A DNA stretch of 64,000 bases, taken from positions 32,267,843 to 32,331,842 of the forward strand of contig OZ026838.1 in NCBI GenBank assembly GCA_964023205.1, written 5' to 3'. Below are positions 1-64,000 of this stretch, piece by piece. The translations under genes and the position numbers were made by a program. The first letter of the stretch is position 1. Each line of letters starts with the position of its first letter. The stretch comes from Lutraria lutraria. Its lineage: Eukaryota > Mollusca > Bivalvia > Venerida > Mactridae. A model generated the notes under the pieces. The model worked only from the letters and a program-made list of their open reading frames with translations, made no database searches and had not been told where the DNA came from.

Positions 1-30
1 CAATTAATCATAAAACACAACTTTTTTTCT

Positions 31-274
31 GGCCCCGAGGTTATAAAACTTGAGATTGGTCTTCGAGTTCAAATCTCATATTTTGTCTTTTAATGGTTCT
101 AAGTTAATTTCGATCATACAATAATGGTATTAATGATACATTAGTCTAGCAGTATAATTGATCTGAAGATGTATTTAAACATTGATCAGCTCTATATTTT
201 CAACCGAAATACTTTGAGAACCAAATTGAGCTTTGAGCTCAGAGACCATTCTCAAGTGTTATAACCTTGGGGCC
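31..274. mobile_element. MITE with about 48-bp terminal inverted repeats
   Basis: Positions 31-79 and 226-274 are near-complementary: both arms start GGCCCC-AGGTTATAA and continue through ACTTGAGA-TGGTCT. The 150-bp interior is AT-rich and has no ORF. It lies in a SPEF2 intron. Confidence 0.7.
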
Positions 275-450
275 TGCTGGACTTCATTAATTTATACCGG
301 TAGTTATCAAGCTCTTAACTTTAAAGTTAATTTATTTGTAAAATGTATTTTTTGTGCTTAACTAATGTTTGATTATAAGCCTGAAGAGTTGAATTTCTTT
401 TCTTTATGATAATATTGATAATGTATAAAATGATATGGTTTGTATTGTAG

Positions 451-544
451 GGCAGCTACTGTTCAGATACCCCAACCTCCTCCACAGAAAACTATTAAAG
501 CCATGGAAGCTCGAGCTGTTGGAAGGAGGAGGAGGGTGGCAGAG
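451..544 (+). CDS. SPEF2: SPEF2 exon S1
   Basis: Acceptor ttgtattgtag and donor gtgagt. It enters in phase with one leftover base and encodes a basic segment (KAMEARAVGRRRRVAE), typical of the start of the SPEF2 coiled coil. It is the first recognisable exon; earlier exons are outside the window. Confidence 0.8.
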
Positions 545-3500
545 GTGAGTTTTATATGTAAACAATCAATTCATGATTCAGGTCCTGATGATTCAAACAA
601 ATACAACTATAGCTAGCAAGAATCTATGAACAGCATTTGCTTGTGCTCCACTAAATTCAAAATGTATACATTGTATACTATTACATAAACTATGTTATAG
701 ACATGTTAAAAAAATCTATAGATCTATTGTTGTCTGTCAAAATGAATGAATATGTTTGTCTTAGATGTAAAGTGTTAATTTCTTTTTGAATAATGAATAG
801 TTAATAAATTATATTATTTAGTAGCCAGGACATATTATCTTACTTATATATCTACCGGTAGTTTAATTAACTGCTTGGCTTTGAAGAATTTGTATAAGAT
901 GCTTGGATAGAATTTAGATAAAAGAACAATTGAATTTATATAACATTAAGTAACTTTTGACAGAATATTATTATTCTTGTGCATGTAATTTATCAAGCAT
1001 TAGGGAAAATCTTTAAAAACGCAAATTAATTATACAAAAAACTAATTATTTTATCCCAGGATACAGTACGTGAGATCTCAGAATTTGAGGAGAGAATGAA
1101 GATGGTTCTTCCTCCAACTAAAGATGAAGATGAGTAAGTCAAGTGTTACCTTAGATAAGTCTTAATGAGAAATCAAATCTATGTTCAATAGTACATGACA
1201 TGACATGACATTGTAGCAATATTATCTTTATTTATGTTTGATAAAATCTGAAAAAGCAGAATTACACGGATTACTGCCAGTGAAAGGTGGTAGGGCCCTT
1301 AGAAAGGAGAAAAATATGGTAGCCTCTTGGGAGATAAACATTATTACAAGGCATGCTTATCCTCATATATTTAATTAACAATAGGTAATATCCTTGATGG
1401 AGAAAGACAAAATGTCAATTTCACAGTCCTTCTTACAAAAAATGTATTTGATAGATAGTAATTATACATGTACATGCATTTAAGTGTTGGAGGCTTAATT
1501 AGTATTCTGAAATTATATTTGTTATCACAAATAACTAAATCTCTTGTATGCTTGCAGTGAGGGTATTGGTATGGAATATATAATGAACAGAGATGAAAAT
1601 AAGAGTCAACTTGAATCTATAGATCTAATTAAACCTAAATCTAATGATGAATACATTGGAAAGATCAGAAAAAGGTTGCAAGAAGATTCATCAGCTAGAG
1701 CCGAACGTGAAAAACGCCGTAGAAAAGTTCTTGTTGACCAGATTAAAGCTCATGAAGCCCAAGAGGTAATAATTAATTTTGAAAAAGGGACCATAGAGTT
1801 TAGCTGTAGAATCAGAGATTATTTATCTTCATTCATTCAGTCTGTAATAATAAATTGTATTTAAGAATCCTTCCTGTTCTTGCTAACTTAGCTTTGTAGT
1901 AGATTATTGTTTGAATATTGGTAAAGTATTTGCTTTTTTCGAAACGTTTTACTCACTTTATGTGAAGTCATATAGTCTGCTATTCATTGGAAACTGAACA
2001 ATTGTTCAGCTTTCCTTTTTAATAAGCTGGTGTCACTTACTCGATGCACATGAATTTTGATGTGGAATTAAGTACTATGTTTATCTACACCCAACATGCA
2101 ATTGTTAAACTGGTTCCTGTTTCGTATTGTAGTCAAGTCTATGTAAGTTCAGTTTCCATGAGTACTTTCAGTACTTTGATTTAATCTACTAGTATTGACA
2201 TTGTCTTATCACTATTCTAGGAGGCTCACAGAGAAGAAATGTTAGTAAATCGTTTAATGAGACAATCTCAACAAGAACGTAGAATTGCTGTACAACTTCT
2301 ACAGACAAGACATGAGAAAGAAGTGATAAGAAAGAACAGAGTACTCAGAGAAAAGATGTATGAAGAGAGGAGATTGAAGGATTTTGAAGAAGCACTAAAC
2401 AGAGAAGCTGTGAGTTTAATAAAATACAAAGTAACATTTCTAGTAAAGTATTCAATTTTCCTAAAACAAGGTTTTTATTATCATGTTGCAAATTTTCCTC
2501 CAGTGCATATTCCATAGTTGTGCACTTTTTGCATACACACATGCATCTTTTCCATCAGATTGTATTTCAAATTCAAATTTCAGTTACTAGTAACTGGTCT
2601 GTTGTTTAAACGAAGATTTAAGTGTATATAATTATCAAAATAATGATTACTGTATACTTGATATGCTATACATTACCATACGGGTATTTAAGATTGTTTA
2701 TATTTTTTTCAATGATATAAGAATGGTTGAATAATTTAAATATTGTTTAAAATTATAGGAAATGGCTAGATTAGCGAAACTAGAATATGAAGATCAAACA
2801 ACAAAAGATAAAGAATTACATGACAAAATAGCAGCAGAACGTGCTGAGGAGAAATATCGTAAACATTATGAAATGAGTCAAGGAGTTGTTGATCAAATCA
2901 TTGACTTCTCATGCAAGGTGGCTGAATACAGAGAGCTTACAAACAAGTATGTTGTTGTCTGGTCCTGTTTTACTATACTCCACTAGAAATAGATTTTCAA
3001 ATTTGCATCATTATAATAGAATAGACTTCCATACACACTGAAGCTCAAAATAATGAGCTTATTATTTAAGTTATATAATTTTGCAATATTTGCAACTTTC
3101 TTTTGTGAATATCTCATTTATTAATTATGACAGTACAACGTAACTGTTTTTATACTGATTTGTTTTGTTATTCAAATTTGTTAACAAATATTTCAATTAT
3201 TAACTGCCATATGATATCGATATAAATGTATGGTTTAGTTATTTTGTGTGTAAAAAAATCAACCGGTTTGTTTCTTAGTCAACTACTGCTGCTAATTTGC
3301 ACTAGTTGAAGAGTTTTCAGGAAACAATTTTATCAAATTTTTGATCTAGCTCTTCCAGGAATTTTTGTTTGTTTGTTTGTTTAAGTTTGTGTCTCTTACT
3401 TTTTCAGTCTGGTCCCTGCTAAGTTGATGAGGGAATGGAGAGCCCAGTTTGAAGCAGGAATTCCACTGTATGAGAAAGTAGAGGTTGTTGAAGAAACTGA

Positions 3501-6500
3501 ACCTACTGCTCAACAAGTGCTGGAAGATGAAAGACTTAATCTACTGGATGAAGGTGACTTCTTGGAATATAAGGTATGTATCAATGTTTGGTAATAATCT
3601 TGTTTATTGTTCTATCTTGTTACATTAAAAGTAAACACACAATCTTCTTTGATTTTCTCTCTCTCTGATATTTGTGTGGTCATTTTCATATTGAAGCAAC
3701 TGCAACAATTCCTAATGAAGAAATGCTGTTTTTATAGTTATGATCTTACATTAAGTTGAAGATTTTTATAATGAAAACCAAAATGATATGTCTGTGCTTG
3801 TATTACAAGTTTATTTCTTGAAGTATACAAAATTGCGATACTTTATAACTATACTGTGCAACCTCTCAAAGCAATGCCCTTTAGATTAATAGTTAAATGC
3901 AGTGGGAAAAATCATGCTGTTGTTGAAAGGAGGTTGTTGCTCAGTGAAGGGCCACTCTGGAGAGGTTGTACTGTAGTTAATAGCCCATATGATGTTTCCA
4001 TTGATGCATTATGGATAAAATATATGAACATGTCTATATTACAGAATATGGTTGGAGAATGGCAGCCACCAGAGGGCTGTGAGGTATCTGGACCACCAAG
4101 GGATAATCCTGTAGTTGGTCATGTTGTACAAAGATTACTAAACATGGTCTATCCACCATCTGTAAGTAAATCATGAGCAGTCAGTTTACATTGATCATAC
4201 TTCAATATATGATAACTGGTAGATTGAGGAATACTTTTAAGTATAATTTCATGTATCTTAATAAATGTCCAGTTACAGAAAGTCTATTTAAGTCTTTCTG
4301 ACTGTTTGAGAATAACTGATTCTGTGTATCAACAGTTACTGAGTGATTGAAATTTAGAGAGCATGGAAGCTGAATTTTGCCTTCATATAGATCTTGTTTG
4401 GGCTGTGGCAGTGATAAGTGCCCAGCCCTGGACTTGTAACCCCACATTCTGGGTTAGAATTCCGTTCATGACAGGTTATACCTTTCTATGAATATTTGAC
4501 AAAAATGTCAATTTTCTTCCATGTCTGGAGAAGTTGTACTAGTTCTTTGTAGAAGGATAAGTCAGTTCTGGTTAGAATTCATTTCAGGAAAACTGCTTAG
4601 GTGAACCAGCTGTCGTATATAATTGAAATATCGATGTAAAACTGTTTAACTAATGAAACAAAGCGAAATTGTTTTTGTTTACTTTTACATACTTAATTAT
4701 GTTTTATAGACACCACCACCACCGCCAGAGTTTCCTCCCTTCCCGATTAGAGCTTGTGTACTGGGTAAAGCTTTTGCTGGAAAATCATCATGTATCAGAA
4801 ATATTGCTAATGGTAATTATTTTATTATGTTGTATTTTAATTGCTACATTGTCATGAAGTTCACATAGACTTATTAAAATGTAATTTATAAAAAGAACAC
4901 TTATACTTACTTATCAGTTCTCTTCTTGCTGGTTAGTTTATTCAATAAATGAAAAACTTTGTCTGAATGAAGTTAGCAATTTCATTCTATTTACATGTTT
5001 AGTATGTATTATATTTTCACCATATAGAGGCTTTATCAAACTGTTCTCTGATATTGTAGAACACAGATTACAATTGTTAAATGTTGACGAATTAGTCAAT
5101 GAAGCTATTGAAGCTCATAAAGCTGGTGAAATCATGGAGATTGTTCCTGAGGTAAGATTATCATCATTGCAGTTACTGTACTTCAAGTACAAATAATTTG
5201 ATCTGATATGTCAGGTGTTTATCATTGTTGGATACTGTTACAAGTGGGCTTCATTTTTCACAAGGGTCTAATGGTCAGGGTCATTTGATAACTTTAAAAC
5301 CACCTTTAAAGCTGGATGAAGATCCCAAGTGTACACCTGGGTAGAACCACTAACTTTCTGTAAGCTTACTGGACAACTTCCTTATATGTAAAATTTGGTC
5401 TTTTAATATTAAATATATATAAAATGACACCACACTAGCACATTTTATTTTTATTATATGTTACATACGTTTCGGCTGATAAGCCTTCATCAGTGATAAT
5501 TTTTTTTTTTAATACTAAATATAATAATGGTTGGATCCAAACTAACAGCAGTGAGGGTATAGATACCACTAGTTAGAGACTATAACCTCTTGACCACAGA
5601 AGATAATGGGGCTCCAATACAGAATATTGCTGATAAAGGCTTGCATTTTGTTTCGTAAGACATTTGCATCATTTTTAGTATTATGATAGTTCCTTAATGT
5701 AATTTCATTCATACTGTCAGATTTTATGTATATTATAAAAATCATCCGAAACGGAGTAATAATTGTATGGTAATACAGTTACTAGTACACAAGTACATGT
5801 TATATTTATCAGGAAGAAGATGATCAAGTTCTAGCATCACCAGAAAAGCCCCCATCAGGTAATACTTCCTACAATTACATCATGTATACATACTAGTCTA
5901 TATCACAATCTACATGTGTATGTTTCCTGTACTCCCATTATACTCGGTCCCATGTTTGCCCCTCCCACAAACCCTGTCCAAAATAAACCAGATGATATTT
6001 AAGTTTTAAGTAATTTTTGTCTTTATATGGAATATAATCACAACTACTTCATGTCTTGGATCCACCAAGTTACATACACTGAATAAAACATTCAGCTTCT
6101 TCCACTCTTCCGAGTGATATTTGTTTGCTAATTTCTTCCTCTTCCTATGGATTCATATGATCTAATTGTAATGAAATGATGTCCGAATAAAAATGAATAA
6201 GCAAACATCCCACATAATCCTGTTGTTGGTCTGAGTACAGGAATCAAACATATTAATTATTCTTTTGACCATGTTTGGCCATTAATGTTTAGATTGTTGT
6301 TGTATGTAGTTCTGTTTTTTTAGTAGTATTACACATTCAACTGTTAGTTAAGAATGAAGTTTTATGTAGAAAATAGTGGCAACTGCACATAAATAGATGT
6401 GGTAGTATATATTCACCATTCTTGATATTTCCTGTGTATATGAAGTACATATTATCAATTTATTCAAATTGAAGGCTTTATGGGGTTATCTAAAATACAA

Positions 6501-9500
6501 ATTAAAGTACGAGCTCCAACAGGAGAAGGTATGGATACACCTGTACCTATACAGGAATTTGAAGGTATACTACACAAAAAGGGAGTCTGTTTAATTATAC
6601 TACATCATGCACATTTCTTCTTGGCTCACAATTACAGCATGGTGCTCACTGAATAATTGCATTGTCTTTGTTGGAAAGATGTTTGAGAAAACTCTTGTCT
6701 TTTTATATAATTACACTATTTCTTATAAATGCACTAATTGATTAAACACAGAGGCCAGTAAATCATGATAGAGTTAGTTGTGAATAAAATTTCCTATTAA
6801 AGTTGTTTTTTAAAAATAATTATTAAAAATTAAAGTAAAAATGAAAACAGATTATGATAATATTTCAATTTTGGTCTAGCTAGCTTGTTATTAAGGTCAG
6901 TGTTTGGTCATTTGTAATTACTATTTATTTCTTGAATATGCTCTCCAAAAAATTGATCATCTATATCCTGCATATATTTGATACAAAATAAACATGTCAG
7001 CATAGGGCCACATCATTATGAATCCATGAAAGAAAGTCCTCTATATGATTATTTTATTAATTTGGTGTCGGTTCCACTCAATGAAAATTCAAAATCTCAT
7101 ACACCTCAAAGACTTAATCAAAACACATTTTTTGGTGACAATTGGGCAGATAGTTTATTAATTTGCACAACTTAATACACTAGTTCATCTTTTCATAAAA
7201 TAAACCACCAGTATAATCTATAGTGATGGAAATTATGAACTATTTATTTTAGACCAAGGTTATAATTGTGAAGGTGAACCAATTTGGTTTTTTGCTAGTA
7301 TGTTCTTTGAAAAAGCAAATACTTGGTCATTTTTAAAAACATAAACATGTAATACTTTGAATGTGATACAAATCATGTGTTTACAATTATTCTATAGATA
7401 ATTATAAATAAGAGGTTTGTTGGGTTATGATATACTGATAGTCTTTGAGAATTTCATGAAAACCATGTTGTCAAAGAATCTTGCAGATCTAATCTATTTT
7501 CTATTGTAATGAGTATGTGTATAGAAACATACTTTGTTCTTCAGCTTACACAATTAGAATTTAAATAGACATTTTTATTGGATCACATACCATTCCAAAT
7601 GTAGCTAACTTAGTACATTTTGTATATATACATGTACTATCATCCATTGCCCGGCTGGTGAAACAAAGATGTTCATTTATTAATTGGTGTCTGAGATTTA
7701 CATTTATGTCAAAATCTATTTATATCAGCCTCGCAATCAACACAAGAAGCTGCTCCATCTGAAAGCCAGGAAGAGGTACCTGCAACAGAAGAGAGTGAAA
7801 TGAAGTCTGAAAGTAGAACTGAAGAAGTTGTGTCAGAATCATCCAAAAATCCTACACCTAGAAAAACCCCAAGTAAACTTAAACAACCAAAAGAACAGGT
7901 AGAACCACTGTGTTATCTCTGTTTTCTTCCATATAACATCAATAAGTTTGATTGTTTCAGTCAAGATAATAAAGGATTTTAATACTCAATACCAATATAA
8001 TAGTCTCAATGCATAAAACAGTGCTTATGTTGTAAATCTTTCATAAAAAACTGCTGAGAGACATTAATATCATATACGCACAGTTTATAATGAAAACTTT
8101 GGAATTTGAATCATTCTGTTGTGTGTTTTTTTTTCAGCCAACACCGAGAGCTAGGTTAGGAGCGAAAGCATTCAAATCTTTGAAGAAAGGACAACCTGTA
8201 GATGATCAAGTCCAAGCTGATATACTGGTTGAAGCTATCAGGTAAAATGTTCTATATCTGCTTAATATATATATAAACTGATGTACCTTTGAATTTTAAT
8301 TCTATATAAATCCTAGTAAATAATTATTAGTCAAGTTATAGTTGTATGCATGGTCCAAGACAGATATGTTTGAGAACTACATTTATTTATGATTGATATT
8401 ATTACCATTGTATTCTTAGCCAAAATCTCTAGATTTGAGTTCTAGTTACTACTAAGTATTAATTTTATTAATTCACCATTGGTTTATTTCAATATTTACA
8501 GGAGAGTACCAGAAGGTACAGGCTGGGTGATTGATGGATTCCCTCTCAATTATAACCAAGCAAAGATGTTGGAGAAAGCTCTGAGTGGTTTTGATGCAAC
8601 TGCTAAGGATAGCAAACATAAACTGAAATCAAAGAAATCCGTGCTAGCACCAGATCCACGTCCCCCAGCGGTACCCGCAGATCCTGCAAGTGGCATTGAT
8701 GTGGTGATATTGTTTGATATATCTGATGATCTTTGTCTTAAACGAGCAGTTGGAAGAACAAGTAATTTATAGTTTGTTATTTATCTTGTTTTCTGATATG
8801 ATTTACTACTTGAAATAAGCCAATGTTTGCAATAACAAGTACAAACAATTAAGACACTTTTATTTTTTAGTCAATGTAATTGCTTTCTACTCAACTTTCT
8901 GATTTTAACTTTTCTGTCACATGTTGTAATGCCTTCAGTTTTTGTGAACTGTAACCAGTGCTTACTTATCCATTGTTAACAAGGATAAAATATGTAATAA
9001 TGAATTTATTAATATCTTAACACAATGAATATGTCTGCTATGGCATTTATGTGTGATCATTTACCAAAGGTCTAGTAACTGTTATCCTTTTTCTAGTTGA
9101 GTGAGGAAAATTGTTCAACTATCATTAACTTAGATCATGATTTAAGATCACGGTTGTCTTAACTGAAAGCTCTGATGTTGTTGTATATCATCTAACATAA
9201 CTCTCTTTATTTGTATTATTAGAAGCTGTACAATCTGACAAGGATTATCAACAGGAGTTTAATCCTCCACCAGAGGGCAGTGCTACTGGTGTAGGTAAAC
9301 AAGAGAAGGTGATTGATGTAGAAGATGTAGCTCATGATCAGGAACAGATACAACACAGGTACAGCAGATTTCTTGTTTCTTAAGACTGTAGTAGTACTAT
9401 ATAGTATTTGTATTTATGAATTGGCTGTAATATTAACAGCCAAATTAGCTCAGTTGGTAGAGCATCTAACTTGCAAACAGGAGGTCGTGGGTTCAAGCTC

Positions 9501-12500
9501 CACATCGGGTACATTATTTTCCTCCTTCTATAACAAGACAAACATAGATCTAGTGAATATCATCATTATAATTATCATTGTGCTTAAATGAAAAAAATAT
9601 ATTACCTGTGTATAAATTTATGTATGTGTACAAAATTGACTTGAAAAAATGTTTTTTTTTACAATTTATAGTAATTGTGCAGAAAAGTTTGTGGTTTCGT
9701 AAAATTGTTACAAGGTTCAGAGTTACGAAGTATGGAAGTATTTTATTAAATATTATTGCTTTATTCTTCAGAATCACTGGTTTCCATGACAGCTGGCCAA
9801 AATTAGAGAAATGGTTCTCTAAATTTGGAACCTTACAGAAAGTGGATGCTGGACAAGAGTCAAGACCTGTACAACTTGAAGTTGAAAAAGTTCTTGAAGA
9901 TACACTGAACAGAGTAAGTAAAGTCAAACTGAAGTATGATCACTGTTCATGGTACTCTTGTATAGTACTTGCTTATATATTTAAAATAAACAAAATCCTA
10001 ATAGAACACATTATGAAGCCTGCATCTTTTCTGGGTATGTATTGTTGTGTACATTTATATACTAGCTAAAATGATTGCTGTTTTCATTGAATGATATAGA
10101 TCTATACAGGACTTGGTTTACACCAATTTTAGAATAGGTTTGGATCAGAATTTTTTTCTTAGATAAGTATATTTTGTACTATTTTGTCCAATCTAATATA
10201 CATATATTTGTATAATTTTTAGTTACAAGGAAAAGACGAGGAAAGTTCTCAGCAACCTGAACAAACAGAAACAGTGGAAGAAAAGAAAGAGGAGGTATAG
10301 CAAGCACTATAATCACCAGTCTTCATAACATTCTACATTCATTGTCTCACAACTGAAGGAAACATTTCTTCACAATGAGAATTGATAAAAACATTTGTAA
10401 TTATGTCCCTTTTCAAAGAAAAGGGGGTATATTGCTTTGCATTTGTTGGTCGGTCCTTCTGTAAACAAAGCTTGTCTGGGCTAGAGAACTATTTGGCCTA
10501 AGCTTCTCAGATTTGGTTGGGAGGTTGCATGGTCATCACATATAGATGACCTCTATTGATTTTGAGGTCAGTATGTCAAGTTCTAGGTCTTACTATCCAG
10601 TTGGCCTTTAGGAGGCATCCATGTTTCATCAACACTTTTTGTTATGTCTAGTTAAGATATCTTTGAGTGATAGTTGCACTATGAATTTATGTGTAGATCT
10701 AAATTATAGATACAGGTGCACAATACGTGGCAAACATTTTACTTTATTGTTTTTTTATAATAAGCAAACTTTATGATATTGTATTATAGCCTCCAGCACC
10801 CCCACCAGAGCCTCCAAAGACACCTGTGGAAGAAGAAAAGAAATCTAGTAGGCCATCATCCAGAAAAGGTAATGTACACTTATTGACAAAATTCTTGTTA
10901 AGTCAACAAAAACTACAATTCTTTTTTGTTCATAATTGTACATTATTAAGAATCATGCCATTGGAAAGAAGACACTATGAGGCATCCATTGGTACAACTT
11001 GTTAAAAACGGTTTCAATGAAAGACAAAAAGCTAAATTACACCAACTAGATATAAAATAATCACAAGTAATCACAGTAATTTGTATAATCTATATAATCA
11101 GAAAGATATGAGGCCAAATTGATTGATTGACTTTATACCTTAAAACACATACCATGCATTAAAGTGTTGTTTTATTGATGTGTTATTTAATATTAGATAG
11201 GAATAATGATAAAACAATTATTTGATATTTTCAAGAAATTTGTGTTTTTTTTTTACAATTTCCCCAAATAATGAACTGCGATGAGCACTTGTATCAGCAA
11301 TAGAACAAAAAAAACTTGACTTGAATTATAAATCAAGTATATTGTACTAATTTACTTATTGTACTAATAATTATTTATTCTTGATTCCTTTTAAGGTTCT
11401 GGAAAGAAAGGATCTCGAGCTTCATCCAAGGATTCTCGTAGTAAATCTCCTAAAGACAAGAAACGAGATAAGAGTGGTTCACCCAAACGTTCTGCTGGTA
11501 GTAAAGATAGTGGTAAAAAGAGTAGAGGTTTGTATATTTTATTTACAGTATATATTGTGGAAGAACACGGCATATATTAACTTGATATGCATGAAAATAC
11601 ATGTTTACATCTATATTTATAAGCTCTGAGCTCATAATGCTGTAATCATACAAGTACTTCCAAAAATTGATATATACATGTACTAACTTTTATCGTAACA
11701 ATGCTAAGCATGAAATTTCCAGTTTAGTTGAAACTGCTAAGATAATTTCATTTCTGAGCAGGAATAGATAGCTCAAGCATGCTGATAAGTTTCTTTTCAA
11801 CATATTCTTTGACTTAGAATAGTTTAACTTTAGAGTATACATATGATTAATTCTGATTGATTAATTTTTTTCATTTATTTGATACAGATTGATTATTATC
11901 TCTTCCAGCTGATGAAAATTGCTTTGATTTATTTTTTTGTGATTGAAACTAATAAATTCAAACTATTCCTATTTAGGTTCATCCCCTAAATCAAAGAAGG
12001 GATCAGCTAAGAAAGGTAAGACCCCTGAGCCGGAACCCGAACCAGAACCTGAAGTACCAGCTGGTCCCCCACCACCACAACCTGGATCTGAGGAATGGGA
12101 GTTTGTGGATCAGAATGTTGAGATGGTATTTGTCGTTTTTTTTGTATTGTTCAAACTACTTATAATCAGTATGTTGTTCTTCTCTATTCACTTAAATGAT
12201 TTTGTACATTGTATTCAGTGTCATATATGAAATCTAATGAACAACAGAAATATCAATTTAGTTAAGTATAGATATTAATATTTTACTTTTGTTTTGTTAA
12301 TTGTACAGCTAATATTCCAACTTGGATGATTTTATATATCTACCTCATTAATTGCCAATCATGTGTCAAGTAAAATATACATTGTCTATTTGATAGCAGC
12401 CATTCTATTATTATTTGAAAACAATTTTCATGTTATATCTATGTATTTCTATTTTCCAGCAACTGGCTAAGGTCTTGGCTGATCATTGGGAAGCTGTGGA

Positions 12501-15500
12501 GAATACTTACATTAAAAATGGCAAATTTGTATTCCATAAAGTCAGAGATGAAAGAGAAAACATCTACAGATATTTCTTCCAGATCAGGTCGGTACTCTTT
12601 GAAGTTAATATGGATCTTTTTGATAGTAAGAATAGTTGATAAATGTAGAAACGGGTTTAGTTTTATTTCATACTGAAGACATATGACTTCTGACAAAAGA
12701 TTACATGTTTGATCCTTGTTGCTTCATAGCTTAGTCGTGGGTTCTAGTGACTAGGTACCTGAATGATCTAGACATGTATATTAAGAATATCGTGTGTCAC
12801 AAAATGAATCACCTAGAAATCTCAATGTTTAAATATTTTATAGTGTTCAAATTATTTTTAAAAAGTCTATTTTCCCCTCCTACTACATCAGATTTTATTT
12901 CAGTCTGATTTTTTTAGATATTTTAGATTACTAAGATTTGATATTTTTATATACAAAACACTTGTAATCAGTATCTTATTTCTTATATTATAGGAAGGAT
13001 TTCTTGGCTTATTTACGCAGACCTGACCATAAACAGGAGTTTGTCTCACAGTTCCAGAAGGTATGTAATTTTTGTTTACAAATGTACATACAATTTCAAG
13101 CTAGTATATCCCTTTTTTCTGCTTAATTCTAAAAGGTTATTACTCATAACTCAGGGTCCACAATAGAAATAAGAGTCTTTTCTTTTTCTAGATTATATTT
13201 TAAAAATTGTTTTCTTATATATCTGTCGGTCGGTCGGTCCGTCCGTCCATCTGTAACCAAATCTCGTCCAACCAATATCTAGAGAAAGATTTGACTTAAT
13301 CTCTTCAGATTCGGTTTGGAGGTTGATCATCACATGTAGATGGCCCTTATTGATTTTGAGGTCAGAAGTTAATAGTCAAGGTCACAAGTGGACATCTGTG
13401 TTTTACAAACACTTCTTGTTTAATTATAAGCTGAATATTTTATATCAATAATATAATAATAATATTAAGACATGTTTTATCTGATTCTAGGATTACAATG
13501 AAGTCCCTGATGATATGAGGGAAGATGACGAGACCAAGATGGAACTCCATCAAAGAGTGGATGACCTACGTGAGAGATTGTGGAATATTTGTGATGAACG
13601 GAAGGAACAAGCCGAAGGTGAACGTGAGACCGTCATGACTGATGGTTGGTTAGATGATAGACTCGGTGTATTAAGTAACTTCTATATATCTCTGATGCAA
13701 ACCGAGGTGGATAGATTCCAGGATACTGTAAGAATGATGAAAGATTACTATCGGGGAATGGAAGGCGAGATACCTGATGAACTCAATTCTAACTATGTTA
13801 GGTTACCTTTAGTTGAGGTATGATTCAATTTTGTTTTGCTTTTTATGCCACCATATCGATAGATTGGGAGTATATGGTTTTTGGCCTGTCTGTCTTTCTG
13901 TCTGTTTGTACCAAACTATAAAATCAAAATTCTTCAACCTACAGTCATCAAACTTCATATGTTGGTTCCTCATGACAACCTCTTCAGGACCTGTGCATCT
14001 TAAGGTCTGTAGGTCAAAGGTCACCCGGAGGAGGCATTGTGTTTCAAAAATACATTTTTTTTCATTTAGTTTTAAGTAATGTGCTAACTAGCTAAAAATC
14101 AATTAATGCTAATTTCTAGATACATTAAATGGTCAAATTAATTTGCTTAACATTTTATGGTAACTTAAGTTAAAATTCTTTCACTTAATTGATGTTTTAT
14201 GTTGTCGCCTTTAAACAGCTGCCTATTGAAAGACCTGGTTCCCCAGAGAAAAGTGCAAGTGAAGGTGCACAGACACCATCCCCTGATTCACGGCCAGGAA
14301 CCGGGAAGTCAGATAGGTCAAAATCTCCTAGGTCACCAAAGGGTGGAAGACGCAGTAAATCTCCGAGAGAGAAATCTCCAAAGGGAAGCAAATCAAGGTC
14401 AAGGACACCATCTGCCAAGAAAAGGGACAAAAGTAAGGAGAAAGATAAACCTGCTGAAGTACAAAACCTTCCAACAGAGGCTGGTAAAAGGTGAGTATTT
14501 ATATATACAGATATAACATGACCATCACACATACGTACATCCCCCCATGTTTATCTCTGTGCATTTGTGCTCATGACTATCTGTTTATCAGTTAACCACT
14601 GGCTGGATCAGTTATTGTTAGTGTCTCAATGAAACTTTTGTCAAATCCAATTCAGATTGCTTAATGAATTAAAGACGTTTGCTACAATTGACCTAAAATA
14701 AGCAAAAATTCAAATTCAAGGGCAGATAACTCAAAAACGAGATGAGTTACCCCCATTTTTTTCGCTTAAAATGTTTCTGTTGTCATGTGCTATGATCATG
14801 CAAAGTTTTTAAAAAAATCTTATGTTCAGTTTTCATTCTGTCAATGTGAAAACTGTAGCAAACATCTTTAAAATATGGCTTGGGCTTGTTGATAAGTGTA
14901 CTATGTTCAGAGAATTAGAGAATTATTTTCTATGATCTACCTTGCCTTTTTGTTTGAGTATTACCAGTACTTTGATAGTTAAAATGTATGTGGTAATTTA
15001 CACAACCATGACTCTAAGTACATCTTCTTGTTACTAGTATATTATTCAATTGAACATTTGGATGCATTACAGCTCAGGAGATGTATCATTAGCAAGTCAT
15101 CCAGACGCTCATAGAAGGCATATTTATGATTTAATATTTCCTTGTTATATTTTATCAGTTTCTTTCTGTTTGAGTTATTTTTTACATGTCTGAATTATTT
15201 GTTGGTTGGTTATTTATATCTGTTGTTATAAGGATGCAATGGAAGATTCACCCATAATGAATGCTACCTCCTTTAACTTATTTTTGCATTCTGATTGTAC
15301 TTAATCAATAAATCAAGCATGAATTGGATACATGATAGCTAACTGATTCTTCATTTACTTAATATTTTGTATTTGAGTAACAAGGATAATGAATAATTTG
15401 AAATTCAAAATAGGCATTTAGCACAGACTGTATTAAGTACATTGAATTTTCCAAATTCTGGTGAGAATTTCTTTTTTAACTCATTTAATAGTCAGAGATT

Positions 15501-18500
15501 TGTTATTCTTTTTCAAAAAACATATTGTCTAACTGTTGTCAATTTTTTGATATTTAAGAATTCCACTGGTACCAAGACGTCCGACATCAGCAGATGAAAA
15601 CCAGAAAGCTGCCGCGGCTGCTAAAGCTAAGGATAAGAAGAAGAAAGATGAAGGATATGAGAGTCCCATACCTCCAGAAGATCCTGATGAGAAACTCATC
15701 TTCAATGCTTTCCATTTTGGATTGACAAATCTATCAAATATTGTAAGTTTACCAGATTCTGTAATTTTTTTAAATAATTCCCCAAAGACTCACTAAAGTC
15801 TTTACTGGATTGTTTTTTACGATTTATTCATTTGAACATTTGTTGTAATTGTTCACGTAAGGAAGTTGTTTCAAAACATTTTTCTCCTTGCTTAGAATTG
15901 CATGATCTTTGTTGCTTATTTATCAAGTCACTTGAATGTCATATATGAGATCATTTTGTGTAAGAATGTTTGCAAACATTCTGATGTATAGAAGATGAAG
16001 AAAATGTGAATGAAATGAACAATGTATAGTTTTATTGTCATTAGTTAGTTTTGGTGATAGATATGTATAACATACATGTCAATGTTTGATCATTAGATGT
16101 CAGCAGAAGAAGCAGCCAGAGAGGCCGCTGATGAAGCAGAGAGACATAAGGAAGCAGAAAAACAGAAAGAACTCGCACTTGCTGCTGCTGCTGCTAAAAC
16201 TAAACCTAAAGGTAAAGGCAAGAAAAGTCGTAGTCCATCACCCAAAAAGGGAGGCAAGAAAGATGATGGCGCCTCCACACCACAACCTCGTAAGTTGCTT
16301 TGTCATGATCTATGTTAATCTTATTCTAGATCTATATTGTGAATATTAACATTTTCAAAAAGGCAGCCATTATTTGTCAAATATATAAATGCCAACAGTC
16401 AGAAACAGTTTTTTTTCTTTAGACCTATAACTTTTATTCTGTTTTTCCATATTTAACTCTGACATATATTTGTATATTTGATGTTATATTTACTATTTGA
16501 TAATTATGCTATTTAAAATAAGTAAAATATGATGAAAGCAAAAAACCCATTAACATAAGGTAATATTTTTCATTGTAAATGGACAAATCTCTCTCTTTGA
16601 TAACAATTAGCTGTTTTCCAGACATTTCCTCTAATGAGTATTCAAATTAACATGAACCACACAATCTGAATGGCGGATGTCATATACCTGTTGGCCTTAA
16701 TTCTTAGTCATTAGTCTTACATGCTTCTAGAATATAAACATTTTTGTTAATGTTACAGCATCTGAACCAGAAACCGAGGAAGACAAACAGAAGAAGGATG
16801 TGAGAGATCGTATGAAGCAGGAATATTTCTTCTCTATACAAGAAGAGGAACAAGCTTGTAAATCCAGAATGGAACTTATTAAGATTACTGCTATGGCTAT
16901 ACTGCAAGATCTGAAATCTAAGGCTGATGAAGCATTCAAAGATATGAATGATTGGTTGGGAGCAAGATATCTGAAAGAAATGGAAAGGTTAGTCTATACA
17001 TATTGCATGATAACACCAATAGTTGTAGAATTACTAATAGGAACCAAACAGTACCAAAAAGTGGACATACATGGTCAATAGAATATTATACAGTCAAACC
17101 TGTTTACCGGCCACCTCTGAATAAAGGCCACCCTGAAAATATTTTCTTATTCTTTGTGTTTTCTATGGTTTTTTTTTAAATGACATCATGCTGATCTAAA
17201 AGTTGAGGAAAATGGTGGAAGTATCTTTATTCTGCTCTTAAGAATAATAGTGGAACTTCTAGTTCTATCATTATTGTTTTATATTTCAGTATTGACCATA
17301 TGTCTGAGATTGTAAGACATGCTATTGAAAACAAGATGAAGATAAAACAAGAACTTGTATTGAAACAAGAAGATTTCCTCCTCAATGAGGTAATGTATAG
17401 TTAATGTGATACTGTGTAAGACAAGATACTACTATTACTAATAATGTGCCAACCAGCCCTTGACCTCTAGTAGATACCAAAGTTTGGTGTGCAGGTATAG
17501 ATGTAAGCTGATGTGAAAATTAATTATCAGAAGAAATGCTATATCAGAGATTTATGATAAAGAAAATTAATGATTTAGGTTTTCGATTATTTATCATATG
17601 GCTACATATTATTATGTTTTGTATACTTCTTACTTCCTTTATATTATTATTTGATGAAGTTACAATACATGATTTATGCTCAATTGTCCTTGATATTAAC
17701 ATTATTTATGCTCAATTGTCCTTGATATTAACATTATTTATGCTCAATTGTCCTTGATATTAACATTATTTATACTCAATTGTCCTTGATATTAACATTA
17801 TTTATGCTGATTGTCCTTGATATTAACATTATTTATGCTGATTGTCCTTGATATTAACATTATTTATGCTGATTGTCCTTGATATTAACATTATTTATGC
17901 TGATTGTCCTTGATATTAACATTATTTATGCTGATTGTCCTTGATATTAACATTATTTATGCTGATTGTCCGTGATATTTACATTATTTATGCTGATTGT
18001 CCTTGATATTAACATTATTTATGCTCAATTGTCCTTGATATTTACATTATTTATGCTCAATTGTCCTTGATATTTACATTATTTATGCTTAATTGCTCTT
18101 GATATTTACATTATCTATGCTCTAATGACATTGATACTTTTTTTGTTTAGGATAAAATTTCAAAATTTAGACATTCATGTAATTTTCAGGACTTGGCTGT
18201 ACTGAAGACACCAACACCACCTCCTCCTGAGAAGGAAACAGAACAAGTCATGTCTGATTGTTTTACTGTGGCACAGTTAATGAACCTATACTCACAGTTT
18301 GCCACCACTGCTCCTTCTGGTGTTATGTCTAACAGAGCTTTCCTGGAAACATTTGAAAACATGGTAGCTGTAACACATGGAATGGAACAACTTCCTGATG
18401 TCTGGTTAAATATATCACAACAACAGGTGAGTGTCTTCATTCATTAAAATACTGAACATAAAATCATTTTCCAAATTTCATTAATCTTTTGTTTTTTTGT

Positions 18501-21500
18501 ATGATTGTAGAGTATTCCGTAACTTCAAGTTGTGATCTGCTTCAAAAGTTGTAAATTATTATTCTCGTTTATTTATTCTGTCAGATCATTTTATGTATGT
18601 GTAGTTGTGAGCAAAACAATTCTTTAGAAAAAACATATTTAATTTAATGTATTCTAGCATTTTAGTTGAGTTTATTAACTTTGTTTGTTTCAGATACAAG
18701 ATATAGCCAATGGTTCATCATCAGACAGTGAGTATGTAGATTGGAGAAGATTCTTGATTGCTCTAGCACAACCTATACCTGTACCAACACAATCAGAACT
18801 TCTGGAGACACTTGGTAGATTCAGAGAAATGGATCAGAAATCTACTGGATTTGTTACCAGGGAGCAGTATGATAGGGTATGTATAACATAAAACAAACCA
18901 CATGGTAACCAAGGATCACTTCTGTCTTAAGTCTTTAATGTTATCTATGTTTCTGTACATGATGTGTGTCTAAGCTATTTATACATAGCACTTTTGTTTT
19001 GTTACAGATATTAAGATCTTATTTCAGGGCATTTTCTTCTTTAAGTTAAATGATTGTAGTACTATATGTCTTATCATGAGCAAATCATCTTTTGTCTTGA
19101 TAGCATCTTATCCCATTTCATCTGAGTTGTCTAGTTGAATAAGTTATAATATTGTATTTAGTGAATATAAATAAGACTACTTTTTATGAAAAGTAAATTT
19201 TGTGACCTACTGGCTGACACATGGTATAATTGTATATTTATTGTGTTATACTATTTATATATCATGTTACAGATGAACCTATGGTTTAGTACAGAAGACA
19301 GTAATGGTGTAACTGTACCTAGACTTACCATGTTGAAAGCTTCATTATTTGATATGTTTGCTGACCATAATAGAACTCCACCAGTTGTTGAATACATCGG
19401 AATGGTAAGTTTCTATGTTCATATTCAAGTATTACTCTACCATTGATTTTCCGTCTTGGCATAATATGTTGCTTTGTTCAAATTTATCTCGATTTTTATT
19501 TTTATCATACCTAATGTTCTAATATTAAACTTGACACTTTAATACAATTTTAAAATTCAATTGAAGACAGATTATTGACCACATCTGATATTATGTGACT
19601 GTTAGGTCATAGCTGAACTATTTTGTTAATAATTCTTGGATAAAGTACCATGTAAAATTGTCAACATTTTTTGTAATACAGTTAAATCTGTGTTAGCGGC
19701 CACCTCCGAATAAAGGCCACCCTGTGAATAAAGGTCATTCTTTAAAAAAAACATCATTGAGTATAAAGTGCGAATTTACCTCTGAATAAAGACCACATGT
19801 CAATAAAGGCCACATTTTGTGTAGCCCAAGGGTGGCCTTTGTTCACAGGTTTGACTGTATATTGAATATATTTGTATGACACTTGTCTTCGGCTTTCTAA
19901 TGTCAGCATGTATATTTCAGCTGATGTATTTTAGTGCTGCACCAAATGCCCAGGAAGGATTTATGAGAGCATTAAGTGTTGCCTCTGGTAACCATATGCC
20001 TAGAATCATGAAACCAATCTCTAAAGTAGAATCTGTTGTTACAAGGTATATAATCATTTGACACTTTGTTATCATTTTACTATAACTTTTCTTTATACTT
20101 TATCATAATATATTTTGATGATGTGATTGCGTATTTTGTTTTTTTAAGAATCTCTGTGTATGTAAATATAGGTCCAATTGTAAGAGTTGCAGTAAACATC
20201 ATATGTAGTTCCTTCTGTCTTTCTTTGCTTGTATCATTTTACTGAATTATTGCATGAAAAGTGCATTTATATGTATGCAGGTATTCTAGTTTTGATTATA
20301 ATAATTGCATGAATATTGCCTTACAATTGTTATCTTGCATTTCCAGCCCTGACATTCCAGATGACCCTGATGATGTGACCCCACCCCCTCCCCCACCCCC
20401 AGAGGATATACCTGATGATGCTATTGATGCTGTTGTACCCCTGGATGCTCTGTATAGAGTTTTACATCATGGTGAGAGCGCTAAAGGAGATAGTCATAGA
20501 TTCTCTGTTACTGCAGATCCTGAAGATTCTACATCCAGAGTAAGTTTAAAGTCTTCTGTGTGACATCTTCTTTTGATTCTCTTCAAAATCACAATATTCA
20601 GATCATTTGTTCAATAAAGAACTTGTTAGTTAATGTTAGTAATGCAAGAACATGGCTTTGGTCAAACAAGTGCAGTGATAAAATTGGTATGAAATAAAAA
20701 AGCAAAATAAAATGTGTAAAAAGAATACAAACATACCAATCAAATCATCATAAGTTGCACATTAGTTAACTAATAGAAGTTCCAGTATCATTTACGTTTT
20801 GAATGGAGTGGATTCTGCTATGTAAAGTGAGTGACTGATAAGTATTATAAACAGTTACAAAGTAATAATTGAAAAGGAATATATTATACTTCATTTTTTC
20901 TCTGACCAAAACAATGCCGGGATGCAAATTAACATGCTTTCTTTGCATTTTTAGGAAAAATTGGCGAGCGTATACCAGGAGTTAGGAGACGACAGTTTAA
21001 CACCTGTACCTCTGAAAGTGCTTGTTGAACATCCATTGATTCAAGATATTGTACAAGCCTGCAAAACATTCAAAGCTCTTGTAAGTTTTATTTGATGTTT
21101 GATGTCGGAAACAATTTATTTACAAATTGTAATTCATTCTGATGTTTACTAAAGTCAAACATTTTAACTCTTGGTTTTGTCTGTATAATTACTTACAACA
21201 CTTAATTTTCCAACTATATGAATCCAAAAGGTTTTGATATAATTTACTATTTTAATTACACTGTCTTGATTTTGTACAGAAATTCGAATAAAATTAGTCA
21301 TGAAATTAATAGATAGCTAGCTGTCATAGATAATCAACAGAAATAAGATAAAAGCATTTAGATGGGTTTATTTTATTTATTCTATGAGGTGTAATGATCG
21401 GCCTCCGTAATTGAGTGGTTAAGGTTGCTGGCTTTAAATCACCGTAACCTCTCACTAAAAGAGGGTTGTGGGTTCAAGCCCAGCTACCTACCATGTCTCT

Positions 21501-21811
21501 TTATGTTAGAAAGTAGGTAGTTGCTTCTGGTTCTTCCCAGGAATGATGGTTAGGTGAACTGTCCACCTCATATGACTCTGACTATTGAAAAGGGGCATAA
21601 AACCTGATGAAACAAACAAACATGACATGTAAAATTGCACAAAATTGTGTAAACCTGACTGCTTTACTTATAACAGTGTCACACACAGAATTTGTGATGT
21701 TCTTATTCTCTCTTTGCTAAAACTGGATGCATTTTCTTATTTTAGGATTTGAAAACTATACTGTCTTCCTCCGATAATGCAGATCTTACAAGTACCAAGA
21801 CTGGAGAATAG
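451..21811 (+). CDS. SPEF2: Sperm flagellar protein 2 (SPEF2/KPL2), 3' part of gene, 34 exons in window
   Basis: SPEF2 is an axonemal protein needed for sperm-flagellum and ciliary assembly; in mammals it is linked to the central-pair apparatus and to intraflagellar transport (family knowledge). Joining 34 exons by GT-AG sites and matching phase gives about 1,693 codons ending at TAG 21809-21811. Visible in order: charged coiled coil (exons to 3573), adenylate-kinase-like domain with P-loop GKAFAGKSS (4710-4812) and a GWVIDGFPLNYNQAK motif (8502-8761), Pro/Glu and Lys-Ser-Pro linkers, a helical block near 13491-13817, a second charged coiled coil (16097-17389), and a C-terminal helical/EF-hand-like region. 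The calponin-homology N-terminus lies upstream of the window. The length fits the roughly 1,800-residue vertebrate protein. The DGFP-Leu substitution suggests the kinase fold is not catalytic. The gene is convergent with the minus-strand CASPR-like gene. Confidence 0.9.
1060..1133 (+). CDS. SPEF2: SPEF2 exon S2
   Basis: Acceptor ttatcccag, donor gtaagt. Encodes DTVREISEFEERMKMVLPP and ends with two bases of an Asp codon completed by the next exon. Confidence 0.8.
1558..1765 (+). CDS. SPEF2: SPEF2 exon S3
   Basis: Acceptor cttgcag, donor gtaata. Highly charged coiled-coil sequence ending DQIKAHEAQE. The ORF starts upstream inside the intron only because no stop intervenes. Confidence 0.85.
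1930..2185 (+). repeat. Interspersed repeat, copy related to 59560-59830
   Basis: Shares catgcaattgttaaactgg and tctatgtaagttcagtttcc, in the same order and similar spacing, with 59560-59830. Class unknown. Confidence 0.5.
2221..2409 (+). CDS. SPEF2: SPEF2 exon S4
   Basis: Acceptor ctattctag, donor gtgagt, in phase 0. Coiled coil (EAHREEMLVNRLMRQSQQER onward), rich in Arg, Glu and Gln. Confidence 0.85.
2759..2946 (+). CDS. SPEF2: SPEF2 exon S5
   Basis: Acceptor aaaattatag, donor gtatgt. Coiled coil followed by QGVVDQIIDFSCKVAEYREL, a conserved-looking stretch preceding the adenylate-kinase region in this family. Confidence 0.85.
3408..3573 (+). CDS. SPEF2: SPEF2 exon S6
   Basis: Acceptor tttttcag after a pyrimidine-rich tract, donor gtatgt. 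Encodes NLVPAKLMREWRAQFEAGIP and an acidic tail. Confidence 0.85.
3852..3975. mobile_element. Palindromic MITE, family 'CAACCTCTC' (internally deleted copy)
   Basis: Begins TACTGTGCAACCTCTC and ends GAGAGGTTGTACTGTA. Related copies are at 28019-28203, 41601-41703, 55855-56022 and 60984-61165. TA at both ends suggests a Tc1/mariner or pogo-type TA target duplication. Confidence 0.7.
4045..4161 (+). CDS. SPEF2: SPEF2 exon S7
   Basis: Acceptor tatattacag, donor gtaagt, phase 0 on both sides. Encodes NMVGEWQPPEGCEVSGPPRD and onward. The ORF upstream of the acceptor is MITE sequence, not coding. Confidence 0.85.
4393..4640 (+). mobile_element. tRNA-derived SINE, family 1
   Basis: tRNA-like head (ggctgtggcagtgataagtg, B-box-like gggttagaattcc), then a body shared with 31640-31890 and 47495-47660: 'atacc.tt.catga.aattt', a 'ccat.tgtggagaagtt' block and 'ctggttagaat...caggaaa.ctg.ttaggtgaa'. 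Confidence 0.6.
4710..4812 (+). CDS. SPEF2: SPEF2 exon S8, P-loop of adenylate-kinase-like domain
   Basis: Acceptor gttttatag, donor gtaatt. Encodes a Pro run and PFPIRACVLGKAFAGKSS, an intact Walker A motif (G-x4-G-K-S) on a beta strand, as in nucleoside-monophosphate kinases. Confidence 0.9.
5060..5151 (+). CDS. SPEF2: SPEF2 exon S9
   Basis: Acceptor gatattgtag, donor gtaaga. Encodes LQLLNVDELVNEAIEAHKAG, the helix region after the P-loop of the adenylate-kinase-like domain. Confidence 0.85.
5401..5523 (-). mobile_element. Small retro-insert with 17-bp flanking duplication
   Basis: ttttaatattaaatata at 5401-5417 recurs as ttttaatactaaatata at 5507-5523 with one mismatch, bracketing an 89-bp insert inside SINE family 2. 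The insert carries a hammerhead core and a run of T before the right duplication. Confidence 0.6.
5469..5493 (-). ncRNA. Candidate hammerhead ribozyme core
   Basis: The minus strand reads CTGATGA, a short GGC/GCC stem II with loop, then GAAAC: the invariant hammerhead core. Downstream GUAUGUA could form a 2-bp stem III with a GUA cleavage triplet, and ATTAT/ATAAT could pair as distal stem I. Penelope-like elements and small animal retrozymes carry such minimal type I motifs. Folding and activity are untested. Confidence 0.45.
5813..5858 (+). CDS. SPEF2: SPEF2 exon S10
   Basis: Acceptor atttatcag, donor gtaata. Short acidic exon EEDDQVLASPEKPPS ending one base into a codon, which fits both the optional exon at 6475 and exon S11. 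Confidence 0.7.
6475..6564 (+). CDS. SPEF2: Candidate optional SPEF2 exon S10b
   Basis: An open 90-nt stretch in phase with both neighbours, between a weak acceptor (aaattgaag) and donor gtatac. An internal donor at 6529 would make a 54-nt version, also a multiple of three. Encodes FMGLSKIQIKVRAPTGEG and more. The polypyrimidine tract is poor, so this may be a cassette exon or chance. Confidence 0.35.
7729..7898 (+). CDS. SPEF2: SPEF2 exon S11
   Basis: Acceptor tttatatcag, donor gtagaa. A low-complexity Ser/Glu/Lys linker (SESQEEVPATEESEMKSE) inserted within the adenylate-kinase-like domain. Confidence 0.8.
8138..8241 (+). CDS. SPEF2: SPEF2 exon S12
   Basis: Acceptor ttttttttcag, donor gtaaaa. 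Encodes RLGAKAFKSLKKGQPVDDQV and DILVEAIR, matching the adenylate-kinase segment in which the helix before the NMP-binding Asp-Gly-Phe-Pro motif is found. Confidence 0.9.
8502..8761 (+). CDS. SPEF2: SPEF2 exon S13, DGFP motif
   Basis: Acceptor aatatttacag, donor gtaatt. Encodes GTGWVIDGFPLNYNQAKMLE, the counterpart of the adenylate-kinase DGFPR motif with Leu in place of Arg, then a Lys-rich insert and VVILFDISDDLCLKRAVGR. Confidence 0.92.
9223..9358 (+). CDS. SPEF2: SPEF2 exon S14
   Basis: Acceptor ttgtattattag, donor gtacag. Encodes KDYQQEFNPPPEGSATGVGK and DVAHDQEQIQHR, which replaces the usual lid region of adenylate kinases in this family. Confidence 0.88.
9439..9510 (+). pseudogene. 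tRNA-like sequence (TGC anticodon position), degenerate
   Basis: 72 nt with a good D arm (gctc...gagc) and T arm (gtggg-ttcaagc-tccac), but two mismatches in the acceptor stem and two in the anticodon stem. The loop cttgcaa would read Ala-TGC. More likely a tRNA pseudogene or SINE head than a functional gene; it sits in a SPEF2 intron. Confidence 0.55.
9772..9913 (+). CDS. SPEF2: SPEF2 exon S15
   Basis: Acceptor tttattcttcag, donor gtaagt. Encodes RITGFHDSWPKLEKWFSKFG, a well-conserved-looking end of the adenylate-kinase-like domain, then a helix ending EDTLNR. Confidence 0.9.
10223..10294 (+). CDS. SPEF2: SPEF2 exon S16
   Basis: Acceptor taatttttag, donor gtatag, phase 0. A short acidic/Gln linker of 24 codons. 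Confidence 0.75.
10400..10650 (+). repeat. Interspersed repeat, 'ttgattttgaggtca' family
   Basis: Contains ggtcggtcc, 'tctcagatttggttgggagg' and 'ctattgattttgaggtcagt'. Relatives are at 13195-13425 (+), 27300-27530 (-) and 31335-31545 (-). Confidence 0.6.
10790..10868 (+). CDS. SPEF2: SPEF2 exon S17
   Basis: Acceptor gtattatag, donor gtaatg. Pro-rich linker PPAPPPEPPKTPVEEEKK. Confidence 0.78.
11396..11527 (+). CDS. SPEF2: SPEF2 exon S18
   Basis: Acceptor ccttttaag, donor gtttgt. Lys/Ser-rich with SKSPKDKKRDKSGSPKRS, resembling repeated Ser-Pro phospho-sites. Confidence 0.78.
11977..12125 (+). CDS. SPEF2: SPEF2 exon S19
   Basis: Acceptor cctatttag, donor gtattt. Starts with a basic tract, then Pro-Glu dipeptide repeats (PEPEPEPEPEV), a poly-Pro run and EEWEFVDQNVEM. 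Confidence 0.82.
12460..12587 (+). CDS. SPEF2: SPEF2 exon S20
   Basis: Acceptor ctattttccag, donor gtcggt. Encodes QLAKVLADHWEAVENTYIKN and ERENIYRYFFQIR, the start of the second folded helical region. Confidence 0.85.
12994..13060 (+). CDS. SPEF2: SPEF2 exon S21
   Basis: Acceptor ttatattatag, donor gtatgt. Encodes KDFLAYLRRPDHKQEFVSQF. Confidence 0.85.
13195..13425 (+). repeat. Interspersed repeat, 'ttgattttgaggtca' family
   Basis: Contains a ggtc/cgtc microsatellite (gtcggtcggtcggtccgtcc), then the family blocks 'ttcagattcggtttggaggt' and 'ttattgattttgaggtcaga'. Confidence 0.6.
13491..13817 (+). CDS. SPEF2: SPEF2 exon S22
   Basis: Acceptor ctgattctag, donor gtatga, exactly 109 codons. 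Amphipathic helices including RVDDLRERLWNICDERKEQA and YYRGMEGEIPDELNSNYVRL. This is the longest exon of the gene in the window. Confidence 0.9.
13840..14060 (+). repeat. Interspersed repeat with 'gtctgtctttctgtctg' start
   Basis: Organised like the previous family (a 'gccacc' start, a gtctgt stretch, then 'aaggtctgtaggtcaaaggt'), but the sequence differs. It lies directly after SPEF2 exon S22. Confidence 0.4.
14219..14490 (+). CDS. SPEF2: SPEF2 exon S23, Lys-Ser-Pro rich
   Basis: Acceptor cctttaaacag, donor gtgagt. Encodes a disordered basic tract with repeated Ser-Pro steps (SKSPRSPKGGRRSKSPREKS). The reverse-strand ORF over this exon is a shadow. Confidence 0.83.
14669..14871. mobile_element. 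MITE with terminal inverted repeats
   Basis: Left end TTAAAGACGTTTGCTACA pairs with right end TGTAGCAAACATCTTTAA (one transition). About 200 bp, no ORF. Confidence 0.65.
15559..15742 (+). CDS. SPEF2: SPEF2 exon S24
   Basis: Acceptor gatatttaag, donor gtaagt. Encodes an Ala/Lys tract, then YESPIPPEDPDEKLIFNAFH and GLTNLSNI. Confidence 0.85.
16097..16289 (+). CDS. SPEF2: SPEF2 exon S25
   Basis: Acceptor tgatcattag, donor gtaagt. Ala/Glu-rich helix with a poly-Ala run, followed by a Lys/Ser tract (KGKGKKSRSPSPKKGGKK). Confidence 0.82.
16759..16987 (+). CDS. SPEF2: SPEF2 exon S26
   Basis: Acceptor taatgttacag, donor gttagt. Long charged helix with RMKQEYFFSIQEEEQACKSR and DEAFKDMNDWLGARYLKEME. 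Confidence 0.88.
17089..17180. mobile_element. Palindromic MITE, family 'CAGTCAAACCTG' (fragment)
   Basis: Left end ACAGTCAAACCTGTTTACCG and 'ggccacctctgaataaaggc', matching 19678-19861 and 62188-62369. The right end is missing. Confidence 0.65.
17290..17389 (+). CDS. SPEF2: SPEF2 exon S27
   Basis: Acceptor tatatttcag, donor gtaatg. Encodes SIDHMSEIVRHAIENKMKIK and ends FLLNE. The following intron contains a 32-bp tandem array. Confidence 0.87.
17660..18125. repeat. Tandem array, 31-32 bp unit, about 14 copies
   Basis: Repeats of 'tgtccttgatattaacatta' joined by 'tttatgct(ca/g)at'. The 32-bp and 31-bp forms occur in blocks, and the last copies diverge. It lies wholly in the intron before SPEF2 exon S28. 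Confidence 0.9.
18190..18426 (+). CDS. SPEF2: SPEF2 exon S28
   Basis: Acceptor aattttcag, donor gtgagt, 79 codons in phase 0. Encodes CFTVAQLMNLYSQFATTAPS and NRAFLETFENMVAVTHGMEQ, resembling an EF-hand-like helical pair without clear calcium loops. Confidence 0.9.
18694..18876 (+). CDS. SPEF2: SPEF2 exon S29
   Basis: Acceptor tttgtttcag, donor gtatgt, 61 codons. Encodes YVDWRRFLIALAQPIPVPTQ and REMDQKSTGFVTREQYDR, an EF-hand-like helix-loop-helix with a degenerate loop (DQKSTGFVTREQ). Confidence 0.9.
19273..19404 (+). CDS. SPEF2: SPEF2 exon S30
   Basis: Acceptor catgttacag, donor gtaagt, 44 codons. Encodes LKASLFDMFADHNRTPPVVE. Confidence 0.88.
19678..19861. mobile_element. Palindromic MITE, family 'CAGTCAAACCTG' (full length)
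   Basis: Ends in inverted repeats (CAGTTAAATCTGTG ... CACAGGTTTGACTGTA) with inner 'gcggccacc...gaataaagg' arms. About 184 bp. Confidence 0.75.
19921..20045 (+). CDS. SPEF2: SPEF2 exon S31
   Basis: Acceptor tatatttcag, donor gtatat. Encodes LMYFSAAPNAQEGFMRALSV and a basic end. Confidence 0.88.
20347..20539 (+). CDS. SPEF2: SPEF2 exon S32
   Basis: Acceptor gcatttccag, donor gtaagt. Acidic and Pro-rich start (DIPDDPDDVTPPPPPPPEDI), then VPLDALYRVLHHGES. Confidence 0.88.
20955..21080 (+). CDS. SPEF2: SPEF2 exon S33
   Basis: Acceptor gcatttttag, donor gtaagt, 42 codons. Encodes LKVLVEHPLIQDIVQACKTF. Confidence 0.87.
21395..21640 (+). mobile_element. tRNA-derived SINE, family 3
   Basis: tRNA-like head with A box (attgagtggttaagg), a long variable-arm-like insert and B box (gggttcaagccc), then a conserved body including 'ctctttatgt.agaaagtagg' and 'gactctgactattgaaaagg'. 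An inverted copy lies at 57008-57250. Confidence 0.8.
21746..21811 (+). CDS. SPEF2: SPEF2 terminal exon S34
   Basis: Acceptor cttattttag, then 21 codons and stop TAG at 21809-21811. Polar C-terminus ending SSSDNADLTSTKTGE. Confidence 0.88.
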   Translation, partial: DLKTILSSSDNADLTSTKTGE

Positions 21812-22160
21812 ATAGTAAACATCAGACATCTACCACTGTGTGCAATCTTGTGCATAATAAACATCTTCTATGTTAAAACTGTGGCTGGAATTCATTGTAC
21901 AAGTGTTGTTTAGATTTTTTAATAGACTTTACTCTTTCTTTGTTCAATATTACTGAAGGACATTGTATAAATGTATACATATACTTATCAAGTACTAAAT
22001 TTCATATTTAAGGCACATAATGAGTGTAACTGTGTATTTTTTTTATCAATTTAAACAAGAAAGCTTAAGCATTTACAGTTTGATAAAATAATCTGTGATA
22101 TTGTATAGATTTTATGTTTTTCCCAAATACAATATTTAAATAAAAAAAATTTTTTGTTAT
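21812..22160 (+). terminator. SPEF2: SPEF2 3' UTR with two polyadenylation signals
   Basis: AATAAA occurs at 21856-21861, 45 nt after the stop, and again at 22139-22144 just before a T-rich stretch. Either could direct cleavage; the second is followed by T and GT-rich sequence. No other gene is seen here. Confidence 0.55.
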
Positions 22161-22186
22161 GTTTGCCCAATCTATTGATTTTTTAA

Positions 22187-23324
22187 CAAGAGGGCCAAGA
22201 TGGCCCTATATCGCTCACATGACAATCACTGTTCACTCATTAAAACATTGTTTTGAACCGGTGACCTAGTTTTTGACACCAGACGACCTATGTTCGAATT
22301 TGTCTTACATATCATTAAGACAAACAGTCTGACTTGGTTTGGTGAAGATACGATCAAAATTTGACATCTACAGTGTAAATAAGGTTTTCCTAAGATTTAA
22401 CCTTGTGACCTGGTTTTTGACCCTAGGTGACCCATATTTGAACTTGTCCTTGATATCATTAAGACAAACAATCTGACAAGGTTTGGCCAAGATCCATGAC
22501 ATTTAGAGCTTTTACAAGATTTTTACCTAAGATTTGACCTTGTGACCGACCCAGTTTTTTAACCCGGCTGACCCATGTTCATCCTTGACCCACATATCAT
22601 TGAGGCAAACATTTTGACAAGGTTTGGTGAAGATCCAATTAAAACTGTGACATCTACAGTGTTTACAAAGTTTTCCTAAGATTTGACCTGGTGACCTAGT
22701 TATTGACCCCAGATGACCCATATTTATACTTGACCGTTATATCATTAAAACAAAGGATTTGACAAAGTTTGGTGAAGATCCAATAATAACTGTGAAATCT
22801 ACAGTGTTAACATGGTTTTTCATAAGATTTGACCTAGCGACCTAGTTTTTGACCCAAGATGACCCATGTTCGAACTCGTCCAAGATATTATGAAGACAAA
22901 CATTCTGACAAGGTTTCATGATCATCCAATCAAAACAGTGACTTCTAGAGTGTTCACAAGGTTTTCCAGCAATTTGCCCTAGTGACCTAATTTTACTGCA
23001 GAAATGACCCATTATCAAACTTGACCTACATATTATTAAAATAAACATTCTGACAAAGTTTCATGAAGATAAAGTCAAAACAGTGTTTTCTAAAGTGTTC
23101 ACAAGGTTTTCCCTTATTTGGCCCTGGTGACCTAGTTTTTGACCCCAAATGGCCCAATATCGAACTCGTCCGAGATTTTGTTGATATTAACGTTCTGACC
23201 CAGTTTTGCTAAAATTGAGCCAAAAATGTGGCCCCTAGTGTGGTCACAACAAAAAGTTTGACGACGCACGATGCCGGACGGAGAGTGATCCTAATAGCTC
23301 ACTTTGTGACATGTGAGCTAAAAA
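22187..23324 (+). repeat. Hairpin-bounded interspersed repeat (family A)
   Basis: Starts with hairpin AGGGCCA-aga-TGGCCCT (22191-22207), has repeated internal units ('gacctagtttttgaccc', 'acaaggttt'), and ends with hairpin AGCTCAC...GTGAGCT (23296-23319) followed by AAAAA. No protein is encoded. Confidence 0.8.
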
Positions 23325-24460
23325 CTCAGTAGTTCCTGCATTTCTTTAAATAACAAATGAACACTAGTGATGACAAAATGATAAAACATACAATACAGTG
23401 AGATTCAAAATGTTTATTCAAGTAAGGCATGAACGTTATAATTAACAACATCAAAATACAAAATATTTGCAATTTGACTTACGAGTCAAGTTTCTTAAAT
23501 CACAATAAAACATTTAATACATATAACAACATAAAATGTCACAAGTGGCTTTTAAGAATATAACATAGGAACATGTATACAATACATAAAACAATGTTGA
23601 TTAATGTGTTCAGGTCAATATTCCGAAGTAATTTCGATTTTCTCAATGAAATTGAAATATTAATTAAATAACTTTCAATGTAGTATCTCTCAGAAAAAGC
23701 AATCAATTAAGGCCTACAAATAACTGGTAAGTTATAAAGAAACAAGACTGCCAATTTAAAGTGATTTTTGTTTAAGAATATCAATACATCATTAGGTCAA
23801 TGGTAATTATGTATTATATTTTTGGGGTAAAAATTATATATCTAAAGAATATCAACTTAACATGAAATTAACAATAAATATGGACCCAACATCAGATGAT
23901 AAATGAATACAATATGGCTGTTTATAGTTTATCTGAAAAATACAAATTCTCATTTAATTAAAAATATCATAAGAAAATATTGTAACAGATTTATTTGCGT
24001 ATAGATTTCTTGAAAAGAATCTTGTCCAAGAATGATAATTGATTGGAGCTAGTTTACACTTTCTGACACCAGGTCACAATAAATTATAGATTTTAACATA
24101 TTAAGGCTGAATTTTATTCCTATATGATGACAAACGTACGAAATAACAAACCCTTTTTACAGGCTTATTTAGCTTACATATATATCATTGCACTGTATAC
24201 AGAGCACATTTCTCGAAATCACAAAAGTTTTTATCATACATCAATTTCATCAACAGTACCATCCTTCTATAAAATATATATTTACAAAATAAATAAATAT
24301 ATCTGCAAACACTGAACATTTAACATGACACACAACAGATTTATTTCATTAAACAAAATATTAATTACAATACATTAAATAGATATTTATTCAATTTATG
24401 TCAATAATAGTCTATCTTCGCAAATAGTTGCATGTTCTCAATTCATTTTATTTTTAAACA
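23325..24460. other. AT-rich sequence, no gene recognised
   Basis: Unique-looking AT-rich DNA. The only signal is AATAAA on the minus strand at 23413-23418, possibly the end of the CASPR-like transcript. Confidence 0.6.
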
Positions 24461-24462
24461 TG

Positions 24463-25175
24463 AGCCATGTTGACATGGCCATCCCCGCCGAATGTGTAAC
24501 AGGACTTGAAAGAATTATGGTTCTTGATCAATGCATAACTCCTAGTTTCCATCTATAAACACTTCAAATTTCAAGTCAATCCTGTGTATAAATAGTTTTG
24601 CAGTTACTCTCTGGACAAAAAGAAGAAAAAAATATATTAAGGAAATTTAGTTAATGTATAGTGAGAAATTTCTAAAATGGAACCAGACAGAGATATTGTT
24701 TATTATCACTACACTTCTCCTAGATGTCATCTGCTTACATTTTAAGTTTCAAGTCAAGAACTTGTATGAATTTGGAGTTATGTTGTGGACAAAAAAAATA
24801 TTTTGAAATTAAATAAAGGGAGATAATTACAAAACTGGACTATATAGCGTAATAGTTCTTGATCACTGCACTTGTCCTAGTTGCCACCTATTCACATTTC
24901 AAGTTTCATCTCAATCCCATGTATACTTTTGGAGTTTTGCTTAGGACAAAAATCTTTTTTTAAATTAAAGGGAGATAATTACAAAACTGGACTATATAGA
25001 GTTATAGTTCTTGGTCAATGCACTTGTCCTAGTTGCCACCTATTCAAATTTTAAGTTTCAAGTCAATACCTTAAAATATTTTCAAGTTATGCTGCGAACA
25101 AAAATTTGGGACAGATGGCAGACAGACAGCTACTATTACTATATCCCCACCGCCTTTTCGGCGAGGGATAAAAAA
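24463..25175 (+). repeat. Hairpin-bounded interspersed repeat (family C)
   Basis: Starts with hairpin GCCATG-ttga-CATGGC (24464-24479), contains three internal units ('cacttgtcctagttgccacc', 'agggagataattacaaaact'), and ends with hairpin TATCCCCaCCGCC/cGGCGaGGGATA (25142-25170) followed by AAAAA. Confidence 0.75.
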
Positions 25176-25784
25176 GTTACGGTACTTGGGTTGAAATTTT
25201 CTATTAAGGATAAAAATTTGACATTTTTTTATTACATTGTACTTAGATGAATATTGTTTTCATCAATTTTTTACACTAATATTAAATATTATTTTAATGA
25301 CCAATATTTATACAGACCATTTTATTTATATTGTCATTATCAATAATTCATTGTCTAATATAAATTAAGAAAACTTCATCCAGTATAGTAATGTTTTGAT
25401 AAGTTCTATATCAACTAAGCAACTAATTTTGAGATTCGAGAATAAAATTTGGACAAATTAAAATATCAAGAAAATAATGAACACATAAATATAATTATAT
25501 ATATGCTAAGTGACAAACAATATTGTACCCAATAAAACAACAAACCTATCAAGCAATACCTAAATGCTGAAAGCGTAAAGTTCATACCAACTTCAACCAT
25601 TCCTTATTTCAAATTACATCACTCATAAGGCTAAAAATTAAAGTAATGTTTATGATTTATTTGACCAACAAAAAATATTGTACGTAATTTGCAAATCTTT
25701 TTCTAAATGTACCTTTTTTTCTTTGGCTCTAAAATCTAAATAGTTTCATTCTCTTTGCTGACAGAAACGTCAGGGTAGGGGCTA

Positions 25785-26345
25785 GAATACAGCACTGGTT
25801 GGGTACCAGTATCAGGTCTCATATAACACCAGTCGGGTACCAGCGTCAAGTATTATATAACACTGGTCGGGTACCAGTATCAGGCCTTATACAACACTGG
25901 TCCGAAACCAGTATTAGGCATTATACAACACTGGTCGGGTATCAGTATCAGGTCTTATATAACACTGGTCGGAAACCAGTATTATAGGCATTATACAACA
26001 CTGGTTGGGTACCAGCATCAGGTCTTATATAACACTAGTTGGGTACCAGTATCAGGCCTTATACAACACTGGTCGGAAACCAGTATTAGGCATTATACAA
26101 CACTGGTTGGGTACCAGTATCAGGCCTTATACAACACTGGTCGGAAACCAGTATTAGGCATTATACAACACTGGTCGGGTACCAGTATCAGGCCTTATAT
26201 AACACTGGTCGGAAACCAGTTTTAGGCATTATACAACACTGGTCGGGTACCAGTATCAGGCCTTATACAACACTGGTCGGAAACCAGTATTAGGCATCAT
26301 ACAACACTGGTCGGGTACCAGCATCAGGTCTTATGTAACATCTAC
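25785..26345. repeat. Tandem array of hairpin units, about 17 copies
   Basis: Units of about 32 bp of the form ACTGGTCGGGTACCAGT or ACTGGTCGGAAACCAGT joined by 'atcaggccttatacaac' or 'attaggcattatacaac'. Each unit can fold on itself (ACTGGT/ACCAGT), and the two unit types largely alternate. Probably in the 3' UTR of the minus-strand gene. Confidence 0.9.
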
Positions 26346-26402
26346 AGTCAAACCAGTGAACAAAGGCCACAAAAAGGACAGAAAATCAGGTTCAACTGTA
26401 AT
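26346..26402. mobile_element. Short palindromic MITE remnant, 'CAGTCAAACC' family
   Basis: Runs from ACAGTCAAACCAGTGAACAA to CAGGTTCAACTGTA with 'aaaggccac' inside. It abuts the hairpin array. Confidence 0.55.
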
Positions 26403-26701
26403 TACAGTTATTGATTTATAAATCAGAATTTTTCTGGAATGGTTTGAAGTTAAGATACTACAAGATGTTCCATGGTGAAGGGAACTTTATATCATATAAT
26501 CATGTATACATTATACATGACAAGCCTGTAAACTTTCATCGTTAATGTATATTCACACATTGGACCCTAGACCAAATACATCAGCTACAAAAAAATCACC
26601 ATAAAAATCTATTTTGTTCAGAAAGTTATAAAGGCAAAACAAGTAAATTCAAAACTTATTGCATCATTTTCACGACTTTCCCTCACACAAAGAAATAATC
26701 A

Positions 26702-27169
26702 TTATGTGTGATTCTCATCAAGTCTCGTAACATTCGGTTTTTGCTGAATGACTTCGGGACTAATGTCTATCACAGATGAATTTGGAAATCCATAATTCAT
26801 AATATCTGAATTGTTCTTCATAGTTGGCGATACATTTCCAGAAGAAACGTTATCCGAATGTGAAAACGGTGAATTTGTGTCAGACACATAGTTACTGTTT
26901 TTAGAACTTGGCGAAGGCGGGAAATTATCTCCCTTTCCATAAGTCTGAGCAACATCCGCACTGGGTGTGACATCATCACTTTGGTAACTAGCATCACTCT
27001 CGACTCCATGATAAATGTCTTTCATGAGCGTATCATGTTCCTCGTCCGGTTTCGACTCAGCCTCGTACCCGCTGTCGCCATTGTACTCACTTACTAGGTG
27101 AAGTGGTGGCGGGGGTGAAGGTGACTCTGACTCATTGTCTGCATCATTGTCATCATCATCATCATCATG
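26702..27169 (-). CDS. CASPR-like terminal exon N27 (cytoplasmic tail)
   Basis: Acceptor attttgcttag, 155 codons and TAA. Begins with a poly-Asp run from a GAT repeat, then Pro-rich ([10 protein letters not shown]) and Ser/Asn-rich disordered sequence with several Tyr sites ([12 protein letters not shown]), ending RLDENHT, which is not a class I PDZ ligand. Confidence 0.85.
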   Translation of the reverse strand, partial: HDDDDDDNDADNESESPSPPPPLHLVSEYNGDSGYEAESKPDEEHDTLMKDIYHGVESDASYQSDDVTPSADVAQTYGKGDNFPPSPSSKNSNYVSDTNSPFSHSDNVSSGNVSPTMKNNSDIMNYGFPNSSVIDISPEVIQQKPNVTRLDENHT

Positions 27170-30100
27170 CTAAGCAAAATAAGTTCAAAACACTTAAACT
27201 ATTGAACATATATATTTGTTACTCAGAATTTACATATACACATGAATCACATGGTTAAATGTTGCATATTATCGGACAATATTTGTACATGTTGTATTCT
27301 GAGTTAATAGATAATAGAATTGTAACAAGAAGTGTATGTGAAGCAAGGCCAACTGGATAGTAAAACCTTGACCTACTGACCTCAAAATCAATATCCGAGG
27401 AGCTAAGGCCAAATAGTTCTCTAGTTATTGCTGGGAAAGGTTCGGTTATAAATGGACAGACCGACGGACCATCTGACAATTTCAAAGCAACACATCCCCT
27501 TTGCTACGAAAGGTGGCATAACAAATATCACATTCTTATTTGACTGTTGATTGTTAATGGTTAAAACATCAATGGTGTGAATATTATAGAACTAAATTTA
27601 AGGGAAAAAAGAAAACCTGCCACTTAAAACTAACATACTAGTAAGAATAAGAATACAGAAGGAAATGAATCAACAAAAGTAGAAAATAAAAGATATCCGG
27701 CATTTAAAACGTAAGACAAATCTAAGTAGAAAGTACTAAACTACATACACAAGACAAGGGTGCAGTTTCCATAGTAACAGGGAGTAATGGACCATTTCCA
27801 TTATTGACAAAATCTTCAACATCCAATTCATCTAAAAAAAATATTTTAGTAAAGTTTAAAAACAGGCACATGTTAGTATCTATAAACAAGTATCTCCAAT
27901 CTTAATGAAAAATATGCGATGCTGAAATACAGGGACATGATTTGGATATGTATCTTACACAGAACAGAACAAATATTTTATTATGACATAAACATAACAG
28001 TTAATCCTAATAACATATACAGTGCAACCTCTCCAGAGTGGCCTTCTCATGACCAACAACCTCCAATGAACAACATCATGATTTTTTTCCCACTACACAA
28101 ATTAACTATTAATTTAATATCTCTAGAGCAACAACCTCTCAACGACAACAACATAATATTGCTACTCCTAAAGGGTGTTGCTTTGGAGGGGTTGCACTGT
28201 ATGTATGTTCAATAGATTACTCAGTCAATATGTCAAGTAGTGAGAATGTTGTAATATATAAAAGTATCATAGATACATTTATACATAGATAATTAAAGTA
28301 CCTAATATATTATATAATTAGGGCTGCGGATCGTTGGGTAAGTGGGCGATCCAATCCAATCCATAATTCAACACTTGCGATCCACAAATCGAATCACAAA
28401 TCTTTTGTTATCAGTAACCCATCTAAAACTTCAACATTGTAAACCTGATGACAGCTAAACTTAATTTTCTTTTATGAATAATGAAGTAAATCTATATAAA
28501 TTGTTCCATGGCTTAAACTTATATATACTCCCTTCCAATTTTCTGGTTTAAGCCTATGACCCATTATTTAAAGATCCGATTGGACCTCTTGGCAAACAAA
28601 GTAGTCCATTATGAAACAATATATATTCAGAGAAAAGAAAATTTTAAGAACAAAGGCTACACTTTGTTAAAAAACAAGATCGTGAACCATGAATCTCAGT
28701 AATGACGATTAATCATACACGATTTTTCAATTTGATTCGTGATTACCCGAGTACTCTGATACTCGCCACAGCCCTATATATAATCCTAGTGTAAAAGCCT
28801 AAATACATATAAAGTATATTTACAACAATGACAAATATCAGGTAAATACTTGAACTTGTTATCAAATGAGTGAATTAGCGTCTACCCATATAAATAGGTT
28901 TAATACTTATTTTCTTGTTCATTAATATGACACGATAAATCCAAATAGATTTGTCTCAATAAATTATTACAAAACAGGATTTTTCATATAATGCCATAGT
29001 GGATTAGTATGGTGTAGGGATGGTGAATAATGGTGAATTTAGACCTAAAATGGCTCATAAACCAAAATTCATATGAATAAATATGTTTTGGTCTGTATGA
29101 CCTAAACACAGTAATATACCACATCACAACAACATACTAGCCCCCGTTGACTGTATGTATCAGCCGCACTAGATACCTTTGTGACCATTTATACGTTCCA
29201 TCAGTTCTAACACTTCAGATATAGACGATGCTGGTCTATTTTTTTTTCTGTTGTAAAATCTGTGATCAGGATACGTCGGTACATCATCATCAGATTGTGG
29301 CTGTCATATAAGAAACATAATAATCATTTCAAGCTTATATGCAGCACATGTATAACTATATTATGAGAAAATGGAGTTGATTTGTCACAATGCAATGTCC
29401 ATAAGAAATTAAACATCAAATTTAGAAAATAACATTATTTTTTCACCTCAAAAAATGGCTGCGAACCAAACTTGACTATAAAATTGCTGCTCAAAATAGG
29501 ATACACATAGAAAATATAAAATCCAGTATAGTCACTAAATATCAGAAAATGTTGATACAAAATAATAATTATTACATATATGAAGATAATTTTGTATGTA
29601 CGATACATGTATTAATTATATTTTTAAATTATTACTCCTAAATTTACTTAACATGCATTTTTTAAAACAATGATGGAAATAGCTTTTTTGCTAAATGCCA
29701 TTTTTTTATAGAACATGGAGAAGAAAGCAAATTGGTCGAAGTCAGTACGTGTTGAACATTACCTTAACAGGAGAAAAGTGCATGATAAAGATTATTCTAC
29801 TCACCACACTTTCGTATGTACAAGAAGATTCACTTGGTGGTGGTTTGAAAGTTGACATACCTTCACTCATGTTTGATTTGGCTATAATGTATACAGAAAG
29901 ATTTTTCAACATTAATTAATATTACATTCTACGATGATAACTGTAGCAGAGTAATACAACCGACTATATTCAAATGCCTAACATTCATTATCATACATGC
30001 AAATGATTGGGCAATTAATTAGGCTTAAATTAAAATTAAGTTTGTTTGCCCTTTACCGACCGACCCGAAGAAATCACGCCGACTCAAAAGATCTTATTGC

Positions 30101-33100
30101 AAAATCTGGGAGAACTTTATTTTTATACTTCGGAAAATATACATGTACTCAGTGCTTTCGATAAACATTTAAAGTAGGTATCATTTGAAGTAATGAAGGA
30201 AAACAATCATGTGTGTTAAGGCACTGAGTACATGTTTATGGTTGATTAAAGCACACAATAAATGGTTGTATGGTAGCAGAATGCATAAAACGAATATAGA
30301 ATGCTTCTAGATGGAAGTGTAATTTCATGCTAGGTAAAGGTCAAATTCAGAAATAAAATAAAATATTTTCCCTACCTACCGACCCTCTTCTAAAGTTCAG
30401 GGTCGGTAAAGGGCAAACAAACATATTTTTAATTTAGGCCTTATGCTGGGTAAAAAGAGCAGCAATATACCAGTAATTAAATTTCAAGATTTAATTTTGT
30501 TTTAAGGTGCGTCGACAACTATATATAGTCATGTAGCACGCATTCAAATAAAAGGAAAGAAATAAGTATATAGAGTGCAAAAAGGATGATATATTAACTA
30601 GATTTCAAACCACTATTCAACATGATTGTAAGTGTATACTGGTACTACATAACACAAAATTTCTTGAAATCAAAGTTATTCCAATTATTTATTCATACAT
30701 ATTTAACATTTCTTTCTTTACAAAGTCAGACCTACTTATGATAATAAGATATAAGAGGTAATCAACCTGGAATCTCTACAAAATACATTCTTGAATTAAA
30801 CAGCATTTACTCAACTAGATTTTAACAAACCGGTATTTTATTAAGAAAATTATACAACTTCATGTCAAATATAAAACCAGACCATGAGATATTTCTTGAG
30901 TTATTACTTGAAAACCAAAGTTTGAACGGATGGACAGAAGGACAGGGGAAACACTTCCGCCATTTCAAAAAAAAAAAAAAAAAATTCACTGAAGATCCTT
31001 ATAAAATCTCATACTCTTACACTGTTAGTAAGTAATACAAATTAGACAGATATCAGGGCTAGCCGTAATTTCAAACTTACGTCCTAAAGTAGCTGACACC
31101 ATACTGAACTCATCCAGACGAGCCAAGTAGTTCTGATTCTTGTGGTTTTCAGTGATTGGATCTTGAGGTTCTTCAAGGGGTTCTTTAAGTTCAATGTCTT
31201 CTTTCTCTTTCTTCTCAATCCTTTGTTCTTTTCTTTTCATTCTTATCAAAACAATAGCTATCAGTATAGCAACAATTAACAAGAATGCTACTACTGCTAT
31301 AGCAATAACTGAAAACAGAAAATATCAATGTGTGAATTGAAGTGTTTGCGAAACACGAATGCCCCCTTGTGACCTTTACCTACTGACCTCAAAATCAATA
31401 GTGGGTCATCTACATGTAATGACCAACCTCCAATCCAAATCTGAAGAGCTTGGGCCAAATCATTCTCTAGTTATTGGTCGGACAAGGTTTGGTTATGGAT
31501 GGACAGACCGACATGTGCACAGTAAAGGGGGTTTATTACTTTGCACATGTCGGTATTATAATATGGGTAATCAATAGGTGTTCTTATTAAGATGAATCTA
31601 ATATGTTTCTCATAGGGTACATGGCAGATGTAACATTCACCGCTCAGGGTGGCAGCCATGGTCCAGTCGGAAGTGTTCTGGGCTTGTCACCGGCTATCCC
31701 ATTTTAAATCCCTGTCACAGCAGGGCATACCCTTCCATGAAAATTTAATAAAAATGTTGAATTTACTCCATATGTGGCGAAGTTACATTTCCATACAGAA
31801 GCAAGGGTAAGTTAGTCCTGGTTAGAATATCGTACAGGAAAGCTGGTTAGGTGAATCAACCGCCAAGTATGTCAGAAATTTTGTTGGATAATGGTGTAAA
31901 TTGAAGAAAAATAGTTTTATAATTTCTGCCTATTACACATGTATAAGAATTGGAGAGATTCACAATAACAATACGCTTGCTTATTAATAAAATATTTACA
32001 AATAATTTCATCTTCAAGTTTCTCTCTTGATTCAAATGTAATCTCTTTTTCGTAAGTCCTGGAAGAACTAGGGGTGGTTATCTGTGTAACAACAACTGTT
32101 GTATTGCTGGGTAATTCTGGTACGGGACCAAAATATTCTGTCTCTGCTGGGCCAGGATTCCATGGTGGTAGCGTTAACTAAAATGACATTAAATCAAACA
32201 ACATTTAAAATGTACTTTGTTGAAATCAAAATTGATAACAAACAAGAGGGCCATGATGGCCCTATAAATGCTCACCAGGAGAAAAGGTCATTTGGAGATG
32301 AACATTGTTGAAGTTTTCTATACGAGTCCAAGTAAGATCAAGTGACCCATCTGGGCCGTTTTTTATCCCATGGCCATTATATGAACAGATTTAAAAGAGG
32401 TCCATTAGACAAAGCTAGATACCAAATATCTTAGCTCTAGGCCTTGTGGTTTCGGAGAAGAAGATTTTTCAAATTTTCCTATATAAAATAGAATAAACCC
32501 CAGGGCAGGGCCAATTTTGACCCCGGGGCCATAATTTGAACAAACTTGGTAGAGGTCCACTAGACAATGCCACATACAAAATATCTAAGCTCTAGGCCTT
32601 GTGGTTTCGGAGAAGAAGATTTTTTTAATTTTCCTATATAAGTCTATATAAATCAAGTGACCCCCGGGGCGGGGCCAATTTTGACCCTAGGGCAATAATT
32701 TGAACAAACCTGTTAGAGGTCCACTAGACAATGCTACATACCAAATATCTTAGCTCTAGGCCTTGTGGTTTTGGAGAAGAAGATTTTTCAAATTTTCCTA
32801 TATAAAATAGAATAAACCCCAGGGCAGGGCCAATTTTAACCCCGGGGCCATAATTTGAACAAACTTGGTAGAGGTCCACTAGACAATGCCACATACAACA
32901 TATCTAAGCTCTAGGCATTGTGGTTTCGGAGAAGAAGATTTTTTAAATTTTCCTATATAAGTCTATATAAATCAAGTGACCCCTGCAGCGGAGCCAATTT
33001 TGACCCTAGGGCAATAATTTGAACAAACTTGGTAGAGGTCCACTAGACAATGCTACATACCAAATATCTTAGCTCTAGGCCTTGTGGTTTTGGAGAAGAA

Positions 33101-36100
33101 GATTTTTCAAATTTTCCTATATAAAATAGAATAAACCCCAGGGCAGGGCCAATTTTAACCCCGGGGCTATAATTTGAACAAACTTGGTAGAGGTCCACTA
33201 GACAATGCCACATACAAAATATCTAAGCTCTAGGCATTGTGGTTTCGGAGAAGAAGATTTTTTAAATTTTCCTATATAAGTCTATATAAATCAAGTGACC
33301 CCCGCGGCGGGGGCCAATTTTGACCCTAGGGCAATAATTTGAACAAACTTGGTAGAGGTCCACTAGAAAATGCTACATACCAAATATCTTAGCTCTAGGC
33401 CTTGTGGTTTTGGAGAAGAAGATTTTTCAAATTTTCCTATATAAAATAGAATAAACCCCAGGGCAGGGCCAATTTTAACCCCGGGGCCATAATTTGAACA
33501 AACTTGGTAGAGGTCCACTAGACAATGCCACATACAACATATCTAAGCTCTAGGCATTGTGGTTTCGGAGAAGAAGATTTTTTAAATTTTCCTATATAAG
33601 TCTATATAAATCAAGTGACCCCCACGGCGGGGCCAATTTTGACCCTAGGGCAATAATTTGAACAAACTTGGTAGAGGTCCACTAGACTATGCTACACACC
33701 AAATATCAAAGCTCTAGGCATTGTAGTTTTTGACAAGAAGATTTTTTAAATTTCCTATATAAGTCTATGTAAAATCAAGTTACCCCCGGGGCGGAGCCAA
33801 TTTTGACCCCAGGGGAATAATTTGAACAAACTTTGTAGAGTTCCATTAGTCAATAATACATACCAAATATCTCAGCTCTAGGCCCTGTGGTTTCAGACAA
33901 GAAGATTTTTTAAGTTTTTTCTATTTGTTGCCATAGCAACCAGAGTTTTTAATGAAATTTAATTTTTTGAACAACTTTGAAAGGGGACCACCCAAGGATC
34001 ATTTCAGCAAAGTTTGGTTGCAATCGGAATAGCGGTGTAGGAGGAGATGTTGTTTTAAGTAAATATTGACGCCGCTTCACGACGAACGACGCACGATGGA
34101 CGCAGGGCGATCACAAAAGCTCACCCTGAGCACATTCGTGCTCTGGTGAGCTAAAAAGTCAAACAGTAATTAATTCAGGAACTGTTTTTTGGTATACCGG
34201 TACTTTCATTTTCTTCAAATTAGGAATTACATATTATTAAGATTTTTTTCCTGTTATACCAGTGTGGTATCATTTACAAAATTTATTAAACATGTCAACA
34301 AATGTTTGAATATCTATCCAGCTTTGGAAGAAAAGCTTAGGAAGAAAGAAATAATTGAAAACTTAAGAAAAACTGAAAATTAATATATTTTCACAAGAAT
34401 TAAAATTCTAAAATCAGAATAGAAATGAAAATTATGCGTGATCACTAGTATGGTGTTCATAATACCAATGGATCTATTTTACCTTTGTATGATCAACTGG
34501 GGGCTGAGTAGATGCTGGTGTTGTTGTTTTAGGTGGTAACAAGGCTGCTTCACGAGTTTTACATCCAACTATTTCAGGTCCAAACACTTTAGCATGGCCA
34601 GTTGAATTCTTGTTGTCACGGAGATCTTTCAAGGGTCGTAATGAAAAAGGTAACTCACCAACTGGGTAGAATGTCACCTCTATGAAAATCAAAGGACATT
34701 AATTCTAAATTAAACATCAAATTCTTTATTAATCCTAAATGGCTTTAAATATTTAGTAATGTTAGAATGATGGTATCGTTGGCAACATTATAATTGTCAC
34801 ATACAAGTCAAGTCAAATATTTTATAAGCTTTTAACTTTTAGATTTTGTCACCAAATAAATTATCTACATTGGCGGTACAATAATCTTATAGAATGAAAA
34901 TAAATGTACAATTAAACGCACATAGAAAATTTCATGTTTTACCTAATGTTTTACACAACCTTTGAACTTAACTCCAAAATTTTTTTTTTTTTTTTTGAGC
35001 TGTGAGGTCACTAGTAGAAAATGACCGAGTTTGATGTTTGTGGCACAGTGATTAAGCCTCTTCATGTTTGTTCTACAAGCATACAGATTAGTGCATGTCC
35101 AAGAGCGTTTTGAGAGAAATTCAATGATACCAAACACCCTTTTTTTGTCAAAAATGAAGTTAAACACTTCTAGAATTAAAGTGACAAAACTATATTTAAA
35201 TAAACCCAATAATGAATAAATCAAATCATACAATGAATTAGAGCTTTGTCACGGAAGTGATTAATACCCCCATTCCCACTTTGACACTAAGAATGCAATA
35301 GTACACTATATGGCTAAGTTCAAGGGCACATAACTCTGGAATGAGTGGATCGCTAGGCATGAAAATTATGTATTGCACATCTACACTTTATGGTGATAAT
35401 AAAGTAGTTTGCTCCACAAACTTGTGTTACTGTATGTGGATGGACGGATCGACATACAGAGTGACTCCAATATACCCCCTCTCAAACTTTGTTTGCAGGG
35501 GTATAACAAAATAAGAAAATACAACTACATACCTGACATACAACCAGTGAAATTCTCATAGTGAATATAATCTGCTGTATCTTTAATGTCAGCAAACTGT
35601 GAGTCCAGTATACCACCTATCATTATAGTATCCAGTTCATCTAGTGAATTATCAGGAACTTGAACTCTTCCAACACCTTCATCATCAATCTAAAAATAAG
35701 AAGACATTATACTTTAAGATAAACAGATCATAGTATCATATCATATAAGAAATATGCTATGGAAAAAAATCTTAGTTTTTCAATGTTGAATATAAAAAGA
35801 GATTTTCTAAACATTTTAGTTCTTTTATTTGTTAAATGTGGGAAATAGGCTACATCTGTACCATAACAAATCTAAGTACAAAATTAATACACATCATATT
35901 CATTAAGCAAAAATAAAATAAATACAGAATAAATAAAAAAATTCAGGAACTTTATAAAAATTCAAAACCAAAGCCCCGAGAGTTTATCCCGCTATTCTAC
36001 AAAAATCTGCCATAGAGAAATACCCAGCAGACCACATTATAGAATTTATTAACGAAATCAGGAAAGATATGACTAAAATAGTTTAAAGTGAAATACAAAA

Positions 36101-39100
36101 GTGTGTACACAACAAACAAAGTCATGCAGTATTATAAACAGACAACCCAAAAACATGTTTCACACCACAAAAGCACACCAGAAAAGCATGTTTCACACCA
36201 CAAAAGCACACCAGAAAAGCATGTTTCACATCACAAAAGCATGTTTCACACAACAAATGCATGTACATGTTACAATGAGAACATATTGCAAGCAACATAA
36301 AAGCTGTTTTTGTTTTCAGTGGGGGTTTAGGTCAAACAACAGCTAAGGTCACTTTTTCAAGCTTTGATAGTGGAGGTAAACCCTAGGTGTACACCTGGGT
36401 AAGGACCATCAACCTAGCTTAAGCAAGCAGTACAACTTCCTTACATGTGGTCCAAGGTGGGATTTAAGCCTACAGTGGTGAGTGATTACTAGTCAGAGAC
36501 CACAACCACCGAACCATGGAAGTCCCCAATAGCAATATATATGTAACCACATGACCATGGAAGTCCCCAATAGCAATATATCTGTAACCACATGACCATG
36601 GAAGTCCCCAATAGCAATATATCTGTAACCACATGACCATGGAAGTCCCCAATAGCAATATATCTGTAACCACATGACCATGGAAGTCCCCAATAGCAAT
36701 ATATCTGTAACCACATGACCATGGAAGTCCCCAATAGCAATATATCTGTAACCACATGACCATGGAAGTCCCCAATAGCAATATATCTGTAACCACATGA
36801 CCATGGAAGTCCCCAATAGCAATATATCTGTAACCACATGACCATGGAAGTCCCCAATAGCAATGTATCTGTAACCACATGACCATGGAAGTCCCCAATA
36901 GCAATATATCTCTAACCACATGACCATGGAAGTCCCCAATAGCAATATATCTGTAACCATATGACCATGGAAGTCCCCAATAGCAATATATCTAATACTT
37001 AGTAAGCAGGAAAAATCACTTAAACTACAGATGCTATGAGAGGAAAAACAATACAGCAGTAGAAAAAGATGAAAATTCAGTAGGCAGAAATCAGTACTTA
37101 ACACAGTTTATAAATGCCACAATAATATCTTGCCCTATGACCTTCAATCATGATACCAAAATATTTCTTATTATGACTAAGATTTATTAAATGCTACATA
37201 TTCTTTCAAATCTATCAAATTTAGAAGCAATTATTATTATATTGAAATCAATCCAGATTTTGAATTTAGTAAGTCACATTTTATTAGATAACTGTACTTA
37301 ATGTATAGCTAAGAGAATAACGTCATACTTTTATATAGATACATAGATTCAGAAAAAATAGCACATAAATCAACATTACATATAGATTCTTAACACAACA
37401 AACAATACATGAAGCAAACAGTACAATATATCACAACAAAACAGCAACATTACACAGACAAAGTCTAGACTGTTGAAGCTTTATGTACATATTAAAAGAA
37501 AGCTAAACAATGTCTAAATACATCCAAATTTAAAGAATTGCATTATAACAACACAAATAACATGGTATTTAACATCAGAAAATGTCATAAATACAGAATA
37601 TTCATGTATAAAAAAAATGTAGATAGAAACATAAATGTGTGCAACATGCAAATTAAAAGCAAAAGTTCATAGGAAAAGATTGATTACAGAGAAATAGACT
37701 TGTCTGAGTGAATGTAAGATTTACTTCGTTACTTTTGCAATGCTATTATTAAGCTAGATACCATTTAAAGCATTATTTGTCAATACGACAGACAAAGTGA
37801 GTGAGCTAGCAGGGTCCAAAGATTAAAAAACTGAGATTGGAGATCTCTTTCACAATGAAAGCATCTGATTGGCTGAGTCTACAGATCAGTCTTTGAACTG
37901 ACCAATCAGAAGGCTCCATTTTCAAACTCAGTTCTATAAGCTATGTCCCATGAAGCAACAGTAAGACAGCTTGAAGTTGGACTACTTACACTGACTGTTT
38001 TGTTTCTAAATTTCGGATGATTCTCGTCTCTTACCTATGTCGATGGGATGTGCAATAATGAATTAGTTAAAAGCATATATTCTGGTATATGAAAATGTAA
38101 ATTAACTAAGTCTAAGTAATGCATATGAATTACTAATGCTAAATAAGCACAAATCTAGTGATCTTTGTTGACAGATGTGGCTTTTATCAAAGTTTACATT
38201 GTTGGCATGCAATGAGTTGAATCTTTATGAATATGCCCCACTACTTTAGTTCTAATGTTCAACATTAAGATTTTTCACCAAGTTATCACCTTATCATCAA
38301 ACATGATAATTACTTAGTCTAGTGAAGGTCAGCTTAAATTACTATACTTTAGCTTAACAAAACTTGAGTGACTTGAAACTCATTATTATCTATGACTGAA
38401 CTGCTCTCTTATATATCAAGTTAATTAATAATTCTTTAAATATCTTATAAATGGAATGTAATAAGTCTTTTGAATACAATAAGAAAAGCAAAATGCATGA
38501 AGCAATCATGAGTAGTAAACTTTTGAGTCCTCAAACATCTTCAAGCAAAGAGAAATGTCAGGAATCTTCCATAAGATTTTACCTTTAAGCATATTGTATG
38601 CGTGTTATTTTAATGCATCAATTCATTCAAATTTTATCTTTAGCATAATGCATTAATTAAAATCATGCCACAATGCTGCAATTGAATGGTTGCCATTGCA
38701 ATGCCATCTTTCAAGAAGCAGGCGCAATAGCTAAATAAGTCAACAGCGAACCTGATTTAATACTGCAGATAACTTGTTCATATAATTATCATTTTTGTAG
38801 CTTTTAATTATAAATAACATTAATTCATTGTCAAATTCTTTAAGTACAGATTTTCATTAAATTCATTAATGAGACGGGATTAGTTTTTTTGTCTAGTACT
38901 TAAGACCATTGTTGTCAATCAAAAAAATTTTTTTTTTACAGATTTAGATCAGATTATTCACTACATGCGCATGCCTAGATTTCTATGATAATTATATAAA
39001 TACAAACTCATTCTACCATAACATACACTTTCAGATTCATATAATTATACATTCATAACAATATCACAACATTCATCCCAAACCATACATCCAACATTCA

Positions 39101-42100
39101 ATCAAAAGGATGCAATTATCAACCTATAAATTTTTTCAAATATTCATGCAAACAGTAATTATAAAACATCCAATGCCACTATCACATGAGGGATAACCCC
39201 ATATCAGAAAGTATGAATGACAAGGGCGGTAACTCTGTTCATAATCACAATACAGTTAGAATTTAAAGCTCACTTTTAGATATATCTATAACCCAATCTC
39301 CAGTATGTAGAATACAGGCAGGTCAGACATACAACACATTCCTGTATTTGTGTCATGTTTCTTTGAAATCACAGGAATCTTTTAAAGTTACAGCCAAAAA
39401 CACACAGTTATTTACATCAACAAAGGTATGTTACTCATTGTGGAAAGGTAATTATGTGATTTCAGAAGATCCTATAAATACTATAAAATTGTAACTCTCC
39501 ATGAGCAAAACATAAGATTTAATCATTTTGTACAATATTTGGAGATACCATCCATAAACAAGCAAATAATATCAAACTTCATTTGTCTCAAAAAGTAATC
39601 AGGCAAAAAAGCATTATGCTCATATTGAGTATTCAATGAGTTCACCAGCATTACCAAGGCCTTATTGCAAGAGTATTGTATCTTAGCATGTCACTATAAG
39701 TTGCAATATTCTTGCACTGACCTTAATATTATGCGCCATACTATACTTACAGTGAGTATCATTTCACTTCTGTTACGTCTGTACAACAATTGATGAGGTC
39801 TACCATCAGCAAACAATCCTTTCTTACCAACACCATCTATAATACAATCATTAATACACAATATAATATAATATAATCACTAATACACAATATAATACAA
39901 TCATTAATACACAATATAATATAATCATTAACACTATAACACAATCATTAATACACAATATAATATAATCATTAACAATATAACACAATCATTAATACAC
40001 AATATAATATAATCACTAATACACAATATAATACAATCATTGATACACAATATAATATAATCATTAACAATATAACACAATCATTAATACACAAAATAAT
40101 ATAATCACTAATACACAACATAATACAATCATTGATACACAATATAATATAATCATTAACAATATAACACAATCATTAATACACAATATAATATAATCAC
40201 TAACACACAATATAATACAATCATTGATACACAATATAATATAATCATTAACAATATAACACAATCATTAATACACAATATAACACAATCATTAATACAC
40301 AATATAATATAATCACTAACACACAATATAATACAATCATTGATACACAATATAATATAATCATTAACAATATAATACAATCATTAATACACAATATAAT
40401 ATAATCATTAACAATATAACACAATCATTAATACACAATATAACACAATCATTAATACACAATATAATATAATCACTAATACACAATATAATACAATCAT
40501 TAATACACAATATAATATAATCATTAACAATATAACACAATCATTAATACACAATATAATATAATCATTAACAATATAACACAATCATTAATACACAATA
40601 TAATATAATCACTAATACACAATATAATACAATCATTGATACACAATATAATATAATCATTAACAATATAACACAATCATTAATACACAATATAACACAA
40701 TCATTAATACACAATATAATATAATCACTAACACACAATATAATACAATCATTGATACACAATATAATATAATCATTAACAATATAACACAATCATTAAT
40801 ACACAATATAACACAATCATTAATACACAATATAATATAATCACTAACACACAATATAATACAATCATTGATACACAATATAATATAATCATTAACAATA
40901 TAATACAATCATTGATACACAATATAATATAATCATTAACAATATAACACAATCATTAATACACAATATAATATAATCACTAATACACAATATAACACAA
41001 TCATTAATACACAATATAATATAATCACTAATACACAATATAACACAATCATTAATACACAATATAATATAATCATTAACAATATAACACAATCATTAAT
41101 ACACAATGTAATATAATCATTAATACACAATATAACACAATCATTAATACACAATGTAATATAATCACTAATACACAATATAATATTATCATTAATATAT
41201 TATAATATATAATCATTAATACTTATAATGCAATCAGTAATACACAATATAATATAATAACTAGTACACAATATATCATTATTATAATTTTTAATACATA
41301 ATATAATAAGATTATCAGCACATTACTTGCAGACATTAATTTTACAATAAATTCCAAAAGATATAAAAATACTGGCATTTTATTTTTCATTACCATCTGG
41401 TGCTTAAACTCAAATATTTGAATGTAAAATTCAGGTTTTCATCATAAACACCAGAACTTTTTACAACAGAAAGACCCATGGAAAGGCAATCACAAAATGT
41501 GGAGACCACAACGAGTATAGTATAAAAGGTATGATGAGTTCAAGCGTTCATACATAATCTAGTAGACCAGAGTCTATGTTATCAAATGAGAAATCCAGTA
41601 CAGTACAACCTCTCTAGAGCGGCCCTCTCTTGAGCAAAACCTCTCAAGAACAACATAATTTTGCTACTCCCAAAGGGTGTTGCTATGGTGAGGTTGCACT
41701 GTAATACTTACGTATAGAGTAACCTTGATTTGTGTTCAGGTATATACCACGATGAGGGTCCAGGTATACAACAATAAAATCATGAGTCAAGTATCTGTAA
41801 TGTACATTAAACATTTTATGGTATCATGTATATATATGTTATAAATTTTATAAGGTATCAGATAATTGTATTTACCAATGGTTGATTGTTTAGCATATAA
41901 TACTCATTAGCATATAAGACTATGTTGCTATCTCCTACAAACAGGTTGTAACATTTTCTTGCCATACTATTTCACATGAAATTAATACTTTGTTCCACAC
42001 AAATATGGTATTGATGTGGTAGGGAATATGAAAACACATTCAGACAAAGATTCTCTGTTTGATTTTCAAGGACTTATAGCAAGAAAATGAATAACTGCCA

Positions 42101-45100
42101 CATTTTATAAACTTAAAAATCTATCACAGTGCAATGAAATTGAAACCAGTGCAGAAAATACTAACAGTGCAATGCTTATTTATATCTAACAAACATAATT
42201 TACGCAACAATAGCCTAATCTAAATATGAATTATGATGATGTTTAATTAAATTCTGATTAACAAAATGTAATGTATTCAAGTTTGTAGATGTACCAGAAA
42301 GTATTTAAAATGTTGGTTTATGGTAATCAATTAGATGCAGCATATTATTACAGAAGCTTATTGCTATTTCATGCTTGAGCTTTCTTGTCATGCTTTTAAG
42401 CCAAGTCTATGCCACATTTGTACAGCAGGATATAAGTACATATAATATCTATCAATTTACATAAATAACAAAAATTTAATGACAATTAAGTAGCATAAAT
42501 CATGAAACGTCCAAAATTTTTAACTTAATTCTTAACCAAGTGTAAATGATTTAGCTATTGTAATACAAAAATGATATTGAAAAAATATAAGACATATTAC
42601 ACACTTAACTCTTAAACCTTAAGTATAACATTGTATCTTGATAATTTTATAAAATACTAACTATAGGGATAAGGAAATATATTTCAACCATCTAATACCT
42701 GATTTTCTATGGTATCAATAATAAGCTCCTATGAAAAATATACCATACCCTTAAAAACATACACATCAAATGATGGGTCCGGTACCTCGATGAATAAGGA
42801 AATTATCATGTAGTATATGTACTGGTTTATATTGGACAATATTGTTGTAAGATAACACATACAATAAATTATCTTCCATTGAATGTATTGATGGATGGAT
42901 ATATAGGATACCAGGGAGCACACATAGTTTGGCCAATCATTGAAAAAAAAATTGAGCTCAGAAATTTCAGTATAAGCTTACAATAAAGAGGTAAAATGAT
43001 GCATTTTCATCTAAATAATTATATTGACATCAGTTCCTTAACATTATCTGTAAGCAATTGTTTTATCTTATGGATTTTGATATCACATCAACAGTCATGG
43101 TCATTTGGAAATCTGTCCAGTTTTAATGGTACAGGAATATCCAAGGTTAGACCTAGGTAGATCCACTGACCTTCATTCAGTAAGCCAGTTGGACAGCTTC
43201 ATCTCTTTGAACTTTGAGTCCAAGTGAGATTTGAACTCATAGTTTTGAGGGTTTGTGACTTCTAGTAAGAGACCTTAATCGATTGACCATGGAGGCCCCT
43301 TTGTAAGGGAGTACATGGCAAGTTGGAGATCGAAATTTGAGTTTTACCAGATCTGAGGTCACTTCTATATGTAGTATAAAAACATAGCTTTCAAACATGC
43401 ATGCTTCTTCTGGCTAGGGAAGTAATAAAACTATCAACCGCATGGGATGTAGAACTATGGGAGACTTAATTATATAAATCATGTACAAAAGGAATTATTC
43501 ACACTATAAAACAATTGTGAAATCATTGAATTTCAAACTTATAATGAAATACAAAATAAATTAAAATATCTAGACAGACAGTAGGTTTGTGTAAAAATTG
43601 CTGTCTGTACCTTCCCTTTTCAAACATAGCATTTACCAGTACAGACACGTCCTGGGTTCATGATTAGATTTTACCAAAGCAATCATTTAAGTTCATCTTT
43701 CAAATTAAATGAACTTGTAAAAACAATGTTTAAAACAATCCTTTAATCATTTCACCTCCATCAATGATATCACAACATGATTTCTAGCCCTTGTTCTATA
43801 ACATAATAATTATGTAGGTCTGCATGTGGAATAAAACATGGAACTACTTTTTTGTCAAGCCTCAAACCCTAGAAAAAATAGTTCCACATAATTTGGACAA
43901 GATCTGACAAAGACATAAATACAAAATCACGAATTCTTCAAAAAGTTCAGTTTTGTCACTTGCTTCCATTCAACACATTCTGTCTCAAAGCTATAATACT
44001 TGTAAGAGGGGTTGACAGTATTCAGAGATAGTTAGATAAAAGTAATCTGAAACCATATGAACACTAATCATCCAAATAAGCCTTTTAGAAAGTAAACATT
44101 TCAATCAACAATACCAATACAATATGACACTATATAAAACAGCCCAGGTATAAAAATTTACATACATGATTTCTTAATTCAAATCAGGTAAAAGCATTGT
44201 TATGAACAATCTGACCAAGCTACCTGGTCAGCTGAGAATATCACATACAAACTCGTATAGACATTATACACTTAGCAAATGGCCTTAGACAGCTATTTGG
44301 GTCACATAAATACCCTATTACATAGATCATCCATATACATGCAATGTAAAAACCAAAGAACTTAATATAGACTTCATGAAGTCTTCACTAAATGCTTAAT
44401 ACATTATGTACTTTGATTCGCAAACAGACAAAAACCCACTCTACCATATATAGGTATGTTTTAACATGGAAAGCTAGGGGGGGGGGGGGAATAATACACT
44501 TAATTCAAATGCAAAAATACAAATGCTTTCTGCCAGGCATAACCTTAGAAATAATCATAATAAATAAGATACGAAGACCACACAAATAATTATTTAAACG
44601 CACAAATTATTCGGCAATACAAAATGAGGTAATACATATATAGCTTTGTAGAGTAAGTAAAAAATGCTGATGTTAATAATGTCAATTTTTTCTGACGATA
44701 TCGCCATTGACAACGTACAAGATGCATGATAATTTCACAATTTAATACTTAAACACTGAATTTCTGTATATTGGGTTAATTTACAAAACTTCACAAATAA
44801 AAGCTAAATTGATCATGTACAAGTTAAATAATTCTTTGTTTAATAATTTTTTACCATTATATAACTATCTTTAAATTCAAATGTCAAAATCTCAGCATTT
44901 GGTCCAAAAATCAAACAGCTTCTTACAAAGGGAACAGCCAATGAAATGAGTTTTTGCAAATAATAACCCAGTCTACAGATAATAATTATTTGTCAGATCT
45001 AGTTTACATATTCTTACCGGTTCACACTTTAAAAGAACATAAACAAACAAGCATAGATAGAATTAAACATCTGAGATACACATAAATCATAGAAGTCAAG

Positions 45101-48100
45101 ATAGATATGGGGTTAATGCTAATATGGTATTCTAAATAAAAACTAACTGTATCATGTTAGTAATATATTCATTATTTCCCTATAATGACTCATGTATTCA
45201 TAAACAAACCAAACAATTTTACTGTTTAGTATTACATATCATTATTCATTAAAGGACAGTTTATTGATCAAAATCTCTGTCAAGAAAAGGGCAAGACAGA
45301 AAGAGGAACATAGAGAAACACAAATTTAAACATCTAAAAAGAAATAAACAAAAAACAACAAAAGTAATTAGAAAAGAAAGCCAAATTAAAATATTTGAAG
45401 CAATTTCAAAGCCTAAGCATGGAAGCATCTTTAAAGACATGTGAAAGTGACCATATAGTTCAAATAAGTGATAAATATAAATAAAATTAAAAAATGAGGA
45501 TATGGTCTGTTCAATGTGATGTACCGCATCAAAGATTTTGGTAAACATGATTGAGGGACAATACCAGAAACAGTGTTTGGTCAAACATAAAAATATGCTG
45601 GAAGAAATCAATTTGTAATTCGAAAAATAAACAAATTTTAATCATAAAAGCATACAAACCGAATTACAAAGAATTTTTCATATATCCTTCAGACAATTCG
45701 TCCAAAAACCTTTTTTTTATACACACTCTGTTATGTTTTAAAAATGCAATTTAATCTGTTAGCCACAGAAATGCTTCATTTTTAGATAGCTTACTGATCA
45801 AACAAATTAAACAATATTTTTTTTGTTACTAAGCATACCCTACTTAAGTAAAACAACAAAATATTCTTCTTTAAAGATGACATTAAAGGTAAACAAAAAT
45901 GAAGTACAATTCCAGAACAAACTTACACTAAAGGATGATACCAGACAGCCATGCAATAACTGGCTAACTGTTTAAGTCTTTCTATTTATTACTGATATAA
46001 ACTTTTAAATATTTCCTACAGAACATGCTGTATGAAAAATCAACAGATTAATGTAAAGTTCAGGAAGTATATTGGATAGAAAGTTTAATTAATAGATTAT
46101 AAGCACAATTAACAGATTAATGATTTCAACATACCTTTCGCTAAATATGAAAGCCAGTAACATGTTCTTGGTTACGCCTTTCTTCACCTTGAAGATAAGT
46201 TCCAGACGTTCACTATTGGTTTCCTCAGCGTCTTTCTCAGGTTTGTATTTGTACTGTAGGATAGATTGACCTTGAAAATATCCAGAGGATTCTGAAACAG
46301 AATAGAATAGAAAAATTGTTTGAGCATAACAGACCATATTCAAATAATTTTAACATAGTTTATGTATAATAAAATCACAATGCAAACTCCATACTTGACT
46401 TTTGACCTACTAGAGTGACCTTGACCATGGAGGTACAGACCTGGTTCTTGTGCGCTACACATCCACACTGTGTAATGCAGGTCAGCAATCATGTTAAGTG
46501 TTTTTGAAATCCATCAATAAACAACAATGTTACAGCCTTAACAAGAAATGTGACGCTACACAATTTTTTATGTGATTCCAATATAGCCCCAACGACAGAT
46601 AGTGGGGCTATAAATGGGATAGGTTAGGTTAGCAGAAACCAGGAACTACTTTAAGCCTTATCACACATACCAGTTTCACAAGTGGGTCCAGCATATTCAC
46701 TGGCAGAGCAATCACACGTAAACTGTCTATCTTGCCACTGTTCCTCACATAGACCGCCATTATGACAAGGTTTAGATTCACAACCATCCATACACACCGG
46801 AGATACAGCTACAATAAAAACAGTACACAATACATGTATAGCATTAAACACCTCACTGTCATATATAACAATACACAACATGCATGAATGGTATAAAACA
46901 CATCACTGTCATTTAACAGTACAAACATCTATGCTATGGTGATGCTGGTATTGAAAGATCGGCAAAGTATTGATATGTAATTTCTATTATCAAATTGAAT
47001 GTAGAGTGTAGTCATCATATTTTAAATAAGAATAGAGTTAATTCTCCTTTGAAGAAATAGCTTTTTTTGCAAGAAAAACTACATACAAAATCAAGCGACA
47101 AAAATTTTATATTCTGGTAATTATCATAGAATTTAAGAAAATTTATTAAATTTAGAGTAAAAAGTTTGTCAAACTCTATAAAATCTCTTAGTCTTCTGTG
47201 CATAAAATTTAAAATATATGAAATAAACACAAATTCATTCGTACTTGTAGTTTTCTTTGCTGTGTTATGTAACTCAAACACCTTTTCTCCAATCTTTAAG
47301 CCTCTTATACAACCATTTATTGTAGGATATTGAGACATATTCCGCGGTACCCCACCCACATACACATGTACAATAGGTGCTGATTCCTTAGATGGCCTGA
47401 GTGGTATCACCATTTCTTCTTCATCTGAAACAATCGAACAAAACACAAAATTAATTTTGTTTGAATTAAAGAGAGCATAAAATAAACATTCCTTATAGAA
47501 GTGGCTGCAGCTGTGTCCAGTGGTCAATGCACTGGACCTGTAAGCAGGCGACCAGGGTTCAAATCCTAGTTGCAGCAGAACATACCCTTGCATGAAAATT
47601 TGAAAAAAGTATTGTTCCTCCATATGTGGAAGAGTTGTCTGCTGCTTGTAAATCTGGATAAATATGTACAACAAGACCCCCGCAAGTGGCGCCAATGATT
47701 GTCTGTTCATCGCCTCAGTGTGATCTATTCACCATGTTGCTACCTCTTATAGTTTCTGAGTTATGAGCTACATTAAAGTTTTTGCACAGACGCAGATTAT
47801 GCAGTGATCACAATAGCTTGACTTTTAATTCGAAAACAGTCAAGCAATAAAACTATGTATCAGCCATACATCTGATTATGATAACAATACCAACAGTAGC
47901 AAAAAACCTGCTTGTATCAGACATTATATATTCATCAATGCAGATGTATGTCAATATCTAAGTACATGTATAAGTATTTCAATGTAAACACTTACTACAC
48001 TTAAATAATTATGTTACTGTAAAATATTTGTCTTTTTTTAATACTTATATTGGTACAAAGTTTTAAACAAATGAGAATTTTCTAAACATGCTGAAAGGCT

Positions 48101-51100
48101 TTGAAAGAAGATAATGAGAAAATTTAGAATGGTAGAAAAAACAACAGTAGTAAATATTCACCTGGGAATGGATCCTGTGAATAGATCTCTAAATCTATTT
48201 TCTTGTAGGAATTTCTAGCAGGCTCATCATCAACATTTACCATGACTTTAATGTAACCATCTAGATTATCTATAACAACCTGGTTCCAATTTCCATCATC
48301 CAAGTTACCTGGATAAAAAGTTAAGATTACAACAATAAGAAAATCTGTAAATTTGGACTTCCATTGATTAAGTCACATTGAAATCAAGTTTGTAGATACA
48401 TGTGGAAATGTCAGTGGCTCTTTCCAGGATTTTAACTGGGATCTACATACACTATTCAACTGGAAAAGTTGCAAAAGGTAGGTACCTAAGGTATGTTTGG
48501 AAATAGAATTAGTAAATACAAAATCACATCAACCTTCCTTCCTTAGTTAATTTGGTCACATAGCCATAACCATGGCCATTTTTTCTGGCCAAATGAATAA
48601 CTCAGCTGTGTATGATGGCCACAGTTCCCAACCTTAGTGGCTGTTATTCAAAGATTGTACTGTTTATCAAAGCCACTATTCATAGGTTTGTCTTTATATA
48701 GAGCAATAATTCACAGGTTATATTGTATACAGAATTATTTTGATAAACTTATTATAACTGAACTACGATTACAGTTTACACAAAACTCTTTATTGTAACA
48801 AGTATTACATGCAATCACAATACAAGGGAAGTATCATGTTAATTATTATTAAGTGTAGATGGGGAATTTAGGCCGTGATATGTTAAGACACCAATGGGTA
48901 TACTAGTATCCAAAGAGTGTCTGCTTTCCTGGGGAACAGACATGCATGTTTTTGTTAATAAATGATTTGATCAGGGAAGTCTTTTTCGGACAATATCATT
49001 ATTGACCAGCCATGGTCATATATACATACAGACATTGACCAGCCATGGTCATAGACATACAGACACTGACCAGCCATATGGTCATACAAACATCGACCAG
49101 CCCTGGTCACACAACATTGACCAGCCATGTCATACAAACATCGACCAGCCCTGGTAATACAAACATTTTTCAGCTAGGGTCATCTATTGGCCAGCCCTGG
49201 CCAAAAGACATACTGACCAGCCCTGGAAACCCTGAGCAGCCATGCTCGTACTGACATTGACCAGCCATGGTCAAACTGAGCAGCCATGCTCATGTTTCAA
49301 TATTATTTTGGATAGCCCTGCCTAGCTTTGACTTCCTGATCTGACCTATGTGCAACTACGGAATTACCTAAGCGACTGCTTGTTACGAGCAAAACCGAGT
49401 AGCAATATAACGTAAAATACCGAGGAAAGTGGATCCCCGAATTTAGAGTGAATTATTTGCCATGGACAGCCTTCCATGTTAATTTCGATTCTTTTCAAAT
49501 TAATATGCATGCCTATACCCCAAGACATCAAAATCACGACTTGAATTGAGTTATAGAGGCCTAACTAATCACATAAAACACAAAAACAACAGGCACTATT
49601 GTGTGATTTGCACAATTTGCAATGCTCTTACAGTTTAGCAACATTTCGAATGATATGATTACATGTACTAATTGTTGAAACAATATGGCAATAAGTGAAG
49701 TATAGTTATCATAATTACAATAATTTCACAATATCCATATGCATAATATTGTATGAATAGACATGTTATATCAACTGTGTTGAAAGACTGTAGCTTTCAA
49801 GTGAAAAACTGCAAGCGTGGTCAACTCGCCCAGGAAAAACCAGTTTTCTGGAAACCTGTGCCCATTTGTCATCGCATAAGGCGACTGTCGCACCACTGAA
49901 TGTTGGGCCTCATTCTTGCAGAATTAAACATTATGTTGATATTTCTACATACATCATTGCACCTAACTCAATATCTTAAATGTTGAAGTTTATATAACTC
50001 CTAAAGGTCAAATAAAGCATTGAATTTGAACTTGATGTCGTCAGTAAATAGAATTGCTAGCACTGATTTTTCAAATATCCAAAATCCACTTAATACACAG
50101 GTGTATTATCTCCATGCATTCTACCAGGCAAACTGGTTTTGTAATACATGTCCATAGGGACAAATGTAGTCTGCTATAAGTTGTAATGCAGAGTACTCAA
50201 AATAGTATGTCACACAAAGCAGAAGTGGAAGCACTAATGTCATTTTAACCCTTATACCAATAAACTTGTCTCAAATTGGGACTCTTCTTCAACTAGATGT
50301 AATGTTCTTCCTTAGGTCACTGTTCTTACGAGGTGTCTCAGACTATTGTATCATTAGCACATCTCTCCTTTTCCCGCACCATGTTTATAAATTTGCACTG
50401 TCCTAGTTGTATGGTCCTAGGTTTAGCACTAGTGTTCACCAAGATACAATCTAGCGTGTCACCGTCTTTTTCATATTGTCGATTTTGGGTTATTGTATGA
50501 ATACGTTATTATTGATGATGTCCCTCCAATAATGGTTAAGGTTGCTGCTGATCACCTCTTTGTTGCTTTCTTTGTTGTTTTGTTTGTATCCGCAATTCTT
50601 CATTTGGGCACTGAAATCATAAATCATACTTGGCAGCAATTTGGTGTCAATGTAGTATATATCATTTAACTTATATGGATCTGATACTATTACTATCTAA
50701 TCTGTTGTAAATCTTTGTTTTCAAGTAATTTAAGGTTTCGAAGTATTTGTTCCATTATTAACTTACGGTAACAACTTGTTCATAAGTGACAGATTTACCT
50801 ACTTATCTATTTACTTAAAAGTGTGTGATCATTATACATAATGTTCTAAATCCAATGATTTATACAAATACACTACATAAGTGTTTCCCTGGACATAACT
50901 TTTCCATGTAAACTAACTATAACCAAACAACTCTATATAACAAGGGTGTGGAGGGTGGGATTAGGTGTTTACAGTCTGACTTTCAAGTACAAAAAGACCG
51001 CATCACTCTCTGTCACGCATTATATAGCACGGACAATGGTCACTCGACTGTGACTTCCGACCGCTTTCGCCGATGAATCAAAACAAAGTTACAAAATAAC

Positions 51101-54100
51101 TTCAATGTATTTCTGATTAAATAATTGGTATTATTTTGATAAACTTATTATAACTGAACTACGATTACAGTTTACACAAAACTCTTTATTGTAACAAGTA
51201 TTACATGCAATCACAATACAAGGGAAGTATCATGTTAATTATTATTAAGTGTAGATGGGGAATTTAGGCCGTGATATGTTAAGACACCAATGGGTATACT
51301 AGTATCCAAAGAGTGTCTGCTTTCCTGGGGAACAGACATGCATGTTTTTGTTAATAAATGATTTGATCAGGGAAGTCTTTTTCGGACAATATCATTATTG
51401 ACCAGCCATGGTCATATATACATACAGACATTGACCAGCCATGGTCATAGACATACAGACACTGACCAGCCATATGGTCATACAAACATCGACCAGCCCT
51501 GGTCACACAACATTGACCAGCCATGTCATACAAACATCGACCAGCCCTGGTAATACAAACATTTTTCAGCTAGGGTCATCTATTGGCCAGCCCTGGCCAA
51601 AAGACATACTGACCAGCCCTGGAAACCCTGAGCAGCCATGCTCGTACTGACATTGACCAGCCATGGTCAAACTGAGCAGCCATGCTCATGTTTCAATATT
51701 ATTTTGGATAGCCCTGCCTAGCTTTGACTTCCTGATCTGACCTATGTGCAACTACGGGATTACCTAAGCGACTGCTTGTTACGAGCAAAACCGAGTAGCA
51801 ATATAACGTAAAATACCGAGGAAAGTGGATCCCCGAGTTTAGGGTGAATTATTTAGAAATTGCATGCATGTCTGTTCCCCATGAGAATTTTTCCGCCACT
51901 GAAAATGCCAAGCTTTTTCCCCCAAAAATTCTCCTTATTGACACGAGGAATTAAGTGAAGAAAAACTTTCTCCACCACCATTAATGGTGAAACCACTAAA
52001 CTAATACACTAGTATCAAACGAGTTAACAATGATTATGTTGTGTTCTTTAGGTTATCTATATTTAAAGCAAGGTTTATTCGGTTTTTCAATCGTTTTGTT
52101 ATAAATTACTTATAATACCAAATGTAGGCCCCTTAGCTATGCCCTTATCTGACCAATGGATGCCCTCTTGTCTGAAATAATTTATCTTCTTTAAGGGGTT
52201 TAGGTGAAAGTTTGGTCAAATTTGTTTGTCTGAAGTTTGTGTAATTATTATTTAATTTTATTTATAATTTATCTATTATGATCATTATTCTTTTTTATTT
52301 ATTTTCTCTTATTCACCATATTTAAGTCTTGATAGACAGTTATATACATTCATGAGTTGCATGGAGTATCTTGTTAACTCTAAGTTGCCCGGAGTATAAT
52401 AAGGTATATGCTGCTGTACAAGGGTACCTAAATGAATTATGACCCAAGTTAATCCTTGTGACATTCTCTTTGTTCTGGGAGCTCTTTTGGTCAGATACAT
52501 AATTCTAAATAGTTCCTTTATAATATGTGATTAACCATATCACATGTTCTTTATGTTTAGCTGTATATTGCTACTCAGAACATTTGGTTGAATGTTAACG
52601 TGCTTTCAGATGTATTTTTTGTTATTAAATGCTAGTTAGTGGGATAGAATGCTTTCGCATTTGGTGTGAATATATTTCAAACCCTTTCTGGTATTGAAGC
52701 TAGCTAGTATCCTAGACCTCATCATCTGAAACAGAGATAAGGCATCATCAATTGAGTTTAATACCCCAGGTAGGTGATTTATATGGGAGGGGTATTTTAA
52801 TGCATTTCATAGTCAATGCTTGTATACAATTGACATTTTGACAAGGGGATATTCATTGTCAAATTTAAAACAACTTACAATTTTGTCATAGGTCTTGAAT
52901 AATACAGATTGCTTCATCTGAGCTTATGTGTCATACTGAATGTAGATTTGGGTCTGTATCATCATTGTTGACTGACCTTTTAGATATGATGTGATGCATT
53001 AATCCGAATTGATAGGCTCATTTTTTAGAATAGCTTATAGGAGTTATATAGTGTACTGTTTTATTTATTTAATGATAATATTATTTCATTAGTTTATTAT
53101 TATTTTCATTTCCTTAAATGGTGTTTGTAAATGGTCATGTCCTTCTACATGTTACTATTTATTCATTTTTGTTTTACTGTCTCTGGGTTTTGTATTGCTG
53201 AATTTGGCTTATTTATAAATTTCCAATATCAATTTTTTAAATTAAATCTATTTAAATGTTGGGGTTGTCATAATTCTTTTCTTTTCTATTAATTGTCTTT
53301 GGCAGAACTTCTGCCCCTTCCAACAAACTTCCTGAATATCTTTGGCGCAACAATTATTAAGCCTCAAAGTCTGTCATTTCCTTTTGGTTTGCCCATTGGG
53401 ATATCGACATTTTGTTATGCAAGTACTCATGTGGACCTTTAAGTATTGACAATTTAATAGGACAAGCCTGAAAACTATTTCATATTGCAAATTTTACTAT
53501 CATCCTTAATCACAACTCAATTAATTTAGTTTGGTAATAATAACTAGGATACTATATTACTCAGAGGTCTTAGGGGATTATTAGATTAAACTTGTTAACA
53601 TTGAGATACTGTAATTGTTATATAGTGCCCAGCTCCCCAGTGAGCTAGCTTAATAGTTTTAACATAAATTGTAGTTCTATGTTATCCATGAAAAGTTTTA
53701 TCTTTTAAAACAGTCACAACTTACATTAATATATTCATATTCAATAATGAAATGTCACATGCTTTATCGCAATTAGATAAATTGATGCATGAGATTAAAA
53801 CACAATTAAATATTGTGCCAGTTCTGTTGACCCCAGCCAGTGCCCCCACTCATTTCTAATCTAACTTTGTTCAAAATGTGGGAGTAGAAAATATTTAAGG
53901 GTCGCCTATCAGCATAAACGGAGGAAAAATACATCAAATAGTCCAAAATTAACTTTTTATTACTTTTACAATAAGTACCTCGCTGCTTTAAGCCTCCTTC
54001 CAAGTAAAACCGAACTGTTTTAACGTTGAACGCAAGAATTTCAGACGATGCATAAAACGTGTGTGATAAACCAAGGTCAACGCCGACTGGTTTTCCTATA

Positions 54101-57100
54101 ATTTGCCCAAAATCGTCAACTACAGTCGAGAAAACGAAACCCGTCTACTTGTTACACGCATGGTTTACGCGCATTTTTGTATGAAATACGATCGAACCTA
54201 CATTAACCAAAACCCGTCTAGCCTGTTATACGTCATAAGATACATGCGTACCCAAACTTTTCGTACGTGTTATCTCGCAGCTGGTAAATTTTGTTACGTA
54301 GTAGTTGATTTGTGTAATTAACTCAATATTCTACGTGAGTGGGGAAACTGTCGGGCCTTTATATTAGCAGTGATAAGTTAACGTCTTCACCCCTACAAAT
54401 GTTACGCTTCTGACCTAATTGGGCGTGAATTCCATAATCAACAAAGTACTGAACGGGTTGGAATTTAGTATCTCCCGGAAGTTATTTATATCACCGGAAC
54501 TGAAGTTTTGATCATAGCGCGGTGGCTATGTCGGTACTAGGAGCTGTCATTTCACTTGAAATGCGGCTCTGTTCCTCCATATTCAATGCTGAACATCACC
54601 TTCAGTCTTGGACTGCGGATGGGCACCATCCCACTGCTTTAGAATAGCTTCAAAGCGAATAATGGGCCAATGAAAAGAACAAATCTCACCGCTATTTCCC
54701 TCAGTCGTATTGTTAACGTCTGAACATATTAGCCTTCAGCAACGTTGAGGTGCCTCCCCGCTTGTTGTGCAAGCGCTCGCTTCCAACCACGTGTCATTCT
54801 CAGTTGATTAGGTGTTTACAGTCTGACTTTCAAGTACAAAAAGACCGCATCACTCTCTGTCACGCATTATATAGCACGGACAATGGTCACTCGACTGTGA
54901 CTTCCGACCGCTTTCGCCGATGAATCAAAACAAAGTTACAAAATAACTTCAATGTATTTCTGATTAAATAATTGGTATTATTATTCACTAGTAGTACTGT
55001 ATAATTATGTAACCTACATACCTTTCACATGTCTTGTTTGATCCAGAATAGTGTTGTATCGGTTGAATTTTGCCACAATTTTATTGCCTTCTAAAAGTTC
55101 TACCTGCATAAAATTGTTTAAATGATCGTGGATATACAGAAGTAGACAGTTCTTCAATAAAGTACGGAAATTGAACACTATTGTAGAATCCAGGACACTG
55201 GTGATATTACTGTCCACAAAATGAAGATGGGACGACGTATGACCAAGAAATGTTACAGCATCTTCATTTATATCTGAAATATAATCATACAATCATTTAT
55301 AGAACAACACCATGAAGAATGACTTGAGAAGAAAAATTTAATTTACGACAAAGTAGCTCATTTAAATGTTAAATTTATTTGTTATGAATTACGATGCAGT
55401 AGTAGCAGATGATAAAAAAGTGTTTGCACATGGTACAATTTAGACAACTAACATACAGCTAGTGCACTTTAGCATGTCAAAGATACTAAAATCAGATCAT
55501 GCAGTCTAATATTGTTAACAATTTTGTTAACATTATACATCATACATAAAATTGTAATATTTAATATAGCATAAAAAGCAATTTTCTTGAGGTAATGCAT
55601 GTGTAAAGTGTGTCTCGGAATGAAGTCCCTTGAGAATCAAGCTGTAGGATTAAAGATGTCTTATGAATTTTGGAATTTATTCCAGTAATAAGATTTCAGT
55701 TTGAATGCATCCACACAAAAATATTTCAACTACATTATTAAAAATTCATGGACTTAATGAATCTTGCATCATTGAATCCCAGTCTGTAGAAATATCATTT
55801 TCAACAATGATTTAACAAACAAATTAATATCTACTGGCATAAAACCAATAACCTACATCTCGACAAAGCAACACCCTTTGGAAGTATCAAAATTATGTTG
55901 TTGAGAGGGCGTTGCCCTAGAGAGATTAAATTAATAGTTCAATTGTGCAGTGGGAAAAACATGCTGATGTTGAAGGGAGGTTGTTGCTCAAGAGAGAGCC
56001 GCTCTGGAGAGTTTACACTGTATTACACATTCTGATAGAATATATCCCACTGACACATGGTCTGTTAATAATGATACTACTTACCTATTTCACAGTTATG
56101 ACCAGAGTGTGCCCATGGGTTTACACATTCACAATGATAGTCGCCCCATTCCTCCACACATTCGGCACCATTCATACATGGATTAGGCCAACAACTAGCC
56201 ATACATTTCCTTTCCACACCAACAGTACTATAATAGGAAAAAAAAAACAGAAATTTAATACTTTTTATCATATCTACTGATCTAAAGTCAACTTTAATTG
56301 GCTTTCATTATTTGTTTATACCTAATGCATCAATAAAATGCTCATATAATAGTTTGCTATATTACATACAGTCAAACCTGTAAACAAAGGTGGCCTTTAT
56401 TCGGAGGTGCTCACTAACACAGGTTTGACTGTATTTACAAACAAAATCCTAATTCAATCTATAATACAATTAAATCATCAAGACAACGTGTTTAATAATA
56501 CAAACATTCAATTAACAACCAATTAATACTATATGTACATTCATTTATTTTGAAATAAGCAAAGGACACCGTTGTAATTTGATGAATTTCACACAATTCC
56601 TGAACATAAAGCAGCGTTCAATAAACGCACATGCATAAAGTATGTGGCAGCTTGACTTAACCTTATACAGACAAGGCAATTACTACATGCCCCACTTACC
56701 ATTTGATGCTAGGGGCGGGCTTAAAAAAGTTGTTTTATACTCACGCAGAATCTATGAGATCAGTCAGTGGATAGGCCTTATTGTTGTACTGTAGCCCACG
56801 CATACATCCAATAATTCCATGTATATCTTCTAATACTTTCTCTCGTGGTAGACTGTAAAATATGTCTAATATAAAACACAAAGAACATAATGTGATTTGA
56901 TTTTTACAGAGGAACATGCAGGTCATTATCCATTGGAATTATTAAACTAATGTTTGGCATAATACAAATGCAAAAGAATTATAAACACAAGTTAATATTT
57001 CTCTAGACTATTTGTTTGTTAATATCGCATTTTACGTCCCTTTTCAACAGTCAGAGTCATATGAGGCAGACAGTTCACCTAATCATCTTTCCTGGGAAGA

Positions 57101-60100
57101 ACCAGTACTAGACTTCCATCCTCCATAAACAACTGCCTACTTTCTCACATAAAGAGACATGGTTGGTAGTGGGGCTCTAACCCACGACCCTCTATCACAG
57201 AGAGGTCAGTGAAGTCAATGACCTTAACCACTTGACCATGAAGGCAGGTTTCTCTAGACTAAGTGAAATGTATAAAAAAATCATAATGGGTGTTATTACC
57301 ACACTATATTAACACCATATGTTGTGTTATAATCATTCTTTACTATAACATGATAGTTGGGCCTTATTCCCCACCATATACAACCACAGCTCACCTTTCA
57401 GGTACACCACCAATGTACAGGATTCCAGAAAACAGGGTGAATCTGGGTATATCAACAGGAATAGCTAATATCGTCTCTGTCATATCTATCATACACCTAA
57501 TATTATGTATATCTGTTTCTATGGAAACCTGATGCCACTGACCATTGTTCACAGGTATAGGACTTATAATATCTACATCAAGTTTCTTCAAACCCCAACG
57601 AAAGTAAAACTTTACTGTATAAACTGAAAGTAAACAAACATACAAAATGTTAAAACAATTATATTTCATGCACTTTGGTGTATGAAATAGAGAGTAACTT
57701 GAATTCAATGTGCTTGAACTGTAAACACTTTTCAGTCATATGACTACTATTGTAATAAGAATACTGCAGCCGTTTATAATCATTGTCAAAGAAAACCAAA
57801 TAGTTTTTTTTCCTATAAAACTGTTTGAGATTGATACAAGATACTTGACAGAAAGGTTAAAGGTAGCTTTCCATTTTGTACAAACGTTCACAGCTAAGCA
57901 ATCATAACTGCTTATTTGACGTAGCTGATTAGCAACAGTTATGCAATGAATGCTTGGTAAATCTGAATTACTTCATCAAATGAATATTTAGTCTAGTCTC
58001 ATAACAAGAGCGCCGCTAGCGGTTCCAATGCTCACCTGTTCACTGCCTCAGTGAGATCTATCCACCAGTGAAAGTTCATGTTGCTACCTCTTATAGATTC
58101 TGAGTTATGAGCTACATAAAAGTTTTTGCACTGATGCAGATGTTGACTTTTTTTTCGAAAACAGCCAAGCTAATAAAGAATAACAAACCTGAAGTTACAG
58201 CCACAAAGAAGTAGTTGATATTCTCATCAGTTCCTGTCTGATACAGTATAATGGCGTTGTCATGGTGAGTACGGAAGCTGACCCGCATATCATGTGACTT
58301 CCATGGTTGACTCAACAAATATCCAGATTCTTCACTGAATGTTACAGCTGTCGTAGGGATCTGATTCTCTGTGAAAAAAAAATTGAAGTAAGATGTTTTT
58401 GGTATTTTATATTCATCTACTTGAATGATGCTTTTTCTTTGGGGATAAACATTGCACCAACAGCTAGTCACATGGTAAATTTCCCAGCTTTAATGACGTT
58501 AGACTACACCATGGTAGATTCCTCATATGCTGAATTTGTCTGGTAACAGCAAAGGGCCAGTGATTACTAGTCACAGACCATAACCAACTGACCATGTAAG
58601 TCCCGTCAAATGATATAACAACAGATTCAGTCAAACAAAGCACTATAGAAATGAATCCATACATACCTAAAAACTTGCAAACAACATCAGTAAATTTGTA
58701 TTGGAATAGAAGACAGTCATCAAACACAAGCAGACAACATATTTATATCCTATGTACTCAATACATTTATAGTGATCATATCTGGATATGCAGAGATAAC
58801 AAGAACAACTATAACAAAACGTTATAGGTAGACGAATGTATTTCTTTTTTGTATGAAGTTGCTTTTGTCATAAAGGATATTGACTGTATATTTTATTCAA
58901 TCCTCCATTAAGGAGAGTATAAAATATCTATATGATATGAGTAATACACATTATAATGACAATCATGAGTATTTGACAAATAAATACATGTATATAGTTC
59001 ACAAGCATATGGTAATATCATTCCCTACATCATTTAAATAGAATCTAAATGTTAACAAATTCACCATAAATCTGAGCATTATCATACAACCACATTGAAC
59101 TTCAAATAGCTACACAACAACTTATCTAAGCAATGCCTTCATGATTTACTTACCTATCAACTATTAATAGATTCAGTCATCACCATTAGCCAATCAAATG
59201 GCCAGGATTAGCCAAACTAGTAATAGACACTACACTATATATGCACAAACAGCTATAATAAACTAATACTCATAAGTATAATTCGTCTAGAAAATCAGGA
59301 AAACATTTGCTTTCACAATCAATATGGAAGGAGCTAACTCACCGGTACCCCAACATATAAGAGGTCCTAAGGTGATATTTCCAGAGCCTGGACCGAGAGG
59401 ATCTTCTTGTTTGACTGTCATCTGAGTGATAGGTAACTGTCTGCTGTACCTGTTATAACCCTCATCATACTGTACCAGTATTGTATCTGTAATATACACG
59501 GTAGAACAACATATGTACATGTATAAGATAACTGTACAATATTTTAATCTCTCTTTTTGGAAAATGATGGTTCACCTCTTCATAGCTGTCACTCGCTTGG
59601 CATGCGTGAATTTTAATGCAGACCGAAGTACTACATTTTTCATCATCTGCCATGCAACTAGCTTGGCGCACATGTTTTTTGATGTGGACCAAAGCACTAT
59701 GTTGTTTTTTCATCTGTCATGCAATTGTTAAACTAGTCCCCATTCCATGTTACAGTGCAAGTCTATGTAAGTTCAGTTTCCAGGAATTATTTCAGTAATT
59801 TGATTGATTGATTAGTCAGTCTATTTTGAAACAACAATATAACTTTGGTATTACATGTTCTGGTGTCTCTTTAAGACATGTAAATGAAGAAAATATCACC
59901 TAACTGCAGATATGTTGTTTTTTTCTTCAGAGACAAGCAACACTAAAATTGTCATATATGTTGGAGTTTTGAAGTTACAAATTAAGTAAGCAGAAAGGTA
60001 CTTATAGAGTTTCATGAAATTAATTTCACTTGCTCTAAAAGAATCCATTGATATGATAATGCCATATATCATAAATAAAAAGTACTGTTGAGTATTAAGT

Positions 60101-63100
60101 GTCAAACTCTACAACAAATAAACAAACATAGAAGGACCTACCATTATCACAGTTGCACCGGTTCCCACCTATGCATTCATTGTTTTCAGAACAAGCACAA
60201 TGCCCCGGGGACCAGTGACCGGCACCCAGATATTCTAACATCTCACCATTAGCTGATGTGAACCATGTCTGTATACCTAGTCTATAACATGAAACAAAAT
60301 AGGGAACTAAATCGATAAGCTGCCCAGGACCAACACTAATACATGTACATTGTACATGTAATTACCATTATGATGTACAGTTAAAATGATGCTTTCGTGT
60401 TAAAAACTTAGTAACAGTGTATAAAGTGTAAAAGATTCTCAGGATTTTTTCTTCATTTATTTGAAATTCAACTCTATAATATAAATGACTTTAGTCTTCA
60501 TTTTACCAGAAAGAGAATGCTGGAAATTTCAAATTCAATTCAAAGAAACACTTCATGCTTAAAAGTCATTCAATTAAAATATGAAGTTAATACAACACAC
60601 TCTGACAACAGAGGCAACAAAATATGGCTTTTATGCACTGTTGGCCTTTTATCAGAAATATATTAGCTTTGGTTTATGCATACTAAACAGGGTCATTTGC
60701 ACCAACAACAGACATTAACCCAGGTTTGACTATTCTAATACATATTACATCTATTGTCATGTGATCACAGATGTATATTTTCTATACCTGAGAGGTGCCT
60801 GTTGACAATCATATCTAATGTATTGTTTACACCAAGCAGATTCTTCTGATAATCTGATTAAATGTTCCCCCTGCATCTCTCTGAAACACAATATTATATC
60901 AAAAACTAATGTCACAATTTCTTGTAAGATGATACAAAAATTGAAAAATACATTTTAGTTGAATATTAGATTATTTCTGGTACAGTGCAAACTCTCAAAA
61001 GCAACACCCTTTGGAAGCTAGAAGCAAAATTATGTTCCTGCTGAGAGGTTATTGCTATAGAGAGGTTGAATAAATAGTTAAATTGTGCAGTGGGAAAAAA
61101 TCACGCTGTTGATGAAGAGAGGTAGTTGCTCAAGAGAGGGCCACTCTGGAGAGGTTTTACTGTAGTTTTAACTGATTATCAGTGAAGCCATATAGACATT
61201 ATTTCCTGAATATGGATTTTAATAATAATGCTAAATAAATCAATAATTAATTGATGTGTCAGTTGTAAGTGTTCACTCAAAGACAAGATACATCAAACCT
61301 GTGAACATAGGCCATCCTTGGGAAAGACATAATGTGGCCTTCAGTTGGAGGTGGCCACTAACACAGGTTCAACTGTCCATAAAATACAATTAGATACTGA
61401 ATGGCTGAGTATGTGATATATCTAATCTACTGTAAACATTGCTGAACTCATTTGGAATGATCTTCCACATCATAAATCTTTATACTACATTGATAACTAC
61501 ATGCGTCTGATTGAAATAATTATCCTCTGATATATTACATTGTGAGTATTGTTCAGTGGACAGCTTTTTCTAATCCTTTCTCTGTAATTATATCAGTACA
61601 ATCCAATATCAATAAACAGCTTTATTGTATGTATTTTGTACCATATAGTGAAGTAATCTAATGTTTGTCAGACATGATACAACCATCAACATTTCTGGGT
61701 ACTATTTCCCTGTGTCAAAGCCTGCTTCAGATACAATACAGAATGGTGTTACATTAATAAAAGAATGCAAGGATGAATTTAATTTTGATATCTGATACAC
61801 AACATGGATATCTGATACACAGCTAATGGAATTCTCATTAGCAATTGTTAAGTACATAACAAATATGGTCATAAAATAGCAATTACTGGCCGGGACTCAC
61901 TTCAAATTACTTTCGCATCATTAGCATAACATATCAAGAAGCACAACCAACCACTAAAAATTCTTTAGAACTTAATAATTACCATATTAAACTAGAGATA
62001 TATAATCTCATTGATGGTAGAAAACACAAGATAAATTGTGGGATGGAAATATCATGCTTTGGAAGTAACAACTGTTTTACTAGAAGCATAATTTGGGTAC
62101 AAAAAAGAATTCACTGAAATAGTGATTTCCATCGGATAATCTTAATAAAAACTTCAGGATTTTAAGAAAAAACAAGGCAATATAAGGGTATACAGTCAAA
62201 CCTGGATTAGCGGCCACCTTAAAATAAAGGCCACCTAGTGAATAAAGGCCATCCTTTACAAAACTGTCATTATTTAGAACATAATGACCCCCAAATAAAG
62301 GCCACCTGTCATTAAAGTCCACATATTGTCCTTCCTGATGGTGGCCTTTGTTCACAGGTTTGACTGTTTATCAATATGGTTATTTAGTATGTTACCTGTA
62401 AGATATATATATCTTCAAGTCTCTCATCATTTTCTGCCTCACAGTTGTATTAGGGGCCAGGTTATGATCTACTATTGTCCTGCCATAAAATTCATAACTG
62501 ACCTCATGTCCCATATCACACTGTACATACACAGGGTCCATTGGTCCACTTCCATCAAGGTCGATCAACCTGACCCCTGATTCTGTGTACCCTGCTTGGT
62601 AATATTCATCACAGGTATGTTTATATTTTGCTGAAAGTAGTAAATTGTAAATATTAATAATTGTTCCATTATATTTCTGTTTTATAATGATATACACATG
62701 AACTCACTCTTAAAATGCTCATTTCATGAATGCACCTCAGTTTTTAAACAGTGTAGAAATGAAATACTACAATTCAATGAAAACTTTAAAATAAACATTG
62801 AACAATGCTTAAAAAGATCTTGGCATCCGCATCAAACCTACGTACCAAAATGACACGCCCTTCCTGTATAATAAGTTTCGGTACAATCACAGGCCACACC
62901 TCTCCACTCGGACAGACAGATACCACCATGTTTACACATCCTGTCACCTTGACAATAATCTGTTATATTACAACCATCTATTATCAACCCAGATGCTGCT
63001 CTAGTTTGTACAAGGTCAAGGGCATCTTCAACCTGACCTTGAACTTTCAAATTCCTGATACAACCAACAAAGCCTTCACTTTCTGAAAACAACAAAAGTA

Positions 63101-64000
63101 AATCATTTAAAGATTTTTTTTCATTTCTAGGTCTTAAATTTGATGCCATAAATTGATTGTCAGGGGGAAAAATCAGAAAAATTCCTCATTACAAATCTAT
63201 CACACTAAATTCAATTAAGATGTTATCCTGTTATATAATCTAAATAAAAGCAATGGTCACAATGACATAGGTTATGTCTCAGTGATTTAAAAATTACAAT
63301 AAGAAAAATGAAAACTAAACTATGATAGACAAATAGTTCCTCACCTTTGTATGTATTAAATCCATAACCAACCACAATCAGTCCTCTTATTTCTAAAGGT
63401 CTCTTGAAGTCTTTGCTAGTCACAGAGTTTCCATCAACCTTTAACTTGACGATACTGTAATTAGATTACAATTATGACAAATAGACAATGTACACATAAA
63501 ATGATAAACAAACAAAGTCACTTCAACTTTAAATCTATATAACTCAAAATTGATCCCCAACGAGAAACACTGGCAAAAAAATGCACTAAGCGCAGTGGCC
63601 AAAAAGTACATAAGAAATATCATTTCATACCCTTGTTTGAAGGTCACTGACATAGAATGCCACATGTTATCATTGACAACAGTTGGTATGTTGAGATCTT
63701 GAGAACGCCCTGGATGAGTGGTTGATGCAACAAACTTCAAACTTGGTTGACCATCATGTATCCAGACCTGAAAATGTACAAAATATCAAAAAGATGTAAA
63801 AGGAATCAAAATTGTGAAATACATAAAAACCTTTCTACTGTACATTTACATACAAATTAACTTCAGTCAAATTCAAAAAGTCATTTAAGAAAATATTATG
63901 TACCGACTGGTATATGAACATGGCAGAATTTAGAGTTCATGTAATTAAGTATCATTATATAGTTCTGTGGAAGTGGTCAATAAATACCTCAATATAACCA
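26702..64000 (-). CDS. Neurexin-IV/CASPR-like membrane protein, 3' part of gene, 27 exons in window
   Basis: A type I membrane adhesion protein of the neurexin-IV/contactin-associated-protein group, which organises septate or paranodal junctions and neuron-glia contact. Joining exons by splice signal and phase gives about 1,440 codons to TAA at 26702-26704. Domain order: LamG (63082-64000), EGF (62846-63082), fibrinogen-like (59343-62630), LamG (56745-58368), EGF (56085-56227), LamG (47245-55273), EGF (46671-46808), LamG (35533-46291), Thr/Pro stalk, transmembrane helix (31081-31308), cytoplasmic tail of about 270 residues. The fibrinogen-like domain between the first EGF and the next LamG is diagnostic of CASPR/Nrx-IV rather than true neurexins. 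There is one EGF-LamG module more than in standard CASPR, and I see no CASPR-type juxtamembrane 4.1-binding motif, so an axotactin-like or lophotrochozoan-specific paralogue is possible. The N-terminus lies beyond 64000. Confidence 0.88.
27300..27530 (-). repeat. Interspersed repeat, 'ttgattttgaggtca' family, inverted
   Basis: Inverse of 10400-10650: 'ctgacctcaaaatcaatatc', 'gccaaatagttctctagtta' and 'gacagaccgacggacc'. It lies in the intron between N26 and N27. Confidence 0.6.
27749..27831 (-). CDS. CASPR-like exon N26 (cytoplasmic)
   Basis: Acceptor ttttttttag, donor gtatgt. Encodes [20 protein letters not shown]; the frame fits N27 directly. Confidence 0.78.
28019..28203. mobile_element. 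Palindromic MITE, family 'CAACCTCTC' (full length)
   Basis: TACAGTGCAACCTCTCCAGA ... GGAGGGGTTGCACTGTA, 185 bp, flanked by TA. Confidence 0.8.
28319..28777. mobile_element. Non-autonomous element with 'TAGGGCTG' ends
   Basis: Left end TAGGGCTGCGGATCG and right end CTCGCCACAGCCCTA are inverted. The interior holds repeated 'gatcc' motifs and no ORF. The ends resemble hAT-type termini; target duplication is unclear. Confidence 0.55.
29177..29300 (-). CDS. CASPR-like exon N25 (cytoplasmic)
   Basis: Acceptor atgacag, donor gtatct. Encodes [20 protein letters not shown] and [17 protein letters not shown], a structured-looking tail motif that I cannot assign to a known domain. Confidence 0.8.
29805..29881 (-). 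CDS. CASPR-like exon N24 (cytoplasmic)
   Basis: Acceptor acattatag, donor gtgagt. Encodes [19 protein letters not shown]; phase fits N23 and N25. Confidence 0.72.
30021..30441. mobile_element. MITE with about 45-bp terminal inverted repeats
   Basis: Left arm (30022-30066) GGCTTAAATTAAAATTAAGT then TTGTTTGCCCTTTACCGACC; the right arm (30396-30441) is its near-complement. An internal 'tacatgtactcagtgc' is repeated inverted around 30140-30230. No ORF. Confidence 0.75.
31081..31308 (-). CDS. CASPR-like exon N23 (transmembrane segment)
   Basis: Acceptor gttttcag, donor gtaagt. Encodes about 24 hydrophobic residues ([20 protein letters not shown]), the basic stop-transfer RMKRKEQR, and a Glu-rich juxtamembrane region, ending [12 protein letters not shown]. 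Confidence 0.9.
31335..31545 (-). repeat. Interspersed repeat, 'ttgattttgaggtca' family, inverted
   Basis: 'ctgacctcaaaatcaatagt', 'ttctctagttattggtcgga' and 'gacagaccgacatgtgc', as in 27300-27530. Confidence 0.6.
31640..31890 (+). mobile_element. tRNA-derived SINE, family 1
   Basis: Head 'gggtggcagccatggtccag', body 'gggcatacccttccatgaaa', 'ccatatgtggcgaagtt' and 'gaaagctggttaggtgaatc', as in 4393-4640 and 47495-47660. Confidence 0.65.
32000..32177 (-). CDS. CASPR-like exon N22 (extracellular stalk)
   Basis: Acceptor cattttag, donor gtaaat. Thr/Ser/Pro-rich stalk with possible N-glycosylation (SNTT), ending in an acidic stretch EKLEDEII just before the membrane. Confidence 0.8.
32242..34157 (+). 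repeat. Hairpin-bounded interspersed repeat with internal dimeric tandem units (family B)
   Basis: Starts with hairpin AGGGCCA-tga-TGGCCCT (32247-32263) and ends with imperfect hairpin 34118-34152 (AGCTCACC ... GGTGAGCT) plus AAAAA. The interior has about nine units of 150-170 bp ('aatttgaacaaacttggtag', 'agctctaggccttgtggttt', 'ggagaagaagatttttcaaa'), with two unit types alternating. No ORF. Confidence 0.85.
34483..34679 (-). CDS. CASPR-like exon N21 (LamG edge and stalk)
   Basis: Acceptor tttcatag, donor gtaaaa. Encodes [17 protein letters not shown], then a Cys (EIVGCKTR) closing the LamG, and a Thr/Pro stalk ([15 protein letters not shown]). Confidence 0.85.
35245..35512. repeat. Interspersed repeat, ends 'aatacccccatt' / 'aggggtataaca'
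   Basis: Bounded by inverted 'taatacccc'/'ggggtataa' with internal 'gtggatggacggatcgacat'. About 265 bp and non-coding, in the intron between N20 and N21. Confidence 0.5.
35533..35689 (-). CDS. CASPR-like exon N20 (LamG end)
   Basis: Acceptor atttttag, donor gtatgt. Encodes [20 protein letters not shown] and IMIGGILDS, ending NFTGCMS. Confidence 0.88.
36145..36262. repeat. Short tandem repeat, 34-bp unit, about 3 copies
   Basis: 'catgtttcacaccacaaaag' plus 'cacaccagaaaag' repeated three times, the last copy truncated. Confidence 0.85.
36305..36530 (-). mobile_element. tRNA-derived SINE, family 2
   Basis: On the minus strand the head reads GGGGACTTCCATGGTTCGGT with B-box-like ggcttaaatccc, and the body has 'aggtgtacacct'. 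The 5' end of this SINE is the seed of the following minisatellite. Confidence 0.7.
36515..36992. repeat. Minisatellite, 41-bp unit, about 11.5 copies
   Basis: Units start ccatggaagtccccaatagc and continue aatatatctgtaaccacatg. Near-perfect copies; the unit begins with the SINE family 2 head. The minus strand lacks stops in every frame, so three overlapping ORFs appear that are not genes. Confidence 0.95.
37990..38034 (-). CDS. Candidate 45-nt cassette exon N19b in LamG
   Basis: An open 45-nt segment between acceptor cgacatag and donor gtaagt, phase 0 on both sides, encoding [15 protein letters not shown]. Skipping it gives ILT-IDDEGVG, a canonical LamG strand-turn; including it adds 15 residues at that turn, as in alternatively spliced neurexin LamG domains. 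No transcript evidence is available here. Confidence 0.5.
39751..39836 (-). CDS. CASPR-like exon N19 (LamG)
   Basis: Acceptor tgtattatag, donor gtaagt. Encodes [20 protein letters not shown] and ILT. Its acceptor is formed at the very edge of the AT-rich tandem array that starts at 39838. Confidence 0.85.
39838..41330. repeat. AT-rich tandem array, about 23-bp unit in 92-bp higher-order repeats
   Basis: Units such as 'caatcattaatacacaatat' and 'aatataatcactaatacaca' are arranged so that the whole pattern recurs every 92 bp in places. It abuts the acceptor of exon N19. Short ORFs in it are chance. Confidence 0.93.
41601..41703. mobile_element. Palindromic MITE, family 'CAACCTCTC' (short copy)
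   Basis: TACAGTACAACCTCTCTAGA ... GGTGAGGTTGCACTGTA, about 103 bp, directly beside exon N18. Confidence 0.72.
41712..41794 (-). CDS. CASPR-like exon N18 (LamG)
   Basis: Acceptor cattacag, donor gtaagt. Encodes [20 protein letters not shown]; phase is consistent with N17 and N19. Confidence 0.83.
41820..46120. other. Long intron between N17 and N18
   Basis: About 4.3 kb of AT-rich sequence. It holds a SINE family 2 copy at 43130-43310 and a G run at 44476-44488. No coding exon, RNA gene or other repeat could be supported. Confidence 0.6.
43130..43310 (-). mobile_element. tRNA-derived SINE, family 2
   Basis: 'gttagacctaggtagatcca', 'tgagatttgaactcatag' (B-box complement) and 'gaccatggaggcccc' (head complement). 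Confidence 0.6.
46135..46291 (-). CDS. CASPR-like exon N17 (LamG)
   Basis: Acceptor tctgtttcag, donor gtatgt. Encodes [20 protein letters not shown], the first half of the juxtamembrane LamG. Confidence 0.87.
46394..46614. repeat. Interspersed repeat ending in a hairpin
   Basis: Begins 'cttgacttttgacctactag' and ends with hairpin ATAGCCCCa...TGGGGCTAT (46583-46613). Non-coding, between N16 and N17. Confidence 0.45.
46671..46808 (-). CDS. CASPR-like exon N16 (EGF)
   Basis: Acceptor tattgtag, donor gtatgt. EGF-like domain with [20 protein letters not shown] and [17 protein letters not shown]. Confidence 0.9.
47245..47424 (-). CDS. CASPR-like exon N15 (LamG end)
   Basis: Acceptor ttgtttcag, donor gtacga. 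Encodes [20 protein letters not shown] and [10 protein letters not shown], closing the LamG. The long ORF over this region extends into intronic sequence on both sides. Confidence 0.88.
47495..47660 (+). mobile_element. tRNA-derived SINE, family 1
   Basis: Head 'gtggctgcagctgtgtccag' with B box 'gggttcaaatcc', then 'acatacccttgcatgaaaat' and 'ccatatgtggaagagttgt'. Confidence 0.7.
47665..47830 (+). repeat. Interspersed repeat (family D), copy 1
   Basis: Shares 'gttgctacctcttatag', 'tctgagttatgagctacat' and 'aaagtttttgcac' with 58005-58165. Starts 'acaacaagacccccgcaagt'. Confidence 0.6.
48162..48308 (-). CDS. CASPR-like exon N14 (LamG)
   Basis: Acceptor ttttatccag, donor gtgaat. Encodes [20 protein letters not shown] and [10 protein letters not shown], the middle of the LamG begun in N13. 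Confidence 0.87.
48734..49458. repeat. Repeat A1 of split-repeat element
   Basis: Matches 51130-51854 base for base except at 49362, 49441 and 49447. Contains an array of short hairpins TGACCA-gcca-TGGTCA from about 49000 to 49290. Confidence 0.9.
49000..49290. repeat. Array of short hairpins in A1 (same in A2, 51396-51686)
   Basis: About a dozen units of 'ttgaccagccatggtcatac' type, each a 6-bp inverted repeat around gcca or ccc, at irregular spacing. Confidence 0.85.
50959..51135. repeat. Repeat B1 of split-repeat element
   Basis: Matches 54806-54982 along its full length. Starts gattaggtgtttacagtctg and ends ataattggtattatt. Directly joined to A2. Confidence 0.92.
51130..51854. repeat. 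Repeat A2 of split-repeat element
   Basis: Second copy of A, overlapping the end of B1 by ATTATT. A 19-bp word in it (51326-51344) recurs inverted at 51863-51881 just beyond its end. Confidence 0.9.
54806..54982. repeat. Repeat B2 of split-repeat element
   Basis: Second copy of B at the right end of the insertion, 40 bp before exon N13. Confidence 0.92.
55022..55273 (-). CDS. CASPR-like exon N13 (LamG)
   Basis: Acceptor atatttcag, donor gtatgt, 252 nt. Encodes [20 protein letters not shown] and [15 protein letters not shown], a LamG start. The next intron carries the 6.25-kb split-repeat insertion. Confidence 0.87.
55855..56022. mobile_element. Palindromic MITE, family 'CAACCTCTC'
   Basis: 'aaagcaacaccctttggaag', 'gttgttgagagggcgttg' and right end 'ctggagagtttacactgta'. 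The left terminus is degraded. Confidence 0.65.
56085..56227 (-). CDS. CASPR-like exon N12 (EGF)
   Basis: Acceptor ctattatag, donor gtaagt. Encodes an EGF-like domain with [20 protein letters not shown] and [17 protein letters not shown]. Confidence 0.9.
56366..56432. mobile_element. Palindromic MITE, family 'CAGTCAAACCTG' (minimal 67-bp form)
   Basis: ACAGTCAAACCTGTAAACAA ... AACACAGGTTTGACTGTA. Little more than two inverted ends. Confidence 0.72.
56745..56852 (-). CDS. CASPR-like exon N11 (LamG end)
   Basis: Acceptor attttacag, donor gtgagt. Encodes [20 protein letters not shown], the conserved GC-RG turn ending the LamG. Confidence 0.88.
57008..57250 (-). mobile_element. tRNA-derived SINE, family 3
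   Basis: Inverse of 21395-21640: 'ccttttcaacagtcagagtc', 'catataaa'-type body and B-box complement 'gctctaacccacgaccctct'. Confidence 0.78.
57395..57623 (-). CDS. CASPR-like exon N10 (LamG)
   Basis: Acceptor actttcag, donor gtgagc. Encodes [20 protein letters not shown] and [13 protein letters not shown], the LamG W-H and GG-P motifs. Confidence 0.9.
58005..58165 (+). repeat. Interspersed repeat (family D), copy 2
   Basis: Starts aacaagagcgCCGCTAGCGG, a short perfect palindrome, and shares the blocks listed for 47665-47830. Confidence 0.6.
58189..58368 (-). CDS. CASPR-like exon N9 (LamG)
   Basis: Acceptor tttttcacag, donor gtttgt. Encodes [20 protein letters not shown] and FFVAVTS, the standard opening of a LamG domain. 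Confidence 0.9.
58480..58605 (-). mobile_element. SINE family 2 fragment (head only)
   Basis: 'agtgattactagtcacagac' and 'actgaccatgtaagtccc' match the head of 36305-36530. Confidence 0.55.
59343..59486 (-). CDS. CASPR-like exon N8 (fibrinogen-like domain end)
   Basis: Acceptor atattacag, donor gtgagt. Encodes [20 protein letters not shown] and [10 protein letters not shown], as in the LPV-T ... LGPL-C end of the family domain. Confidence 0.9.
59560..59830 (+). repeat. Interspersed repeat, copy related to 1930-2185
   Basis: Shares 'catgcaattgttaaactagt' and 'tctatgtaagttcagtttcc'. It contains two related 'tttttcatc...catgcaa' blocks. Confidence 0.5.
60142..60281 (-). CDS. CASPR-like exon N7 (fibrinogen-like domain)
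   Basis: Acceptor tgttatag, donor gtaggt. Encodes [20 protein letters not shown] and GGNRCNCDN, matching the cysteine-rich core (CxC ... CNCD) of the CASPR fibrinogen-like domain. Confidence 0.9.
60788..60880 (-). CDS. CASPR-like exon N6 (fibrinogen-like domain)
   Basis: Acceptor tgtttcag, donor gtatag. Encodes [20 protein letters not shown], with the Cys pair seen in CASPR proteins. Confidence 0.88.
60984..61165. mobile_element. Palindromic MITE, family 'CAACCTCTC' (full length)
   Basis: TACAGTGCAAACTCTCAAAA ... GGAGAGGTTTTACTGTA with TA at both ends, 182 bp. Confidence 0.78.
61290..61376. mobile_element. Palindromic MITE, family 'CAGTCAAACCTG' (decayed)
   Basis: 'catcaaacctgtgaacatag' to 'cactaacacaggttcaactg'. 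Confidence 0.6.
62188..62369. mobile_element. Palindromic MITE, family 'CAGTCAAACCTG' (full length)
   Basis: ATACAGTCAAACCTGGATTA ... TTCACAGGTTTGACTGTT, with inner 'gcggccacc' and 'gaataaaggccatcc' arms as in 19678-19861. Confidence 0.78.
62396..62630 (-). CDS. CASPR-like exon N5 (fibrinogen-like domain start)
   Basis: Acceptor tactttcag, donor gtaaca. Encodes [20 protein letters not shown] and [14 protein letters not shown], a hallmark of the CASPR fibrinogen-like domain. Confidence 0.92.
62846..63082 (-). CDS. CASPR-like exon N4 (end of LamG plus EGF)
   Basis: Acceptor gttttcag, donor gtacgt. Encodes [13 protein letters not shown] (LamG end), then an EGF domain with cysteines in [20 protein letters not shown] and [16 protein letters not shown]. 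Confidence 0.9.
63345..63454 (-). CDS. CASPR-like exon N3 (LamG)
   Basis: Acceptor aattacag, donor gtgagg. Encodes [20 protein letters not shown] and LIVVGYGFN, the LamG 'VDG' turn and the following strand. Confidence 0.87.
63631..63767 (-). CDS. CASPR-like exon N2 (LamG)
   Basis: Acceptor cattttcag, donor gtatga. Encodes [20 protein letters not shown] and [15 protein letters not shown]; the W-H dyad is typical of LamG domains. Confidence 0.87.
63988..64000 (-). CDS. CASPR-like exon N1 (partial at window edge)
   Basis: The last 13 bases visible on this strand read into Gly-Tyr-Ile-Glu and stop at donor gtattt. The phase matches N2, giving [12 protein letters not shown] across the junction, a LamG beta strand. 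Confidence 0.6.

Follow-up and report, generated by a model that had tools for sequence, protein, structure and literature searches.

A mobile non-coding composite with split direct repeats and a possible Ngaro/PAT-like circle-junction logic

Anatomy and coding capacity of the window element

The window, the whole 64,000-nucleotide stretch of DNA that was analysed, contains a composite of repeats in the order A1-X-B1A2-Y-B2. Self-comparison of the window returned the coordinates of this layout, with A repeats of 725 bp and B repeats of 177 bp, as the first-pass annotation had described it. The element comprises the following features.

48734..49458, + strand: A1, the left split direct repeat, 725 bp
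49001..49294, + strand: array of 12 degenerate hairpin units within A1, consensus TGACCA-GCCA-TGGTCA; repeated in A2 at 51397-51690
49459..50958, + strand: interior X, 1500 bp, without Pfam match; occurs also as stand-alone A-X-B
50959..51135, + strand: B1, the right split repeat, joined to A2, 177 bp
51131..51134, + strand: TTAT core at the circle-junction-like fusion of B1 and A2; same core at both outer ends
51130..51854, + strand: A2, the second A copy, 725 bp
51855..54805, + strand: interior Y, 2951 bp, without Pfam match; occurs also as stand-alone A-Y-B
54806..54982, + strand: B2, the right end, 177 bp

A1 and A2 differ by three mismatches over 725 bp (offsets 628, 707 and 713), and B1 and B2 are identical over 177 bp, the same numbers of substitutions as annotated before. 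The joined B-A unit measures 896 bp, and the outer ends of the element are halves of this unit, split at TTAT, around two unrelated interiors; the window self-comparison revealed no sequence common to X and Y. Apart from the long repeats, for which chance is excluded, it gave only short matches of low identity and one inverted match (37 nt, 78%) between A and the A2/Y edge. We detected no terminal inverted repeats above shuffles and no Rfam match up to an E-value of 1 within 48000-56000. The right part of Y, at about 53800-54805, is not CpG-depleted. An LTR element with B-A as its LTR was rejected, given that the ends are half units and that visual inspection showed no TG..CA termini.

The two ends and the B1/A2 fusion all show the motif ATTATT, and at the fusion its six bases form the overlap of A and B. 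This part of the earlier description holds for the window, but the outer A and the outer T vary between loci and are therefore host bases, leaving TTAT as the common core. By comparison of loci, bases 48734 and 54982 belong to the host, and the element starts at the TTAT at 48735 and ends with the TTAT at 54981. Counting loci with common flanks once, the core is intact at the left end in 16/17 insertions and at the right end in 9/14. The host base 5' of the core is a purine in 16/17, and the base 3' of it is T in 7/10, a count that omits four diverged right ends.

The number of units in the hairpin array varies by locus, with 57 in one copy (L036) vs 11 in the window when counted by the same rule. 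Covariation within the hairpins exceeded that of shuffles (11 double changes where 4.1 were expected; 1 of 2000), and is only a hint in view of the 72 one-sided changes and the mutual relatedness of the units.

The interiors had been described as lacking any open reading frame above about 70 codons. This proved too strict, as the longest stop-to-stop frames in the window reach 112, 83 and 78 codons; none starting with ATG, GTG or TTG attains at least 100 codons. Pfam matched 0/39 interior frames at a threshold of 0.01, and an earlier scan of 10 frames with E-values up to 1 gave sub-cutoff matches only, the best (0.0025) being to the translated hairpin array. Among 18 end-to-end copies, no frame was long enough for a reverse transcriptase or a recombinase, and the longest, of 206 codons, lies within the hairpin array. 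The absence of visible coding capacity thus applies to the window copy but does not extend to two older Y-type copies, L045 and L047. These have in common a decayed reading frame on the antisense strand, in which Cys and His form a zinc-finger-like pattern. In L045 this frame has 167 codons and no Pfam match; a small local search related it to L047 and weakly to L035 (E 3.8e-5) and L040 (E 0.006). Because the two copies share it, the ancestor of Y may have been a coding interior.

Copies in the host genome

Searching the host assembly (728.5 Mb) for further copies, as the first-pass annotation had proposed, we found the complete A-X-B-A-Y-B unit at three more loci, two of them near-identical and one older (L035), together with single A-X-B and A-Y-B copies. 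The four composites have nearly equal spacing and four different pairs of flanks, and the three young ones are 6249, 6253 and 6263 bp long. This recurrence of the whole unit at three other loci shows that the composite is mobile as such and did not arise as a tandem by chance. Compared with the C17 copy, the window copy has nine substitutions of its own, in agreement with the recent insertion claimed for it.

The first 20 further loci comprised 3 composites, 11 A-X-B copies (5 with common flanks), 3 A-Y-B copies and 3 incomplete ones. The three youngest loci were all composites and the ten oldest-looking were all single; among 14 independent complete loci, the probability that the three youngest are all composite by chance is 0.011. 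In a tree of X, the composites were interleaved with A-X-B copies. Stand-alone A...B copies had been named as part of a result that would speak against a split-repeat element. Such copies do exist, with either X or Y, but the age trend and the interleaving are better explained by solo remnants than by independent monomers, although they are no proof.

We also looked for coding partners with the same ends. Of 29 B matches in the host assembly, 24 were examined; each follows a non-coding X or Y, and no partner with a reverse transcriptase or tyrosine recombinase was found among them. Two candidates, L053 and L054, were rejected: L053 is an old copy of the X type, and L054 an X-B copy truncated at its 5' end. 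The B1A2 region had no match in the phage collection, nor did a 29-mer of B in the viral collection or a 22-mer of B in the genome contig collection. A 20-mer end-pattern match in the viral collection was judged to be chance once its locus was compared with the element. The same collection contained one 18-mer end-pattern match, at L002.

Concerted evolution of the split repeats

The composites allowed us to follow both copies of each repeat through three lineages. At A offsets 68 and 678, derived bases occur in A1 and A2 of both the window and L033, while at each site the alternative base is kept by 16/16 of the remaining aligned A copies; offsets 332 and 480 behave alike, in that an identical split between window/L033 and L034 is seen in both A copies. 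At B offset 101, the derived base is present in both B copies of the window and of L033 and differs from 11/11 others with a letter at this position, and at offset 110 both B copies of L034 are derived, with 13/13 others differing. The window, L033 and L034 each have a 6-bp insertion in A1 as well as in A2. The older L035 has it in neither and carries two substitutions of its own, each in both A copies. The interiors have meanwhile accumulated their own changes, with 13 (X) and 33 (Y) substitutions private to L034. Unequal ages of the two halves of L035 were considered and dropped, as the excess differences lie mostly along the margin of the hairpin array.

A1/A2 and B1/B2 thus evolve in concert while X and Y drift independently. 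At its inner end, A is not fully homogenised: in the window as in L033, A1 differs from A2 at offsets 707 and 713, and this difference was therefore inherited; the inner limit of homogenisation falls between offsets 678 and 707. Homogenised split repeats mark regenerated split direct repeats apart from a static tandem, and concerted change is the behaviour expected of those of Ngaro/PAT elements, a rare class of retrotransposon, or of an element that has adopted a like mechanism. What is known of how split direct repeats are maintained comes largely from anatomy. In this non-coding composite the concerted change is seen directly, in three lineages, with the interiors serving as an independent clock.

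Mode of propagation and comparison with known systems

The composite moves as a unit, its A pair and its B pair being kept alike during the evolution of the lineages. An even chance, in our judgement, attaches to the reading of the window element as a non-autonomous element, about 6.25 kb long, that carries split direct repeats and uses Ngaro/PAT-like circle-junction logic and a putative helper. Each cycle would pass through a circle joining B2 to A1, and the ends would be rebuilt with the internal B1A2 as template or splint, in line with the model put forward for Ngaro and PAT elements. The circle would then be inserted at an R-TTAT-T-like target by a tyrosine recombinase provided in trans. 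The A-X-B and A-Y-B copies would be solo-LTR-like remnants, left where B1 recombined with B2 or A1 with A2. Several observations stand against this Ngaro/PAT-like reading: no reverse transcriptase or tyrosine recombinase partner was found among the 24 B matches examined, all of which follow X or Y, A-X-B is commoner than A-Y-B even though A offers four times the homology of B for recombination, A2 and B2 are not adjacent but 2951 bp apart, and the A1/A2 differences at 707 and 713 are inherited. The order that the first-pass annotation took as the PAT/Ngaro hallmark is confirmed at four loci, with homogenised repeats, but the 2.95 kb between A2 and B2 is unlike Ngaro. Its suggestion of a non-autonomous parasite of a tyrosine-recombinase element gains from the mobility of the whole unit and the homogenised repeats and is weakened by the failure to find a reverse transcriptase or recombinase partner among the copies examined.

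More tentatively, we consider an element that has no genes and two non-coding interiors unrelated to each other, and that keeps its split repeat pairs in step in one of two ways. It may be a parasite of a tyrosine-recombinase retroelement, the two having no more than the outermost bases in common, or it may go through a novel DNA-level cycle of circles and conversion. If a helper shares only the last 25-30 bases, these would define the minimal sequences required by such machinery, for which the family would then offer a natural assay. As a lesser extension, Y may descend from an antisense gene of a former helper, of which L045 and L047 would keep the decayed frame.

Several other explanations bear on the same data. 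A DNA-only, Crypton-like system, in which a tyrosine recombinase moves X- and Y-type monomers with equal ends, these being fused at TTAT like the tandem accretion of integrative elements and their A1 and A2 matched by gene conversion, seems to us rather unlikely. It would accommodate the short identical core at both ends and the junction, the lack of terminal inverted repeats above chance, the X-only and Y-only copies and, as patchy conversion, the inherited differences at 707 and 713. For Cryptons, PMC3212892 proposes movement as circles and describes 4- or 6-bp terminal direct repeats in many elements as well as non-autonomous families; it reports no terminal repeats in the animal Cryptons studied there, and youngest loci that are all composite with oldest loci that are all single are the reverse of active monomers fusing occasionally. 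The simple tandem of two independent elements is disfavoured by the recurring whole composite and the concerted change. Less probable still are two non-autonomous rolling-circle elements of the Helentron/HINE or Helitron2 type, placed head to tail. In their support, there is a 5'-terminal TTATTTTGATAAACTT that matches a subterminal inverted TTATTTTGTAACTT, itself a hairpin, about 36 nt from the 3' end (chance 0.006 for random window segments, 0.027 when A+T-matched and 0.021-0.054 without position). HINEs with such subterminal repeats and tandem arrays are common in oyster, according to PMC4067079 and PMC7492417, and the purine before the core and the T after it may point the same way. On the other hand, the palindrome lies at the extreme 3' end and not 8-35 nt inside, the junction region folds only slightly better than shuffles (11/200 fold as well), and HINEs are described as inserting at a T-rich target that has two or more flanking Ts per side, which is not seen on the left here. 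Nor would concerted A1/A2 change around two unrelated interiors be expected of rolling-circle tandems.

A KolobokP-like or TRIM-like multimer with B-A as its long terminal repeat is very improbable. Multimers with common terminal repeats are known in bivalve KolobokP (PMC9587614), but the KolobokP repeats are about 450 or 660 bp long, have inverted ends of their own and are whole at both ends. The 896-bp B-A unit, halved at the outer ends around unrelated interiors and without terminal inverted repeats above shuffles, disfavours membership in KolobokP. An assembly artefact joining two haplotypes or two distant repeats, which had been raised for the second copy, we consider barely credible, with like-spaced composites at four loci that carry four different flank pairs and locus-specific substitutions.

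Among known systems, Ngaro elements of the DIRS order have the arrangement A1-[ORFs]-B1A2B2, and isolated AB repeats beside them in Cafeteria are interpreted as solo-like (PMC8547959). The window element shares the A1-B1A2-B2 split direct repeats, and its single copies recall the Cafeteria ones. It differs in the 2.95 kb gap between A2 and B2, in a 725-bp A that holds a hairpin array and in that no gag, reverse transcriptase, RNase H or tyrosine recombinase was found, the last three of which a non-autonomous member would likewise be without. PAT-type and Ngaro elements are both known in molluscs, with Pat1-like elements assigned to Mollusca, and PAT elements vary in the position of the internal repeat and in some cases have an inverted tyrosine recombinase (PMC4157794). 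PAT elements, including Pat1-like and Kangaroo, resemble the window element in their split direct repeats but differ in their coding domains; the sole coding remnant seen here is the unassigned antisense frame of the older Y-type copies. The HINE/Helentron elements of bivalves share internal tandem arrays, variable interiors and possibly a subterminal inverted repeat; concerted A copies and a terminal TTAT core set the window element apart, and no Rep-helicase was seen in it. Cryptons would be alike in a proposed circular intermediate and in short terminal direct repeats, which several groups have (PMC3212892), and are unlike in that the window element has split repeats and two interiors, with no tyrosine recombinase in the copies examined. 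A phrase search for non-autonomous DIRS or Ngaro elements found no paper in the literature collection searched, although PMC6681497 does call SIRE of Trypanosoma cruzi a non-autonomous version of VIPER. SIRE is a stand-alone A-B unit that corresponds to the A2-B2 region of this split-repeat relative. It is about 0.4 kb long, whereas here both A-X-B and A-Y-B forms occur and the non-coding composite is itself mobile.

Anatomy and genomic setting of the element

The element occupies positions 48734-54982 of the window (C7:32267843-32331842 of the host assembly, which comprises 728.5 Mb in 71 contigs). The split-repeat layout claimed in the first-pass annotation was borne out: the two copies of A (725 bp) show 3 mismatches and those of B (177 bp) none, B1 is fused to A2 through an ATTATT common to the end of the former and the start of the latter, and the two interiors, X of 1500 bp and Y of 2951 bp, bear no relationship to each other. 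None of the 39 interior frames scanned had a Pfam match at 0.01. Beside the element, minus-strand frames matched laminin G, with a best E of 9.3e-6, and EGF (5.4e-5), from which the host would be an animal; inspection by eye revealed two flanking exon-like frames.

Window 48160-48310, minus strand: exon-like frame of a laminin G gene
Window 55020-55290, minus strand: exon-like frame of the same gene

As one frame stops near 48310 and the next starts near 55020 (by eye), the element seems, from its flanking sequence, to lie inside an intron of this gene, with its right end ~40 bases from a splice-donor-like site (by eye).

CpG is not depleted at 53800-54982 (observed/expected about 0.9-1.6 per 400-base window; 0.36 for the whole window and 1.32 for B), a pattern resembling that of an unmethylated or promoter-like block. 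Other repeats in the window are as follows.

28017-28185, 55864-56023, 60981-61164: short interspersed repeat, 79-81% alike, in two orientations; also found near L041, L044 and L049
32291-33918, 36504-36993, 25787-26340, 22252-23249, 17667-18136: tandem arrays (window self-comparison)

Copies in the host genome

Searches of the genome gave at least 63 matches to the B1A2 fusion (39 of 59 candidates scored), 29 to B alone (28 of 28) and 37 to the first 267 bases of A (34 of 34). Twenty loci were fetched, followed by two more; the forms of the 20 are listed below.

Composite (A-X-B-A-Y-B): L033, L034, L035
A-X-B: L036, L038, L039, L043, L044, L046, L048, L049, L050, L051, L052
A-Y-B: L037, L040, L045
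Incomplete: L041 (A and 192 bases of X), L042 (A and 206 bases of Y), L047 (A and Y, B unmatched)

L044, L048, L049, L051 and L052 have common flanks and were counted as one insertion. Segment by segment over the whole A-X-B-A-Y-B unit, L033 and L034 are 98-100% identical to the window, while L035 is 80-99% identical and carries extra insertions. The genome search proposed at first pass yielded further copies, three of them composite, and no coding partner among the loci fetched: 24 of the 29 B matches fall inside fetched loci, and X or Y precedes B in all 24. The other five lie at C12:20.79, C6:5.59, C18:20.08, C3:21.18 and C8:39.46 Mb. Stand-alone A...B loci, which form part of a result that the same annotation had set against its own reading, are present as A-X-B and A-Y-B copies, yet the whole composite occurs at four loci (window, L033, L034, L035) with different flanks at each.

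Age, form and concerted change

The X tree places composites among the A-X-B copies, the two forms interleaving. Identities to the window were as follows.

X (%): L033 99.7, L034 98.9, L036 97.5, L039 95.8, L035 94.8, L038 93.6; the rest 88.2 or less
Y (%): L033 99.8, L034 98.7, L035 93.1, L040 92.9, L037 88.8, L047 79.8, L045 76.9

The youngest three loci are composites (chance 0.011, given four composites among 14 independent complete loci), and all 10 loci below 90% in the X and Y trees are single (L047 lacking B). This trend fits a decay of composites to solo copies. However, independent A-X-B copies outnumber A-Y-B copies (7 versus 3) even though A offers the longer homology, which counts against such decay.

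We then aligned the three young composites (window, L033 and L034). The window and L033 differ from L034 at four offsets of A (68, 332, 480 and 678), each time in A1 and A2 alike, and at two offsets of B (101 and 110), again in B1 and B2 alike. At each of A offsets 68 and 678 the window and L033 carry the derived base, the other being kept in 16/16 other aligned A copies, and at B offset 101 in 11/11 other copies with a letter; at B offset 110 the L034 state is derived, 13/13 others differing from it. Offsets 332 and 480 were polarised by eye against L035 only, the latter in its A1 copy only. Changes confined to one copy of a locus occur at 628 (window A1), 627 (L034 A2) and B172 (L034 B2). 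At A offsets 707 and 713, both the window and L033 have A in A1 and G in A2; these differences are inherited, so homogenisation breaks down towards the inner end of A. A further difference, at position 48734, concerns a host base. Private substitutions in X and Y number 13 and 33 in L034, 4 and 4 in the window, and 1 and 1 in L033.

Two substitutions are present in both A copies of the older composite, L035, and in 0/18 other A copies. A 6-bp insertion is found in both A copies of the three young composites and in L036, L038, L039 and L041; it is missing from both A copies of L035 and from L037, L043, L044, L046, L047, L048, L049 and L051. Within each young composite the A1 and A2 hairpin arrays are alike, save for substitutions common to the two; those of L035 differ from each other. 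In the A-X-B copy L036 (2600-5000 of the fetched stretch, minus orientation; C15:15.675-15.677 Mb) this array has grown to 57 units, versus 11 in the window by the same rule.

In six old copies, A is best conserved in its first 25 bases (96%), at 126-225 (90-97%) and at 501-675 (91-98%), the hairpin array being less conserved; eight old copies of B are 93-95% conserved over the first 25 bases and over the last 50. A TATA-like run near A offset 670-690 (by eye) might, speculatively, mark a start site.

Coding traces, mechanism and known systems

Few frames of 100 codons or more occur among the 18 copies bounded at both ends, the longest (206 codons) lying within the expanded array of L036. Coding traces in Y-type copies were read as they stand, neither mended nor joined. 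The old A-Y-B copy L045 holds a 167-codon antisense frame (3498-3998, minus) with a Cys/His pattern reminiscent of the zinc fingers of retroelement Gag-like proteins; the frame matched nothing in Pfam at E up to 1. A broken relative lies in L047 (about 4957-5376, minus), and a small local search gave weak traces in L035 (E 3.8e-5) and L040 (E 0.006). Together these suggest a possible origin of Y from a coding interior oriented opposite to A-B. Separately, L053 contains, downstream of an old X-type copy, broken frames like LINE reverse transcriptase that include YADD (6577-7803, minus; by eye).

The left TTAT core is intact in 16/17 insertions (exception L045) and the right in 9/14 (exceptions L034, L038, L040, the L044 group and L050). 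From bases entered by hand, a purine precedes the core in 16/17 (p 1.5e-4) and T follows it in 7/10 (p 0.026; four diverged right ends left out, L034 kept in). Together with the inherited 707/713 differences, this core lends mild support to a circular mode involving DNA only. Rolling-circle replication is likewise mildly supported, by a possible subterminal inverted repeat (chance 0.006; 0.027 with A+T matched). Both, however, predict the age trend and the concerted repeats less simply than a Ngaro/PAT-like mechanism, in which a circle would join B2 to A1 and the split repeats would be regenerated. The concerted pattern could also arise without retrotransposition, by gene conversion at a long-lived master copy, and for this reason we consider the Ngaro/PAT-like mechanism an evenly balanced proposition.

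That proposition concerns the working mode of the element and is separate from its class. The data do not place the element firmly in Ngaro or PAT, since neither coding domains nor a helper turned up in the copies examined, and A2 and B2 are not adjacent as they are in Ngaro.
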